A DNA stretch of 64,000 nucleotides. Source: Thelephora terrestris. Lineage: Eukaryota; Basidiomycota; Agaricomycetes; Thelephorales; Thelephoraceae. The stretch spans positions 4,508,094 through 4,572,093 of the forward strand of contig WIUZ02000001.1 of assembly GCA_015956445.1 (NCBI GenBank). The letters run 5' to 3'. Below are positions 1 through 64,000 of this stretch, piece after piece. The position numbers were made by a program, and so were the translations under genes. The notes below the pieces were generated by a model, which was given only the letters and a program-made list of their open reading frames with translations, was not told the DNA's origin and made no database searches. The first letter of the stretch is position 1; each line of letters begins with the position of its first letter.

Positions 1-1
1 A

Positions 2-244
2 CGTGCCCGCTCTGACGTACAACACACTCAACCAGCAGATCCTGAACCCTGGTTACCATTTAACACCAGAGAGGATTTTGAGTTTGCTGAAATCGCACAG
101 CAATCAAGGATGTCAAAAGGCCAAATCAATGCATTGATTCGCCTTTTCCGGAAGTGCATCGATATTGGAAAGGAGGCTTTCACCTTCTCAAACTATAATG
201 ACATGCATAAGACTCTGACACTTGCCTCGGAGAGACTTCCCAAG
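2..244 (+). CDS. Plavaka/KDZ transposase, 5' exon fragment (N-terminal part)
   Basis: The frame is open from the window edge and reads PWLPFNTREDFEFAEIA, then FTFSNYNDMHKTLTLASERLPK-like sequence. This is the conserved N-terminal region of Plavaka-group (KDZ) transposases of mushroom genomes (family recognised by pattern). These proteins cut and paste DNA transposons. The frame ends at AAG 242-244, followed by a GT donor (GTAGCT) at 245. The intron is interrupted at 270 by the LTR retrotransposon. The continuation is not on the other side of that element. It lies on the minus strand at 49326, where FEKETASATYRG continues in phase 0. The upstream part is outside the window. Confidence is high for the family. 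Confidence 0.85.
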
Positions 245-269
245 GTAGCTTCATAACCCTTCTATCTGT

Positions 270-1738
270 TGTCGAGTTCGCTGGGGTTGTAGTGAAGAGG
301 TCTATAAGAACTCTTACTAGTCCTTCTTGGTTTACTTAGAAGCTAAGCGTTAACAACTAAGTAGGCTGGTTGAGAAGTCAGTTATCCCGACTATCAACTC
401 CACAGGGTGGGCGGGGTTTCGTACTTTCCGGCTCCTTGTCCTGATGAGTTCGCTGAAGGAGGTTGTAGGTCCTTCAGATGTGTTCAGAGGGGTTCAGTAA
501 CCTTTATCACTACTGCACGTATATTCCCTGGTCCAAACACCTAGTAAGAATGTAAAGGGGGTTGCTGATCTTGATAAGAATGGCGTTCCTGATCTACGCT
601 GATGATCGGGAATGGAGATAATGATGTGTGAAACTGATACAATCGAGGCTGTGTATGAGGCTGTGAAGAAGGCTGTGTAGAATGCTGTGCACTGTGGCTG
701 TGTAAGTGGCTGTGAAGAAGGCTGTGTAGAATGCTGTGCACTGTGGCTGTGTAAGTGGCTGTGCTGTGGCTGTGTTAAGGGGGTGGCTGTGCTAATACTT
801 CTGAGGCTGTGCTGATATGTCTGAGTAGTTTTGATGATCTGTCAATATACTGCTGAGGTACGTCCAAATGCTGCTGAGATACGTCTGATAACTTGATACT
901 GCTGAAACTTGAGAACCTGTCTTGATAAGATAAACTTCTTGATATGTCTGAGATACTGATACGTCGGATACCAATGTGGTACTATTACTAAATGTGTCTG
1001 TCACCTAGTCAGTCACTAGTCTGAGGTAGAATACTCTCTGCCTGAAGGGTCTGCCTTCAGCACTAACAGAGATAAGGATATTGCTACGTCACAGAGTCAA
1101 GTGTACTAAGCTTATTCAGAAGTCCAAACTTAGAACTTATTCACACAGAGGTGGGGCTCAAAATGGTATGTGATTACTGAAAATCACTCAACCACTCAGG
1201 CCTAAGGAGGTGAGGCAAAGTAGGGTCTTGGTGAAAAGGGGTAGAGTAAAAGAGGGTGAGTTATAGAGAGAAGAGGGGATAGAGGGGGCAACTACTGGCC
1301 AGTGGCCAACAGCTGTTGGGTAGAGAGAGAGAGGGGTAAAAGGTTATGGGTGAGTTGCCTTTCCTTAGAACTGGGGGTGAGTTCTTTATATACTTTTCCA
1401 TGTGAGAATATTCTAGAACGTTCTATGTCCTTCTACTGTATTCTATGGTAATTAATGGTGTGACAGGTGTCACAAGTGTGACAAAATGTCACGAAAGGTG
1501 TGACCGGTGTCACATGGGGTGTGACGTTCCGTCACCTTCTAGAACATTCCGGCAAGTTCCAGGATGTTCCGGCGCATTCCAGGGTGTTCCTGAACATTCT
1601 GTAACATTCTGTAACTTTCCATGAGTTTCTTGTCCTTATCTAATCTTATCTTATCTGATAAGACTGTTATCAAATCTAATCTAATCTTGCTGTGGTGAAT
1701 TATCATAAATAATGACATGGTTGTTCTCATGTCCGACA
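270..1738 (-). repeat. 3' LTR of the left element
   Basis: It is 1469 bp, in the same orientation as 10996-12464 and indistinguishable from it where checked. It carries the same GAA-pentamer array (about 1536-1630), the same perfect four-unit heat-shock element (1405-1424) and the 49-bp tandem repeat. Confidence 0.95.
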
Positions 1739-1739
1739 T

Positions 1740-1754
1740 CCGCGGGGAACTTTT
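1740..1754 (-). repeat. 15-mer AAAAGTTCCCCGCGG abutting the 3' LTR
   Basis: The exact 15-mer lies one base from the LTR, where a polypurine tract is expected. It occurs twice more inside the element near 4948-4962 and 4993-5007, and at all three equivalent places in the right copy. It is not purine-rich. Its role is unknown. Confidence 0.7.
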
Positions 1755-1810
1755 AAACGATCGTCCCTGATCGCAATCATCCCAACTAGTCTAGAACAAT
1801 AGTGACTTAT

Positions 1811-2131
1811 TTATGATAATGCACATAAGGTAGCTGCAATACCTTGAACAGCATAGTCTTGAGAAAAGTCAAATCCTATGTCTTGGAGGAGATATTCGAT
1901 GTGCCGTACAAATGACTCGTCGGTTTGCCCTACCATAAGGCATATAGACCAGGGGGCGCAGCGATGATGAATGAGGAATATTCGGTTATTGTTGTTTCCT
2001 AACTGATCGACCATTGTCCGTAAGCGGGTGCGTTCGCTTTCGTTACAATATAGGTAGCAGAAAAGTTCGAGAGGGGTTGTCCAGTAAGTATCCAATCCTT
2101 GTGGATTTACGTGGTAGTGGATGATTTGCAT
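1811..2131 (-). CDS. Small element-encoded protein G5 (106 aa), left copy
   Basis: A single-exon ORF starting MQIIHYHVNPQ. It shares the common pattern of the G2-G5 set: an N-terminal N/DP...W, then LFCYLYCNESERTRL, FLIHHRCAP and a C-terminal ESFVRHIEYLL segment. I do not recognise a known family. It is the last gene before the 3' LTR. The copy at 62563 lacks one T (GGATTTGAC here, GGATTGAC there) and so has a different C-terminal tail. No signal peptide or membrane segment is evident. Confidence 0.6.
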   Translation of the reverse strand: MQIIHYHVNPQGLDTYWTTPLELFCYLYCNESERTRLRTMVDQLGNNNNRIFLIHHRCAPWSICLMVGQTDESFVRHIEYLLQDIGFDFSQDYAVQGIAATLCALS

Positions 2132-2377
2132 GTGAAGGAGAGGTAGGGTGTGATAGTGAGATGGTTTTGCCGTTGAAGGTGATGCGCTGGCAGACTCGGT
2201 TTGTAACTACGTCAACTCCTTTTTTTGGGTTGTGTGTGTGTGGGTCCAGTCGAGTTGAGACGCCAATTCTTGTGTTATGACAATTTGTGGGTCCGTCTTT
2301 CCTTATTTAGGTCGACATTTTCTCATGATGTCATCTGCATGGTGGTGTAGGTGAGGCGAAGTACATGTGTGTAGTTC

Positions 2378-2798
2378 CTAACCAGCGCGGACTCGTTGTT
2401 CGGTGGCTAGCCTATCATTAATTAAATCTACGAACTCGTCATCACTGAGGTAGATATCAAGGCGTAATGGTGGGTTAAGGAGGGGGTGGACAATGTAGGT
2501 AGTGTCCCATCCTGTGAGCAGGATGTCTTCGGATATTTTACGGAGGAGGCGCCTGGCGCTCTGGTTTTGCTGGAGGTATTCGAGGACGTCTTCGGGGTTT
2601 GCCCAGTTTAATCCCATGTAGTCGACTACAAGGATTTCTTCGTAGAAATAGGGGTGGTGGTGTACCTTCCAGGGCGTTTCCCAGGAAAGGCTGAGCGCGC
2701 GTCAAAAATCTTGATAAAAAATACGTAAGAAAAAGAGCGTACGTGCTTCTCCATTGGCGGGTGCAGGGGTCTAAAATAAAGCAGTGTTGCGTGTCCAT
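2378..2798 (-). CDS. Small element-encoded protein G4, two exons, left copy
   Basis: Exon 1 is 2743-2798 (starts MDTQHCFILDPCTRQW) and exon 2 is 2378-2690. They are separated by a 52-bp intron with GTACGC donor and CTCAG acceptor in phase 2. The spliced frame runs through VVDYMGLNWANPEDVLEYL, YIVHPLLNPPLRL and DEFVDLINDRL to TAG, 122 aa by prediction. It is collinear with G3, including the position and phase of the intron, so the two are paralogues by duplication of a spliced gene. The family is unrecognised. It is predicted to be a soluble, helical small protein. Confidence 0.68.
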
Positions 2799-3200
2799 GA
2801 GGGTACACCGTAGAGTAAGCAGTGTTCTGGGGGGGGATAAGAACTAGGGGAAGGGAGAAAGAGAAAGGAAAGCGAGAGGAACATGCTGGTGAAGCAATGC
2901 GAATGACAAATATTAAACGTGGGGAAGAAGGAAGCCATATACGTAATAAGTAATGATCCGGTGCCGAAAAGAAGGAGGCACCAGGGTCTCGATCGAAACA
3001 TTGTGATATACTAAAATAAAGTTTGATGGCTTGGTGAACTGGAAAAGGGTGTCATCATCGGAAGTCCCATGATGAGATGATGAAATGTATGAATGATGAA
3101 AAGTCCGTTTATTCCTTGGTTGAACGAACGAAGGGGAAGGGAATAATGGGGCGTCGTAAATATAGGGGTGGCAAGGTAGGGAATACCGTACATAGGGTAA

Positions 3201-3636
3201 TTAAACGTTCCCAGAGTACTTGTCTGCTACCCTCTTTAAAGTATCCAGCCGTATAGTAACCTTGCGTAATATACTTTCCTCGCTGTCATGGGGGCCAAGG
3301 ACTAGGGGTACCTCGAAAAGGGGGTGGACGATGTACATTACTCCTGCTCCTTGATACATGTAAGTCCAAGCTTGACGTGAGATCAGTTTTCGGGCGCTTT
3401 TCTTGGTCTTTAAGTATTCCAGGGCTTCGACGTCAGTCTTCCAGCCCTGTCCCATGTAATCGATGAGAGGTACGGTGTCGTATCTGTTGTACTCGTCTGA
3501 GCTTGGTGGGGTAGGGTTGATACTGGGGCCGATTTGAGGTCAGAGTGTCAAAATGTTGTGGATAGCGTAGAACTTACGCTAGTTCCCATTGATGTGTTTT
3601 GGGATCTTGAACGTAGTAAACCAATTTTACTCCCAT
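3201..3636 (-). CDS. Small element-encoded protein G3, two exons, left copy
   Basis: Exon 1 is 3578-3636 (starts MGVKLVYYVQDPKTHQWEL) and exon 2 is 3201-3522. The 55-bp intron has GTAAGT donor, a CTGAC branch site and CCCCAG acceptor in phase 2. The spliced product is 126 aa with the segments VPLIDYMGQGW, ALEYLKTKKSARKLI, MYIVHPLFEVPLVL and EESILRKVTIRL. These align segment by segment with G4. Preservation of frame across a textbook intron argues that this is a real gene. No known domain is recognised. Confidence 0.7.
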
Positions 3637-3887
3637 GATTTCCGATGTGTAGGTTTCTGGGTGTGCTGAGTGGGAATATGGAAGGTGGACACAAAGACAA
3701 AAATTGTGAGAGGTTGTTTGTTGTAACGTGTCGTTTTTTAGTCGTGACGTGGCATGTTTTATGAAACAATTACTAGTATTCTTATCTTTTTCCAACAAGG
3801 TAGCAATTTTAATAGGGAAAAGATAAGATTGGAAGAATGCTCCGATACTAGTTTGTCAACTAAAATGTGCGCAATTTTTACTAAGGC

Positions 3888-4184
3888 TTAAGATGGGCGA
3901 CAATGAGGGGAGGGAAGATTAAGGGACTTCTGGTACTCGATTTGCTCAATAAAAAATTCCTTGGTGGTTGTGGGGTGGAGAAGGAACGGGCATTCAAGGA
4001 TTTCGTGATATACCCAAATACTCTCCCAGGTAACTTGGCGTTGATTGTTGGCCTTCTTGAAAATTTGCTGACGTACGTTCGGATTTTCAAGGAGGTAGTC
4101 GAGGATGTCAATGGGGGTTTGAGGCTTCATGTTAGAGGGAATAGGGATGATGACGCAGTCCCCATTAGTGAAACCAAAGTCCAT
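3888..4184 (-). CDS. Small element-encoded protein G2 (98 aa), left copy
   Basis: The ORF starts MDFGFTNGDCVIIP and contains IDILDYLLENPNVRQQI, VYHEILECPFLL and EFFIEQIEYQ. This is the same order of motifs as G3-G5 (xxLxYL, Y/F-I-V-H/E-x5-P-L/F-x-L, then an acidic helix). The open frame extends upstream to 4370, but the internal ATG fits the alignment best. Whether it has a 5' exon like G3 and G4 could not be settled. The family is unrecognised. Confidence 0.55.
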   Translation of the reverse strand: MDFGFTNGDCVIIPIPSNMKPQTPIDILDYLLENPNVRQQIFKKANNQRQVTWESIWVYHEILECPFLLHPTTTKEFFIEQIEYQKSLNLPSPHCRPS

Positions 4185-4689
4185 TTTGTGGTAGGGGGGG
4201 AAAGGGTGACGGTGAGATGGCTTCGAAAGGGTGAACAAATGACTGGCTGAGATGCAGAGGTAAGGTGAGGTAGGGCATTCAAGGTAGGAGGGAATTGTTA
4301 GGAGTCCTACCTTTTGGTCAGGTTCTGTTTGGAAAGAGGGGAGGGCAAAGAGCGTGGAGTGGCGGAGCAACTGGAATAAGTAGGGGTGAGGAAAAGGGGA
4401 TGTCGCCGTTGAGCGCTCTGCTTCTTGATTAGGTTCTGTGATTGGGCGGTGGTTACCTTATTTAGATTAAACTGAATGACATAATTGACATAATTCCATG
4501 CAATTCTCTTTTTTCCTTGATGTGTTCCATTTGACATACGTAGACCTGTCTTCATGTGTTTGTGTGGGGCATAATTTCGTTGGGAGTGTTTAGTAGAGAA
4601 GGTGGTGGCTTAGCAAATTTGTGGGTCATGGTGCTTCTAACAATATGTTTTTCATAAAATCACCTGTACCCACAGGTACCCACAATGAA

Positions 4690-6290
4690 CGGAAAAAAAA
4701 AGAAAGAGAAGAAAAAAAAGATATAAAGCGCAGGGGGGGGAGGGAAAAATAAAGGGTGGGTGGGAGGGATGTAGTCTAATTTAATTGAGGGAGAGAGCGA
4801 GCGAATTTAAACAGAAATTGAGGAAACGGCACGTTGATTGGAGGGTGTAGCAGTCGTGGGAAAAAAAATAATTGAGGGAAGAATATGCCAGGGAAGAGGC
4901 GGAAAAATCGAGATCAAGAAAAAAAATGAGGAGGAACAAGAATGAGGCCGCGGGGAACTTTTTTCGGAGTGGAGTTACCAGACGACGCACAACCGCGGGG
5001 AACTTTTGAAGACAAAGTTCACCGGTTCGAAAGTTTTTCAGAGGAGAAAAACTTACCAACGAATTGCGGGGCTGTTCACTGATCAGGCGAAGTTAGAGGG
5101 AACTAACTAAAGTCTCTGATTGGGTACGGGTAGATAGTGAGTAATCTTATCAACTGAGAAAAAGTCCGGCGGGGACGCTCGAGACCGTACGCAAAGGAGA
5201 ATAAGCTAGCTATTAGGGGAGGGGCGGGCGGAAAGACAAATCGGGACACGGGATAGGGAACACGAGTGTATCGATCGACGGAGGTGGGGTAGAGTCCGGA
5301 AAAATTTTTAAACAAAAAGACGACGCGCGGGGTATGTAGACGGCGGGGCGGCGGTCAAGCGACGGAAGGAGAAAAGGAAGTGGGAGTGGGGAAGTAGGTG
5401 GGAAGGAAAAATAAAGTCGGGAGGGAAGTGAACGCTCGAGGTATATGGAAAGAGTGGGCGGCGTATACGGGCGGTGAGAAGATAAGGTGGGGTCGATGGA
5501 AGGAAGAGGGCGGAGGAGACGGTCTTGAGGCGCGAGTTCGCAGAACTCGGCTGGTCGAGAGAGAGGAAGGAGGTCTTGAGAGGCAACGAGTCTTGACGTC
5601 GCGGAGGTTAGTGAGTCCGGGGAAAGGGGAGAGGCTCGCTGCTTGTCAGGACGAGGCTAGGAGGAAAGTAATAGACGTCAGAATATACGCGAGAGGCAAT
5701 TTGAAACGGGGTGAGGGACGAGAGAGAGAAAGGGAGAGGGTATAGAAAACAGGCAAGATCTACTCAGCAGAAACCCGTTGTCCCTCCAAATTTTTGCTAG
5801 ACTTCAAGATGTTGGGGAGACCTGGGACTGAGAGGGTGCCGATTTGTGCGAAGAGGTGAGATTTGAGAGGGAGGGGAGAGAAAGGCAAGGGGAGTAGGCA
5901 AAGACGAGAGAGAGGAAAAGGAGAGAGGGATTGGTGCTGCTGGAGGCGGCCGTTCGGCGTGAAAATGGTTGGAAATTGTAGGTTGGGGTCGGCGGATTGA
6001 GAAAAGAGAGTTTTGAGGGAGGCAGGGGTAAAGGCGGAGGTGTCGAAGGTCGAGAGGCAAGGTGTGTTTGAGGCGTGACGCGGTCGACGCGAGGAGTGTA
6101 CCGGGAGTAAACGAGCGAACGGGAGACCACGCGGAGGGTGGCAAACGTCGTAGAGTTGGACGGCCAGTCGGTTCGCCAGGTTCCGAAGGGGAAAGAGAGA
6201 GATGGTAGAAGGCAGGAAGGAGAAAGGTGAGGGATGTGGGGAGCGGAGTGAAAGACTTTTCGCTTACCAGCGGAAGACGGGTTCAGGAAC
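4690..6290 (-). promoter_or_regulatory. Pyrimidine-rich stretch between gag-pro and the small genes, left copy
   Basis: On the element's sense strand this roughly 1.6 kb is dominated by CT-rich runs and ends in a TATATC plus T-rich block before G2. The apparent ORFs in it are low-complexity S/P/L-rich translations on either strand and are not believed. CT-rich stretches are common in fungal core promoters, so an internal promoter for G2-G5 is a reasonable inference. Purine-rich shadow ORFs on the opposite strand are rejected. Confidence 0.4.
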
Positions 6291-6418
6291 CGGAGTTCGG
6301 ATCAGAGGTTTGACCAAATCCGATCCGGGTGACTGAGATTAGAATAAGTGTTTTGATGGCGCGCGCGATAATGAAAACGTCAGAGATGGGGCTGGGAGAT
6401 TACGAGTTCGTTCTTACT

Positions 6419-9400
6419 TTAGAAAACGCCGACGGATTTATTGTTAACATAGGAAGGGTGGTTTGCATGGGTGGCGTAGCTTGCGTTCGAGTTGGCGGCG
6501 TTGTCCGGGTAAAGAAGGTGAAGGGCGACTTGATAGAGTTGCTGATAACGAGTGGTGAGAGCGGTAATCTCGAGGCCGTGTTGCTTGAGCTGGTGTTCAA
6601 TGCTGGGTCCAATGGCGAACTTGAGGGATGTGATTTCTGATAAAGGTACACTGTCCAAGTCACTTCGAGCCTGAACTTGATCAAGCTTCTCTTTGAATGC
6701 ATTGATCTGATCTGTCAATTGTGACAGCTGCTTCTGTACTTCATTTGCTTTCTCAATTGAGGCTGCAATTGCGGACCGGTATTTCTTTCGTGCATGATCA
6801 GTGATCCATTGATTTCCGGATTCTTCCTCTTTGTCTGTGCTTGGCTCTTCAGGTCTATTCGGCCTGGATCCTGGGTCGTCTGACCTATTCCATTCTTCTT
6901 GAATTGTCTCAAGTTTCTTGTACCGCATGGTAAGTTCTGATATGTTTTCTTCATGTTTTCCGTGATCGGTTAACCTTGATTCCACAGAACTTTCCCTTTC
7001 GTCGACGCCGGGTCCCTCGAGGTTATTCGGACTGGATCCTGGGTCGTTTGACCCATCTCTTTCCATTCCCATCGGTCTCCATACGTTTCTTGTGTCGGTA
7101 AGTTCGGATATGTCGTTTTTGTGTTTTCCGTGATCGGTAATTTTTTGTTGATTAGACCTTTCATCGTCTTCTTCGTCTGGCCCACCAGGGCTATTTGGGC
7201 TGGATTCCAGGTCGTCTGACCCATCCATGTCCATTCTTCTCAGTTCTGGAGGTTTTTCCATGTCGGTAAGTGCGGATCTATTGAATTCGGTCTCCCACTC
7301 GTTTACCCACTCATTGTCTGTGCTATCTAGGTCTGCATTCTGGTTCCCTAGTACTGCTTCCGTTGCAAACACGCAGGCTTCTACGGCCACTGATCGTTCA
7401 CGGCCTCCGGTTCTCCTTTGTTCCCGGTGCTCCCTTCGTTCGCACGATTGCATGTACCTTCGGAATTCGTCTCCTTGGGCCTTCTCGGTAAGTCGTCTCG
7501 TACGCCGTGTTCGCGTTACCTTGGCGATGGTGGACTGATTTTCTTCCTGTAGGTTCCATTTTCGTTTCCGGGAGGTTGGTAGGGTTGAGGGCGGATCCGG
7601 TTCAGGGGTAGCGAGAGTTTGAGAGGGTTGAGGGTTTTCCGGGTGGGGTGGCGTAGATACTTCGGTTTCGTATGGGTCAGGGTCGTTCGTTGCGGCCCTA
7701 TCTTCATTCTCTAAGTCTTCGCTACATAGCCTTGTCCACGGCTTCTGGTCGCGCATGGCTTTCTTTCGTTCGAGTTCACACAATGCATTCCATTCTTCGT
7801 TGGAAGCTCCTTTCCGGACCATTTTAATATATGTTTCGTACAGGTCCGAACTAATGGTATTTTCGTTCGACTGTTTATTTATATCTTCGTCCGAATATAC
7901 TTCCGTCCCCTTTTCCGCGCGTGTTTCCTCCAGCTTCCGTAGATCTTCTTCCGTCCCGATCCGTCCGATTTCATCATCTGTCTCGCTTCTTCTGTCGTCT
8001 TCATCAAGCACTAGCGCTTCGCGTCGTTGCGCGGGCGTCGGTGGGTCTTCTCTCGCGATCGTTACTGGTGAGTAAATAAAATCATTTTCTCTTTCCTCCA
8101 GGGCTTCCGTTTCGACGCCGGCCATATTACTTCTGATCACGAGGCTTCCTTCTTCTTCCTCGCTGTCCGGTACCTCGCCTTCTTCAATTTCTTTATTTCC
8201 TCCTATTGCGTATACTCTTGCCTGGTAATCCTGTGGTTGATACCTATAATTTTTGTTGTTTTCTTCATTGTCCCGAGATCCATATGTAGAGGGAAGGGGT
8301 CTGATTTTTCGCCAACCTTTATTGGTAATAATTCTCAAATGAGAATTCCTACCATCTTCTATCCAAGTGGCTTTATGGTCTACACCCCATTCTCTTCCAA
8401 GCAGTAGCTGAAATCCTGCATTCTTTTTTACGTAGAGATTTCCGGGTGCCATAACTCTTCCTTTTGTAGTCTTCATTGTCATCTCTGCACAAGGTATCAT
8501 TCCTGCACATTGGGAGAGATTTCCGTCAACTGACATCATCGGAATCCTGTGTTCCTCGGCGTTGGACCAAGGTATGCCTGCTGCTTCTATTAACCTTTGA
8601 TTAACAATGTTGAGTTGGGATCCACTGTCAAAGACTCCAGTCATCATAGTCCCTGCCACATTGACTGGTATCTTGATCAATCCATCCCTGGGCACTGTTA
8701 CCGTAGGCTCCACAAGGTCTGTTTCATCTTCTTGATCATAGTCTTCTTCATCTTCTGATTGTTCCTGGACTACAGCTTGAAATGGTTGCTGTTCTTCCTT
8801 TTCAATCACCTCGGCGAGGAGGCCAATTTTCTGCTGCATTGGGACAGAGACCTCATGCCCTTGTTTCATTGCGCTCACAAGGCCTCGTCGCAAAGAAGGC
8901 GCAGCATCGATTGCTTCCTGTACAGTTAGGGTAATGTTGGTGTTTAGTATTTTAGTGGCAATTGCTGAACTGTCTGGCTTCTTGGTAGTCCTGGGATTAG
9001 TGACTTTGGGACCATTGGTTTGCTCCAAATGCGCCGAGTCCTTCCTATTGTAGTTAGTAGGCTTTGCAGTGACCTCCTGGTCAACCTCCATTGGAAGCAA
9101 CTGGTTGTCCGTTTTACCTTTAATTACGCCCTTGTTGGGGTTAGAGGCAGACCGGATGTTCCCCGTCTGGTTGCTGTTAAGATTGACGTGATTCTTGATT
9201 GGGTGCTGTGGCCTACCAGGACTCTTTGCTTCCCTGCTCCTGGGGAGCTTCTCCATCCCTTGGGGTCGGCTAGGTAAGACTTGCTGTACCTTCTTTCTGT
9301 GTTCCTTGCTGATTTGGGTGGTCCTTTCAACACCAAAAGCTTGACAGTGTTCTACCTCCCCAGAGGTCCATCCTAATTCCGCTTCTTGTTCATCAGTATC

Positions 9401-10888
9401 AGCATCGTCTTCATACCTATCCACTCCTATGTAGTTACACGCAGTTTCCAAAGTAGGGTTGTATGGCAAGGCTTCAGCATAATGGACTTCAGCTGCAACA
9501 TGTTTAGTAATAGCTTGTATCCATGTCTCATTAGGTGCTCGGTAGATTCTTGAGTTGTCAGGCCACTGTAACCGTCCTGACGTTGGGTCCTTTACTATCT
9601 TCCCAGCTTTTACCAATTTGTTTATTTCCTCACATGCCCTAATGTGGTGACCTTGCTGTCCACAACCAAAACAGGTGTAGTTCTGTCCGATTGCGTTGGG
9701 GCCTGTTGCCATAGAGAAACTTTGAGGAGGGGGTTGAGACATTCTCTGGGGTGATGGATTGAAAGGTGGTCGATAGGAGGGATTTGGTCCTTGTCGTGAC
9801 TGGGGGTTGGTGAATTGTTGGTTGCCAAAGTTCTGATGAGGTGGTAGATCCCTCTGGAATGGTCTTCTAGGTTGATTTGGTCTTGCTGAGTTTCGGTTAG
9901 GAGGAGGTTCTACGTAATTCTGGAGATGTGGGTACTGCTGAGCAAAGTGTACATATTTGACCCAGTACTTGGGGTCATCAATCTTGAGGTTACTCAGGTC
10001 ATCCACTAGCTGGTTGAAGTCTTCATCCTGCTTTCCTTTGTGCTTCTTGGTCTTTGTGGGTAACTTAGGAGGAGATTTAGGTGGAGTCAGGGGTGACTTG
10101 TGTTGGATAAGAGGCTTTGGTTCATCATCTGATTCGTCTTCTGAGTTATATCCTGAGAGCTTAAATGGCTTAGTGGATTCCTCTTGGTCTGACTCTTCTT
10201 CTTCAGAGGACTGGTATCCGCCTTTGGTTGCCAGGTGCTGATCAAACCTATAAGGGTTAAGGACTGAATCAGCTCCTTCTACTATGTCTGCAATGCTGAA
10301 TGGCACTGTCACATCTAAGTGAGGTGTAACCATTCTCATCTGGGCTTCAACTTGTCGCCTGAAGGAGGCATTCAAACCTTCCCAGAAATATCTGTTGACA
10401 TCTCTAGTGGAGATCTTCCTCATTTCTCTGGCACGTCCTACCAACTGATGGAATTTGATTTGATATTTCTTGAATCTGTCAAGGGTGTCCATTCGACGTT
10501 TTCTCCATTTGGTAGTGAAGGCTTCAATTTTTCCCACATTCAGGGATCCTTGCTTGTCCCCAAAGAAGTAATCGAGCTCAACCAATAGAGTTCCATAGTC
10601 CCTTTTGGCATGGGAAGGCCAAGTTCGCAGCAGGTTAGCGATTCCAGGGCTACAGTATCGAATGAGTCCTTGATACTTTTCCTTTGATGAGGTGACGTCA
10701 TAGCGGTTGCATAGGTGGTTATAATTCTCCAAGAAGGGCTCCAAGGTATTGGCAGCTCCTGTGAAGGTTTCTGGTGCACGTGATTTGTTGGGGGCTGGTA
10801 ATTCCAAGTAGGAATTTGATTGAGTAAGGAGGTCTTCAACTCCATTGAAGGGATGTTGTTCGTTTTCTGTATCTGAGATATAAGTCAT
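6419..10888 (-). CDS. Gag-protease polyprotein, uninterrupted (1489 aa), left copy
   Basis: It starts at the first ATG about 107 bp inside the 5' LTR. Residues about 45-205 form a retrotransposon gag domain (FLENYNHLC, ..., RKRRMDTLDRFKKYQ, REMRKISTRDVNRYFWEGL). Residues 406-419 are a CCHC zinc knuckle (CFGCGQQGHHIRAC) that should bind the RNA. Residues about 735-840 are an aspartic retropepsin fold with D754-S-G and LLLGREW near 830. The C-terminal half is acidic and charged, and holds tandem 50-55 aa repeats built on TDHGKH...LT...SDDPGSRPN...E. Its end (HQLKQHGLEITALTTRYQQLYQ) is shared with the other copy. There is no polymerase domain. A six-A run at 7141-7146 keeps the frame. The right copy has five and is broken there. 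Confidence 0.88.
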   Translation of the reverse strand: MTYISDTENEQHPFNGVEDLLTQSNSYLELPAPNKSRAPETFTGAANTLEPFLENYNHLCNRYDVTSSKEKYQGLIRYCSPGIANLLRTWPSHAKRDYGTLLVELDYFFGDKQGSLNVGKIEAFTTKWRKRRMDTLDRFKKYQIKFHQLVGRAREMRKISTRDVNRYFWEGLNASFRRQVEAQMRMVTPHLDVTVPFSIADIVEGADSVLNPYRFDQHLATKGGYQSSEEEESDQEESTKPFKLSGYNSEDESDDEPKPLIQHKSPLTPPKSPPKLPTKTKKHKGKQDEDFNQLVDDLSNLKIDDPKYWVKYVHFAQQYPHLQNYVEPPPNRNSARPNQPRRPFQRDLPPHQNFGNQQFTNPQSRQGPNPSYRPPFNPSPQRMSQPPPQSFSMATGPNAIGQNYTCFGCGQQGHHIRACEEINKLVKAGKIVKDPTSGRLQWPDNSRIYRAPNETWIQAITKHVAAEVHYAEALPYNPTLETACNYIGVDRYEDDADTDEQEAELGWTSGEVEHCQAFGVERTTQISKEHRKKVQQVLPSRPQGMEKLPRSREAKSPGRPQHPIKNHVNLNSNQTGNIRSASNPNKGVIKGKTDNQLLPMEVDQEVTAKPTNYNRKDSAHLEQTNGPKVTNPRTTKKPDSSAIATKILNTNITLTVQEAIDAAPSLRRGLVSAMKQGHEVSVPMQQKIGLLAEVIEKEEQQPFQAVVQEQSEDEEDYDQEDETDLVEPTVTVPRDGLIKIPVNVAGTMMTGVFDSGSQLNIVNQRLIEAAGIPWSNAEEHRIPMMSVDGNLSQCAGMIPCAEMTMKTTKGRVMAPGNLYVKKNAGFQLLLGREWGVDHKATWIEDGRNSHLRIITNKGWRKIRPLPSTYGSRDNEENNKNYRYQPQDYQARVYAIGGNKEIEEGEVPDSEEEEGSLVIRSNMAGVETEALEERENDFIYSPVTIAREDPPTPAQRREALVLDEDDRRSETDDEIGRIGTEEDLRKLEETRAEKGTEVYSDEDINKQSNENTISSDLYETYIKMVRKGASNEEWNALCELERKKAMRDQKPWTRLCSEDLENEDRAATNDPDPYETEVSTPPHPENPQPSQTLATPEPDPPSTLPTSRKRKWNLQEENQSTIAKVTRTRRTRRLTEKAQGDEFRRYMQSCERREHREQRRTGGRERSVAVEACVFATEAVLGNQNADLDSTDNEWVNEWETEFNRSALTDMEKPPELRRMDMDGSDDLESSPNSPGGPDEEDDERSNQQKITDHGKHKNDISELTDTRNVWRPMGMERDGSNDPGSSPNNLEGPGVDERESSVESRLTDHGKHEENISELTMRYKKLETIQEEWNRSDDPGSRPNRPEEPSTDKEEESGNQWITDHARKKYRSAIAASIEKANEVQKQLSQLTDQINAFKEKLDQVQARSDLDSVPLSEITSLKFAIGPSIEHQLKQHGLEITALTTRYQQLYQVALHLLYPDNAANSNASYATHANHPSYVNNKSVGVF

Positions 10889-10975
10889 GTTGGTTGATGT
10901 AGAGGAGATGGAGGGTGATGAAGGTGTGATGGTGGGAATGGTGTTTGTGGTGATAAGATGGTGTTTTATTGAAGA

Positions 10976-10993
10976 CCCTCGCCGTGGGCTCCA
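10976..10993 (-). other. Primer-binding site, left element
   Basis: TGGAGCCCACGGCGAGGG begins two bases inside the 5' LTR, where a minus-strand primer site is expected. The implied tRNA 3' end is CCCTCGCCGTGGGCTCCA. A discriminator U before CCA is typical of tRNA-Cys, so tRNA-Cys is the inferred primer. Confidence 0.55.
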
Positions 10994-10995
10994 GA

Positions 10996-12464
10996 TGTCG
11001 AGTTCGCTGGGGTTGTAGTGAAGAGGTCTATAAGAACTCTTACTAGTCCTTCTTGGTTTACTTAGAAGCTAAGCGTTAACAACTAAGTAGGCTGGTTGAG
11101 AAGTCAGTTATCCCGACTATCAACTCCACAGGGTGGGCGGGGTTTCGTACTTTCCGGCTCCTTGTCCTGATGAGTTCGCTGAAGGAGGTTGTAGGTCCTT
11201 CAGATGTGTTCAGAGGGGTTCAGTAACCTTTATCACTACTGCACGTATATTCCCTGGTCCAAACACCTAGTAAGAATGTAAAGGGGGTTGCTGATCTTGA
11301 TAAGAATGGCGTTCCTGATCTACGCTGATGATCGGGAATGGAGATAATGATGTGTGAAACTGATACAATCGAGGCTGTGTATGAGGCTGTGAAGAAGGCT
11401 GTGTAGAATGCTGTGCACTGTGGCTGTGTAAGTGGCTGTGAAGAAGGCTGTGTAGAATGCTGTGCACTGTGGCTGTGTAAGTGGCTGTGCTGTGGCTGTG
11501 TTAAGGGGGTGGCTGTGCTAATACTTCTGAGGCTGTGCTGATATGTCTGAGTAGTTTTGATGATCTGTCAATATACTGCTGAGGTACGTCCAAATGCTGC
11601 TGAGATACGTCTGATAACTTGATACTGCTGAAACTTGAGAACCTGTCTTGATAAGATAAACTTCTTGATATGTCTGAGATACTGATACGTCGGATACCAA
11701 TGTGGTACTATTACTAAATGTGTCTGTCACCTAGTCAGTCACTAGTCTGAGGTAGAATACTCTCTGCCTGAAGGGTCTGCCTTCAGCACTAACAGAGATA
11801 AGGATATTGCTACGTCACAGAGTCAAGTGTACTAAGCTTATTCAGAAGTCCAAACTTAGAACTTATTCACACAGAGGTGGGGCTCAAAATGGTATGTGAT
11901 TACTGAAAATCACTCAACCACTCAGGCCTAAGGAGGTGAGGCAAAGTAGGGTCTTGGTGAAAAGGGGTAGAGTAAAAGAGGGTGAGTTATAGAGAGAAGA
12001 GGGGATAGAGGGGGCAACTACTGGCCAGTGGCCAACAGCTGTTGGGTAGAGAGAGAGAGGGGTAAAAGGTTATGGGTGAGTTGCCTTTCCTTAGAACTGG
12101 GGGTGAGTTCTTTATATACTTTTCCATGTGAGAATATTCTAGAACGTTCTATGTCCTTCTACTGTATTCTATGGTAATTAATGGTGTGACAGGTGTCACA
12201 AGTGTGACAAAATGTCACGAAAGGTGTGACCGGTGTCACATGGGGTGTGACGTTCCGTCACCTTCTAGAACATTCCGGCAAGTTCCAGGATGTTCCGGCG
12301 CATTCCAGGGTGTTCCTGAACATTCTGTAACATTCTGTAACTTTCCATGAGTTTCTTGTCCTTATCTAATCTTATCTTATCTGATAAGACTGTTATCAAA
12401 TCTAATCTAATCTTGCTGTGGTGAATTATCATAAATAATGACATGGTTGTTCTCATGTCCGACA
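10996..12464 (-). repeat. 5' LTR of the left element
   Basis: It is 1469 bp and carries the promoter motifs: the GAA array at about 12262-12356, the perfect heat-shock element AGAATATTCTAGAACGTTCT (minus-strand view equivalent) at 12131-12150, and a TATATAAA box just downstream in element orientation. Its outer flank at 12465 falls in the CGATTGCTTYRTGCA repeat that recurs near 16448, 23619 and 40113. Confidence 0.95.
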
Positions 12465-12719
12465 ACGATTGCTTTATGCACCCATCGGTCACTTGCGGAC
12501 ACGTGGGTATCCCGGCACTTGTTCGCGTTGAACAACTACTCCCTGGACCATATCACGCCTTGAGGAGCATTCAACCACCTGCTTAACTCCCAGGGCCAGC
12601 AACCAGCCTGAGTAAACGCGGCAGGAGGCCTCCAGACCTCGAAGGTGTGATTCTGCTGTCGGTCTGCTCACACGAAATCACGGTGTTGAATTCACATGAT
12701 AGTCGGGCATTTCGGTTTC
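12465..12719. repeat. Recurrent intergenic repeat of the duplicated region (copy)
   Basis: The run CGATTGCTTTATGCACCCAT, followed by a GGAGCATTCAACCACCTG-like segment and a GGCAGGAGGCCTCC segment, recurs with divergence at about 16448-16690, 18040-18200, 23619-23850 and 40113-40350. It marks the borders of the duplicated units. No gene is seen. Confidence 0.6.
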
Positions 12720-13860
12720 TTTACATGGTTATTTGCACAAGGCTATATAAGCCAATATCCACGAGAGAAAACAACCACCCACATCTTGATGTCGTGGAAG
12801 TGATGTCCTCCGATCTGAGGAAAATCTGTCGCGGAAATTCGGGGATCCTGGAACGCACATCGTCTTCTTCACATAGTCGAGCTGTCTCATTCTTTAAAGA
12901 TGTGCCATTAGAACGGACAGTGTCCCTGAACTCGTCGACCTGTCGTTTGTAGTCAGATGCCATCCCCTTGCTATCTGTCTGAAACTCTTCGACCTTAATT
13001 GGATCCCCACGTCAAGTCCCTTCGCGAGCTCTTCATCCTTGTTCTTTACCGCCTGCTCCGCATCATCCCCATTTCCCGTTGGCGCCTCGATCTGGGCGTT
13101 GAGCACCCTGACCAGCTCCACGCCAGCGGCAGTCGCGGGGATACCCTTGCATTCATCTCCGAGCTCGTTCTGGATCTGCAGTGATCTGGGGAGATTGCAG
13201 GGGATGAGGCGGATAAGACTTTCCGCCGACGGAGCGGTGCTCTCGAGACGTCCTGTCCGAGCACCTCTTCCGAAAATGGCCTCGAAGAGATTCTTCGACT
13301 TGAACTCTCGCTCGTTGCCAACCTCGTGGTCCATTGGCGTGTTGACACCGGGCGCTGTCGCCACAAAGCTTCCGGAATGCGCCAGACTCCTTCCTTGATG
13401 TCAGTATCGCGGACATCTTGGGGTCGGGGATCCGGTGGAAATAAAGGGCGTTAGCGAGCTTGCTTCGTCGTTCGTATCTGGAGAATTTGACGTGCGGTTA
13501 CGACGCGATACGTGGTTCAATCAATTTTTTTGGCGACCGACTCACTTCAAACTTCACTTACAAGTCTGCGGGCAATGCGGCGATCGTCTTGACAATATCC
13601 GTGTCGTTGGGCAAGGCACCGTCTAATCCGAGAGTATCCATCAAGATGACACGACGACCGGTTAGATCGAAAGCGTCCGCAACTTAAGCCGTGTTCGTGC
13701 AAGTTCGTCGCCTTTTTCTAATGCGGAGGTGGAAATCGCTTGAGCCTGGTGAATAGCGTGAATCGTGACGGGGCAAGGGGACGATAAGCTCCCTTGGCGA
13801 TGGTACAGAAAAAAAACAGTACGCACGAAGAACTTCTTCATTTCTTGTTGTTCCATGACT
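12720..13860 (-). pseudogene. Decayed G-domain P-loop protein, copy 1
   Basis: Reading the minus strand gives pieces of the fungal G-domain (AIG1/septin-like P-loop GTPase) family in order: a degenerate P-loop exon (KKFFV where GKSxF is expected), an intron, then FDLTGRRVILMDTLGLDG (G3 motif DTPGFDD altered to DTLGLDG) and NDTDIVKTIAALPAD. Next come a VGNEREFKSK-like segment and a coiled-coil-like tail. The pieces lie in different frames and stops intervene, so it is a pseudogene. The family was recognised from the better-preserved copy at 24020-25290. Confidence 0.65.
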
Positions 13861-14560
13861 CCTTCGAATAAGGTAAATCGGCAGATCGTCTGATTAGATG
13901 AGGAGCGAAGTGATTTGAGGGTCCAGGAGACGTTAACAATGGGGATGAACGAAGAATACGTGGAAACCCAACGCCACGGTTACTTCGGGGACACCAGTAC
14001 GCGATGGCTACATCTGGGTGCCCGGGATAGCTGCTTCACGAGCACCCGCATCCTACAAATGGTGCGGTAGGACGTGGTTTCGTGTAAGAGAAAGCCCAAG
14101 GACATGGCTACGAAAGACTTGGACCCCCGGCGGTTGTCTAGCGTATCGTGCTCTACCCTGTTCGAGGAGAGCGGTGGCGCGCAATTGGGTACCGCACGAG
14201 GACTAACTTAAGGATACGTCTGGAAGTCCCCCTCCTTCGACGGCCTTCGCACACGTTCGCTTACGACGACCATACGGCTATCAACGTTGGGAGACGTGGC
14301 GGTTGCATCTGTAAGTCGATTGAGAGTACGCCAGGCGACCCTCGGAAGTGAAACTGGAGTGTCCTGCAAGGTGTCAGCGTTGAGTGCGGATAATTCAATG
14401 CAAGGAAACTAGAGAAGGGTAGTTTCTCGCTAGTCAGGGATGAAATTTAAAGTCTGCCCATCTGCAGACGAGTGCTTATTCCCCACGCTTAGCGTTTGGT
14501 AGCTTGAGGTGCGAAGAACGCCAAGTTCCACGTGTCCATCTATCTGCTGTCACCCCATAA
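13861..14560. repeat. Upstream spacer of the G-domain unit (four-copy repeat)
   Basis: This segment, with the ACGAAAGACTTGGACCCCCG and GCATCCTACAAATGGTGCGG marks, recurs at about 19310-19900, 25300-25800 and 37740-38400. Minus-strand ORFs are partly conserved in all four, but no known protein is recognised. It is most likely 5' sequence of the G-domain gene. Confidence 0.5.
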
Positions 14561-14582
14561 TCTACACCAGATCAGCGACAAA

Positions 14583-14798
14583 ATGGAATCGCGAGATTTC
14601 CTCGGGATACCGAAAGGCCATCGTTGAGAGTGAAGCATGGCAAGGAGCAGGATTCGCCCCGCCGAGGGCATAGAACAAGTTGGTCAGGCTTTCGAAGCTG
14701 GATTCTAGCCCACACTGGCTGAGCAAAAGATCTCCTGAACTCACCCAGTGCGGCGAGCACAATCAAAAGAAGTGCGATTCACCAGTGCCGCCAAGCCT
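14583..14798 (+). pseudogene. NLR 5' fragment (MESRDFLGIPK...), truncated
   Basis: The start MESRDFLGIPKGHR runs into TGA at 14625. The same start motif is seen at 38431 (MRVRDFLGIPKVHRRERSIA), 19999 (MGLREFLGV) and, in intact form, at 27734 (MGLGKFFHRLRHRFREQSRA) of the NACHT-WD40 gene. It is a 5' duplicate of that gene without the NACHT part. Confidence 0.5.
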
Positions 14799-14990
14799 CA
14801 TCAGCAAAAGGGAAATCAACTTATTTTTCCCACCAGCCAAATCTGACAGATTTTGCGGTATAAATGGCAGGGCGCTTAAGACATAAACTTATAGAAGTTA
14901 GAAAATAAGTCTAAAGGTTACGGAAAAGGCAAAAAAAGTCGGAAAAGGCTGAAAAAAGTCTGAAAAAAGTAAAATTCCATGTTGCTGATG
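14799..14990. mobile_element. MITE-like insertion, 192 bp
   Basis: It begins CATCAGCAA and ends TTGCTGATG, a perfect 9-bp terminal inverted repeat with partial pairing beyond. CT lies on both sides (14797-14798, 14991-14992), consistent with a 2-bp target duplication. The related segment at 38641 (CCAACCCTCCGCGCTTCG) is an empty site, and the copies near 22115 and 36350 also lack it. The inside is AT-rich with a short repeated GGAAAAGGC/TGAAAAAAGTC pattern and no ORF. Confidence 0.68.
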
Positions 14991-15249
14991 CTCCGCGCTT
15001 CGCAGTGAAGCCCTCGTAAAACTCTCATCGCCAGAAGTGTGTTCATGGGCTCCCTGTGTGAGTTTACGATGAAGCATCGTGGAATGAAGGAAGAAAACCG
15101 TTGTCCCATATTCCGACCGTTCCGGTCTCAGATCAGAGCTTGTGAGTGACGGCGCAATCGATCGATCGACCTGTGCACTCTCTCGGAGTTCATCTGAGCT
15201 ACTCTCTCTTCACAACCCTCTCAAAGCATTGTCATGTATCCCGCGCGTT

Positions 15250-16370
15250 AACCCAGCACACCAAGTCCACAAACTTCTAGAAGCATTCTTTGACACGCAA
15301 ACGGTTTCGTAGGGTTACCGACCACTGGGTAAGTCGTCAGTGGAGTTGTTGTTGGCGTGTTGGAGCTAATGAGCCGCGCAGATTGAATCTCGTATCGGAG
15401 GAGACCAGGCTCATCGTGCATCAAGAATTATATATCAACGCGACACGCTTTCATTCCGCCAAGGAAACCGCCTGCCGCGGTCGGAACGGCCTCACTCACC
15501 GCTTCCAGCAAGATTGGTCGGTCTTGGCTACCCACTCCACCGGGCGTTATCGAAACCCAAGGCGAAACAGCGGTTTGACCTACACTGGTGTCTCGTACAC
15601 CAGGCCCGGCCAGACTGGCTGGGACTCTCCCAACGTCGACCCAGTTGTCGACGCCTGCGTGGTCTATGACGGTTAGGAGTATCATGACCAGAAGGATACA
15701 CGGCCACGGGGATTTGAGATGTCTCTCGCCGACGTCCCAATGAAGGTTCGCAAGCCTGAGCAACGTGCGTGACGACCAAGCGTTCGTTTCTTCTTTTGTG
15801 GGTTGCTTACTTGAGTCTCTTCCCACAGGCAAGGGTCGTGGTTACGAAGTTGTCCCATCCGTCTCTCGAGTGTCCTCCATCCCGCCATCCGAATTCGGAG
15901 AGCCATCTTTCCACCACGAGCTCGAGACCACTTCTAACTTCAGCTGGAATGCCGTCTCCGACAACCTCAGTGTCTTCAGCAAGAGGGCTGGGAAGATCTC
16001 GAGTCCGCCTACACCCACGACACCCTCGATTACGAGTTGGACCGGCACCTGAAGCTCCTTCGAATGGCTCGAAATGGTTCGGATCCCAGCGCCTCTTCCC
16101 CTTCCGCCACCTGCATAGGACGTACGCCCAGGCCCTCGTCAACGAGAGGTGACGTACGGACGAACGTCAAGATCGAAACGACGTACATCCAGCGTGTTCT
16201 TACTGACTTGTCGTCGTTGTCGCTTGTTTTCTGCCGTGCGACATCGCTCCAGCTCGAAGATACGCTTCCTCGTTACCTAAGGTCGATCCACTTTACCTAT
16301 ACCGTTGTTTGTGTTTACGAAGCTTTCTTTGCGGAATAGACCCACCGTCTTGACTTTGACTCGAGCGAAT
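15250..16370 (+). pseudogene. Decayed unrecognised gene B, copy 1
   Basis: This plus-strand segment recurs five times in the window. It reads FHSAKETACRGRNGLTHRF, then TGWDSPNVD, then a stop, then SLADVPMKVRKPEQR. A likely intron (about 15768-15829, ending CCACAG) precedes GEPSFHHELETTS. A further frame gives WEDLESAYTHDTLDYELDR-type sequence in related copies. The frame changes several times, so it is not functional as read. I could not assign a family. Confidence 0.5.
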
Positions 16371-16444
16371 CGATGTAACTCCAGAGCTGCTTTGGCAAAG
16401 ATCCAATAGTAATCTCGTAACGAGATAGTACGATCTGGAACAAC

Positions 16445-16720
16445 TCTCGATTGCTTCGTGCATCCGTTGGTCACCGTTGCACATGCGCACTCGGAGGCCT
16501 CCCGGCGGTGTTCACCTTGAACGACTTATCCTAAACTCTGCTACATCGCAAGGATTCAACTACTCGGGACTCAAGTTTCCACCTCTAGAGCAAGTGCCGA
16601 GGCTACCCACCAAATGTGACGAGGGCCTCGTACCGCCGCCAAGACTGTGGTGACCGGAATCCGCTAACCGAAATCGACTGAAATCAAGGTGCGGTGTTTT
16701 TCACTGCGCCTGATCGCATG
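16445..16720. repeat. Recurrent intergenic repeat, second copy
   Basis: It is nearly the same as 40110-40390 and related to 12465-12650 and 23619-23860. No coding potential was seen. Confidence 0.55.
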
Positions 16721-16752
16721 TGCTGTTCCTTTGGTCACATGGAATCGGAAAA

Positions 16753-16829
16753 CCTCGCAGAGAAGCTGAAGGTAGGTGATTCGCAGCCTTCGCTCGGTTC
16801 ATCGGCCTCGTAAGTGGTTGCAGTCTGTT
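16753..16829 (-). pseudogene. Acetyl-CoA synthetase exon fragment
   Basis: About 77 bp match the ACS exon around EADEPGEG...LLREV on the minus strand (compare 35140-35214). The flanking sequence does not match ACS. The same fragment is at about 40425-40500. Confidence 0.6.
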
Positions 16830-17039
16830 CAGAGGATCCTTGACTCAGGATATTATCCAGGCCTTGACGAATTACTGTTCCACTCTGACTATTCCGGCGC
16901 GTCATCACCAGAGCAGAAGTGGCTGGAGAGCGACGGCACTGGGGTACTAAATGATCCAGGACATCGAGGATCGTCGTGACGATCGACATCCGCTCGCTCT
17001 TGTTCTCCAAATCTCACCCTCTGAGCCCTCCTCTGGGTC

Positions 17040-17800
17040 CCTCTCAAAGCATCACCGCATGTCCTGCGCGCTCGGTCGTTGATACGGCTCCCCGCCAGCT
17101 CGTCGAGTCCACAATCCCCAAGGAACCCCGTTTGACACCAAAATGCTGGCGTGAGGTCACAGTTGGTCATCGATGCCGTTGTTGTTCGCGCGTGGGCTAA
17201 CTCTGCGCAAAAATCCCGCGTCGGAACAGACCAGGCTGGCCCTCATTGAGAATCACACCAACGCGGCAAGCTTGCATTCAATCCGGCCCGTACAGAACAA
17301 TCCCACTCATCGTTTTTCGGCCAGGTTAGTCCATCTCGTTACCGACTTGGACCAACGTCGACAGCTGCATGGTCGGAGATGGTCAAGAGGATTGCCACCA
17401 GAAGGTCACGCGGCCATGGACGGTGGAGATCTCTCTCACGGACGCCCGTCTCTTCCTACTTGCATGGTCTCGTGGTTACGGAATCATCTCATCACTTGCA
17501 CGACCTGCGTCTCACCATCCGAACTCGGGGAGCCATCCTTCCGCCGTGAGTTCGAGACTATGTCCAGCTTCAGCTGAGATTCCATGATCACTGATAACAT
17601 CAGCGCGAAGCCTGGAAAGATCTCAAGTCTCCCTCGATACGGTCGATTACGAGTTGGATCGGGGCCTCGAGTTTCTTCGGACAGCTAGATGTGGTTCAGA
17701 TTTCGGCGCTTCTTCCCCTTCCGCGACTATCCTACAGAAGTTATTCAATCGGGCCCTCGTCAATAAGAGGCGACGGGTGGACAAACATCGGGATTGAGGT
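17040..17800 (+). pseudogene. Decayed unrecognised gene B, copy 2
   Basis: It retains SELGEPSFRREFETMSS-like and DTVDYELDRG-like segments and the fragment SQSITACPARS upstream, with frames broken. It is nearly identical to 40700-41225, where homology stops abruptly. Confidence 0.45.
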
Positions 17801-18179
17801 GTAGTTTCTCTGGCTTGCAGTGACATCTAACTTGTCGATGCTTTCTGATTTGGTGCCGTGGTCACTTGCATGGTCACACCAGTTTGGTGACGACATTCTC
17901 GAGTATTCTGAGGTCAAACAACCTTGCTTATACCCTCGACTGGTGCCCGTCAGTATTTTTTGTACTTGGATACTATTTGAAACAATTCGTTGCGGTCCGC
18001 GGAAATTACGACGTGACTGGTTTGCCCTGAATGACCCTTCGCTGAGCCGTATCACACCTTGGAGAGCATTCGACTACCTGGACCCAAGTTCTCATCTCCA
18101 GGGCTGGCCACTAGCGTGAGTAACCGCGGCAGGAGGCCTCTGGACGTTGAAGATGTTATTTTACTGTTGGTCTGCTCAC

Positions 18180-19470
18180 AAGAAATCACGATTCTGAATC
18201 AGATGGACGGGGCAGTTTTAACGAAGTTCATATTGTTTTACGTGGGCATCATGCGCAAGGCTAAATAAGTCAACTTCCACGAGGAAACAACTGCCCTACA
18301 ACGTGAGGTAATGAAGGTATGCCCAAGTCTTGACAAAAATCCCGTCGCGGAGAGTCGAGGATCCTGGAACTTCGCACTTAGTTTGCTTTGCGTGTTCGAG
18401 CTCTCCTTCTTTGTGGCTGCGGCATTGAATCGGAGCGCGTCCGTAGGCCCTTCTACCCGTCGTTCGAAGTTTGACCATCCCTTGCTGTCGTTCCAAAACT
18501 CTTGGATCGTCAGCCCCAATGCCTGGATACCCTACTCATGTCAAGTCCCTTCACGGTCTCTTCATCCTTGTCCTTTACCGCATGCTCCGTAACATCCAGA
18601 AGCACGCTCATCTCCTGTCGGCGTCTCGATTTTGGTGTTGAGCTCCCTGTTCGGCGGCAGTCGCGGTGATACCCTTGCATCATCGAAAGGTTCGTTCCGG
18701 GTCTGCAGTGATCAGGAGCGATTGCCGGGGATGAGGCGGATAAGTCTCCACCGACAGCGGTGCTTTCGAGAATGATCTCTGAGAAATTCTTCAACTTGGC
18801 CGCTCCCTCGTTACCAACTTCGGGGTGCATTGCCTCCCTCGTGTTGACGCCCCAGGAGCGCTGTCGCCACAGAACTTCCGGGACACACGAAGAGTGTCTG
18901 GATATGGTGAGGTGCGGTTACGATTTGATACATCCTGCGTAGGGTTCAACCGATTCTGTCGGCGACGGGCTGAGTTTCAATTCCACTTACGACTTGCGGG
19001 GATGTTGGGAATATAGACACCACCTTTCTTGCTGGATGAGGCATAGTCGAGCCCGGGAGTGTCGATCAAGACAACAAGACGACCGGCTGGATCGAAAGCG
19101 TCCGCAACTTGAGTCGTGTTTGAGCAAGATTGTAACTTTTGCTAATGTTGGGTTTGCCTGAGATTGATGAATAGTGTGAATATTGGCAGGCCACGCTGGA
19201 AGACATGTGATGAGCTTCCTTTGCGATCCACAGGTAAAGTAGGAGGAAGACAATACCCACGAAAGACTTTCTCTTTCCCCGTTGCACCATGACTCCGTCG
19301 AATAAGACAAATCGGCAGATCGTCTGAAATTCGATGAGTTCGATGAGGAGCGAAGTAAGTTGAGGGTCCAGGAGACGTGGATGATGGAGATGAACGCAGA
19401 AAACGTGAAACCTCAATGCCGCGGTCACTTCGGGGACATCGATCCGCAAGGACTACCTCTAGGGTGCCCT
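18180..19470 (-). pseudogene. Decayed G-domain P-loop protein, copy 2
   Basis: The minus-strand pieces VMVQRGKRKSFVGIV (P-loop exon), an intron, then FDPAGRLVVLIDTPG-like sequence and an EVGNEGAAKLKNF segment follow the order of copy 3. Several frame changes make it a pseudogene. The tail segment VKDKDEETVKGLD is recognisable. Confidence 0.6.
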
Positions 19471-19998
19471 GAGTAGCTGCTTCACAAGCACCCGCATCCT
19501 ACAAAGGGTGCGGTAGGACGTAGATTCATGTGCGAGAACGCCCAAGGACATGGCTGCGAAAGACCTGGACCCCCAGCGGTTGTCTAGCGTATCGTGATCT
19601 GCCCTGTTCGAAGAGAGCGGTGGCGCGTGAGTGGGTACCGCACGAAGGCTGACTTTAGAACGCGTCTGGAGATCTTCCTCCTTCGACGGCCTCCCCACCC
19701 ATTCGCTTACGGCCGTCAACGTTGGGAGAAGTGGTGGTCGGATCTGTGAGTCGATGAAGGGTACACCTGGCGACCCTCAGAAAGTGGAACCCGAGGGTAT
19801 TGAGTACAGAGAAAATAGGGCGATGCAACTAGGAGAAGGGGAGTTTCTTGCTCTGACGAAAGTCTTCCAGACGGGACCTAGACGCATTCTGCACGCGTAG
19901 TGTTGGCTTGAGGTGCGAAAAACGCCACGGGTTCCACGTGTCCCTTTATCTGCTGCCACCCCATCATCTGCGCCTATCTACGCCAAATCAGCGATAGC

Positions 19999-20049
19999 AT
20001 GGGACTGCGAGAGTTCCTCGGTGTACACCGGGGGCGCAGGCGAAGTTAA
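19999..20049 (+). pseudogene. NLR 5' fragment joined to an ACS fragment
   Basis: [16 protein letters not shown] then TAA. At about 20058 the sequence switches directly to the ACS copy on the other strand, which marks a rearrangement junction. Confidence 0.45.
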
Positions 20050-20057
20050 TCAGGCCT

Positions 20058-21754
20058 TGCCCGGACACTGGGTCGAGGGTTACTGGGTCGATGCCGAAGA
20101 AGGGCACAGGAGCAGATCCTGGTTTTGTTTTGATGGCACCAGGGAATGGTGTAATCATGATCGATCCAGTCTCGGCGTGCCACCTGTGTCGACGATGGCA
20201 CATTGCCTCTTTCCGACGTGCTCTTCACACCAATCCCAAGCTCCGGGGTTGATGGGTTCACCGAAAGTGGCGTACCCAGCACTCGAGCCGTGCTGAGGTC
20301 AGCCTTGGTGTGGCGTTCACCGAGACGACGAATGAGACGGATGGCGGTGGGAGCAGTATGGAAATGAGCTATCTTGTGTTTCTCGTCGACCTGCCAATAA
20401 CGGGATGGAGTAGGGTAGATAGTGGTAGACTCGAGGACGGTGGGGGTGACACCGTTAAGAAGGGGACCTTGGACGATGTAGCTGATCAGATATGAGACGA
20501 GAAGACGCAGTGGTGTAAGATAGCGAACATACGAGTGACCGGTGACCAGCCGACATCGGCCATGCATGCGAACCTGTCCTCCCGGGGTGGACAACAGAGG
20601 CGTACTTGACGGTCATTGCGGCTGCGAGAAGGTATCCAGCAGCAGTGTGGACGACACCCTTTCGATGGATCCAGAGGCCTAAGAACGTCGAGGAGCACTG
20701 TCAGTGACAGTATATTGATGGGGGATAAGCTTCCGATACTCACGTGAAGAATGAACAACGGGTCTTCGGCAGACATAACATCTGGCGTATAGTAACTTGG
20801 GACCTCGATGGTCTCTTCACGCCACCGCTTGTCGCGATCCTTGGTCCAGGAAACAGTGTTTCCGGTCCTCCCCTGGACAAACCATGCTTGAGAGCGGCGT
20901 CAACGATAGCCTCGGTCGCAATAGCCTTTCCACCCGTCTGTCCTCAACAGTAGTGATCAAAGCGCGGGACTTGCAATCCCTGATGTGGTCCCGAAGCGAC
21001 TCGGAGGAAAAACCAGCGAAGTCGACGGAGTGAACGACACCGATCGGAGCGAAGGCTAGAAATGTGGCAACAGCGTATTCGGTCGTGGGCGTGTAGACGG
21101 AGAGGGTGTCGCTCTTCTTTGAGCCCACAGCCTTGCGGATGTTGGGTGCGCTGCAAACTACGGGGAGAAGCTGAGTGTTAGTGTTTCGCAGCCTTCGCCC
21201 GGTCCATCGGCTTCGTGCGTGATCGCGGTCTACTCAAAGGAAATGTGTGCGCGTTTGCGATGAAATGTACGGTTGCGGAACGAATGGGGAGTGATGTCGC
21301 ATTGAGTTACTGCATGGTTGAGGACGCTGAGATTGTTGGCAATGACCGACGACACGGTCGCTGAAGCTGAAGCGCTGAACGATGGGCGAGATGTACAAAA
21401 AGTCGTTCGATACGACCTTTATCGAGGTAGATATGAACCCATTGGTCGATAAATGTGTATGAGGCGTTGAGGCCGCCTTCGGGGAACCAGTCTATGAGAT
21501 CCGTCTCGAAGCTACCAGAACGAACAGTCTTGCACGGATGATCCCAGTAGAGTTTCTCTAGCGATCTGTAGGCGTAACAATCTTCAGTGTGGGGTGGGGC
21601 ATAGGCAGATGGATAACGGACGTACCTTCGTCTGAGTCCTCCGTGGTGACCGCGATGGTCCCGATATCCAGACCGACGTGTGGCCTTTTTGTTGGTCCAT
21701 AGCGCGAGGGACGATGGGTTGAGTTGGAATGGATTTATGGTGAGAATCGGCCAT
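20058..21754 (-). pseudogene. Acetyl-CoA synthetase pseudogene, truncated second copy
   Basis: Reading from the ATG at 21754, successive pieces match acetyl-CoA synthetase (acetate + CoA + ATP to acetyl-CoA): the MADSHHKSIP start, [28 protein letters not shown], then [10 protein letters not shown], a [11 protein letters not shown] piece and [15 protein letters not shown]. Frames shift (for example after ALITTVEDR) and the 3' third, including the KTRSGK region, is missing. The gene breaks off near DPVSG. It is a decayed duplicate of 33246-35740. It keeps the base that the longer copy lacks at 35108. Confidence 0.8.
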
Positions 21755-22400
21755 TGCTGGTGAACGAACAGCGGTGGAAGGAACGTCCAGGTGTCATCGA
21801 TTCATTCGCAAGCCGGAACCGAGAGCGGTACCGTCCACGTTCATGTGAGGACTCGATTGATTCAATCCCTCCATTGTCTCCGTCCTGTTCCCTGGCGATC
21901 GTAGTCCGAATTATTTAACATCCGTGGATGGGTCACAGAGAATCGAAATTTCTATTCCTACGAGCCCCGGTTTTGTATTGAATCGAGAACCGCATTGAAA
22001 CTTGAGCCGCGTACTATTCCCTTGGATTACCATCCATCACCCTGGCTGAGCAAACGATCTCCTAATTTCACCCATTGCGTTCATGCACCAAAAGAAATCC
22101 ACTGTCAAATTCACGAATGCTGCCAACGCCTTCGCAGCGAAGCGCTCGTGAGAAACTCATCGCCAGAAAACGCCATGAGATCGCGTATATACATGGGCTC
22201 CCAGTGCGAGTTCATGATAAAGTACCGCAGAATGAAGGAAAAATCGTGGCAAGCTATTGTCCATATTCCGACCAGCCCGGCTTGTAATCACCAGAGCCAG
22301 AGAGTGACGACAGTCGGTCGGATGTTGGAATCGATCGTGAAGGCTGTAGTAGGCGCTGGCCAAGACCACGATGATCTCCTTCCGAACTCTCCTCCCCTCA
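21755..22400. repeat. ACS upstream region and duplicated NLR-flank sequence
   Basis: 21755-21990 parallels the upstream region of the longer ACS copy (35741-36030). 22000-22320 parallels 14990-15240 and 38640-38860. No intact gene was seen. Confidence 0.45.
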
Positions 22401-23530
22401 CGCCCTTCTCAAAGCATCCTCACCTATCTCGCGCGTTAACTTGTTGATGTGGCTCCCCAGCGATCATCGTTTCTCCCCGCAAGCACACGGAGTCCACAAA
22501 CTCCAAGAAGCACCGTTTGACACCCAAACAGTTTTGTGAGGTCACGAACCACTGGAGAAGCCGCGCAGAAGTCTTGTATCGGAGAAGACCAGGCGGACGG
22601 CCTCAACAAGAATTGCTTCAACGCGACACGCTTGCGCTCCGCCAAGAAAACCGCCTGCCGCGTTCAGAACGACCTCACTCATCGCTTCCAGCAAGATTGG
22701 TCGGTCTTGGCTACTCACTCCACTCGGCGCCATCGAAACCCATGGGGGAACGGCGGTTTGACCCATACTGGTGTCTCGCACACCAGCGCTGGCCAGACTG
22801 GCTTGGACTCCCCCAACGTCGACGGCTGCACGGTCTATGACGGTGGAGAGTATTGTTATCAGAACGATCCACGGCCACGGGCATTTGACATCTCTCTCGC
22901 AGACGTCTCAACAAAGTTTCGCAAGCCTACGCAACGTACGTGACAATCAAGCGTTCGTTTCTTCATCCGTGGGGTGCTTATCAGAGTCTCTTCTTACAGG
23001 CAAGGCTCGTGGTCATGAACCTCTCCCATCCGTCTTCGAGTGTCTTCCGTCCTGCCATCCGAAGCCGGAGAGCCATCTTTCCACCACGAGTTCGAGGCCA
23101 CGTCTCACAGCTGGGATGCCGTGACTTCCGATGACCTCAGCGTTTTCAGCGTGGAGGACTGGAAAGATCTCGAGTCCGCCTACACCCACGACACGCTCGA
23201 TTAAGAGTTGGACCGGGACCTGAAGCTCCTTCGAATGACTCGAAATGATTCGGATTCCAGCGCTTCCTCCCCTTCCGCGACTTCCCCGCAGAGGACATAC
23301 GCTCAGACCCTCGTCAACGAGGAGTGACATACGGACGAACGTCAAGATTGAATCGACGTACATCCAGCGTGTTCTTACTGATTTGTGGGCATTGTCGTTT
23401 CTCTTAGTAAGTCGTACGACATCGCTTGAGTTTGAAGATACTATTCTCCACCTAAGGTTGATCAACTTTACTTAGACCCTTGGTTGCGTTTATGAACCTT
23501 TATTTGCGGAGTAGACGCACTGTTTTTGAC
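22400..23530 (+). pseudogene. Decayed unrecognised gene B, copy 3
   Basis: It has the segments TACRVQNDLTHRFQQDWSV, SPNVDGCTVYDGGEY, FDISLADVSTKFRKP, then after a likely intron GEPSFHHEFEATS and EDWKDLESAYTHDTLD ended by TAA. It is the least decayed copy and keeps DLKLLRM downstream. The family is unrecognised. Confidence 0.5.
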
Positions 23531-23618
23531 CCGAGCGCATTGATACTATGACCTTGGAGTTGTTTCAACTACAATCTAATGCATCTCTCGTGATTGAATA
23601 CCATCTGAAACAAGTCGA

Positions 23619-24010
23619 TTGCTTCGTTCGTCTGTTGGTTGCGGCGTGTGCGGACTCGCAGAACTCCCGGCGATGGTCGACCTTGGAGGATTTATCCTGA
23701 GCTGTACTACGTCGTGAGGAGCATTCAGCTACTTAGGGTCTCAGGTTCTCATTTCTAGAGCCAGCAGCGGATCTGGCCACCAAACGCAACAGAGAGCCTC
23801 GTACCGCTGTCAAGACTGGCGGCTGGAATCCGTTAACCGAAATCTACTGAAACCAAGGTGAATTGTGTCGCCTTTTATGTAAGCGCCAGAATTCAGTGCC
23901 TTACATCGACTGAGTCTGTGATTTCTGTCGCGTTTCAATGTATGAGGCGCAGGATTCCTCACAGCGCATTCCATCATGTGCTGTCGGCTTGTTCACATGG
24001 AATCAGGATT
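23619..24010. repeat. Recurrent intergenic repeat, third copy
   Basis: It is related to 16445-16720 and 40110-40390, with extra sequence after 23860. No gene was seen. Confidence 0.45.
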
Positions 24011-24019
24011 TTGATAAAA

Positions 24020-25290
24020 CACTATGTGCGCAGTTTCGGGCGAGTTTCCGAATGTTTCACACGAGCACTACATACGAGCTGACCGTAGAGGAAATGAAAT
24101 AAAAAACAGTCCCACAAGTCGACGACATCGAGGTACGCTGCGATCCTCGAGAAAACCCCGTCTCGGAGACGGTTGAGAATTCTATTCCGTCTGTGTCCTC
24201 GAGCTTGCTCCGTCCCTTGATCTCGTTGATCTGTAGTTTGTAGTCGGGTGCCATCCTCTTGCTGTCGTCCAATAGCCCTTCGACCTTCATTTGCAGCCTC
24301 TGGATTTCCACGCCCAGTTCCCTCATGCTCCAAACCCTCTCTGAGCACCCGCATTTTCCTCTCGGTGTCTCTCAATTTGGGCGTTAAGCTCCTTGTTCAG
24401 CTCCTCGCCGGCGGCAGTGTCGGGGACGGCCTTGCCTTAATCGACGAGCCCCTTCTGGATGTGGAGCGGCAAGGGGTTATCACCGAAGGATGAGACGGAC
24501 GTTTCTTTCCGCCGAGAGAGCGGTATTCTCGTGACGTTCCATCCGAGCGCCCTTGTCGAGAACGGGCTTCGAAGTCATCCTCCCTCTTCAGCTCGGCCTC
24601 ACGTTCCTTACCGACCTCGACGTCCACTTGCCCCCACATTTGGGTGACGATGACGACTTTATGCAGAGCATTGTCGCCGCAGAGCTCCCGGAACATCTCA
24701 CGGTTCCCTTCTCGATATTCCGGCAATCTTGAGGTCGGAGATCCGGTGGAAATAAAGGACCCCAGCAAGCTTTTTGCCCCCCTCGTATCTGCAAATAGAA
24801 GCATGTAGTTGAGACGCGATGCACCGTGCGTGAGAAAGGTTTAGTCAATTTTGATCACGAGGGGCTGAGTTTGAGCCTCACCTACGAGTTTTCGAGGAAG
24901 GCCGCGATCATATCCAGGACGTCCACGTCGCTGAGCGAGGTGTCGTCGAACCCGGGAGCATCGATCAAAACCACACGACGCCCGGCTGTGTCCTCATTGT
25001 TCTAAACTTCTCGATCAGCTCGTGACATCCGTTGCATTCCGTGCCAACACTAAGCACGAAGAAAACATCCGAGCCCTTCTCTGGACTTTTCACTTCTTGC
25101 CAATAAGAAATTAGCGTTCTCCTGCTTTTGTTTATGCGGCGCGCTCAATGTCGTAGTTTGAGGCCAATTTCCATCTCCATGAGGGTCCAGCTGACAAACG
25201 TGTGATGAGTTCCCTTTGCGATCTACTGTTGATGCAGAAAAAAAAAACAAGAAACACACGAATGACTTGCCCGTTTCTTGTTGCATCATG
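24020..25290 (-). pseudogene. Decayed G-domain P-loop protein, copy 3 (best preserved)
   Basis: In minus-strand order it shows VMMQQETGKSFV (P-loop, G1), an intron, AGRRVVLIDAPGFDDT with SDVDVLDMIAAFLEN (G3, DxPG), and REMFRELCGDNALHKV with VVIVTQMWGQ (G4 region). An EVGKEREAELKREDDFE helix and a glutamine/charged coiled-coil tail (MKVEGLLDDSKRM) follow. This is the layout of the mushroom G-domain P-loop family, whose members are unstudied GTPases. Frame breaks after EDDFE and a stop after FLENS indicate decay, although some could be introns. Confidence 0.68.
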
Positions 25291-25299
25291 GCTCACGTC

Positions 25300-27590
25300 G
25301 GATCAGACAAATTGGCAGATTGTCTAAATGAGGGGCGAAGCAAGTCGAGGGTCCAGGCGACGTGATCAAGGGAGATGAACAAAGAAAAAATGGGACCCCA
25401 ATGCCGCCGTTACTTCAGGGACGTCGACCCGCGATGGCTACCTTCAAGTGCACGCAATGGCCGCTTCTTGAATCCCCACATTCTACAAGGGTGCGGTAGG
25501 ACGCAAAGTCATGTTGAAGGAAGCACAAGGACATGGCTACGAAAGTCTTGGACCCGCGGCGAGTGTCTAGCGCATCGCGTTCTGCCCTTTTCGAGGAGCG
25601 CGATGGCGTGTGAGTAGGTACTGCGCGATAACCGACTTCATAATACATCTGGAGGGCTTCCCACTTCAACGGTCTCCGCGCCCGTTCGCCCATGACAGCC
25701 ATACGGTCGTCAACGCTGAGAGAGAAGGGGTCGCATCCGTGAGACGGCGTTGAAGAACACGCTCAGCCACCCTCAGAAAGTGTAAGTCGAGTGTCCTGCA
25801 AAGCGTCAGCATTGAGTACAGATGGGACAAGGCAAGGAAACTCGAACGTCACCCCAAGAATGGATGACACAGGCATCGCCGAAATTGCGTCCGCCAATGA
25901 TGCGCACCACAAGCGTCCAAACTGATCATCCGTATTCAGGAATACAGAAAGGATCAAAAGCAAAGGAAGTGTGTTCGATTTGCCTGTGAAGTTCGCGTAG
26001 GTTTAAGGAGCACGTCATCCGTGGGCAGCACGAAAAGAGGAAACTCGCCAGATCTTCGGTTACGAACCCCGTAATCCTCCTGACCTAAAAACGCGTGTTA
26101 AAAAGAAACCTCGAGCATCCGGTTGGCAGAAGCTCCCCTAAAATATGTCGTCGAGTCAGTATTTAGTCGATCAAGAGAATAGCAACAGAGTGAACAGACC
26201 GGGCATAACCCAGGACCCTTGAGCAGGACATACGTTCTCCGGGAGCAGACGTGGGGAGAGTTCTTCGAATGCCCTGAAGTGGGCCTGGTGACTTGTCCGA
26301 ACTCGGCGGCGGACTTGAGAAGTTCGTTGATTCGAAAGACGAGACGAGCAGTGTCAGAGCAGTGTCGATCACATCCGGACTGGGAGCCAAGTCTTCTTTT
26401 AATTGAAAGAGTGTGCGACTCCTTTCCGGGTTGTCAACGTTCAACTCTAATCCAAACGCCGTCGATGGGAGGTTGAGAGTCCTCGGTCAAAGACCCCTGT
26501 CTATCTCAGAGGCCCACATCCGGGGATCTTCTTGGAATCGGTTTATGGAGACTGGCCAGAGGTCGATTTCTCGATCCCAAGCTCCCCATTACAAAGCTGG
26601 AAAGTCTTCATAAAAAATTTCCCTACCGAGAACAGTTGAAGAGAAAAGGCTCCGGCTCGAAACTGCGTATTCCTTAGACCACGACGCCAAAACTCGTGGC
26701 CGATCGGACTATGGCGCACCGTCGGTCAGCTACTACTACTAGTAGGCATCGATAGCACCCTTCGGTACACTGGCAAGATTTGGCATGTCTGCAGGAAGCC
26801 TTGTATTGCTTAGCAACGCTTCTCTACGGAGACGACAGAGAAAAAGCCGGCCTGACCACTTGATTCCCGCTACAGCGTAGTTGTCTCCTCCCCTTCTGAG
26901 AGCTCAAGCCGATCAAAGTACCCCGAGATCGTCCTTCAACTATTGAGAGTAGGCTGAAATGGGTATCCCGAGTACCCTCATCACGACCTCGGGGACGTTC
27001 GCATCAGCTCGGGAGGGCGAAGAGAGGGAGAGAAACCCTCACGATCCGAGAGGGCACGGGCTTCGATCCGTTACTAACAGGGAGACGTGATGAATGAAAC
27101 GACGGGCCTCTTGGCTCGTTCGGACGGCGGGGGCCATAGGGTCCTCGGTGATTGCGGGCTTCTGGCATTTGGCGGAGGGAGGCTTTCGTTGAACTTTCGC
27201 GCGTCTTCGCGTTTTCCCCTACGAGCGAATAGATAACGTGAAATAAAGACGTGGATGAAATGAGGGGTAGCTTTATGCCCAGCAGTTCGACGACTCTGAG
27301 ACCTTGCGCACCGGAGATGAGGGCTGGCTGGGCACAGGCGTGGGCCAGATGCAGTTTCGGCGTACGATCCGAGTACAAGCCATGTTCATTGGTGTTGGTG
27401 AGAACGTCTGAAGCCACGTTGGTGTGAGAAGTGGCGGTAGCATCTACCTCGGAGTCAACGAAGGCCGCACCAGAGGACCAGCAGCAATCGCACGAGTGTG
27501 TTGGGGTCAGGTTATCAATTGCAGTTGTCGGCATTGGGCGTTCCACAGCCCCGGAGAGAGAGATAAATGTGAAATGGAGGATGTCGTTTG
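25300..27590. other. Degenerate intergenic stretch
   Basis: 25380-25760 repeats the G-domain upstream spacer. 25800-27590 contains only short ORFs without a recognisable family, including a 93-codon minus ORF at 26163-26444 and a 180-codon minus ORF at 27004-27546 of low credibility. I see no supported gene. Confidence 0.4.
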
Positions 27591-27733
27591 AACCGGCATG
27601 AGATGCAATACAACTCCTCCGGACGGAAGAAACTTGAATATTCTTCAGCGTCTAGCAGTTTCCCAGAACGGAATCAGGCCACGAGGCCATCTATCTCTTA
27701 TCAGCCCACCATCGACACCGAACTCACGACAAA

Positions 27734-30700
27734 ATGGGATTGGGAAAGTTTTTCCATCGACTAAGACACCGTTTTCGAGAACAAAGCAGGGCAAGGAGCG
27801 AGACAGGTCCCATCAGGGAGCCAAGCGAAGTTGAACCCGTCGCGCCGCGCTCCACAGGGGAGTCAGCACCAGATCTCCGCATCGGTGACCCGAACCAACA
27901 GACTCCTGGGCCCTGGGCCTCTCGCACTCCGTATTCCAACGGTACGCAGCCATTTACTTACAAGGAGATCCATCTAATCATACTTTTTCGCGCGACGCAG
28001 ATTCCCCCTCCGCTTTTACTCAATTCCAGCCTGATTCTAGCGAAAAACAAACCACGGTCGCACCACGTCTCGTCGATCCAGCACCAGATCCGTACAATGT
28101 TGCCCCGATTCTACAAACAAGCGAGCCCTCGGCTTCTCACGATCAGAAATCTAACGGTATGCGGTCATTCGCTTCCCAGAACATATGTCTAATCGTATTT
28201 CTTCGCTCTACCCAGATATTCCCTCCACTTCCACTGCATTCCAGCCTGATTCCGGCGAAAAACAAGGCGCACACACGGGACTCCCGAATCCCCCTATAGA
28301 ATCGCCCGCGGTAGATGCTGACAAGGACACCGGGAAGCTCAAGTCCCTCGCGTATTCCGTAGCCAAGACAATCCTCCTTGGGGTCAGAGAGTCCGCAGAT
28401 TCATTCGTTCCGCTCAAGTCTGTCGCTGGAGGTCTCTGTTTTATATTGGACAATTACGAGGTACAGTCCTTCTCCCGCATTCGCGATCCCCAACGCTTAC
28501 AGTTGCATCAGCGAACGAAGGCAAACCAACAGTCCATAGAATCGTTGGCACCCCGGGTCCAGGAGGTTGCTCAGTTGGTCTACGCGCCCGTTTCTCCGAG
28601 TGATACCGACGAACAATTGAGGAGAGGCGTTCTGGAAGGGTAAGTCCATACCCTTCGATATTAGGCAACGACTCTGACGTATGAATCCCTAGCAAATTGC
28701 ACGCCGTTGATCAAGATCTACACGGACTGATGGAGCAAGGAAAGGTCGAAGGTTTTTTCAGCAATGTCGAGAACACCGATAAAATTCGTGGACTGGTTGA
28801 GGACATCCGTGATGCGATGATTCAATATCAGGTTTGTTTTTGGCAATACCCGCGCTTCCCAGCACCTCTGACGTTCGCTTCAGACTTCATTACAGCAAGG
28901 TGTCTACAACAAGAGTTGCCAGCTTATTGTAAGGCCCGCTTCCCTGCTCCTGATCCTCACATGTTGATTGTTGAATAGGAATCTGTGGACCTCACCCTTC
29001 TCAATGGGATGTATCATGCTTTGGGCGCTGGCTACAGCAGCGGGAACAGGCAGGGGTGCCTGAGGGGAACGAGGCAGGATGTACTTGGAGAGGTTCAACG
29101 CTGGTTGACAGACAAGCAGGATAAACGTGTGTTCTGGCTGAACGGCCTGGCCGGAACCGGAAAGTCCACTCTCGCTCAAACATTTGCCGAAACAAGCTTT
29201 GCGGATGGAAAACTTGGGGCGAGCTTCTTCTGCTCGCGGGATTTTGCGGAACGGAGTAACCTTCAGACAATCTTTCCAACTCTTGCATTCCAGCTTGCCT
29301 ACAAGTATCCCTCTTTTCGTGGGAAGTTGTTGGAGGTCTTGAAAGCAATCCCAGATGTTGGACAGGAGTCCCTCTGCTCCCAGATGGAGAAACTCATCAT
29401 CAGACCATTCAAAGCCTCCCCCACTGTCTCAACCCTCATCATCATTGACGCCCTTGACGAGTGCAAGGACAAAGAACCTGCATCTGCCATCCTTTCCATC
29501 CTCTCGCGCTACACCAAGGAAATCCCCAATGTCAAATTTTTCATCACCGGACGTCCTGAACCCCCCATCCGCTCTGGGTTCCGTCTCAAACCACTCTGCC
29601 CTATCACAGAAGTCCTCAGGCTCCATGATGTAGAACGATCATCTGTTGATGCAGATATCAAACTATATCTCAGGACTCAGTTGGCCAAGATTGCTGAGAC
29701 AAGGAGTGACTGTGACTTGACAGAGCAATGGCCTGGCTCAGATGACCTTGATATTCTCTGCAAGAAGGCTGCTGGCCTGTTCATCTATGCTTCAACGGTC
29801 ATCAAATTTGTTTCATCCCGACATCACATCCCTACTGAGAGGCTCACCATCATCATCTCCCTCCCAAACAATACTGCCCATGAAGGAAAGTCAGGGGTGG
29901 ATCTCCTCTACACCCAGGTCCTAGAGCAAGCTTCCCATGGTGTAGACACAAGTGATCAGGAAGTCTACTCCCGGTTCAAGACTGTTCTTGGAACAGTTGT
30001 GCTAGTGTTCAACCCTCTCTCAATAAGGGCACTCTCAGACCTCCTCAAAACATCCAAGATCCCCACCACCCTCCATTCTCTCCACTCTCTCCTCCTCATA
30101 CCAGGCCCAGGGAAGACAGATGACCCAATTCAAGCATTTCACAAGTCATTTCCTGACTTTCTCACAGATACCAACAGGTGTGAGGGGAAGTGGTTTTTTG
30201 TGGAGCCAAAGGTCCATCATGCAGAGATTTTGCTGTCCTGCCTGAGGTTGATGAAGGAAAGGTTGAAGAGAAACATTTGTGACCTTGAACACCACATTGT
30301 TCTTAGTGAGGTGGAGAACCTTTCCACCCTAAAAAACAATAACATTGGAGATGCTTTGGAATATGCCTGCCACTTTTGGACAAAGCACCTTCTGGAAATC
30401 CCTGGAAGCAGCCCCCATGCCAAGGAAATAGCAAAGGCAATAAATGAATTCTCTACAACCAGCTTGTTGTATTGGATTGAAGTCCTTGTGGTTACAGGAA
30501 AACTTGGTGTGGGAGTTTATGCCATGAATGATGTTGAGCAATGGTGTGCTTTGGTGAGTGCTACTGAAATCATCTATTGAAAGCCATGCTGATGGTCCTT
30601 CAGGCAAGAATTGAGTGCAAGTGGACAAATGACACCCAACGCTTCCTGTTGGAATACTTTGATGACATCCACAACTCTCTTTCTCAGATATACGATTATG

Positions 30701-32439
30701 CCCTCCCATTTTCTCCTCCCTCATCATGGCTTCAAAAGTGCTACAGTGCAGAACTCTCAAATGCAGTCAAGGTTGTCAGGGGAGGTTCACTTGGGTGGGG
30801 AACATGTTCACGAACTGTTGCTCTTGGCACACCCTTAAGGGCCATCTCACACTGGAACAACACTGTTGCAGTTGGCTTGGAATCTGGTGATATCATCATC
30901 CTGGATGCAGTTACGGGCAGCCAAACTGCTGTACTCTCTGGTCATACCAATGGTGTTAATTCTTCCACCTTCTCATCAGATGGGATGTTTTTTGTCTCTG
31001 GAAGTGAGGACATGAATGTCATACTCTGGGATGTGCAAACTGGTGGAGCCATCAAGACATTTGATGGTCACAAAGACTGGGTCTGGTCTGTTTCCATCTC
31101 AACCAACTCTGCTATGATTGCCTCAGGGGACATAAGTGGAACAATCTTCTTGTGGAACATTCAGACAGGGGAACACACCTGTATCATTGAGCAAGAACAG
31201 CAGATAGACTATGTCACCTTCTCTCCAACAAACCCCCAACACCTCATATCTGTATCAGGGGGAAAGGTCAGGCAGTGGGACATGAATGGCCATCAGATTG
31301 GCTCAACATATGATGGTTCTTGCATTGCTTTCTCCCCAGATGGTATTCAATCTGCTTTGTGCAATGGGGATGCAGTTGCAGTCCAACACACTGGAACTAG
31401 AGTGACTGTAGCTGAATTCTCTATGGATGGTGGGGACATTAGGGAATGCTGTTTCTCCCCTGACAGCAGGCTTGTTGCAGTTGCTACAGTGCATAAAATC
31501 TATGTCTGGGATACTACCAGCCCAGATTCTCACCCCATAGAGCAATTCACTGTACCATCTTATATCACAGACATTGTATTCTGTTCTCCCTCCACTCTGA
31601 TCTCAGCATCTGATGATGAATCAGTCAGGTTTTGGCAGATTGGTGTTCCACAAACAGACCAAGATGACTCTGATCAAAAGTCCACTCCACCTACTTCAGC
31701 TCCAATCAAGTCTATCAGTCTGAACCCAGGGAATGGGATTGTTATCTCAAGTGACGAGGATGGGGTAGTAAAGACCTGGGATATCTTGACTGGCCTCTGC
31801 AAAGCATCCTTCCAGACCCCAGCTGGTGATAACTTGAGAGATGTCCAGCTGACAGATGGGAAGCTAATCATGGTTTGGCATGAGAGTGGGAAGATTCACA
31901 TCTGGGACACTGAGAAAGCTGAACTCCTCCAAACAGTAGAGGTCCCAAGGTGCCTGAGCCTCAGGATATTGGGGGATGGGTCAAAGGTTCTTTGTCTGAG
32001 TGATCGCGCTGTCATTGAAGTGTGGTCAATATGGACAGGAGAGGGCATGGGCAAAGTTGAGTTGGATGAGTGGGCATATGGAGATTTCTTCTATTTGGAT
32101 GGCTCAAAAATCTGGATTGAACATAGGAAATCTTCAATCGAAGGGTGGGACTTTGGTATCTCAGGTTTCTCTCCAGCCCCACTGCCCAACACACCCATAG
32201 AAGAATCTTGTCTGGAATTCACTGCAGACCCCCCTTGGATTACAAACAAAATCACTGAAAAAGTGGTTTTCGAACTGTTTGGGAGGTATGCAGAACCTAA
32301 GGTGGCACAGTGGGATGGGCAATATCTGGTTGCTGGCTATCAAACTGGAGAGGTTTTGATTTTGGATTTCCATCATCTGTATCCCCAGAAAGAATCTATA
32401 GTTTATTGTTTCTGTGACAGGAAGCCTTATGTGTTTTAG
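27734..32439 (+). CDS. NACHT-WD40 NLR-like protein (eight exons, about 1443 aa)
   Basis: Exons are 27734-27941, 28001-28156, 28216-28460, 28512-28639, 28693-28831, 28884-28928, 28979-30553 and 30604-32439. All junctions are GT-AG with 50-59 bp introns and keep frame. The N-terminus is basic (MGLGKFFHRLRHRF). Exons 2 and 3 are a tandem duplication (FQPDSSEKQ / FQPDSGEKQ). The NACHT NTPase has Walker A GLAGTGKST and Walker B LIIIDALDEC, then the FFITGRPEPPIRS sensor region. The second half is a WD40 propeller (for example VLSGHTNGVNSSTFSSDG, SGSEDMNVILWDVQTG, VKTWDI). Fungal NLRs of this type are linked to non-self recognition and regulated cell death. The effector N-terminus here is not recognised. 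The gene is intact by eye. Exons 1-6 are CpG-rich while the 3' half is strongly CpG-depleted. Confidence 0.88.
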
Positions 32440-33245
32440 ATAGGAAGGGGTGCAAATGCAATGTGGTCTAACCATCGTCTTTTTCAGTCTGGGAAAGACT
32501 AAATAAAACAGAAGGTTAGTCTTATCATGGCTGGCTAAATTTATCACATTGAACAAAGGGTAAGATAGCTGAGGTGTGGCACCCTCAACTACATCACATT
32601 CCACCCTAGCTTGACAAACTGATGATATGTATCTTGATATCTATCAACCTTTATGGCACCCCCAACAACCCTCCCAGGAACTAATCACAATGACTTGACA
32701 GATACACCCTGTAGACTTTGGCCTTGTACCATTGAAGACACCCTTTGAAAGGAAGGGGAATTATTCACCTTCATTTTGGAACAAACAGATCAATGTTTCT
32801 GAGGTGTTGATGCAGACGCCAGCAGGAAAATGAATAGTGCCCTCCATTGAAATGCTTGTTGTGGATCTTGGACAGTCATTCAGAATGGTCGCTCTTCCCT
32901 CACACACACAGCAAGGTGGAAACTGATGGCATCATGACTGAAGATTGAGGCATTTGTACGGGGGTCCCCAGTCCAGAGGAAAGTGGGCCCCATCCACCCC
33001 ACCTTCATCCAAAGGAAATGTGCATGTTCACACTTGGAAATTGCATACAACACATTTGAATTTATCACCCAAAGTACATCTTATCAATAAGAAAAAAGTT
33101 GCAACGGTTGAAGACTACACAACAGGTTACCCAAGAAATTCCTCTTCAACTCCTATAATGTACAAACTACCTCCCCTGCTCCATCAGAATCACCAAACAC
33201 GCTCCTCTTTACCGGCTCATTCAGTGTAGCAAAGGCGCGGGAGAT
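32440..33245. other. Intergenic region between NLR and ACS 3' ends
   Basis: These are convergent 3' ends. The region is CpG-poor like the NLR 3' half up to about 33200. I see no gene. Confidence 0.5.
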
Positions 33246-35740
33246 CTAAGGCGAGGTGGCGACCTTAGCCTTGATGGCATCGACAACGCTGGGATCAGCC
33301 AAGGTGCTGAGGTCGCCCAGCTGGTCGCCCTCTCCTGCAGAAATCTTGCGCATGATACGGCGCATGATCTTACCAGATCGGGTCTTGGGAAGGTCGGGAA
33401 CGATGATGATCTTCTTTGGCGCGGCGAATGGCCCGATGACCTTCCTGACCTGAAGAATGAGCTCCTTAGCGAGGGAACCCTCGTCATTGGGGTTGTAGGT
33501 GAATTCACTAGGAAAGGAGGTTAAATGAAGTCGGAGTCTGCACAGTGGGCAAGGGAATACGTACGGCTTGAGGGTCACAAAGGCGTAGACAGTTTGGCCG
33601 GTGAGATCGTCGGAGACGCCGATGACGGCCGTCTCAGCGACACCCCTGTGAAGGATCAAAGCAGACTCGATCTCGGCAGTTGAGAGGCGATGTCCCGAGA
33701 CGTTGATGACATCTGAGTTCTGTTAGGCTCGCGCTCGTGAAGCGAGAGACGTTCGGGATACTGACCGTCTACACGACCCTTGATCCAAATGTATCCGTGC
33801 TCATCACGGGCTGCACCATCGCCGGTATAGAAAAATCCTGGGTACGGCTAAACAAGACAGGATCAGAAACGGCGTCGCCCACAGCGCAAATAAACGCAAA
33901 CCCTCATGTAGGTATCGAGGTAACGGTTATTATCCTTCCAGACCGTCCTCGCGATAGACGGCCAGGGGTTCCTGATACACAGGATACCCTCGACGCTGTT
34001 GCCCTCGAGGACTTCTCCGGACACTGGGTCGAGGATGACCGGCTCGATGCCGAAGAAAGGTACGGTAGCCGATCCCGGTTTCGTCTCGATGGCGCCGGGG
34101 AATGGCGTTATCATGATCGATCCGGTCTCGGTTTGCCACCAAGTGTCAACGATAGCACACTGCCTCTTTCCGACGTGCTCATTGTACCAGTCCCAAGCTT
34201 CGGGGTTGATAGGTTCACCAACGCTACCCAGCACTCGAACCGTGCTGAGGTCGTGGGCTTGGGTGTGGTGTTCGCCGAGACGACGGAGGAGACGGATGGC
34301 GGTGGGAGCGGTGTAGAAATGGGTGATCTGGTGTTTTTCGACGACCTGCCAATAACGAGATGGAGTGGGGTAGACCGGGGTAGACTCGAATACAGTGGTG
34401 GTGACGCCGTTGAGAAGAGGTCCGTAGACGATGTACCTGATCAAATATAAGATCAGAGGCGGCGGTTATCAAAGTACCAAACTTACGTGTGGCCGGTGAT
34501 CCAGCCGACATCGGCCATGCATGCGAACTTGTCCTCGGGGTGGACATCGAAGACGTACTTGACGGTCAGCGCGGCTCCAAGAAGGTATCCGGCGGTAGTG
34601 TGGACGACACCCTTTGGCTTTCCGGTGGATCCAGAGGTCTAAAAATGTCGAGAAGCACCGTCAGCGAATGTTGTTGGACGGAAGATAAACTTCCGATCTC
34701 ACATAAAGAATGAACAACGGGTCCTCAGAGGACATGACCTCCGGCGGACAGTAGTTTGGGACCTTGAGGGTCTCTTCGTGCCACCACTTGTCGCGTCCCT
34801 CGGTCCAGGCAACGGTATTTCCGGTCCTCCTCTGAACAAGAACATGCTCGACCTCGGGGCACTCCTTGAGAGCGGCATCGACGATGGCCTTGGTGGCAAT
34901 GGCCTTTCCACCTCGTCGGCTCTCATCGGAGGTGATTAAAACGCGGGACTTGCAATCTTTGATGCGGTCTCGAAGCGACTCGGAGGAGAATCCAGCGAAG
35001 ACGACGGAATGGATGGCGCCGATACGAGCGCAGGCTAGGAAAGTGGCAACAGCGTGCCAGGTCATGGGCATGTAAACGGAGACGGTGTCGCCCTTCTTGA
35101 TTCCATAGCTTTCAGGACGTTAGCCACGCTGCAAACTTCGCGGAGAAGCTGAGCGGAGGTGATTTCGCAGCCTTCGCCCGGTTCATCGGCTTCGTAGATG
35201 ATTGCGGTCTATTAAAATTAGTGATTTCGTGACAAAATGTTGTGGAATGAAGGGGAGGGGGAATCGTGTAGAGTGGTTCGGGACGCTGAGACTGTCGGCA
35301 CTGGCCGACGCCATGGTCGCCAAAGCTGAAGCGCTGATCGACCGATGGGTAATATGATGGCAGAAATGCGAACCTTATCGGGGTGGGTATAAGCCCATCG
35401 GTCAACGCAGTTGTATGAGGCGTTGAGGCCACCTTCGGGGAACCAGACGATGTCTCCATCCTCGAAGCTACCAGAACGAACAGTCTTGAACGGACGATCC
35501 CAGTAGAGTCTCTCGGGCGATCTGTTGGCGAAACGATCTTCAGTCAGTCGGGGGTGGGCATAGACAGGTGGGAAACGAACGTACCGGTGCCCACCATTCG
35601 TTTGAACCCTCTCCGAAGGTCTTTCCGTGGTGATCGCGATAGCCCAGGATATCAGGACCAACATGTGGCTTTTTCTGATGTTCTTTAACGCGAGGGGCGA
35701 TGGGGTGAGTTGGGATGGATTGATGCTGAGAATCGGCCAT
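33246..35740 (-). pseudogene. Acetyl-CoA synthetase, nearly complete but with a frameshift
   Basis: It makes acetyl-CoA from acetate via an acetyl-AMP intermediate. From the ATG at 35740 ([18 protein letters not shown]) multiple exons cover the whole family: [17 protein letters not shown], the P-loop [10 protein letters not shown] split by an intron, [40 protein letters not shown] and the C-terminal [11 protein letters not shown] with the catalytic lysine. Introns are about 50-170 bp (for example 33713-33765). Two problems exist. One base is missing near 35108, so LKAYGIKKGD becomes LKAMESRR and reaches a stop. The first intron also joins in frame only with an alternative acceptor. The copy at 20058-21754 has the missing base. 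It is either a recent pseudogene or carries a sequence error. Confidence 0.82.
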
Positions 35741-36558
35741 GGCTGCTGAGCGAGAAGGGGATGGAAAGGAACGTTGATGTCGAGACCTTTTTTATTATGA
35801 GAATAGAAGTCAGGCACAAAATATTTTATTTTTCTTACAGGCGTTATCCGCAAACCGAAACTGGAACCGAGGGCGGTAATGTTCGCGTTTGCATCAACTG
35901 ACCTAAACAGACGAGGACTCGATTCAATCCCTCCAGACGTCCGCTCACTCCCCGCCTTATTCCCTAGCAGTCTTTTCCGAATCTTTGAGTGTCGGTGTAT
36001 GCATCTCAGAGCATTTGAGTGATAAAACTGGTCCTTCACAGAGTATAAACCACCACAAAATCCCTATTATAAATCCTGCCCCGGAATTCCATTATTTGAA
36101 AACCCGCCGGAGGTTACTAAAAAGGCAATCAGCGCGCTTACGCTCCACTAACTAGTACGTCACGGGACCTGGATCCCTCAGTGCCGCCCACTGTAGCGTT
36201 ACATAGAACGCGTAATAATTACATCGTTTCCCCCAGATGACCATCGATCATCTCGCCCCACCCCAGCGAGAACAAACGATCTCTTGATTTCACCTAGCGC
36301 GGCGAGTGCGCTTATCAACAGAAATCCGTTCCCCGATTCACGAGTGCCGCCAACCCCTTCGCGATTTGGGGTGAACATTCCCTTCAGAGAGCTTACAATC
36401 CACACTCGCGGATCCACACTACAAATCATCAGAGATCATCGTGCGTGTTCAGCCTCGCAACCTGGTATAGGGGTTCTAGTGGCCACATCCAAAATCTCGC
36501 CGGTTAAGTGACTCACCAACTCTTTCACGAGCGCACAACAGGCGAAACGATCCCGAAA
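35741..36558. other. Region between the divergent ACS and FAD genes
   Basis: This is the probable shared promoter region of two divergent genes. 36240-36370 contains sequence related to the NLR 5' fragments (CGATCTCTTGATTTCACC and CGAGTGCCGCCAACCCC). No further gene is supported. Confidence 0.45.
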
Positions 36559-37053
36559 ATGTCTTCGCAAAAATCGAATCCTCCCCAAAAAATTATCGTT
36601 ATCGTCGGTGGAGGGATCATCGGCTGCACGACCGCATATTATCTTTCCCACCACCCATCATATGAAAACGATATCGACGAAATCACCATTCTCGAGGCGT
36701 CCACCACCGGTGTCGCTCAAGGAGCATCAGGAAAGGCTGGAGGGCTCGTCGCGAAGTGAGCTTATCCCCGTGAACTCGTCGACGTCTCCTTCCCTGAACA
36801 CGTCCGCCTCGCCGAGTTACATGACGGCACCGAACGCTGGGGATGGCGCTACGTCAACTGTGGGAACCGGAAAGGCCGCGGTGAGGACAATCCCTCTCTC
36901 GCGAGTCCTGCTTCTGGGGTGGGCGACGGAGGTGACAAAACTAACCTCGGGAAAACTGCTGGGTTGGAGGATCCCAATCTAGAGCGAAGAGGCCTCCCAG
37001 ATGACCTGCACTGGGTCAAGGAATCTCTCACTAAATGGGCATATGCACAAGGC
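36559..37053 (+). pseudogene. FAD-dependent oxidoreductase (TDA3-like) fragment with nonsense codon
   Basis: MSSQKSNPPQKIIVIVGGGI gives the Rossmann GxGxxG dinucleotide fold with a following acidic strand end (ITILEAS) and GASGKAGGLVAK. This is the N-terminus of the TDA3 / SPAC1F5.03c-type DAO family. Codon 67 is TGA at 36757 where relatives have Trp. The frame then stays open for about 98 codons with AYPRELVDVSFPEHVRLAE and RWGWRYV, also family-like, and ends at DDLHWVKESL as the sequence runs into the G-domain repeat near 37035. It is therefore a truncated copy with a point nonsense change. Confidence 0.75.
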
Positions 37054-37740
37054 TGAATTAGGTACCGTCCACGAGAGAAACCAACTGCCCCACATCTTGA
37101 TTTCGTGGAAGTTTGCCCGATCTGAGGAGGATCCGTCGCGGAAAGTCGGGGATCCTGGAAAGCGCATCGTTTTCTTTGCATAGTCGAGCTGCCTCCTTCA
37201 TTGAGAAAGCGCCATCGGAACGGAGGCTGTCCCTGAACTCGTCGACCTGTTGTTTGTGGTCGGATGCCATCCCCCTGCTGTCGGTCTGAAACTCTCCGAC
37301 CTTCAGTGGACCCCCACTGTGGATATGGCGACGTGCGGTTACGACACGATACATCCTACATAGAATTGAAACAATTTTGTTTGCGATGGACTATCGAACT
37401 TCACTTACGATCTGCGGGGGATGCTGCAATCATGGTGATAACATCTGTGTCACTGGGCGAGGGATGATGGAACCCGGGAGTATCAATCGAGGTGACGACA
37501 CGACGACCTGTTAGATCGGAAGCGTCCGCAACTTGAGCCGTGTTCGTGCAAGGTCGTAGCCTTTTGTTGGTGCGGAGGTGGAAATCGCTTTAGCCTGGTG
37601 AATAGTGTGAATCGTGGCTGGGCAAGGGACAGGCGCGTGATAAGCCTTCTTGGCGATGGGACAGAAGAAAAAAACAGCACACACGAAGGACTTTTCATTT
37701 CTCGTTGTTCCGTGACTCCTTCGAATAAGGTGAATCGGCA
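37040..37740 (-). pseudogene. Decayed G-domain P-loop protein, copy 4 (internally deleted)
   Basis: 37040-37330 matches 12740-12990 and 37320-37740 matches 13480-13860. The middle of the gene is missing, and the P-loop exon reads VTEQREMKS, so it is inactive. Confidence 0.6.
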
Positions 37741-38430
37741 GATCGGCAGATTCGATGAGGAGCGAAGCGAGTTGAGGGTCCAGGAGACGTGAACAATGGA
37801 GATAAACGAAGAATACGCGGAAACCCAATGCCACAGTTACTTCGGGGACATAGTGCGCGATGGCTGCCTCTGGGGTGCCCGGGATAGCTGCTTCACGAGC
37901 ACTCGCATCCTACAAAGGGTGCGGTAGGACGCGGTTTCGTGTAACAGAAGGCCCAAGGACGTGGCTATGAAATACTTGGACCCCCGGCGGTTGTCTAGCG
38001 TATGTGACTCGTTCTCTGCCCTGTTAGAGGAGAGCGGTGGCGCAGAATTGGGTACCGCACGAGGGCTAACTTTAGGATACGTCTGGAAATCCCCCTCCTT
38101 CGACGACCTCCGCACACGTTCGCTTACGACGACCATACGGCTATCAACATTGGGAAACGTGGCGGTTGCATCTGTAAGTCGATTGAGAATACGCCGGGCG
38201 ACCCTCAGGAAGTGAAACTGGAGTGTCCTGCAAGGCGTCAGCATTGAGTGCGGATGAGTCAATGCAAGGAAACTAGAGAAGGGTAGTTTCTCACTGGTCA
38301 GGGATAAAATTCAAAGTCTGCCCATCTGCAGACGGGCTTCACGTTTGGTGGCTTGAGGTGCGGAGAACGCCAAGCCCAAGTTTCCATCGATCTGCTGTTC
38401 CCCCATCATCTACACCAAATCAGCGACAAA

Positions 38431-38673
38431 ATGCGAGTGCGAGATTTCCTCGGTATACCGAAAGTCCATCGCCGAGAGCGAAGCATTGCAAGGAGCGAGA
38501 TTGGCCCCAACGAGGGCACGGGACAAGTTGGTCAGGCTTTCGAGGCTGAATTCCAGCCTACCCTGGCTGAGCAAACAATCTCCTGCTCTCACCAAGTGCG
38601 GCGAGTGCAATCGAAAGAAATTCGATTGACCAGTGCCGCCAACCCTCCGCGCTTCGCAGGGGAGCCCTCGTAA
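38431..38673 (+). pseudogene. NLR 5' fragment (MRVRDFLGIPKVHRR...)
   Basis: Open for 80 codons from the ATG at 38431. It resembles the first exon and, at FQPTLAEQ, the second-exon FQPDSSEKQ motif of the NACHT-WD40 gene, but no NACHT part follows. It may be transcribed. A truncated duplicate is more likely. Confidence 0.45.
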
Positions 38674-38859
38674 AACTCGCATCGACAGAAGTGTGTTCAT
38701 GGGCTCCCTGTGTGAATTTACGATGGAGCATCGTGGAATGAAGGAAGAAAACCGTGACAAGTGGCTGTCCCATATTCTGACCGTTACGGTCTCAGTCGGA
38801 GCTAGTGAGTGACGACGGAATCGATCGATCGACCTGTGCACTCTCCCGAGTCCCGGAGT

Positions 38860-40060
38860 CCATGAGCTCCTTTCTCTTCACAACCCTCTCAAACCATCTT
38901 CACGTATCCCGCACGTTGACCCAGTACATCGAGTCCGCAAACTCCAAGAAGCACCCTTGACATCCGAACGGTTTCTCGGGGTTACCGACCGCCGGGTAAG
39001 TCGTCAGTGGAATTATTGCTAGCGCGCTGGAGCTGATGAGCCGCGCAGATGGGATCTCGTATCGGAGAAGACCAGGCTCATCATGCATCAAGGATTATAG
39101 CAACGCGACACGCTTTCATTCCGCCAAGGAAACCGCCTGCCGCGGTCAGAACGGCCTCACTCACCGCTCCCAGCAAGATTGGTCGGTCTTGGCTACCCAC
39201 TCTACCGGGCGTCATCGAAACCCAAGGCGAAACAGCGTTTTGACCTACACTGGTGTCTCACACACCAGCCCCGGTCAGACTGGCTGGGACTCTCCCAACG
39301 TCGACCCAGTTGTCGACGTCTGCGTGGTCTATGACGGTTAAGAGTATCATGACCAGAAGGATACACGGCCACGGGGATTTGGGGTGTCTCTCGCCGACGT
39401 CCCAATGAAGGTTCGCAAGCCTGAGCAACGTGCGTGACGACCAAGCGTTCGTTTCTTCTTTTGTGGGTTGCTTACTTGAGTCTCTTCCCACAGGCAAGGG
39501 TCGTGGTTACAAAGTTGTCCCATCCGTCTCTCGAGTGTCCTCCATCCCGCCATCCGAACTCGGAGAGCCATCTTTCCACCACGAGCTCGAGACCACTTCT
39601 ACCTCCAGCTGGAATGCCGTCTCCGACAACCTCAGTGTCTTCAGCAAGAGAGCTGGGAAGATCTCGAGTCCGCCTACACCCACGATACCCTCGATTACGA
39701 GTTGGACCGGCATCTGAAGCTCCTTCGAATGGCTCGAAATGGTGTGGATCCCAGCGCCTCTTCCCCTTCCGCCACCTGCATAGGACGTACGCCCATGCCC
39801 TCGTCAACGAGAGGTGACGTGCGGACGAACGTCAAGATCGAAACGACGTACATCCAGCGTGTTCTTACTGACTTGTCGTCGTTGTCGTTTGTTTTCTGCC
39901 GTGCAACATCGCTCCAGCTTGAAGATACGCTTCCTCGTTACCTAAGGTCGATCAACTTTACCTATACCGTTGTTTGTGTTTACGAAGCTTTCTTTGCGGA
40001 ATGGACCCACTGTCTTGACTTCGACTCGAGCGAATCGATGTAACTCCGGAGCTGTTCTGG
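38860..40060 (+). pseudogene. Decayed unrecognised gene B, copy 4
   Basis: It is very close to copy 1 (15250-16370), offset about 23.67 kb, with the same stop after VYDG and the same likely intron. The small differences between the two suggest a recent duplication. Confidence 0.5.
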
Positions 40061-40109
40061 CAAGGATCTAATAGTAATTATCGTAACGAGATAGTACCAT
40101 CTGGAACAA

Positions 40110-41225
40110 CTCTCGATTGCTTCGTGCATCCGTTGGTCACTGTCGCACGTGCGCACTCGCAGGTCTCCCGGCGGTGTTCACCTTGAACGACTTATCCTAA
40201 ACTCTGCTACACCGCAAGGATTCAACTACTCGGGGACTCAAGTTTCCATCTCTAGAGCAAGTGCCGAGGCTACCCACCAAATGCGACGAGGGCCTCGTAC
40301 AGCCGCCAAGACTGTGGTGACCGGAATCCGCTAACCGAAATCGACTGAAATCAAGGTGCAGTGTTTTTCACAGCGCCTGATCTCACGTGCTGTTGCTTTG
40401 TCCACATGGAATCGGAAAACCTCGCAGAGAAGCTGAAGGTAGGTGATTCGCAGCCTTCGCTCGGTTCATCGGCCTCGTAAGTGGTTGCAATCTGTTCAGA
40501 GGATCCTTGACTCAGGATATTATCCAGGCCTTGACGAGTTACTGTTCCACTCTGACTATTCCGGCGCGTCATAACCAGAGCAGAACTGGCTGGAGAGCGA
40601 CGGCACTGCGGTACTGGATGATCCAGGACGTCGAGGATCGTCGATGTGACGATCGACATCCACTCACTCTTGTTCTCCAAATCTCACCCTCTGAGCCCTC
40701 CTCTGGGTCCCTCTCAAAGCATCACCGCATGTCCTGCGCGCTCGGTCGTTGATATGGCTCCCTGCCAGCTCGTCGAGTCCACAAACCCCAAGGAACCCCG
40801 TTTGACACCAAAATGCTGGCGTGAGGTCACAGTTGGTCATCGATGCCGTTGTTGTTCGCGCGTGGGCCAACCCTGCGCAAAAATCCCGCGTCAGAACAGA
40901 CCAGGCTGGCCCTTATTGAGAATCACACCAACGTGGCAAGCTTGCATTCAATCCGACCCGTACAGAACAATCCCACTCATCGTTTTCGGCCAGGTTAGTC
41001 CATCTCGTTACCGACTTGAACCAACGTCGACAGCTGCATGGTCGGAGATGGTCAAGAGGATTGCCATCAGAAGATCACGCGGCCATGGACGGTGGAGATC
41101 TCTCTCACGGACGCCCGTCTCTTCCTACTTGCATGGTCTTGTAGTTGTGGAATCCTCTCATCACTTGCACGACCTGCGTCTCACCATCCGAACTCAGGGA
41201 GCCATTCTTCCGCCGTGGGTTCGAG
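40110..41225. repeat. Direct duplicate of 16445-17540, with ACS exon fragment and gene B copy 5
   Basis: It is collinear with the earlier segment at a constant offset of about 23,670. It includes the ACS exon piece at about 40425-40500 and B copy 5 (40700-41225). Homology ends near 41225 in TTCGAGA, after which the sequence is AT-rich and different. Confidence 0.65.
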
Positions 41226-41598
41226 ATGTCGCAAAAAGCTGGCGCCAAATTTTTATCAATAAAAATCCACTTTGAGCGAATTCTGATCCGGAGTGATCAA
41301 GATCGATTATTATGAAAGAGAAGAAATAAAAATCTCGACCGAAGTAAATAAAATCTGATTTTAATCCTATTTAAAGTTGATTTATAATTGATTGATGATT
41401 GCTTTTGGACTGAATTATTATCTCGTCGGGTCAGATTGGAATTAAATATTGGTCGAATTGGGGTTTGATTGTCACGAGATTATATACTGTATTTTAATCA
41501 CACATTGCAAGAAATCAATCAAACAAAAATCGCATTCCAAGATATTGATCTATGTACATGTTTATAGGGTCTGATCATGTCCGAGATGTGAAAACAGC
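41226..41598. other. AT-rich intergenic stretch
   Basis: It is low in GC and unlike both sides. It lies downstream of the orphan gene's stop. No gene was seen. Confidence 0.45.
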
Positions 41599-43426
41599 CT
41601 ACGCTTTGTTCGTCTTTGCTCCTCCTGCCTTTTTCGTACCCCCACCGGCATTCCTAGTGGTCCTCCTCATGTTGGCCTGCACAACAGCTCCGTCGTTGCC
41701 TTTCTTGGATTTTTTCTTGGCCGCAGTGGGTCTGCCGGCGGGTTCGCCTTCGCTATCGGAGGCGGCAAAGGGCTCAGCCATGTTGGTGAATGGTGGGGTA
41801 CTTGGGGTATTGGGGTTGGGAGGCAGGGTGGATGGTCCAACGGCGGTAGGGACTGAGAGGGAGGGGGGCAGGATGGGGTCAGTGGTTGGCTCAGTCTGTG
41901 CGCTTTCCGTACTATCATCTTGGGAGCAATCAGTCATCATGGAATAATAGTGGATGATTCAGAGAACATACCAATGGTGACCTCATTCTGGAAGGCGAGA
42001 CAGAACTCGTCTTCCTCGTCAATCACTACCCGAGCTCCTGCAGACGACGGTTCATTCGGCGAGTGGATATGGAAAAGCTCCGTGTTGAGTCGCGTGATCA
42101 GTTGTACCATCCGTGGTGTGTCGATGTTCTTGATGATGAGTCGCTTGTATTGTTTGAAGCGATCACGGTAGTTGATCTTGGAGATGGCGCCCTTTTCCGA
42201 GAAGAGTTGGTCCGGCGATATGATGAACTGGGCCTGAATGAGGGAAGTAAGTTTGGATGAATCAGGGAAGGGGATGGGCGACTCACGACGACAGCTGCCA
42301 TAGCGATACACCCGGGGGTAACAGTCTTCAATTCCCAAGTGCGAGCACTTCCTTTGGGACCAGACCTCTGACTCTCTGTAGTGGAGCCAATGGCAGTTGG
42401 CCCATAAAGGACCGCCTTCAATATCTGCCAGGCATTGTGAGGAAGGGTGAGAGACTTGGACAGGCGAGACGGACTCACATTCAAGATTGCGACACTCCCA
42501 AACAGCCCTCTGTTGTCAACTTCATAGTTTTTGAACAGGATGCAGGGGTACGTGGCGTAGGTTTCATCCGGGTTCTTCGGACTCTTCAGCAGGTTGGCGA
42601 ACACCGGGACCGTAGAGCGGTTGTAACATTTGGCGTACATCTCGACGTCGGTAACCAAACGGATGGCAAATATCCTGGAGGCGTTCTTTCGCACAGTATC
42701 AATGAGAGCAGTTCGTGCGCTTTTAGCACCCATCATAAACTGTGGATAATGAGTAAGAGATTCTTGATCAGGATGTAGTTCAATGCACGTACCTCGTCGG
42801 CGAATAGTGCCGAGTGCTCAATCAGCTCGTGGTAACGTTCTGGAAGGAGTTCGTACAACTCGGCGACACTCCCTTCATTCCACGCAGCGTCACTTGCACA
42901 CCGGCCAGAATGCCATGGACCCAATGATTTGAGGTGCGGTGGATAGGGCAGTCTCAGGACTGACTCCTTGGGCCACAGGTCGGATAGAAGCACGAACCGT
43001 TTCCCAGCGGAGCGGTACCCACGGACCGTCGCATCATCTTCTTGGTGAGTGGCGAGGGAAACGGATGAGGCCGTACTGCAAGGTCGGCTGTCCTTCGCCG
43101 GACGCGTGCTCTTCAGAGCCCTGTTCTCGGCTCTCAACTTGGAAGCCTCACGCTGCAGGTCCTGAGGGGCGTCAGTACTGGGGTACAGGGTACAGCACAA
43201 CTGCGCTTACCCTAAGGTGGTCCTCCAGCGAACGAGGGGCGTCCGGCTCCTCAGAGCTGGAGTCGTCGTTGTAGTGCTGCTCTGAAAGGGGGGTTGGCAT
43301 GGGTTTGTTGGAGATCAGAGTGGCCAGGGAGTTTAAATAGAGGCGACCGTGCTCGTTTGCCCCCACGCATCGGAACGCCGAGTGGGTGAAAGCTCCGGTG
43401 GTGGTTCCAGCGGCATTTGGGCGCAT
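41599..43426 (-). CDS. Agaricomycete orphan-family protein, six exons (521 aa)
   Basis: Exons (transcript order) are 43211-43426, 42793-43161, 42479-42739, 42287-42424, 41972-42233 and 41599-41918. All introns are 49-54 bp GT-AG and in frame. Features: an N-terminal segment, a predicted coiled coil (LQREASKLRAENRALK), then HSALFADE, SRIFAIRLVTDVEMY, PCILF, VTPGCIAMAAVV and QFIISPDQLFSEKG. The tail is low-complexity and basic (AAKKKSKKGN). The motif order (SALYADEF - RIFG - P-ILF - TPGAIA - LSPDEEF) belongs to a large mushroom family of unknown function. It is probably nuclear given the basic tail (inference). The gene is intact, unlike its neighbours. An earlier start exon cannot be excluded. 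Confidence 0.78.
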
Positions 43427-43726
43427 ACTGGGAGGTTTTGAAAAAACCCCACCTAATAGGGGTCTCGCAACACCGAAACGGGGTGCGTTTCACTGGGCGG
43501 GGGGCGCGCTTGATAGTCGAGGTGACGAGGGTACCTAAACAAAAGGGAACTTGTCAGTCTGCAAAGCGCGTTGCACGGAAGGTGCCTTAGCAGGCATGTT
43601 GGATACAGAGGGGGGGGGTACTTACAAGCAGGAACGACCCAGACTCCAGGCGTATGGTGCTTCGTGGTGGAGGGATCAAAGGCGAGGGAAGCAATAAGCG
43701 AAGGTCGGCAGGTGGTGGGTTTCGAG

Positions 43727-43957
43727 CGAGGTGGCACGCAGCCGACACGGACTTGAGGATGTCAAGAGACGAGGGAAGGGATGAGCAGGGGTTGACAGCA
43801 AGTGAGGTAGCACGCAGCCGACACGGACTCGAGGATGAGAAACGAGGGAAGGTATGAGCGGGGGTTGACAGCGAGTGAGGTGGCACGCAGCCGACACGGG
43901 CTTGAGGATGAGAGACGAGGGAAGGGATGAGCGGGGGTTGACAGCGAGTGATTGGGG
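43727..43957. repeat. Minisatellite, three 73-76 bp units
   Basis: CACGCAGCCGACACGG recurs at 43735, 43811 and 43884, with CGAGGGAAGGGATGAGC and GGGGTTGACAGC in each unit. The ORFs over it are repeats of the unit in translation. Confidence 0.8.
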
Positions 43958-44595
43958 TTCGAGCTAAGTGACACGTAGCCGAATCAGAACTCACCTTCTA
44001 GGCGTGCGTGATCGTGGCCTTCGCATCGGGCAGCAACTCGTTCAAGCGTTCGAAAGCAACCACCATCGACCCTCCCGCCACCACCACCACCACCCCATCT
44101 CTTTTTCGAAAGAGATTCCCCTCGCAGGCTCAACGCAAACCTCCACGATGGAGGGGGGTACGGACTCGGCAAAAAAAAAGATTCCTCCGTACGTCCAGGT
44201 CTTAGGTTTGCGGCGTCGGGACACCTGCTGACGAACAACTCCCTCCATCCAGGGCATCCTCTTGCGGCTTTGAACGCGCTTGCGCGGACTGTGCCGAACA
44301 CCGCACACCTTCCCCACCATACATCGGATCTCGTTTCGACAACAGTGATCGCCACCTCGACCGTTTAGGAGCCGTTGCCCTACTCGAGCTGGATTTTGCC
44401 CTGCGGCGTTGCTTCGCCACTGAGCACCCCCCTAGCTGTCTACCGAACTTCCGCCCACCTCAAAAAAGCTGTTCCGCAGACATCGGTCTGACGAGCATTG
44501 CCACCCCTCCTGCTGGTCAAAATATCTACCCTTCGTTCAACGACAGCGACGCTAGCCACGTCCAATCGGATCTCAAGATTTCCCTCCTTCTCCCA
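43958..44595. other. Stretch upstream of the cyclin-like ORF
   Basis: GC-rich, with a short CCACCA run near 44075-44092. Several overlapping ORFs exist on both strands without recognisable domains. It could contain upstream exons of the cyclin-like gene, but I cannot define them. Confidence 0.35.
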
Positions 44596-45591
44596 TTGAC
44601 TCAATCTAACGCATCGCCGCGTCCTGTTTTGCCATCGCCCGCCTTATCCCAGCCATCTTCGACCATCCTGCACCTCCCGATCAACCTCGACGACAACCAG
44701 TCGTTCCTGCATCCTTCCGCCAGCGCTCCGGGCGATCTCGCATTCCCTCGTCAGCCCTCACCTTACCTCGGAATCACCACCCCCGGTGAAGAGGCCGCTA
44801 TCCGGTTCAAGTCAGCCGAGGCTGAACGCCTCCAGCTTAAGTCCAAAGTCCACGAGCCCCTTGCTTGCAGCGTTGGCGTTCCTTTTGTCAGGTCGCCCGG
44901 TGTTGGGCGCGACTACGACGTGACAGCCACCGATCTTCTGTCAATGGGTCCCTTCCCTGGAGACGTCTTACCTGTCCCGACCGATCGCCCACCTGCTTCG
45001 TCCAATACTCCCTCCCCATCCCTCACCCACTCTATCGCCAATGCGCCTCATCGCACGCAACTAATGTCCTCAACAACCTCCATCGCTCTCTATCCACTGC
45101 AAAGGCTGGGGACCCGGTTCATTGCCGCATGCGGTTCCTCCGGACACCGCCTCTCCATTTCCACCTTGAAGACAGAGCGTGAGATGTGCTCCAACTTGGA
45201 GTGGCAGCTCAACGTCGAGCCCAGCGCGCTCAAGGACTTCGAACCGATGGTCTGGATGGACTTCAAGGGTCTCGGTCCCTACCCGTCGCAATATACGCTG
45301 CCCTTGCCCTCGTCTGGACTGTTCGCCCATCTGAAACCAACCACGAACAACAATCCAACGGCTATCCCATCTTTCGGCCCCAGCGCGCCTCCCCCACTCC
45401 TCCCTCGTCACGTTCCAACATCACCCACCAACTCGATGTCTCCTGTCACCCCACCCAACTACGAAGGCAACAGCGCAAAGATCGCCTCTTCCGCCGGTTC
45501 CAACACGATGCAAAATCTGGTGACAGCATCTCCCCTCTGTGCTGTTAGGATTTCCAAGTTTATTTTCGACCGTTTGGGACTTACCTTGTAG
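44596..45591 (+). pseudogene. Cyclin-like (PCL/G1 type) ORF, probably internally deleted
   Basis: This 331-codon ORF contains ALYPLQRLGTRF, CGSSGHRLSIS, then REMCSNLEWQLNVEPSALKD and a P/S/T-rich tail with NSMSPVTPPNYEG. These match the start and end of the cyclin N domain of mushroom G1/S cyclins. The roughly 40 residues that normally lie between HRLFIS and REMCSYLEW (the MLASK...W helices) are absent, so it should not fold as a cyclin or bind a CDK. It is either a decayed duplicate or, less likely, a truncated regulator. The frame is open throughout. Confidence 0.5.
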
Positions 45592-46608
45592 TTCCCACAT
45601 ATGTTTCTTTCGACATATATTTGATCATACGACCCGTCCGTTTCCATAGCCACCCAATCCACTTTCGTTACAGCCTGCTACTCATTTAGCTCGTGTGTCC
45701 GCTCGCTCTCACCTCAGTGTTCGCATTTCTTTTCCGCGCACTGAGGTTAGTCTTCTCATTGTATGCACACTCTTACCCCTATCTGACTTGTAGCTAGATT
45801 AGTTCTTGTCTATCTTAGGTCAGATTATACACTGAGTGTTTGCATTTCCCTTCCATGCACTGAGATAAGTTCTTGTCTATCTGAGACGACTCTCCAATGC
45901 TCCCTATCTGGCTCACAGGTTATGAGCCTGGGCACCACCATGTCTTCCTCCGCTTCTACAACACTCCAGGAAGTCTTCTTCACCAACCAGCACACACCAC
46001 CAAGACTCGTGCTCCTGTAGGGGCAAAGCATCCTTCACCCAAGAGGTCATCGGGTGCCTATCAGCATGCCACACCCATCAAATCCAATGCCGTCTATGCT
46101 TTCGCCTAGCCTTGTGTGTGGTAAGACCAGCCACATCGCTCAACGCTTGCTACATGCACTTGTTGCTTGCCCCCTTTGATCAGACAGTCTTGGTCGCTAT
46201 TCTGTTTTCATGCCTCAACGGCACGGTATCATTATTGCTTTGACCGATCATTTACGATGATGCCACATTGCTTGGGGATGACAACTGTACATTCTTCCAA
46301 CACAATCATCTACCGCACTCACTTTCACACATGCCATTCTTGTGGTGCACAGACCAAACAATTACTCACTTGGCTTTCTTGCTTTTTGCTGCTACTTGGT
46401 TCAGGTTGGTTGCCTCTACACATTATTTTTTATGGCTTTACCACACAGAAGGTGCTATCTCATGTTGAATGGTAATCCCACCATCAACAAGTTCCCTGAC
46501 ATTGAACAAGTGCTATGATATATTTCCAGATTTCTTTCTGTAAAATCAGTCATTAGATGAACACACAGGGTGCTGTCAGAAATATATATATATATATACA
46601 CAAATCTG
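45592..46608. other. Intergenic region with a short duplicated motif and an AT microsatellite
   Basis: A GTGTTYGCATTTCYYTTCC...GCACTGAG motif occurs near 45717 and 45836. An (AT)n run is at about 46582-46598. No gene is supported. The Plavaka terminus should lie here but I could not fix its inverted repeat. Confidence 0.45.
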
Positions 46609-49326
46609 TTACAAAATTAAGCTCTTCATCCGCAGAAACATATCAGCATCAATGGTATCAACAACAAAGTATTCTCCAGAATTTTTGGACTCTGGTACAA
46701 GTACAGCTCCACGAACAATTGATTCTAAGGATATGATTTTATATTTTTTGGCCTGTAACTGAAGACGATAAAGACCAAGGTCCTTATCCTTGCGCCGTAA
46801 GGAGCCAGGAGGTCTACAGTATGACTCAACATATGCAAGGGCATGTGTTTTGTCACCCACTGTGACCTTGAAGAGGCAAAGAAGATGAGCAAAGAAGTGG
46901 TGATCCTTTGATTTAACAAGAACATGGTCACGTCGTTCAGCATTGAAAAATGACTCATTGCAGCGGAGGTGATCAGTACTGAGTTTCCAGTCGACCAAGT
47001 TTTTATAGTCAACCACCAGGTACTGAAACTCTGTGATCTGTCAAATACCCATAAGTAATACATTCTCAACAATTATACTTTGGATATTACCTTTTGATCA
47101 CCCCGCACATGCAAGTAGGAGCCATTTTGATGTTCTGGAGAATTTAGGAATTCCTCCAACATTCGCCGGAATCCACCAGGCTCATTGGATCCTCCTAACT
47201 CTTCAGCAAGTTTTGCTACAGTTGTCCCATCCTCTTTGGTTATGTCCTTTGGAGTTCCATCCTCTGGTGTCCCATGCTTTGGTTTCACACCCTTTTGAGA
47301 GCCAAGATATATATGGCTATCTGATCCAGGAGTGAGAGACTGCGACCCAGTGGTTTCACCTGTATCACTGGGTTTGTTTGCCTCATCTGTGAGGTCAACT
47401 TTTGTTCGAATGAAGGTGATGGTGTACTTGATGTGGTCAAGACGAAGAAGCTGGCACAAAGTTAGTGTTAACCTTTATTTGCATTTCAACAAGCTTACCT
47501 GTTCATCAACATCTCTGAAGTTGGTATCTGACACATAATCTTGCCTGATGGGTCCATGGAAACTTTCACTGATCTTAGTGTTGTAGTTCCTAGTAACACC
47601 TTTTGCAATGATGTCACCAAAGAGGTGGATTTGGAAATGGATTTTTGGAAAATTCCATGACTTCAAAGTGGAAGGATCCCCAACGTGCTCTGATTCTTCA
47701 AGTTCCATGTATGCCTATCATCATCAGGATTTCTGGAGATTAAAGAAGAACAGAAAGACCTACTTTCAGGAGTTTATAAAAGCGAACAACATGCTGCTGG
47801 CCTGCTTTGATGGTTTCATCTGTATGAAGTTGAAAACTTGCATACATATCAACCTCAATATAGCACCGAAGGACCTTCAATAGAAGGTAGCCTGTTGTTT
47901 TTTCTTCAAACAAATGATGAAGAATAAAGACAGAAATCTGTGGACATTGCATCCAGTCACCATACTAAGAACAATGAAGAGAGGTTATACCTTTGAGAGA
48001 TCTTCATACTTTGATCCATCAGTGAATGATACAGACATAATGCTGGAAAAATGGTAAAGTCCACTCCATCGTGGAAAGTTGGAAGCCCTTATAACGTGTT
48101 AATATTAGATACTATAGATATAGTAAATATACTCATCCTCACCTTTTGTCAACCCCTTTGATTGCTGATCGCCCAGCTTCTTCAATCTTTGATTTTAAAA
48201 CTGACCATAGATGGTCTTTAAACAGTCCAAGGTGAGATGTATGCAATCGGTCAAATGAGAGTGCTTGGTATGGGTCTGAGTTCTCAAGTTCCCAAAAGAC
48301 ATTCTATCAAGCCAGTTTTAAGGTGAGTGTGTATTTGGTCAAGTCAACGTTACACTCACTGGAACATCCCGAAGGCCATAACTCTGGAGGAGTTTGTCCT
48401 TTTCAGTAGCTGTCCTCAGGTTACAGGCATCCTCGTAGATCTTCTTCATGCTTTGGGTAGTCCGAGCAGCATAGACCCTACCCTGGTGTGTCTCCTGTCT
48501 TGGCACAAGGCATATAGGGCAGGGAAAATCACAGGTTGTACCCCGGATAAGGGCCATAGTAGATCTAGTGTAGTGTCAGATTGAGTTGCAAGATGTGTAA
48601 TAATCTTACTGTTCTTCATAGTCCGCTGAAAGTATGAGGATAGCTGGATAGATGTGACGGGTAATTCCATCAGCACATTCAATGGAATGTCCAAACTTGG
48701 AGCGCTGATGGATTGATGCCAGCAGCTGGCGGAATGAGTCATGCCAAACAACACGTTTGAAGTTGACATAGTTTGGTTTTCCAGACTCAGCTCCATCCTC
48801 CTCAATCTTGAATGTATTGTTAGAAAAGGAACGACGTGAGAGACCATAAAAAAGATAGGAACATACAACTGGCAGCCACCCAACAACACGACCACCTCCA
48901 AGGCCCTTTCCATTTCGTATCTCAACAGGGAGATTAGCACACTGTGCAATGACTGGGTAACCCTTCTTGGTGCCAAATGATGACAATTTTGACTTGTCTG
49001 CATATAGACTGAGCAACAGTGGCTTTGCTCCTGGTGGAAGGTCTGACTTTTCACCCACATATCAACAACATAGAGGGGAATAAAGGGTAGATACCACATA
49101 CCTGGATATTCCAAAATTGGTCTCCTGTCCATGGTTCATCATAAAACCGAACCCAAGAGTCTGATTGTGCATCAAACTTTGACATATGGCAAGCGTCCCA
49201 CTTGAAATGTTGGATGAGGTCTGGGTCCTGCAGCATACCCTCAATCCATTCCCATACTGGCCGCACATAAACATCAAATTCCTGTAATTTTCCCCTATAG
49301 GTTGCAGAGGCAGTCTCCTTTTCAAA
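46609..49326 (-). CDS. Plavaka/KDZ transposase, remaining exons (central and C-terminal)
   Basis: Multi-exon on the minus strand. The first exon here is 49102-49326 (FEKETASATYRG, EFDVYVRPVWEWIEGML, WTGDQFWNIQ). The next starts near SDLPPGAKPLLLSLYADKS with FGTKKGYPVIA and GGRVVGWLPVV. Later come AILILSADYEEQ, CDFPCPICLVP and the C-terminal YFVVDTIDADMFLRMK. These are hallmarks of Plavaka transposases, and the acidic SADYEEQ segment lies in the catalytic region. Introns are about 50 bp. It appears intact apart from being separated from its 5' exon (1-244) by the retrotransposon and by the inversion. Confidence 0.83.
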
Positions 49327-49360
49327 CTTGAGAAATATAATCAGAGAATATGAAATACAG
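49327..49360 (-). other. 3' half of the Plavaka intron that received the retrotransposon
   Basis: Minus-strand CTGTATTTC...CTGAT...CTCAAG. With 245-269 and one copy of CTGT this gives a 55-bp GT-AG intron with a CTGAT branch site, in phase 0. Confidence 0.8.
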
Positions 49361-49427
49361 TGTCGGACATGAGAACAACCATGTCATTATTTATGATAAT
49401 TCACCACAGCAAGATTAGATTAGATTT

Positions 49428-49464
49428 GATAACAGTCTTATCAGATAAGATAAGATTAGATAAG
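49428..49464 (+). promoter_or_regulatory. GATA-motif cluster in the LTR
   Basis: TGATAA, CTTATCAGATAAGATAAG and AGATAAGG give at least four WGATAR sites on both strands directly before the GAA array. GATA factors govern nitrogen and light responses in fungi. Binding here is inferred. Confidence 0.4.
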
Positions 49465-49468
49465 GACA

Positions 49469-49563
49469 AGAAACTCATGGAAAGTTACAGAATGTTACAG
49501 AATGTTCAGGAACACCCTGGAATGCGCCGGAACATCCTGGAACTTGCCGGAATGTTCTAGAAG
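49469..49563 (+). promoter_or_regulatory. Heat-shock-element-like array, 19 pentamers in 5-bp register
   Basis: Read in steps of five, every odd pentamer is nGAAn (AGAAA, GGAAA, AGAAT, AGAAT, GGAAC, GGAAT, GGAAC, GGAAC, GGAAT, AGAAG). Two even ones are nTTCn (GTTCA, GTTCT) and two more are GTTAC. This is the geometry of gap- and step-type heat-shock elements bound by HSF trimers. It is present in all four LTR copies. Confidence 0.65.
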
Positions 49564-49639
49564 GTGACGGAACGTCACACCCCATGTGACACCGGTCACA
49601 CCTTTCGTGACATTTTGTCACACTTGTGACACCTGTCAC
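49564..49639 (+). promoter_or_regulatory. Alternating GTGAC / GTCAC array
   Basis: Eight pentamers alternate strictly: GTGAC at 49564, 49586, 49607 and 49626, and GTCAC at 49574, 49595, 49617 and 49635, spaced 9-12 bp. This yields several overlapping inverted repeats such as TGTGACACCGGTCACA. It is a probable transcription-factor array, factor unknown. Confidence 0.6.
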
Positions 49640-49674
49640 ACCATTAATTACCATAGAATACAGTAGAAGGACAT

Positions 49675-49694
49675 AGAACGTTCTAGAATATTCT
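49675..49694 (+). promoter_or_regulatory. Perfect four-unit heat-shock element
   Basis: AGAACGTTCTAGAATATTCT is nGAAnnTTCnnGAAnnTTCn without a mismatch, 12 bp before the TATA box. It is preserved at 1405-1424, 12131-12150 and 63269-63288. Confidence 0.7.
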
Positions 49695-49706
49695 CACATG
49701 GAAAAG

Positions 49707-49714
49707 TATATAAA
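49707..49714 (+). promoter_or_regulatory. TATA box of the LTR promoter
   Basis: TATATAAA just after the heat-shock element. It is followed by a pyrimidine-rich stretch (CCCCTCTCTCTCTCTACCC) that is a likely start region. Confidence 0.6.
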
Positions 49715-50340
49715 GAACTCACCCCCAGTTCTAAGGAAAGAAAACTCACCCATAACCTTTTACCCCTCTCTCTCTCTACCCAACAGCTGTTGGCCACTGG
49801 CCAGTAGTTGCCCCCTCTATCCCCTCTTCTCTCTATAACTCACCCTCTTTTACTCTACCCCTTTTCACCAAGACCCTACTTTGCCTCACCTCCTTAGGCC
49901 TGAGTGGTTGAGTGATTTTCAGTAATCACATACCATTTTGAGCCCCACCTCTGTGTGAATAAGTTCTAAGTTTGGACTTCTGAATAAGCTTAGTACACTT
50001 GACTCTGTGACGTAGCAATATCCTTATCTCTGTTAGTGCTGAAGGCAGACCCTTCAGGCAGAGAGTATTCTACCTCAGACTAGTGACTGACTAGGTGACA
50101 GACACATTTAGTAATAGTACCACATTGGTATCCGACGTATCAGTATCTCAGACATATCAAGAAGTTTATCTTATCAAGACAGGTTCTCAAGTTTCAGCAG
50201 TATCAAGTTATCAGACGTATCTCAGCAGCATTTGGACGTACCTCAGCAGTATATTGACAGATCATCAAAACTACTCAGACATATCAGCACAGCCTCAGAA
50301 GTATTAGCACAGCCACCCCCTTAACACAGCCACAGCACAG

Positions 50341-50438
50341 CCACTTACACAGCCACAGTGCACAGCATTCTACACAGCCTTCTTCACAGCCACTTACACA
50401 GCCACAGTGCACAGCATTCTACACAGCCTTCTTCACAG
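50341..50438 (+). repeat. Two 49-bp tandem repeats in the LTR
   Basis: The unit starts CCACTTACACAGCCACAGTG and is rich in CACAGCC. Short H/S/Q-rich ORFs over it are repeat translations. Confidence 0.75.
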
Positions 50439-50831
50439 CCTCATACACAGCCTCGATTGTATCAGTTTCACACATCATTATCTCCATTCCCGATCATCAG
50501 CGTAGATCAGGAACGCCATTCTTATCAAGATCAGCAACCCCCTTTACATTCTTACTAGGTGTTTGGACCAGGGAATATACGTGCAGTAGTGATAAAGGTT
50601 ACTGAACCCCTCTGAACACATCTGAAGGACCTACAACCTCCTTCAGCGAACTCATCAGGACAAGGAGCCGGAAAGTACGAAACCCCGCCCACCCTGTGGA
50701 GTTGATAGTCGGGATAACTGACTTCTCAACCAGCCTACTTAGTTGTTAACGCTTAGCTTCTAAGTAAACCAAGAAGGACTAGTAAGAGTTCTTATAGACC
50801 TCTTCACTACAACCCCAGCGAACTCGACATC

Positions 50832-50849
50832 TGGAGCCCACGGCGAGGG
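50832..50849 (+). other. Primer-binding site, right element
   Basis: TGGAGCCCACGGCGAGGG starts two bases after the LTR, as in the left copy. A tRNA-Cys primer is inferred from the U discriminator. Confidence 0.55.
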
Positions 50850-50936
50850 GCTTCAATAAAACACCATCTTATCACCACAAACACCATTCCCACCATCACA
50901 CCTTCATCTCCCTCCATCTCCTCTACATCAACCAAC

Positions 50937-53900
50937 ATGACTTATATCTCAGATACAGAAAACGAACAACATCCCTTCAATGGAGTTGAAGACCTCCTTA
51001 CTCAATCAAATTCCTACTTGGAATTACCAGCCCCCAACAAATCACGTGCACCAGAAACCTTCACAGGAGCTGCCAATACCTTGGAGCCCTTCTTGGAGAA
51101 TTATAACCACCTATGCAACCGCTATGACGTCACCTCATCAAAAGAAAAGTACCAAGGACTCATTCGATACTGTAGCCCTGGAATCGCTAACCTGCTGCGA
51201 ACTTGGCCTTCCCATGCCAAAAGGGACTATGGAACTCTATTGGTTGAGCTCGATTACTTCTTTGGGGACAAGCAAGGATCCCTGAATGTGGGAAAAATTG
51301 AAGCCTTCACTACCAAATGGAGAAAACGTCGAATGGATACCCTGGACAGATTCAAGAAATACCAAATCAAATTCCATCAGTTGGTAGGACGTGCCAGAGA
51401 AATGAGGAAGATCTCCACTAGAGATGTCAATAGATATTTCTGGGAAGGATTGAATGCCTCTTTCAGGCGACAAGTTGAAGCCCAGATGAGGATGGTCACG
51501 CCTCACTTAGATGTGACAGTGCCATTCAGCATTGCAGACATAGTAGAAGGAGCTGATTCAGTCCTTAACCCTTATAGGTTTGATCAGCACCTGGCAACTA
51601 AAGGCGGATACCAGTCCTCTGAAGAAGAAGAGTCAGACCAAGAGGAATCCACTAAGCCATTTAAGCTCTCAGGATATAACTCAGAAGACGAATCAGATGA
51701 TGAACCAAAGCCTCTTATCCAACACAAGTCACCCCTGACTCCACCTAAATCTCCTCCTAAGTTACCCACAAAGACCAAGAAGCACAAAGGAAAGCAGGAT
51801 GAAGACTTCAACCAGCTAGTGGACGACCTGAGTAACCTCAAGATTGATGACCCCAAGTACTGGGTCAAATATGTACACTTTGCTCAGCAGTACCCACATC
51901 TCCAGAATTACGTAGAACCTCCTCCTAACCGAAACTCAGCAAGACCAAATCAACCTAGAAGACCATTCCAGAGGGATCTACCACCTCATCAGAACTTTGG
52001 CAACCAACAATTCACCAACCCCCAGTCACGACAAGGACCAAATCCCTCCTATCGACCACCTTTCAATCCATCACCCCAGAGAATGTCTCAACCCCCTCCT
52101 CAAAGTTTCTCTATGGCAACAGGCCCCAACGCAATCGGACAGAACTACACCTGTTTTGGTTGTGGACAGCAAGGTCACCACATTAGGGCATGTGAGGAAA
52201 TAAACAAATTGGTAAAAGCTGGGAAGATAGTAAAGGACCCAACGTCAGGACGGTTACAGTGGCCTGACAACTCAAGAATCTACCGAGCACCTAATGAGAC
52301 ATGGATACAAGCTATTACTAAACATGTTGCAGCTGAAGTCCATTATGCTGAAGCCTTGCCATACAACCCTACTTTGGAAACTGCATGTAACTACATAGGA
52401 GTGGATAGGTATGAAGACGATGCTGATACTGATGAACAAGAAGCGGAATTAGGATGGACCTCTGGGGAGGTAGAACACTGTCAAGCTTTTGGTGTTGAAA
52501 GGACCACCCAAATCAGCAAGGAACACAGGAAGAAGGTACAGCAAGTCTTACCTAGCCGACCCCAAGGGATGGAGAAGCTCCCCAGGAGCAGGGAAGCAAA
52601 GAGTCCTGGTAGGCCACAGCACCCAATCAAGAATCACGTCAATCTTAACAGCAACCAGACGGGGAACATCCGGTCTGCCTCTAACCCCAACAAGGGCGTA
52701 ATTAAAGGTAAAACGGACAACCAGTTGCTTCCAATGGAGGTTGACCAGGAGGTCACTGCAAAGCCTACTAACTACAATAGGAAGGACTCGGCGCATTTGG
52801 AGCAAACCAATGGTCCCAAAGTCACTAATCCCAGGACTACCAAGAAGCCAGACAGTTCAGCAATTGCCACTAAAATACTAAACACCAACATTACCCTAAC
52901 TGTACAGGAAGCAATCGATGCTGCGCCTTCTTTGCGACGAGGCCTTGTGAGCGCAATGAAACAAGGGCATGAGGTCTCTGTCCCAATGCAGCAGAAAATT
53001 GGCCTCCTCGCCGAGGTGATTGAAAAGGAAGAACAGCAACCATTTCAAGCTGTAGTCCAGGAACAATCAGAAGATGAAGAAGACTATGATCAAGAAGATG
53101 AAACAGACCTTGTGGAGCCTACGGTAACAGTGCCCAGGGATGGATTGATCAAGATACCAGTCAATGTGGCAGGGACTATGATGACTGGAGTCTTTGACAG
53201 TGGATCCCAACTCAACATTGTTAATCAAAGGTTAATAGAAGCAGCAGGCATACCTTGGTCCAACGCCGAGGAACACAGGATTCCGATGATGTCAGTTGAC
53301 GGAAATCTCTCCCAATGTGCAGGAATGATACCTTGTGCAGAGATGACAATGAAGACTACAAAAGGAAGAGTTATGGCACCCGGAAATCTCTACGTAAAAA
53401 AGAATGCAGGATTTCAGCTACTGCTTGGAAGAGAATGGGGTGTAGACCATAAAGCCACTTGGATAGAAGATGGTAGGAATTCTCATTTGAGAATTATTAC
53501 CAATAAAGGTTGGCGAAAAATCAGACCCCTTCCCTCTACATATGGATCTCGGGACAATGAAGAAAACAACAAAAATTATAGGTATCAACCACAGGATTAC
53601 CAGGCAAGAGTATACGCAATAGGAGGAAATAAAGAAATTGAAGAAGGCGAGGTACCGGACAGCGAGGAAGAAGAAGGAAGCCTCGTGATCAGAAGTAATA
53701 TGGCCGGCGTCGAAACGGAAGCCCTGGAGGAAAGAGAAAATGATTTTATTTACTCACCAGTAACGATCGCGAGAGAAGACCCACCGACGCCCGCGCAACG
53801 ACGCGAAGCGCTAGTGCTTGATGAAGACGACAGAAGAAGCGAGACAGATGATGAAATCGGACGGATCGGGACGGAAGAAGATCTACGGAAGCTGGAGGAA

Positions 53901-54854
53901 ACACGCGCGGAAAAGGGGACGGAAGTATATTCGGACGAAGATATAAATAAACAGTCGAACGAAAATACCATTAGTTCGGACCTGTACGAAACATATATTA
54001 AAATGGTCCGGAAAGGAGCTTCCAACGAAGAATGGAATGCATTGTGTGAACTCGAACGAAAGAAAGCCATGCGCGACCAGAAGCCGTGGACAAGGCTATG
54101 TAGCGAAGACTTAGAGAATGAAGATAGGGCCGCAACGAACGACCCTGACCCATACGAAACCGAAGTATCTACGCCACCCCACCCGGAAAACCCTCAACCC
54201 TCTCAAACTCTCGCTACCCCTGAACCGGATCCGCCCTCAACCCTACCAACCTCCCGGAAACGAAAATGGAACCTACAGGAAGAAAATCAGTCCACCATCG
54301 CCAAGGTAACGCGAACACGGCGTACGAGACGACTTACCGAGAAGGCCCAAGGAGACGAATTCCGAAGGTACATGCAATCGTGCGAACGAAGGGAGCACCG
54401 GGAACAAAGGAGAACCGGAGGCCGTGAACGATCAGTGGCCGTAGAAGCCTGCGTGTTTGCAACGGAAGCAGTACTAGGGAACCAGAATGCAGACCTAGAT
54501 AGCACAGACAATGAGTGGGTAAACGAGTGGGAGACCGAATTCAATAGATCCGCACTTACCGACATGGAAAAACCTCCAGAACTGAGAAGAATGGACATGG
54601 ATGGGTCAGACGACCTGGAATCCAGCCCAAATAGCCCTGGTGGGCCAGACGAAGAAGACGATGAAAGGTCTAATCAACAAAAATTACCGATCACGGAAAA
54701 CACAAAAACGACATATCCGAACTTACTGACACAAGAAACGTATGGAGACCGATGGGAATGGAAAGAGATGGGTCAAACGACCCAGGATCCAGTCCGAATA
54801 ACCTCGAGGGACCCAGCGTTGACGAAGAAGAAAGTTCTGTGGAATCAAGGTTAA
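50937..54854 (+). CDS. Gag-protease polyprotein, right copy, truncated by frameshift (1305 aa)
   Basis: It has the same gag domain, CCHC knuckle (residues 406-419) and DSG protease (D754) as the left copy, and is essentially the same protein up to DDERSNQQK. There an A-run of five (54679-54683) replaces six, and translation leaves the frame for about 57 codons before a stop. The downstream part of the polyprotein continues in the frame of 54752-58273. Either a programmed +1/-2 event or RNA/polymerase slippage on the A-run, or simple inactivation, could explain it. Confidence 0.85.
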   Translation: MTYISDTENEQHPFNGVEDLLTQSNSYLELPAPNKSRAPETFTGAANTLEPFLENYNHLCNRYDVTSSKEKYQGLIRYCSPGIANLLRTWPSHAKRDYGTLLVELDYFFGDKQGSLNVGKIEAFTTKWRKRRMDTLDRFKKYQIKFHQLVGRAREMRKISTRDVNRYFWEGLNASFRRQVEAQMRMVTPHLDVTVPFSIADIVEGADSVLNPYRFDQHLATKGGYQSSEEEESDQEESTKPFKLSGYNSEDESDDEPKPLIQHKSPLTPPKSPPKLPTKTKKHKGKQDEDFNQLVDDLSNLKIDDPKYWVKYVHFAQQYPHLQNYVEPPPNRNSARPNQPRRPFQRDLPPHQNFGNQQFTNPQSRQGPNPSYRPPFNPSPQRMSQPPPQSFSMATGPNAIGQNYTCFGCGQQGHHIRACEEINKLVKAGKIVKDPTSGRLQWPDNSRIYRAPNETWIQAITKHVAAEVHYAEALPYNPTLETACNYIGVDRYEDDADTDEQEAELGWTSGEVEHCQAFGVERTTQISKEHRKKVQQVLPSRPQGMEKLPRSREAKSPGRPQHPIKNHVNLNSNQTGNIRSASNPNKGVIKGKTDNQLLPMEVDQEVTAKPTNYNRKDSAHLEQTNGPKVTNPRTTKKPDSSAIATKILNTNITLTVQEAIDAAPSLRRGLVSAMKQGHEVSVPMQQKIGLLAEVIEKEEQQPFQAVVQEQSEDEEDYDQEDETDLVEPTVTVPRDGLIKIPVNVAGTMMTGVFDSGSQLNIVNQRLIEAAGIPWSNAEEHRIPMMSVDGNLSQCAGMIPCAEMTMKTTKGRVMAPGNLYVKKNAGFQLLLGREWGVDHKATWIEDGRNSHLRIITNKGWRKIRPLPSTYGSRDNEENNKNYRYQPQDYQARVYAIGGNKEIEEGEVPDSEEEEGSLVIRSNMAGVETEALEERENDFIYSPVTIAREDPPTPAQRREALVLDEDDRRSETDDEIGRIGTEEDLRKLEETRAEKGTEVYSDEDINKQSNENTISSDLYETYIKMVRKGASNEEWNALCELERKKAMRDQKPWTRLCSEDLENEDRAATNDPDPYETEVSTPPHPENPQPSQTLATPEPDPPSTLPTSRKRKWNLQEENQSTIAKVTRTRRTRRLTEKAQGDEFRRYMQSCERREHREQRRTGGRERSVAVEACVFATEAVLGNQNADLDSTDNEWVNEWETEFNRSALTDMEKPPELRRMDMDGSDDLESSPNSPGGPDEEDDERSNQQKLPITENTKTTYPNLLTQETYGDRWEWKEMGQTTQDPVRITSRDPALTKKKVLWNQG

Positions 54855-57800
54855 CCGATCACGGAAAACATGAAGAAAACATATCGGGACTTACCACGCG
54901 GTACGGGAAACTTGAAACAATTCACGAAGAATGGAATGGGTCAGACGACCCAGGATCCAGGCCGAATAGACTTGAGGAGTTGAGCACGGACGAAGAAGAC
55001 GAGAATGAAGAACAGTGGTTACCCGATCGCGAAAGATACAGGCCTAACATATCGAGACTTACCTCGAAAGGAAACCTATCGGCAGAGAGCAATGACCCCA
55101 ACAACAATCACGAATGGACCGTATGGGATCCAGAAGACGGCACGGCCATCCCGGAAAATGCAAAGGCAGTGCAAGGAATAACGGAAGAAAGGGAACCTCA
55201 CCGAACAGGAACCGAAGACGAAAACAAGAAGTCAAAAAGGCGCCAGGCACCGAATGACGCAACGGTCGGAACCGGTAGTCAATCATTACCCGGAGGTAAC
55301 CATGCCGTGTATGGGGAACAATACCGACAAGACCCGCGGGAAGCCGGATTGGACATTCTACGCGAATATCCGGATGCGTTTAATTACAATCCAGACAATA
55401 ACAACATAGAACAAACATACGTACCGGAACCGTCGGAACCTGCAGTGCCGAAAAAGCGGATAAGGGTCTTCGGCTCAGAATTCAAGAGCAAAACACCCGA
55501 GGACAACGAAGTAAGGTGGAATGTAATGGAGCAGGATGAGCTGGAAGGAGTGCTAGATGAATTGAGTAGGGACCCGATGGTCGCGAATGAAGAAATAAGA
55601 ACTTACACAATTAGTAAATCGGACGACGGAACAATCGAAGTCCGACGCGGGCTACCTGCGAAGAATGGAGGTAACGGGCCCTCAACCCAGGATCCAGAGA
55701 AATCTAACCAAGGAAAGGAGGATAAAGAAGTCAGTGACACCGACGAGGAAACGAAGAAAGCAGAAGAAGAAACACTTACCAAATTAGGAAGTGACCCACA
55801 GACTTCCGATCACGCGTCTGAGTCTGAGGCCCACATGGAACGGAAAAAGGGCTCGGAAACGTGCACAACCGGTGGAGACCCTGTAGAAACCTTTGTACAC
55901 CTAGAAAAGGATAGGACCACCAAGGAAATAAAATTATTGGGAGCACCAGAAGGTATAAAAGAGGTCGAACGCACCTTGGACAAAATATCACCAAAACTCA
56001 AGGATCAACCCCAAGATTCAGTCAAGACGGAGCCCACCTCAAATGGTGAGTGTTGTTGTGGTTGTCGGAAGTGTCCTGCAGCTAACAATCCTCAACAGCA
56101 GTCCCGAAACGACCCTCGAAGGGTAGTCAGCCTAGTCCGACCAAGCCCAAACCACGACTTACCAGGGCGAAGCGACCACCAAATGGAAGAGGTAATGGAC
56201 GTCGAAATCCCATCTCCAGAAAACCAAGTTCCCGGACTGTTAGCGGCGGCCCACCTTGTCCAGCTAGAAGAGAGTATGTTACCCCCCGGAGATCACTCGT
56301 TCTTCGCGTTCGGCGCAACGCTACTAGGAGGCGAAGGCCCCTCCCAATACGTACGCCAGGGACAAGCCTATGTCCGCCTTTACGCCTCAAGCTCGGCCAA
56401 CCTCAATGACCCACCGAGGCCACCGCCGACGTCCCGCGTAGTTAACGCACACGTCCAAGTCTTTGCGTCGGATGCGCCAGCCGGACCGGAACCCCAAGAG
56501 AACTTAGCAGTTCCACACAATACCCCCTTTCACGACCAGTCAGTTACCCGCAACGTACACTTACCTGATTCAGCGCCGCCGTACAGATTCCCGGAAGTAC
56601 CAGTCGAAGACAAGGCCGACGAACCGATGACGGTGGACAGTGTCCTAGACAAGTTACGAGACGTCGAAGGAAGTGCCGACCCCACAAAGAAGTCCATCAA
56701 AGAAGCTCCCGATCTGGGGAAATTGAGTAAGCGACCAACTGGCATATCCCAAAATCGCGAGATAACGAAAAATGACTTAGCCTTGAGAGAGCCCGAGCCA
56801 CCTTTGCCCAATCAGAACGAAAGGACCACCTCGGATGTCCACGTAGCAAGGTCGTTTGCGGCCGGAATAATCCAGGCAAGTGACATGTCTAAAAATCCAG
56901 AAAACCGACATATGAGTACATTGAATCCGCAGGTCGATATCGAAGAACCCGGAAACCCACCTATTGCAGTTCTAGATCCCTCTATGGATCTCGCCCCAGA
57001 TTCTCCACCAATGCTATACTACCCGGACGACATCGAAACCGACGAACTCTCCGAAGATCACGAGAAACTGCCGGACGCCAAGGATCACCAAGCAGAACTC
57101 AAGGCGTGGTCAAGATTGTACCCTGCTACCTTTGATTCCCCGCCCGAGGAACCGCCCTCGTCACCCGTAGAAAACGAGCAGGCTCTGGAACGAATTCAAG
57201 CAAATCTAAGTTTTTTAGCACCATACCTCGAACGCCTCCAGAGCCGGAAGAATCGCCGTGAAGTCCTCGAATGCCTCGGTGAACTCGGACTCCTCCAGTT
57301 GACATACGAAATGACGAAGGACAACCTGGAGGGAGTTCAGCAAAAACGCGAATACTGGGGAGGAGAAATAGGGAAAGTTTTGTTCAACCGAAGGGAACAC
57401 ATCGCAACTTACCTTGAAGCAAAGCGCCGTGAAGAAGCCCTGAAACCGGCCACGTCCGACCCCCTGATCAAGGAAGAATCACCCGAAGTACTCTCGAAAA
57501 CTCTGGGTAATCATCTTGCCGAGATTACGTCTAACGTACCGAAGGTTCAGCAAATCACGCCCGCGCCAGGACCCGGATTTGAAGACCTTGAAGACGTCAA
57601 ACAGCAGATCGTGGTACTCGAAGAACGGATCGAGGGAACGACAAGCGACTTAACGACCCGGTTGAGGGAGCTCGAAAATCAGGTATACACAGACGGATGT
57701 TTACTCACCGAACTCAACTGGAGGTCGAACGAGTTGAAGAAGCAGGAGAACAGAGTCCGAGCTGATAAGAAAAGGTCCTGGAAGAACAATCCGAGGGCAA

Positions 57801-58273
57801 ACCACCGCTATGAGACCCGGTCCGTAACTGCGAACTCAAACGAAAGAGCAAACGAGGTACGGAAGCAGCTGTCACAATTGACAGATCAGATCAAAGCGCT
57901 CGAAGTCAAAGTCGAGACCCTGCGCGTCGAATTGAGATCTGTCAAAGATAAGCTCGATCAAGTTCTGGCGCTAGAATTCGAAGTCAAGAAGCTCGCCAAA
58001 ACCGTTGAGGATCAGCGCAAGGCTCAAGGCGACATGAACAGTGTCCTAATGTCGGAGATCGCGTCCCTCAAGTTCGCCATCGGACCCAGCGTCGAACACC
58101 AACTCAAGCAACACGGCCTCGAAATTACCGCCCTCACCACTCGTTACCAGCAACTCTATCAAGTCGCCCTTCACCTTCTTTACCCGGACAACGCCGCCAA
58201 CTCGAACGCAAGCTACGCCACCCATGCAAACCACCCTTCCTATGTTAACAATAAATCGGTCGGTGTTTTCTAA
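54752..58273 (+). CDS. C-terminal polyprotein part (1173-aa ORF) after the frameshift
   Basis: This is the frame that is continuous with gag-pro in the left copy. It starts with the 50-55 aa tandem repeats (LTDHGKHEENISGLT, SDDPGSRPN). A segment absent from the left copy follows: EYPDAFNYNPDNN, a Cys-rich patch GECCCGCRKC near residue 432, and AAHLVQLEESMLPPGDHSFF. The end is a long coiled coil (VKQQIVVLEERIEG ... LSQLTDQIKALEVKVE ... EVKKLAKTVED) and the common terminus TTRYQQLYQ. No polymerase, RNase H or integrase motif (no YxDD, no HHCC/DDE) was seen. It is probably translated only by frame slippage or is silent in this copy. The function is unknown. A structural or RNA-packaging extension of gag is possible. 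Confidence 0.7.
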   Translation: MGMERDGSNDPGSSPNNLEGPSVDEEESSVESRLTDHGKHEENISGLTTRYGKLETIHEEWNGSDDPGSRPNRLEELSTDEEDENEEQWLPDRERYRPNISRLTSKGNLSAESNDPNNNHEWTVWDPEDGTAIPENAKAVQGITEEREPHRTGTEDENKKSKRRQAPNDATVGTGSQSLPGGNHAVYGEQYRQDPREAGLDILREYPDAFNYNPDNNNIEQTYVPEPSEPAVPKKRIRVFGSEFKSKTPEDNEVRWNVMEQDELEGVLDELSRDPMVANEEIRTYTISKSDDGTIEVRRGLPAKNGGNGPSTQDPEKSNQGKEDKEVSDTDEETKKAEEETLTKLGSDPQTSDHASESEAHMERKKGSETCTTGGDPVETFVHLEKDRTTKEIKLLGAPEGIKEVERTLDKISPKLKDQPQDSVKTEPTSNGECCCGCRKCPAANNPQQQSRNDPRRVVSLVRPSPNHDLPGRSDHQMEEVMDVEIPSPENQVPGLLAAAHLVQLEESMLPPGDHSFFAFGATLLGGEGPSQYVRQGQAYVRLYASSSANLNDPPRPPPTSRVVNAHVQVFASDAPAGPEPQENLAVPHNTPFHDQSVTRNVHLPDSAPPYRFPEVPVEDKADEPMTVDSVLDKLRDVEGSADPTKKSIKEAPDLGKLSKRPTGISQNREITKNDLALREPEPPLPNQNERTTSDVHVARSFAAGIIQASDMSKNPENRHMSTLNPQVDIEEPGNPPIAVLDPSMDLAPDSPPMLYYPDDIETDELSEDHEKLPDAKDHQAELKAWSRLYPATFDSPPEEPPSSPVENEQALERIQANLSFLAPYLERLQSRKNRREVLECLGELGLLQLTYEMTKDNLEGVQQKREYWGGEIGKVLFNRREHIATYLEAKRREEALKPATSDPLIKEESPEVLSKTLGNHLAEITSNVPKVQQITPAPGPGFEDLEDVKQQIVVLEERIEGTTSDLTTRLRELENQVYTDGCLLTELNWRSNELKKQENRVRADKKRSWKNNPRANHRYETRSVTANSNERANEVRKQLSQLTDQIKALEVKVETLRVELRSVKDKLDQVLALEFEVKKLAKTVEDQRKAQGDMNSVLMSEIASLKFAIGPSVEHQLKQHGLEITALTTRYQQLYQVALHLLYPDNAANSNASYATHANHPSYVNNKSVGVF
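56046..56098 (+). other. Intron-like sequence inside the C-terminal ORF
   Basis: GTGAGT donor, GCTAAC branch site and CAACAG acceptor, 53 bp, as good as any intron in the window. Both reading-through and splicing give open frames. Splicing shifts to a frame of about 105 basic residues (starting VPKRPSKGSQPSPTKPKPR) before a stop. Confidence 0.5.
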
Positions 58274-59688
58274 AGTAAGAACGAACTCGTAATCTCCCAG
58301 CCCCATCTCTGACGTTTTCATTATCGCGCGCGCCATCAAAACACTTGTCTATTCTAATCTCAGTCACCCGGATCGGATTCGGTCAAGCCTTTGATCCGAA
58401 CTCCGGTTCCTGAACCCGTCTTCCGCTGGTAAGCGAAAAGTCTTTCACTCCGCTCCCCACATCCCTCACCTTTCTCCTTCCTGCCTTCTACCATCTCTCT
58501 CTTTCCCCTTCGGAACCTGGCGAACCGACTGGCCGTCCAACTCTACGACGTTTGCCACCCTCCGCGTGGTCTCCCGTTCGCTCGTTTACTCCCGGTACAC
58601 TCCTCGCGTCGACCGCGTCACGCCTCAAACACACCTTGCCTCTCGACCTTCGACACCTCCGCCTTTACCCCTGCCTCCCTCAAAACTCTCTTTTCTCAAT
58701 CCGCCGACCCCAACCTACAATTTCCAACCATTTTCACGCCGAACGGCCGCCTCCAGCAGCACCAATCCCTCTCTCCTTTTCCTCTCTCTCGTCTTTGCCT
58801 ACTCCCCTTGCCTTTCTCTCCCCTCCCTCTCAAATCTCACCTCTTCGCACAAATCGGCACCCTCTCAGTCCCAGGTCTCCCCAACATCTTGAAGTCTAGC
58901 AAAAATTTGGAGGGACAACGGGTTTCTGCTGAGTAGATCTTGCCTGTTTTCTATACCCTCTCCCTTTCTCTCTCTCGTCCCTCACCCCGTTTCAAATTGC
59001 CTCTCGCGTATATTCTGACGTCTATTACTTTCCTCCTAGCCTCGTCCTGACAAGCAGCGAGCCTCTCCCCTTTCCCCGGACTCACTAACCTCCGCGACGT
59101 CAAGACTCGTTGCCTCTCAAGACCTCCTTCCTCTCTCTCGACCAGCCGAGTTCTGCGAACTCGCGCCTCAAGACCGTCTCCTCCGCCCTCTTCCTTCCAT
59201 CGACCCCACCTTATCTTCTCACCGCCCGTATACGCCGCCCACTCTTTCCATATACCTCGAGCGTTCACTTCCCTCCCGACTTTATTTTTCCTTCCCACCT
59301 ACTTCCCCACTCCCACTTCCTTTTCTCCTTCCGTCGCTTGACCGCCGCCCCGCCGTCTACATACCCCGCGCGTCGTCTTTTTGTTTAAAAATTTTTCCGG
59401 ACTCTACCCCACCTCCGTCGATCGATACACTCGTGTTCCCTATCCCGTGTCCCGATTTGTCTTTCCGCCCGCCCCTCCCCTAATAGCTAGCTTATTCTCC
59501 TTTGCGTACGGTCTCGAGCGTCCCCGCCGGACTTTTTCTCAGTTGATAAGATTACTCACTATCTACCCGTACCCAATCAGAGACTTTAGTTAGTTCCCTC
59601 TAACTTCGCCTGATCAGTGAACAGCCCCGCAATTCGTTGGTAAGTTTTTCTCCTCTGAAAAACTTTCGAACCGGTGAACTTTGTCTTC

Positions 59689-59703
59689 AAAAGTTCCCCG
59701 CGG
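59689..59703 (+). repeat. 15-mer AAAAGTTCCCCGCGG, first internal copy
   Basis: It is exact to 59734-59748 and 62939-62953. Confidence 0.7.
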
Positions 59704-59733
59704 TTGTGCGTCGTCTGGTAACTCCACTCCGAA

Positions 59734-59748
59734 AAAAGTTCCCCGCGG
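59734..59748 (+). repeat. 15-mer AAAAGTTCCCCGCGG, second internal copy
   Basis: It starts 45 bp after the first copy. Confidence 0.7.
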
Positions 59749-60510
59749 CCTCATTCTTGTTCCTCCTCATTTTTTTTCTTGATCTCGATTTTTCCGCCTC
59801 TTCCCTGGCATATTCTTCCCTCAATTATTTTTTTTCCCACGACTGCTACACCCTCCAATCAACGTGCCGTTTCCTCAATTTCTGTTTAAATTCGCTCGCT
59901 CTCTCCCTCAATTAAATTAGACTACATCCCTCCCACCCACCCTTTATTTTTCCCTCCCCCCCTGCGCTTTATATCTTTTTTTTCTTCTCTTTCTTTTTTT
60001 TTCCGTTCATTGTGGGTACCTGTGGGTACAGGTGATTTTATGAAAAACATATTGTTAGAAGCACCATGACCCACAAATTTGCTAAGCCACCACCTTCTCT
60101 ACTAAACACTCCCAACGAAATTATGCCCCACACAAACACATGAAGACAGGTCTACGTATGTCAAATGGAACACATCAAGGAAAAAAGAGAATTGCATGGA
60201 ATTATGTCAATTATGTCATTCAGTTTAATCTAAATAAGGTAACCACCGCCCAATCACAGAACCTAATCAAGAAGCAGAGCGCTCAACGGCGACATCCCCT
60301 TTTCCTCACCCCTACTTATTCCAGTTGCTCCGCCACTCCACGCTCTTTGCCCTCCCCTCTTTCCAAACAGAACCTGACCAAAAGGTAGGACTCCTAACAA
60401 TTCCCTCCTACCTTGAATGCCCTACCTCACCTTACCTCTGCATCTCAGCCAGTCATTTGTTCACCCTTTCGAAGCCATCTCACCGTCACCCTTTCCCCCC
60501 CTACCACAAA

Positions 60511-60807
60511 ATGGACTTTGGTTTCACTAATGGGGACTGCGTCATCATCCCTATTCCCTCTAACATGAAGCCTCAAACCCCCATTGACATCCTCGACTAC
60601 CTCCTTGAAAATCCGAACGTACGTCAGCAAATTTTCAAGAAGGCCAACAATCAACGCCAAGTTACCTGGGAGAGTATTTGGGTATATCACGAAATCCTTG
60701 AATGCCCGTTCCTTCTCCACCCCACAACCACCAAGGAATTTTTTATTGAGCAAATCGAGTACCAGAAGTCCCTTAATCTTCCCTCCCCTCATTGTCGCCC
60801 ATCTTAA
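60511..60807 (+). CDS. Small element-encoded protein G2 (98 aa), right copy
   Basis: Same protein as 3888-4184. First of the four-gene set. Motifs are IDILDYLLENPN, VYHEILECPFLL and EFFIEQIEYQ. The open frame extends upstream to 60325. An ATG at 60511 is preferred by alignment to its paralogues. Confidence 0.55.
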   Translation: MDFGFTNGDCVIIPIPSNMKPQTPIDILDYLLENPNVRQQIFKKANNQRQVTWESIWVYHEILECPFLLHPTTTKEFFIEQIEYQKSLNLPSPHCRPS

Positions 60808-61058
60808 GCCTTAGTAAAAATTGCGCACATTTTAGTTGACAAACTAGTATCGGAGCATTCTTCCAATCTTATCTTTTCCCTATTAAAATTGCTACCTTGT
60901 TGGAAAAAGATAAGAATACTAGTAATTGTTTCATAAAACATGCCACGTCACGACTAAAAAACGACACGTTACAACAAACAACCTCTCACAATTTTTGTCT
61001 TTGTGTCCACCTTCCATATTCCCACTCAGCACACCCAGAAACCTACACATCGGAAATC

Positions 61059-61494
61059 ATGGGAGTAAAATTGGTTTACTACGTTCAAGATCCCAAAACA
61101 CATCAATGGGAACTAGCGTAAGTTCTACGCTATCCACAACATTTTGACACTCTGACCTCAAATCGGCCCCAGTATCAACCCTACCCCACCAAGCTCAGAC
61201 GAGTACAACAGATACGACACCGTACCTCTCATCGATTACATGGGACAGGGCTGGAAGACTGACGTCGAAGCCCTGGAATACTTAAAGACCAAGAAAAGCG
61301 CCCGAAAACTGATCTCACGTCAAGCTTGGACTTACATGTATCAAGGAGCAGGAGTAATGTACATCGTCCACCCCCTTTTCGAGGTACCCCTAGTCCTTGG
61401 CCCCCATGACAGCGAGGAAAGTATATTACGCAAGGTTACTATACGGCTGGATACTTTAAAGAGGGTAGCAGACAAGTACTCTGGGAACGTTTAA
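61059..61494 (+). CDS. Small element-encoded protein G3, two exons, right copy
   Basis: Exons 61059-61117 and 61173-61494, intron GTAAGT...CTGAC...CCCCAG of 55 bp in phase 2. Spliced product 126 aa, identical in layout to the left copy. Shared motifs with G4: VQDPKTHQW / ILDPCTRQW in exon 1, and DYMGxxW, EYL, SAR and YIVHPL in exon 2. Confidence 0.7.
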
Positions 61495-61896
61495 TTACCC
61501 TATGTACGGTATTCCCTACCTTGCCACCCCTATATTTACGACGCCCCATTATTCCCTTCCCCTTCGTTCGTTCAACCAAGGAATAAACGGACTTTTCATC
61601 ATTCATACATTTCATCATCTCATCATGGGACTTCCGATGATGACACCCTTTTCCAGTTCACCAAGCCATCAAACTTTATTTTAGTATATCACAATGTTTC
61701 GATCGAGACCCTGGTGCCTCCTTCTTTTCGGCACCGGATCATTACTTATTACGTATATGGCTTCCTTCTTCCCCACGTTTAATATTTGTCATTCGCATTG
61801 CTTCACCAGCATGTTCCTCTCGCTTTCCTTTCTCTTTCTCCCTTCCCCTAGTTCTTATCCCCCCCCAGAACACTGCTTACTCTACGGTGTACCCTC

Positions 61897-62317
61897 ATGG
61901 ACACGCAACACTGCTTTATTTTAGACCCCTGCACCCGCCAATGGAGAAGCACGTACGCTCTTTTTCTTACGTATTTTTTATCAAGATTTTTGACGCGCGC
62001 TCAGCCTTTCCTGGGAAACGCCCTGGAAGGTACACCACCACCCCTATTTCTACGAAGAAATCCTTGTAGTCGACTACATGGGATTAAACTGGGCAAACCC
62101 CGAAGACGTCCTCGAATACCTCCAGCAAAACCAGAGCGCCAGGCGCCTCCTCCGTAAAATATCCGAAGACATCCTGCTCACAGGATGGGACACTACCTAC
62201 ATTGTCCACCCCCTCCTTAACCCACCATTACGCCTTGATATCTACCTCAGTGATGACGAGTTCGTAGATTTAATTAATGATAGGCTAGCCACCGAACAAC
62301 GAGTCCGCGCTGGTTAG
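61897..62317 (+). CDS. Small element-encoded protein G4, two exons, right copy
   Basis: Exons 61897-61952 and 62005-62317, intron GTACGC...CTCAG of 52 bp in phase 2. The exon 2 frame runs from LSWETPWKV through VVDYMGLNW and YIVHPLLNPP to TAG. Preceded by a CT-rich run (61820-61870) and, further up, by AATAAA at about 61581, which could end the G3 transcript. Confidence 0.68.
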
Positions 62318-62562
62318 GAACTACACACATGTACTTCGCCTCACCTACACCACCATGCAGATGACATCATGAGAAAATGTCGACCTAAATAAGGAAAGAC
62401 GGACCCACAAATTGTCATAACACAAGAATTGGCGTCTCAACTCGACTGGACCCACACACACACAACCCAAAAAAGGAGTTGACGTAGTTACAAACCGAGT
62501 CTGCCAGCGCATCACCTTCAACGGCAAAACCATCTCACTATCACACCCTACCTCTCCTTCAC

Positions 62563-62886
62563 ATGCAAATCATCCACTACCACGTAAATCCACAAGGATT
62601 GGATACTTACTGGACAACCCCTCTCGAACTTTTCTGCTACCTATATTGTAACGAAAGCGAACGCACCCGCTTACGGACAATGGTCGATCAGTTAGGAAAC
62701 AACAATAACCGAATATTCCTCATTCATCATCGCTGCGCCCCCTGGTCTATATGCCTTATGGTAGGGCAAACCGACGAGTCATTTGTACGGCACATCGAAT
62801 ATCTCCTCCAAGACATAGGATTGACTTTTCTCAAGACTATGCTGTTCAAGGTATTGCAGCTACCTTATGTGCATTATCATAAATAA
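62563..62886 (+). CDS. Small element-encoded protein G5, right copy (altered C-terminus)
   Basis: As 1811-2131 up to EYLLQDIG, then a one-base deletion changes the last about 17 residues. The core pattern FLIHHRCAP...ESFVRHIEYLL is intact. It ends 68 bp before the 3' LTR. Confidence 0.55.
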   Translation: MQIIHYHVNPQGLDTYWTTPLELFCYLYCNESERTRLRTMVDQLGNNNNRIFLIHHRCAPWSICLMVGQTDESFVRHIEYLLQDIGLTFLKTMLFKVLQLPYVHYHK

Positions 62887-62938
62887 GTCACTATTGTTCT
62901 AGACTAGTTGGGATGATTGCGATCAGGGACGATCGTTT

Positions 62939-62953
62939 AAAAGTTCCCCGCGG
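62939..62953 (+). repeat. 15-mer AAAAGTTCCCCGCGG at the 3' LTR border
   Basis: One base before the LTR. No purine-rich tract is present at this border. Confidence 0.7.
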
Positions 62954-62954
62954 A

Positions 62955-64000
62955 TGTCGGACATGAGAACAACCATGTCATTATTTATGATAATTCACCA
63001 CAGCAAGATTAGATTAGATTTGATAACAGTCTTATCAGATAAGATAAGATTAGATAAGGACAAGAAACTCATGGAAAGTTACAGAATGTTACAGAATGTT
63101 CAGGAACACCCTGGAATGCGCCGGAACATCCTGGAACTTGCCGGAATGTTCTAGAAGGTGACGGAACGTCACACCCCATGTGACACCGGTCACACCTTTC
63201 GTGACATTTTGTCACACTTGTGACACCTGTCACACCATTAATTACCATAGAATACAGTAGAAGGACATAGAACGTTCTAGAATATTCTCACATGGAAAAG
63301 TATATAAAGAACTCACCCCCAGTTCTAAGGAAAGGCAACTCACCCATAACCTTTTACCCCTCTCTCTCTCTACCCAACAGCTGTTGGCCACTGGCCAGTA
63401 GTTGCCCCCTCTATCCCCTCTTCTCTCTATAACTCACCCTCTTTTACTCTACCACCTTTTCACCAAGACCCTACTTTGCCTCACCTCCTTAGGCCTGAGT
63501 GGTTGAGTGATTTTCAGTAATCACATACCATTTTGAGCCCCACCTCTGTGTGAATAAGTTCTAAGTTTGGACTTCTGAATAAGCTTAGTACACTTGACTC
63601 TGTGACGTAGCAATATCCTTATCTCTGTTAGTGCTGAAGGCAGACCCTTCAGGCAGAGAGTATTCTACCTCAGACTAGTGACTGACTAGGTGACAGACAC
63701 ATTTAGTAATAGTACCACATTGGTATCCGACGTATCAGTATCTCAGACATATCAAGAAGTTTATCTTATCAAGACAGGTTCTCAAGTTTCAGCAGTATCA
63801 AGTTATCAGACGTATCTCAGCAGCATTTGGACGTACCTCAGCAGTATATTGACAGATCATCAAAACTACTCAGACATATCAGCACAGCCTCAGAAGTATT
63901 AGCACAGCCACCCCCTTAACACAGCCACAGCACAGCCACTTACACAGCCACAGTGCACAGCATTCTACACAGCCTTCTTCACAGCCACTTACACAGCCAC
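62955..64000 (+). repeat. 3' LTR of the right element, partial
   Basis: The first 1046 bases of the LTR lie inside the window. The array of GAA pentamers (about 63063-63157), the perfect heat-shock element (63269-63288) and TATA box are preserved. Confidence 0.93.

What the first reader, a model, noticed from the sequence alone, without database searches (positions are those of the whole stretch)
60511..62886. A retrotransposon-borne cluster of four paralogous small genes of unknown family
G2-G5 lie in tandem downstream of gag-pro in both element copies. They share an ordered pattern: a short N-terminal (Y/F)xxDPxTxxW segment, an (E/D)YL helix followed by SAR-type basic residues, a (Y/F)IVHPLxxxPLxL core, and an acidic DEEF/EESI helix. 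G3 and G4 also share an intron at the same place and phase. LTR elements normally carry gag, pro, pol and sometimes env-like ORFs. A set of spliced, duplicated small genes kept open in an element that lacks pol is unusual and suggests an accessory function for the element, such as packaging, silencing defence or helper recruitment.
Basis: partly seen in the sequence, partly recalled or inferred. Interest (0 to 1): 0.92.

Follow-up and report, generated by a model that had tools for sequence, protein, structure and literature searches.

The report
Accessory gene family of fungal retrotransposon
A family of jumping elements in an ectomycorrhizal fungus carries three or four small, related and partly intron-containing genes of unknown fold next to its usual genes, and natural selection has kept them working, much as complex retroviruses keep accessory genes.

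Summary
G2-G5 are real, homologous, protein-coding genes of a Ty3/Gypsy LTR element in Thelephora terrestris. In the host genome, 20 of 20 RT-bearing loci of this RT class have accessory genes about 3-7 kb downstream; three sampled sister elements have none in 2.4-2.6 kb after pol. Families A/B carry four genes, C1/C2 three. Of 11 chosen pairs 9 show significant purifying selection (NG86 0.11-0.40); wrong-frame controls give 0.70-1.91. G3, G4 and the C-family G3/4 gene share a phase-2 intron at one place; in G4 its length is 51-55 nt over 12 of 12 copies read while the spliced frame stays open, strong comparative evidence for splicing. NCBI annotates the same spliced G3. Two pol-less families keep the genes and moved recently. 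No PDB match, no Pfam match below E 0.001, no transmembrane-like segment; organism-named relatives only in T. terrestris. Best guess: proteins acting on the element's own RNA, working like Cer1 CERV (inferred, about 0.35). New protein family, new variant of a known kind.

The parts
60511..60807 (+). G2, 98 aa, no intron
   Evidence: ORF; 98-100% in the 4 family-A copies, 33-43% to C-family G2; dN/dS 0.40 A vs C1, 0.22 C1 vs C2
61059..61494 (+). G3, 126 aa spliced; exon 1 61059-61117, intron 61118-61172 (phase 2), exon 2 61173-61494
   Evidence: identical to NCBI protein BJ322DRAFT_1103921, whose contig has the length of this one (P0010)
61897..62317 (+). G4, 122 aa spliced; exon 1 61897-61952, intron 61953-62004 (phase 2), exon 2 62005-62317
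   Evidence: a relative is annotated with the same length (P0012)
62563..62886 (+). G5, 107 aa; shared core 62563-62820, last ~20 aa altered by an indel in this copy
1811..2131 (-). G5 of the inverted copy (106 aa)
2378..2798 (-). G4 of the inverted copy
3201..3636 (-). G3 of the inverted copy
3888..4184 (-). G2 of the inverted copy
49361..50829 (+). 5' LTR of copy 2 (TGTCGG...CGACA)
50937..54854 (+). gag-pro ORF, 1305 aa; CCHC knuckle and aspartyl-protease-like region (both below Pfam cut-offs)
54752..58273 (+). ORF2, 1173 aa, coiled-coil-like C-terminus, overlaps the gag end in another frame
60066..60089 (+). pol start codon and the next seven codons, all that is recognisable of pol
   Evidence: compared with L009/L010
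62955..64000 (+). 3' LTR of copy 2, cut by the end of the contig

Best explanation
G2-G5 are a paralogous family of small accessory genes at the place where env would be (pol to 3' LTR) of an autonomous-type Ty3/Gypsy lineage in Thelephora terrestris: LTR, gag-pro, ORF2, pyrimidine-rich stretch, pol, G2, G3, G4, G5, LTR. SHOWN by computation: homology, purifying selection in most comparisons, an intron conserved in place and phase, presence at 20 of 20 RT-bearing loci of the RT class, retention in two families with different pol deletions. INFERRED: because the introns survive reverse transcription, the RNA that is packaged must leave the nucleus unspliced while G3/G4 proteins need spliced RNA; the most likely job of these soluble proteins is to act on the element's own RNA (nuclear export, splicing balance or packaging), preferring the RNA they came from, which would explain why pol can be borrowed in trans while these genes are kept. 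Confidence: anatomy about 0.93, RNA-regulator mechanism about 0.35.
For: 20 of 20 RVT_1 hits of this class lie upstream of accessory genes on the same strand, about 3.3-7.2 kb start to start. RT, RNase H, H2C2 and rve above Pfam cut-offs in two read relatives, SH3_Tf2-1 below. Sister elements: 0 of 3 sampled. dN/dS: G3 0.12, C-family G3/4 0.12, G5 0.18-0.22, G2 0.11-0.40, Fisher p 1e-3 to 2e-10; wrong frames 0.70-1.91 in 6 pairs. Intron at the same place and phase in G3, G4, C1 and C2; G4 intron 51-55 nt in 12 of 12 copies read with exons in frame. Pol-less A (4 loci) and B2 (3 loci) keep the genes; LTRs are 100% identical in W1, 99.9% in B2_C3. No 19-residue mean above 1.41 Kyte-Doolittle in 8 proteins. 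CERV, from a spliced Cer1 mRNA, is required for genomic RNA export (PMC10309623; abstract, sections 6 and 15 read).
Against: No expression, localisation or binding data. Charge is inconsistent (pI 4.9 to 10.5). G2 and G5 have no intron. Family-A copies are so young that retention may be only lack of time. Not significant: G2 B_C16 vs B_C59b 0.57, p 0.23; G4 A vs B 0.40, p 0.07. G2 of type B against other G2 types gave 0.54-1.12 (saturated, about 22% identity), G3/4 within C2 0.48-0.61 on few changes, and two G5 pairs 0.38-0.44. Some copies are broken: stops in G2 of B_C2b and G3 of B_C7 and B_C2b, no open spliced G3 in A_C5.
Confidence: 0.4

Rival explanations
1. The proteins counter host silencing (RNAi, DNA methylation or other genome defence), and the paralogues diverged in an arms race.
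For: Several paralogues; G5 differs more between A/B elements (62-100% aa) than G3 does (98-100% in 13 copies).
Against: G5 divergence is mostly synonymous (dN/dS 0.18-0.22), which points to recombination between old alleles rather than diversifying selection; no suppressor domain found.
Confidence: 0.2
2. They are particle or cell-to-cell transmission proteins in the env position.
For: Position between pol and 3' LTR; a small accessory protein of insect MDG1 elements acts in cell transfer (PMC11952523, abstract and section 7 read).
Against: No transmembrane-like segment in 8 of 8 proteins by hydropathy (signal peptides not tested); insect sORF2 is transmembrane and lies upstream of gag.
Confidence: 0.12
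3. Captured host genes that ride along, with a host-level or neutral role.
For: Small spliced genes annotated as ordinary hypothetical proteins; one decayed locus (C1:159909) shows no LTR, gag or pol match within 8 kb.
Against: The other accessory-gene hits lie in this element lineage or its fragments, and C1:159909 holds a broken G4-like gene before G2, as an element relict would; no intact host progenitor seen. Selection persists across families.
Confidence: 0.12
4. Not genes: chance ORFs kept open because the copies are young.
For: Window copies are 99.9% identical here.
Against: Families far apart in sequence keep the frames, 9 of 11 chosen pairs are significantly constrained, off-frame controls are 0.70-1.91 and intron length drifts while the frame is kept.
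Confidence: 0.02

Closest known systems
CERV of Cer1, a C. elegans LTR element (PMC10309623; abstract, sections 6 and 15 read)
   Same: Extra protein of an LTR element made from spliced RNA while unspliced genomic RNA is packaged
   Different: CERV is one large protein with three structured domains; here three or four paralogous proteins of about 95-126 aa, some with a small intron of their own; sequences were not compared
sORF1/sORF2 of Drosophila MDG1-group elements (PMC11952523; abstract, section 7 read)
   Same: Small accessory ORFs (about 110 and 70 aa) with low nonsynonymous rates
   Different: Upstream of gag, full-length RNA without splicing, one is transmembrane
TRP28 ORFs of plant Retand elements (PMC11963269; abstract, discussion read)
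   Same: Conserved extra ORFs between pol and 3' LTR, function unknown, also in non-autonomous copies
   Different: Antisense to gag-pol
ORF3 genes of bdelloid LTR elements (PMC5408684, abstract)
   Same: Varied extra ORFs beside gag and pol
   Different: Env-like or enzymes; these match neither
Non-autonomous gag-only LTR elements (TR-GAG of plants; search listing, definition recalled)
   Same: gag kept, pol lost
   Different: Here ORF2 and four accessory genes are kept as well
Foamy virus layout (PMC7828637, passages)
   Same: Pol translated apart from Gag; accessory genes downstream (the latter recalled)
   Different: No env, fungal host; spliced pol RNA here only inferred from the sequence before the pol ATG

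Membership tests
Ty3/Gypsy (Metaviridae) element | Paired LTRs | tested here: met
   W1 LTRs 100% identical over 1469 nt
Ty3/Gypsy (Metaviridae) element | pol order RT, RNase H, integrase | tested here: met
   Met in relatives B_C16 and C1_C8a; the window copies have lost pol
Ty3/Gypsy (Metaviridae) element | gag with CCHC, and aspartyl protease | tested here: inconclusive
   Both found below Pfam cut-offs
Retroviral envelope or membrane fusogen | Transmembrane segment | tested here: not met
   Highest 19-residue Kyte-Doolittle mean 1.41 among 8 proteins; crude test
Retroviral envelope or membrane fusogen | Signal peptide | not tested
   No predictor at hand
CERV-like genomic RNA export factor | Made from spliced element RNA | tested here: inconclusive
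   Comparative evidence for G3/G4 introns; no RNA data; none in G2/G5
CERV-like genomic RNA export factor | Required for nuclear export of unspliced RNA | not testable with these tools
   Needs genetics
CERV-like genomic RNA export factor | Sequence or fold of CERV | not tested
   Structure prediction off; CERV sequence not compared
Retand TRP28-type extra ORF | Antisense ORF between pol and 3' LTR | tested here: not met
   All four genes are sense to gag
Known Pfam domain families | Significant match to a curated model | tested here: not met
   24 members of A1, A4, A5: best E 0.0058 (RRM_PARP14_3, 2 of 6 G2 members), others 0.025 or worse
Complex-retrovirus layout (foamy type) | pol from its own spliced RNA; internal promoter for accessory genes | not testable with these tools
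   Y tract, hairpin and CAG|GTGA before the pol ATG and CACGTCAC upstream of G3 are only suggestive

The most novel reading that the evidence does not exclude
A fungal Gypsy lineage has evolved a complex-retrovirus-like layout on its own: pol expressed apart from gag, and a set of duplicated, spliced regulatory proteins of a new fold that control export or packaging of its own RNA in cis, so that even pol-less derivatives must keep them.
Probability: 0.28. Interest if true: 0.82.

Novelty: new variant of a known kind. Interest (0 to 1): 0.62.

Why it matters
Conserved accessory genes are known in some animal and plant LTR elements; for fungi I found no description of such a paralogous set in ten searches of the held library, which lacks most subscription journals; one fungal survey labels an unexplained additional ORF (PMC2864245). 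A spliced paralogue set kept through repeated pol loss separates what an element must carry itself from what it can borrow, and makes testable how an intron-bearing element gets unspliced RNA out of the nucleus.

Tried and rejected
Chance ORFs: rejected. dN/dS from the window pair: useless at 99.9% identity. Host progenitor: no intact one seen; the one G2 hit away from an element, C1:159909, is a decayed relict. Known fold by sequence: G5 profile best PDB E 0.35, G3/4 and G2 profiles none at E <= 1; Pfam as; Rfam none in 49000-64000. Viral contigs: 24 pattern matches, none confirmed. Membrane fusogen: hydropathy against. Diversifying selection on G5: suggested by its low identity, not borne out by dN/dS near 0.2. 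Possible exceptions to the RT/accessory link: the C23:1055581 copy is cut within ORF2, the C45:2520080 copy runs into the contig end, C43 is degenerate with accessory fragments. gag relatives on C8:214771, C20:10685, C37:4111, C45:124045 and C60:709928 have no accessory hit near them and were not examined.

Sampling: G2 counted in 24 of 28 loci (C1:159909 read later, not in the counts), G5 in 20 of 28, G3 exon 2 in 14 of 14 (C43 fragments left out), G4 in 12 of 14, C-family G3/4 in 10 of the loci fetched (C2_C45 dropped because its frame is split). Stops were counted within the tblastn-aligned ranges only. The 11 pairs were chosen by me; recombination makes pairs non-independent and NG86 is saturated for the most distant ones. 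W1 and W2 count as two copies though nearly identical.

Full report
What is there. The window is the end of contig C1 (4,572,093 bases) of a 40.6 Mb genome. An NCBI protein identical to spliced G3, on a contig of that same length, names the host as Thelephora terrestris, of the Thelephorales, sequenced as an ectomycorrhizal fungus (PMC7550596, passages). Two element copies lie inverted to each other. Copy 2 reads: LTR 49361-50829, gag-pro 50937-54854, ORF2 54752-58273, about 2.2 kb of pyrimidine-rich DNA, G2-G5 60511-62886, 3' LTR from 62955.

The lineage has pol. G2, G3 and G5 were searched against the host genome. The 28 G2 loci fall into families A (window type, 4), B (6), B2 (3), C1 (7), C2 (7) and one relict at C1:159909; further fragments are on C60 and C43. 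Reading a B and a C1 copy (L009-L012) shows a pol ORF between the pyrimidine-rich stretch and G2. The RVT_1 search gave 120 hits; 20 of them span model positions 2-204 at 29-46 bits, and each of these 20 lies upstream of accessory genes on the same strand. With the B RT as query, long matches to other members are 68-100% identical and the next long RTs at most 49% (short pieces of others up to 55%, degenerate or interrupted members 55-61%). Three sampled sister elements show no accessory gene by profile search in the 2.4-2.6 kb after pol that was fetched.

Two pol-less families. In family A (4 of 4 copies) the pol ATG and seven more codons are joined to sequence close to that found just after the pol stop of B. 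In B2 (3 of 3) the break is also near the pol start but runs into a remnant of a G4-like exon 2; one of the three, B2_C2c, also lacks gag and ORF2 matches and has extra sequence between G4 and G5. LTR pairs are 100% identical in W1, 99.7% over the part of W2 held, 99.9% in B2_C3 and 99.6/96.9% over two pieces in B2_C23, so pol-less copies moved recently, presumably with RT in trans (inference). G2-G5 have no stop in the aligned ranges in 3 of 3 B2 copies. In A, one of four (A_C5) lacks an open spliced G3 and has another element inserted between G3 and G4.

Genes, not chance. NG86 dN/dS in 11 chosen pairs: G2 0.22 (C1 vs C2), 0.11 (within C2), 0.40 (A vs C1), 0.57 (within B, p 0.23); G3 0.12; G4 0.40 (p 0.07); C-family G3/4 0.12; G5 0.18-0.22. 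Nine of 11 have Fisher p of 1e-3 or less. In the wider sample, G2 of type B against other G2 types gave 0.54-1.12 (saturated, about 22% identity), G3/4 within C2 0.48-0.61 on few changes, two G5 pairs 0.38-0.44 and G4 pairs 0.17-0.36. Six pairs read in wrong frames gave 0.70-1.91. No stop in 23 of 24 G2, 12 of 14 G3 exon 2, 12 of 12 G4 exon 2, 10 of 10 C-family G3/4 and 20 of 20 G5 copies in the aligned ranges.

Splicing. G3, G4 and the single C-family G3/4 gene all allow a GT-AG intron of about 49-55 nt, phase 2, at the same place, after an exon of about 19 codons (A_C5 G3 excepted). Other acceptors are possible in G3 and in the C family. In G4 the intron measures 51, 52, 53, 54 or 55 nt in 12 of 12 copies read, so only splicing keeps exon 1 and exon 2 in frame in all. 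NCBI models give the same spliced G3 (126 aa) and a G4 of 122 aa; other models there fuse part of G2 to G3 at differing junctions and look like gene-finder artefacts (no RNA support was seen).

Paralogy. Profile comparisons and the shuffle control support one family with a common core of about 68 residues: a helix of the type ExLxYLxxNxxARxxL, a His-containing middle and an acidic C-terminal segment (alignment A6).

Distribution. Three protein searches returned 33 distinct proteins: the eight that name an organism are all T. terrestris, the other 25 name none. Nothing was confirmed in viral contigs. These searches reach close relatives best, so wider occurrence is open.

How it may work. A sense-strand intron is lost if the spliced RNA is the one copied. 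Its conservation across families suggests that unspliced RNA is packaged while spliced RNA makes G3/G4. Elements with this problem need a way to export unspliced RNA; in Cer1 CERV, from a spliced mRNA, is required (PMC10309623). Loss of pol but not of accessory genes in two families suggests that they act on the RNA that encodes them, or that their DNA holds needed cis signals. This is inference; silencing defence remains a serious rival.

Novelty. Extra ORFs in LTR elements are a known kind (PMC5408684 abstract; PMC11963269, PMC11952523, PMC10309623, parts read). [quoted passage not shown] figure not seen). In a second survey (PMC3248453, passages) the words accessory and envelope do not occur; it mentions complex elements with additional domains. 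The protein family and the spliced paralogue set appear new within what I could search.

Noticed in passing
59976-60068; L009:8912, L016:2133, L011:8870-8925: Pyrimidine tract, then a small hairpin GGGTACCTGTTGGTACAG|GTGA just before the pol ATG, conserved in A, B, B2 and, with changes, C1; looks like a splice acceptor for pol.
   Followed up: partly
60808-61058: Inverted repeat CTTATCTTTT...AAAAGATAAG between G2 and G3 in A and three C2 copies but not in four B/B2 copies; CACGTCAC upstream of G3 in A, B, B2 and one C2 copy.
   Followed up: no
59689, 59734, 62939 (+) and 1740, 4948, 4993 (-): The exact 15-mer AAAAGTTCCCCGCGG occurs twice in the pyrimidine-rich stretch and once directly before the 3' LTR of each copy, 6 times in all, 0 expected.
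   Followed up: partly
L016:2358-2483, L020, L028; L042: Remnant of a G4-like exon 2 at the place of the lost pol in three B2 copies; the relict at C1:159909 likewise has a broken G4-like gene before a G2-like ORF, a hint at an older gene order.
   Followed up: partly
6346-7145 vs 54679-58346: Inverted copy 1 lacks most of ORF2; its edges match copy 2 at 71-93% only, so it is not a simple deletion.
   Followed up: no
256-269 and 49355-49360: Copy 1 shows no matching target duplication, but its 3' flank starts ACAG and the 5' flank of copy 2 ends ACAG, as an inversion between the copies would leave; four bases may be chance.
   Followed up: partly
12810-43983: Between the two copies lie diverged duplications and 73-nt tandem repeats, not studied.
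   Followed up: no
L015-L020, window: Elements are mosaics: gag-pro of B2_C3 and B2_C23 is 70-74% identical to A while G3 and G4 are 95-99%, which points to recombination between co-packaged RNAs.
   Followed up: partly
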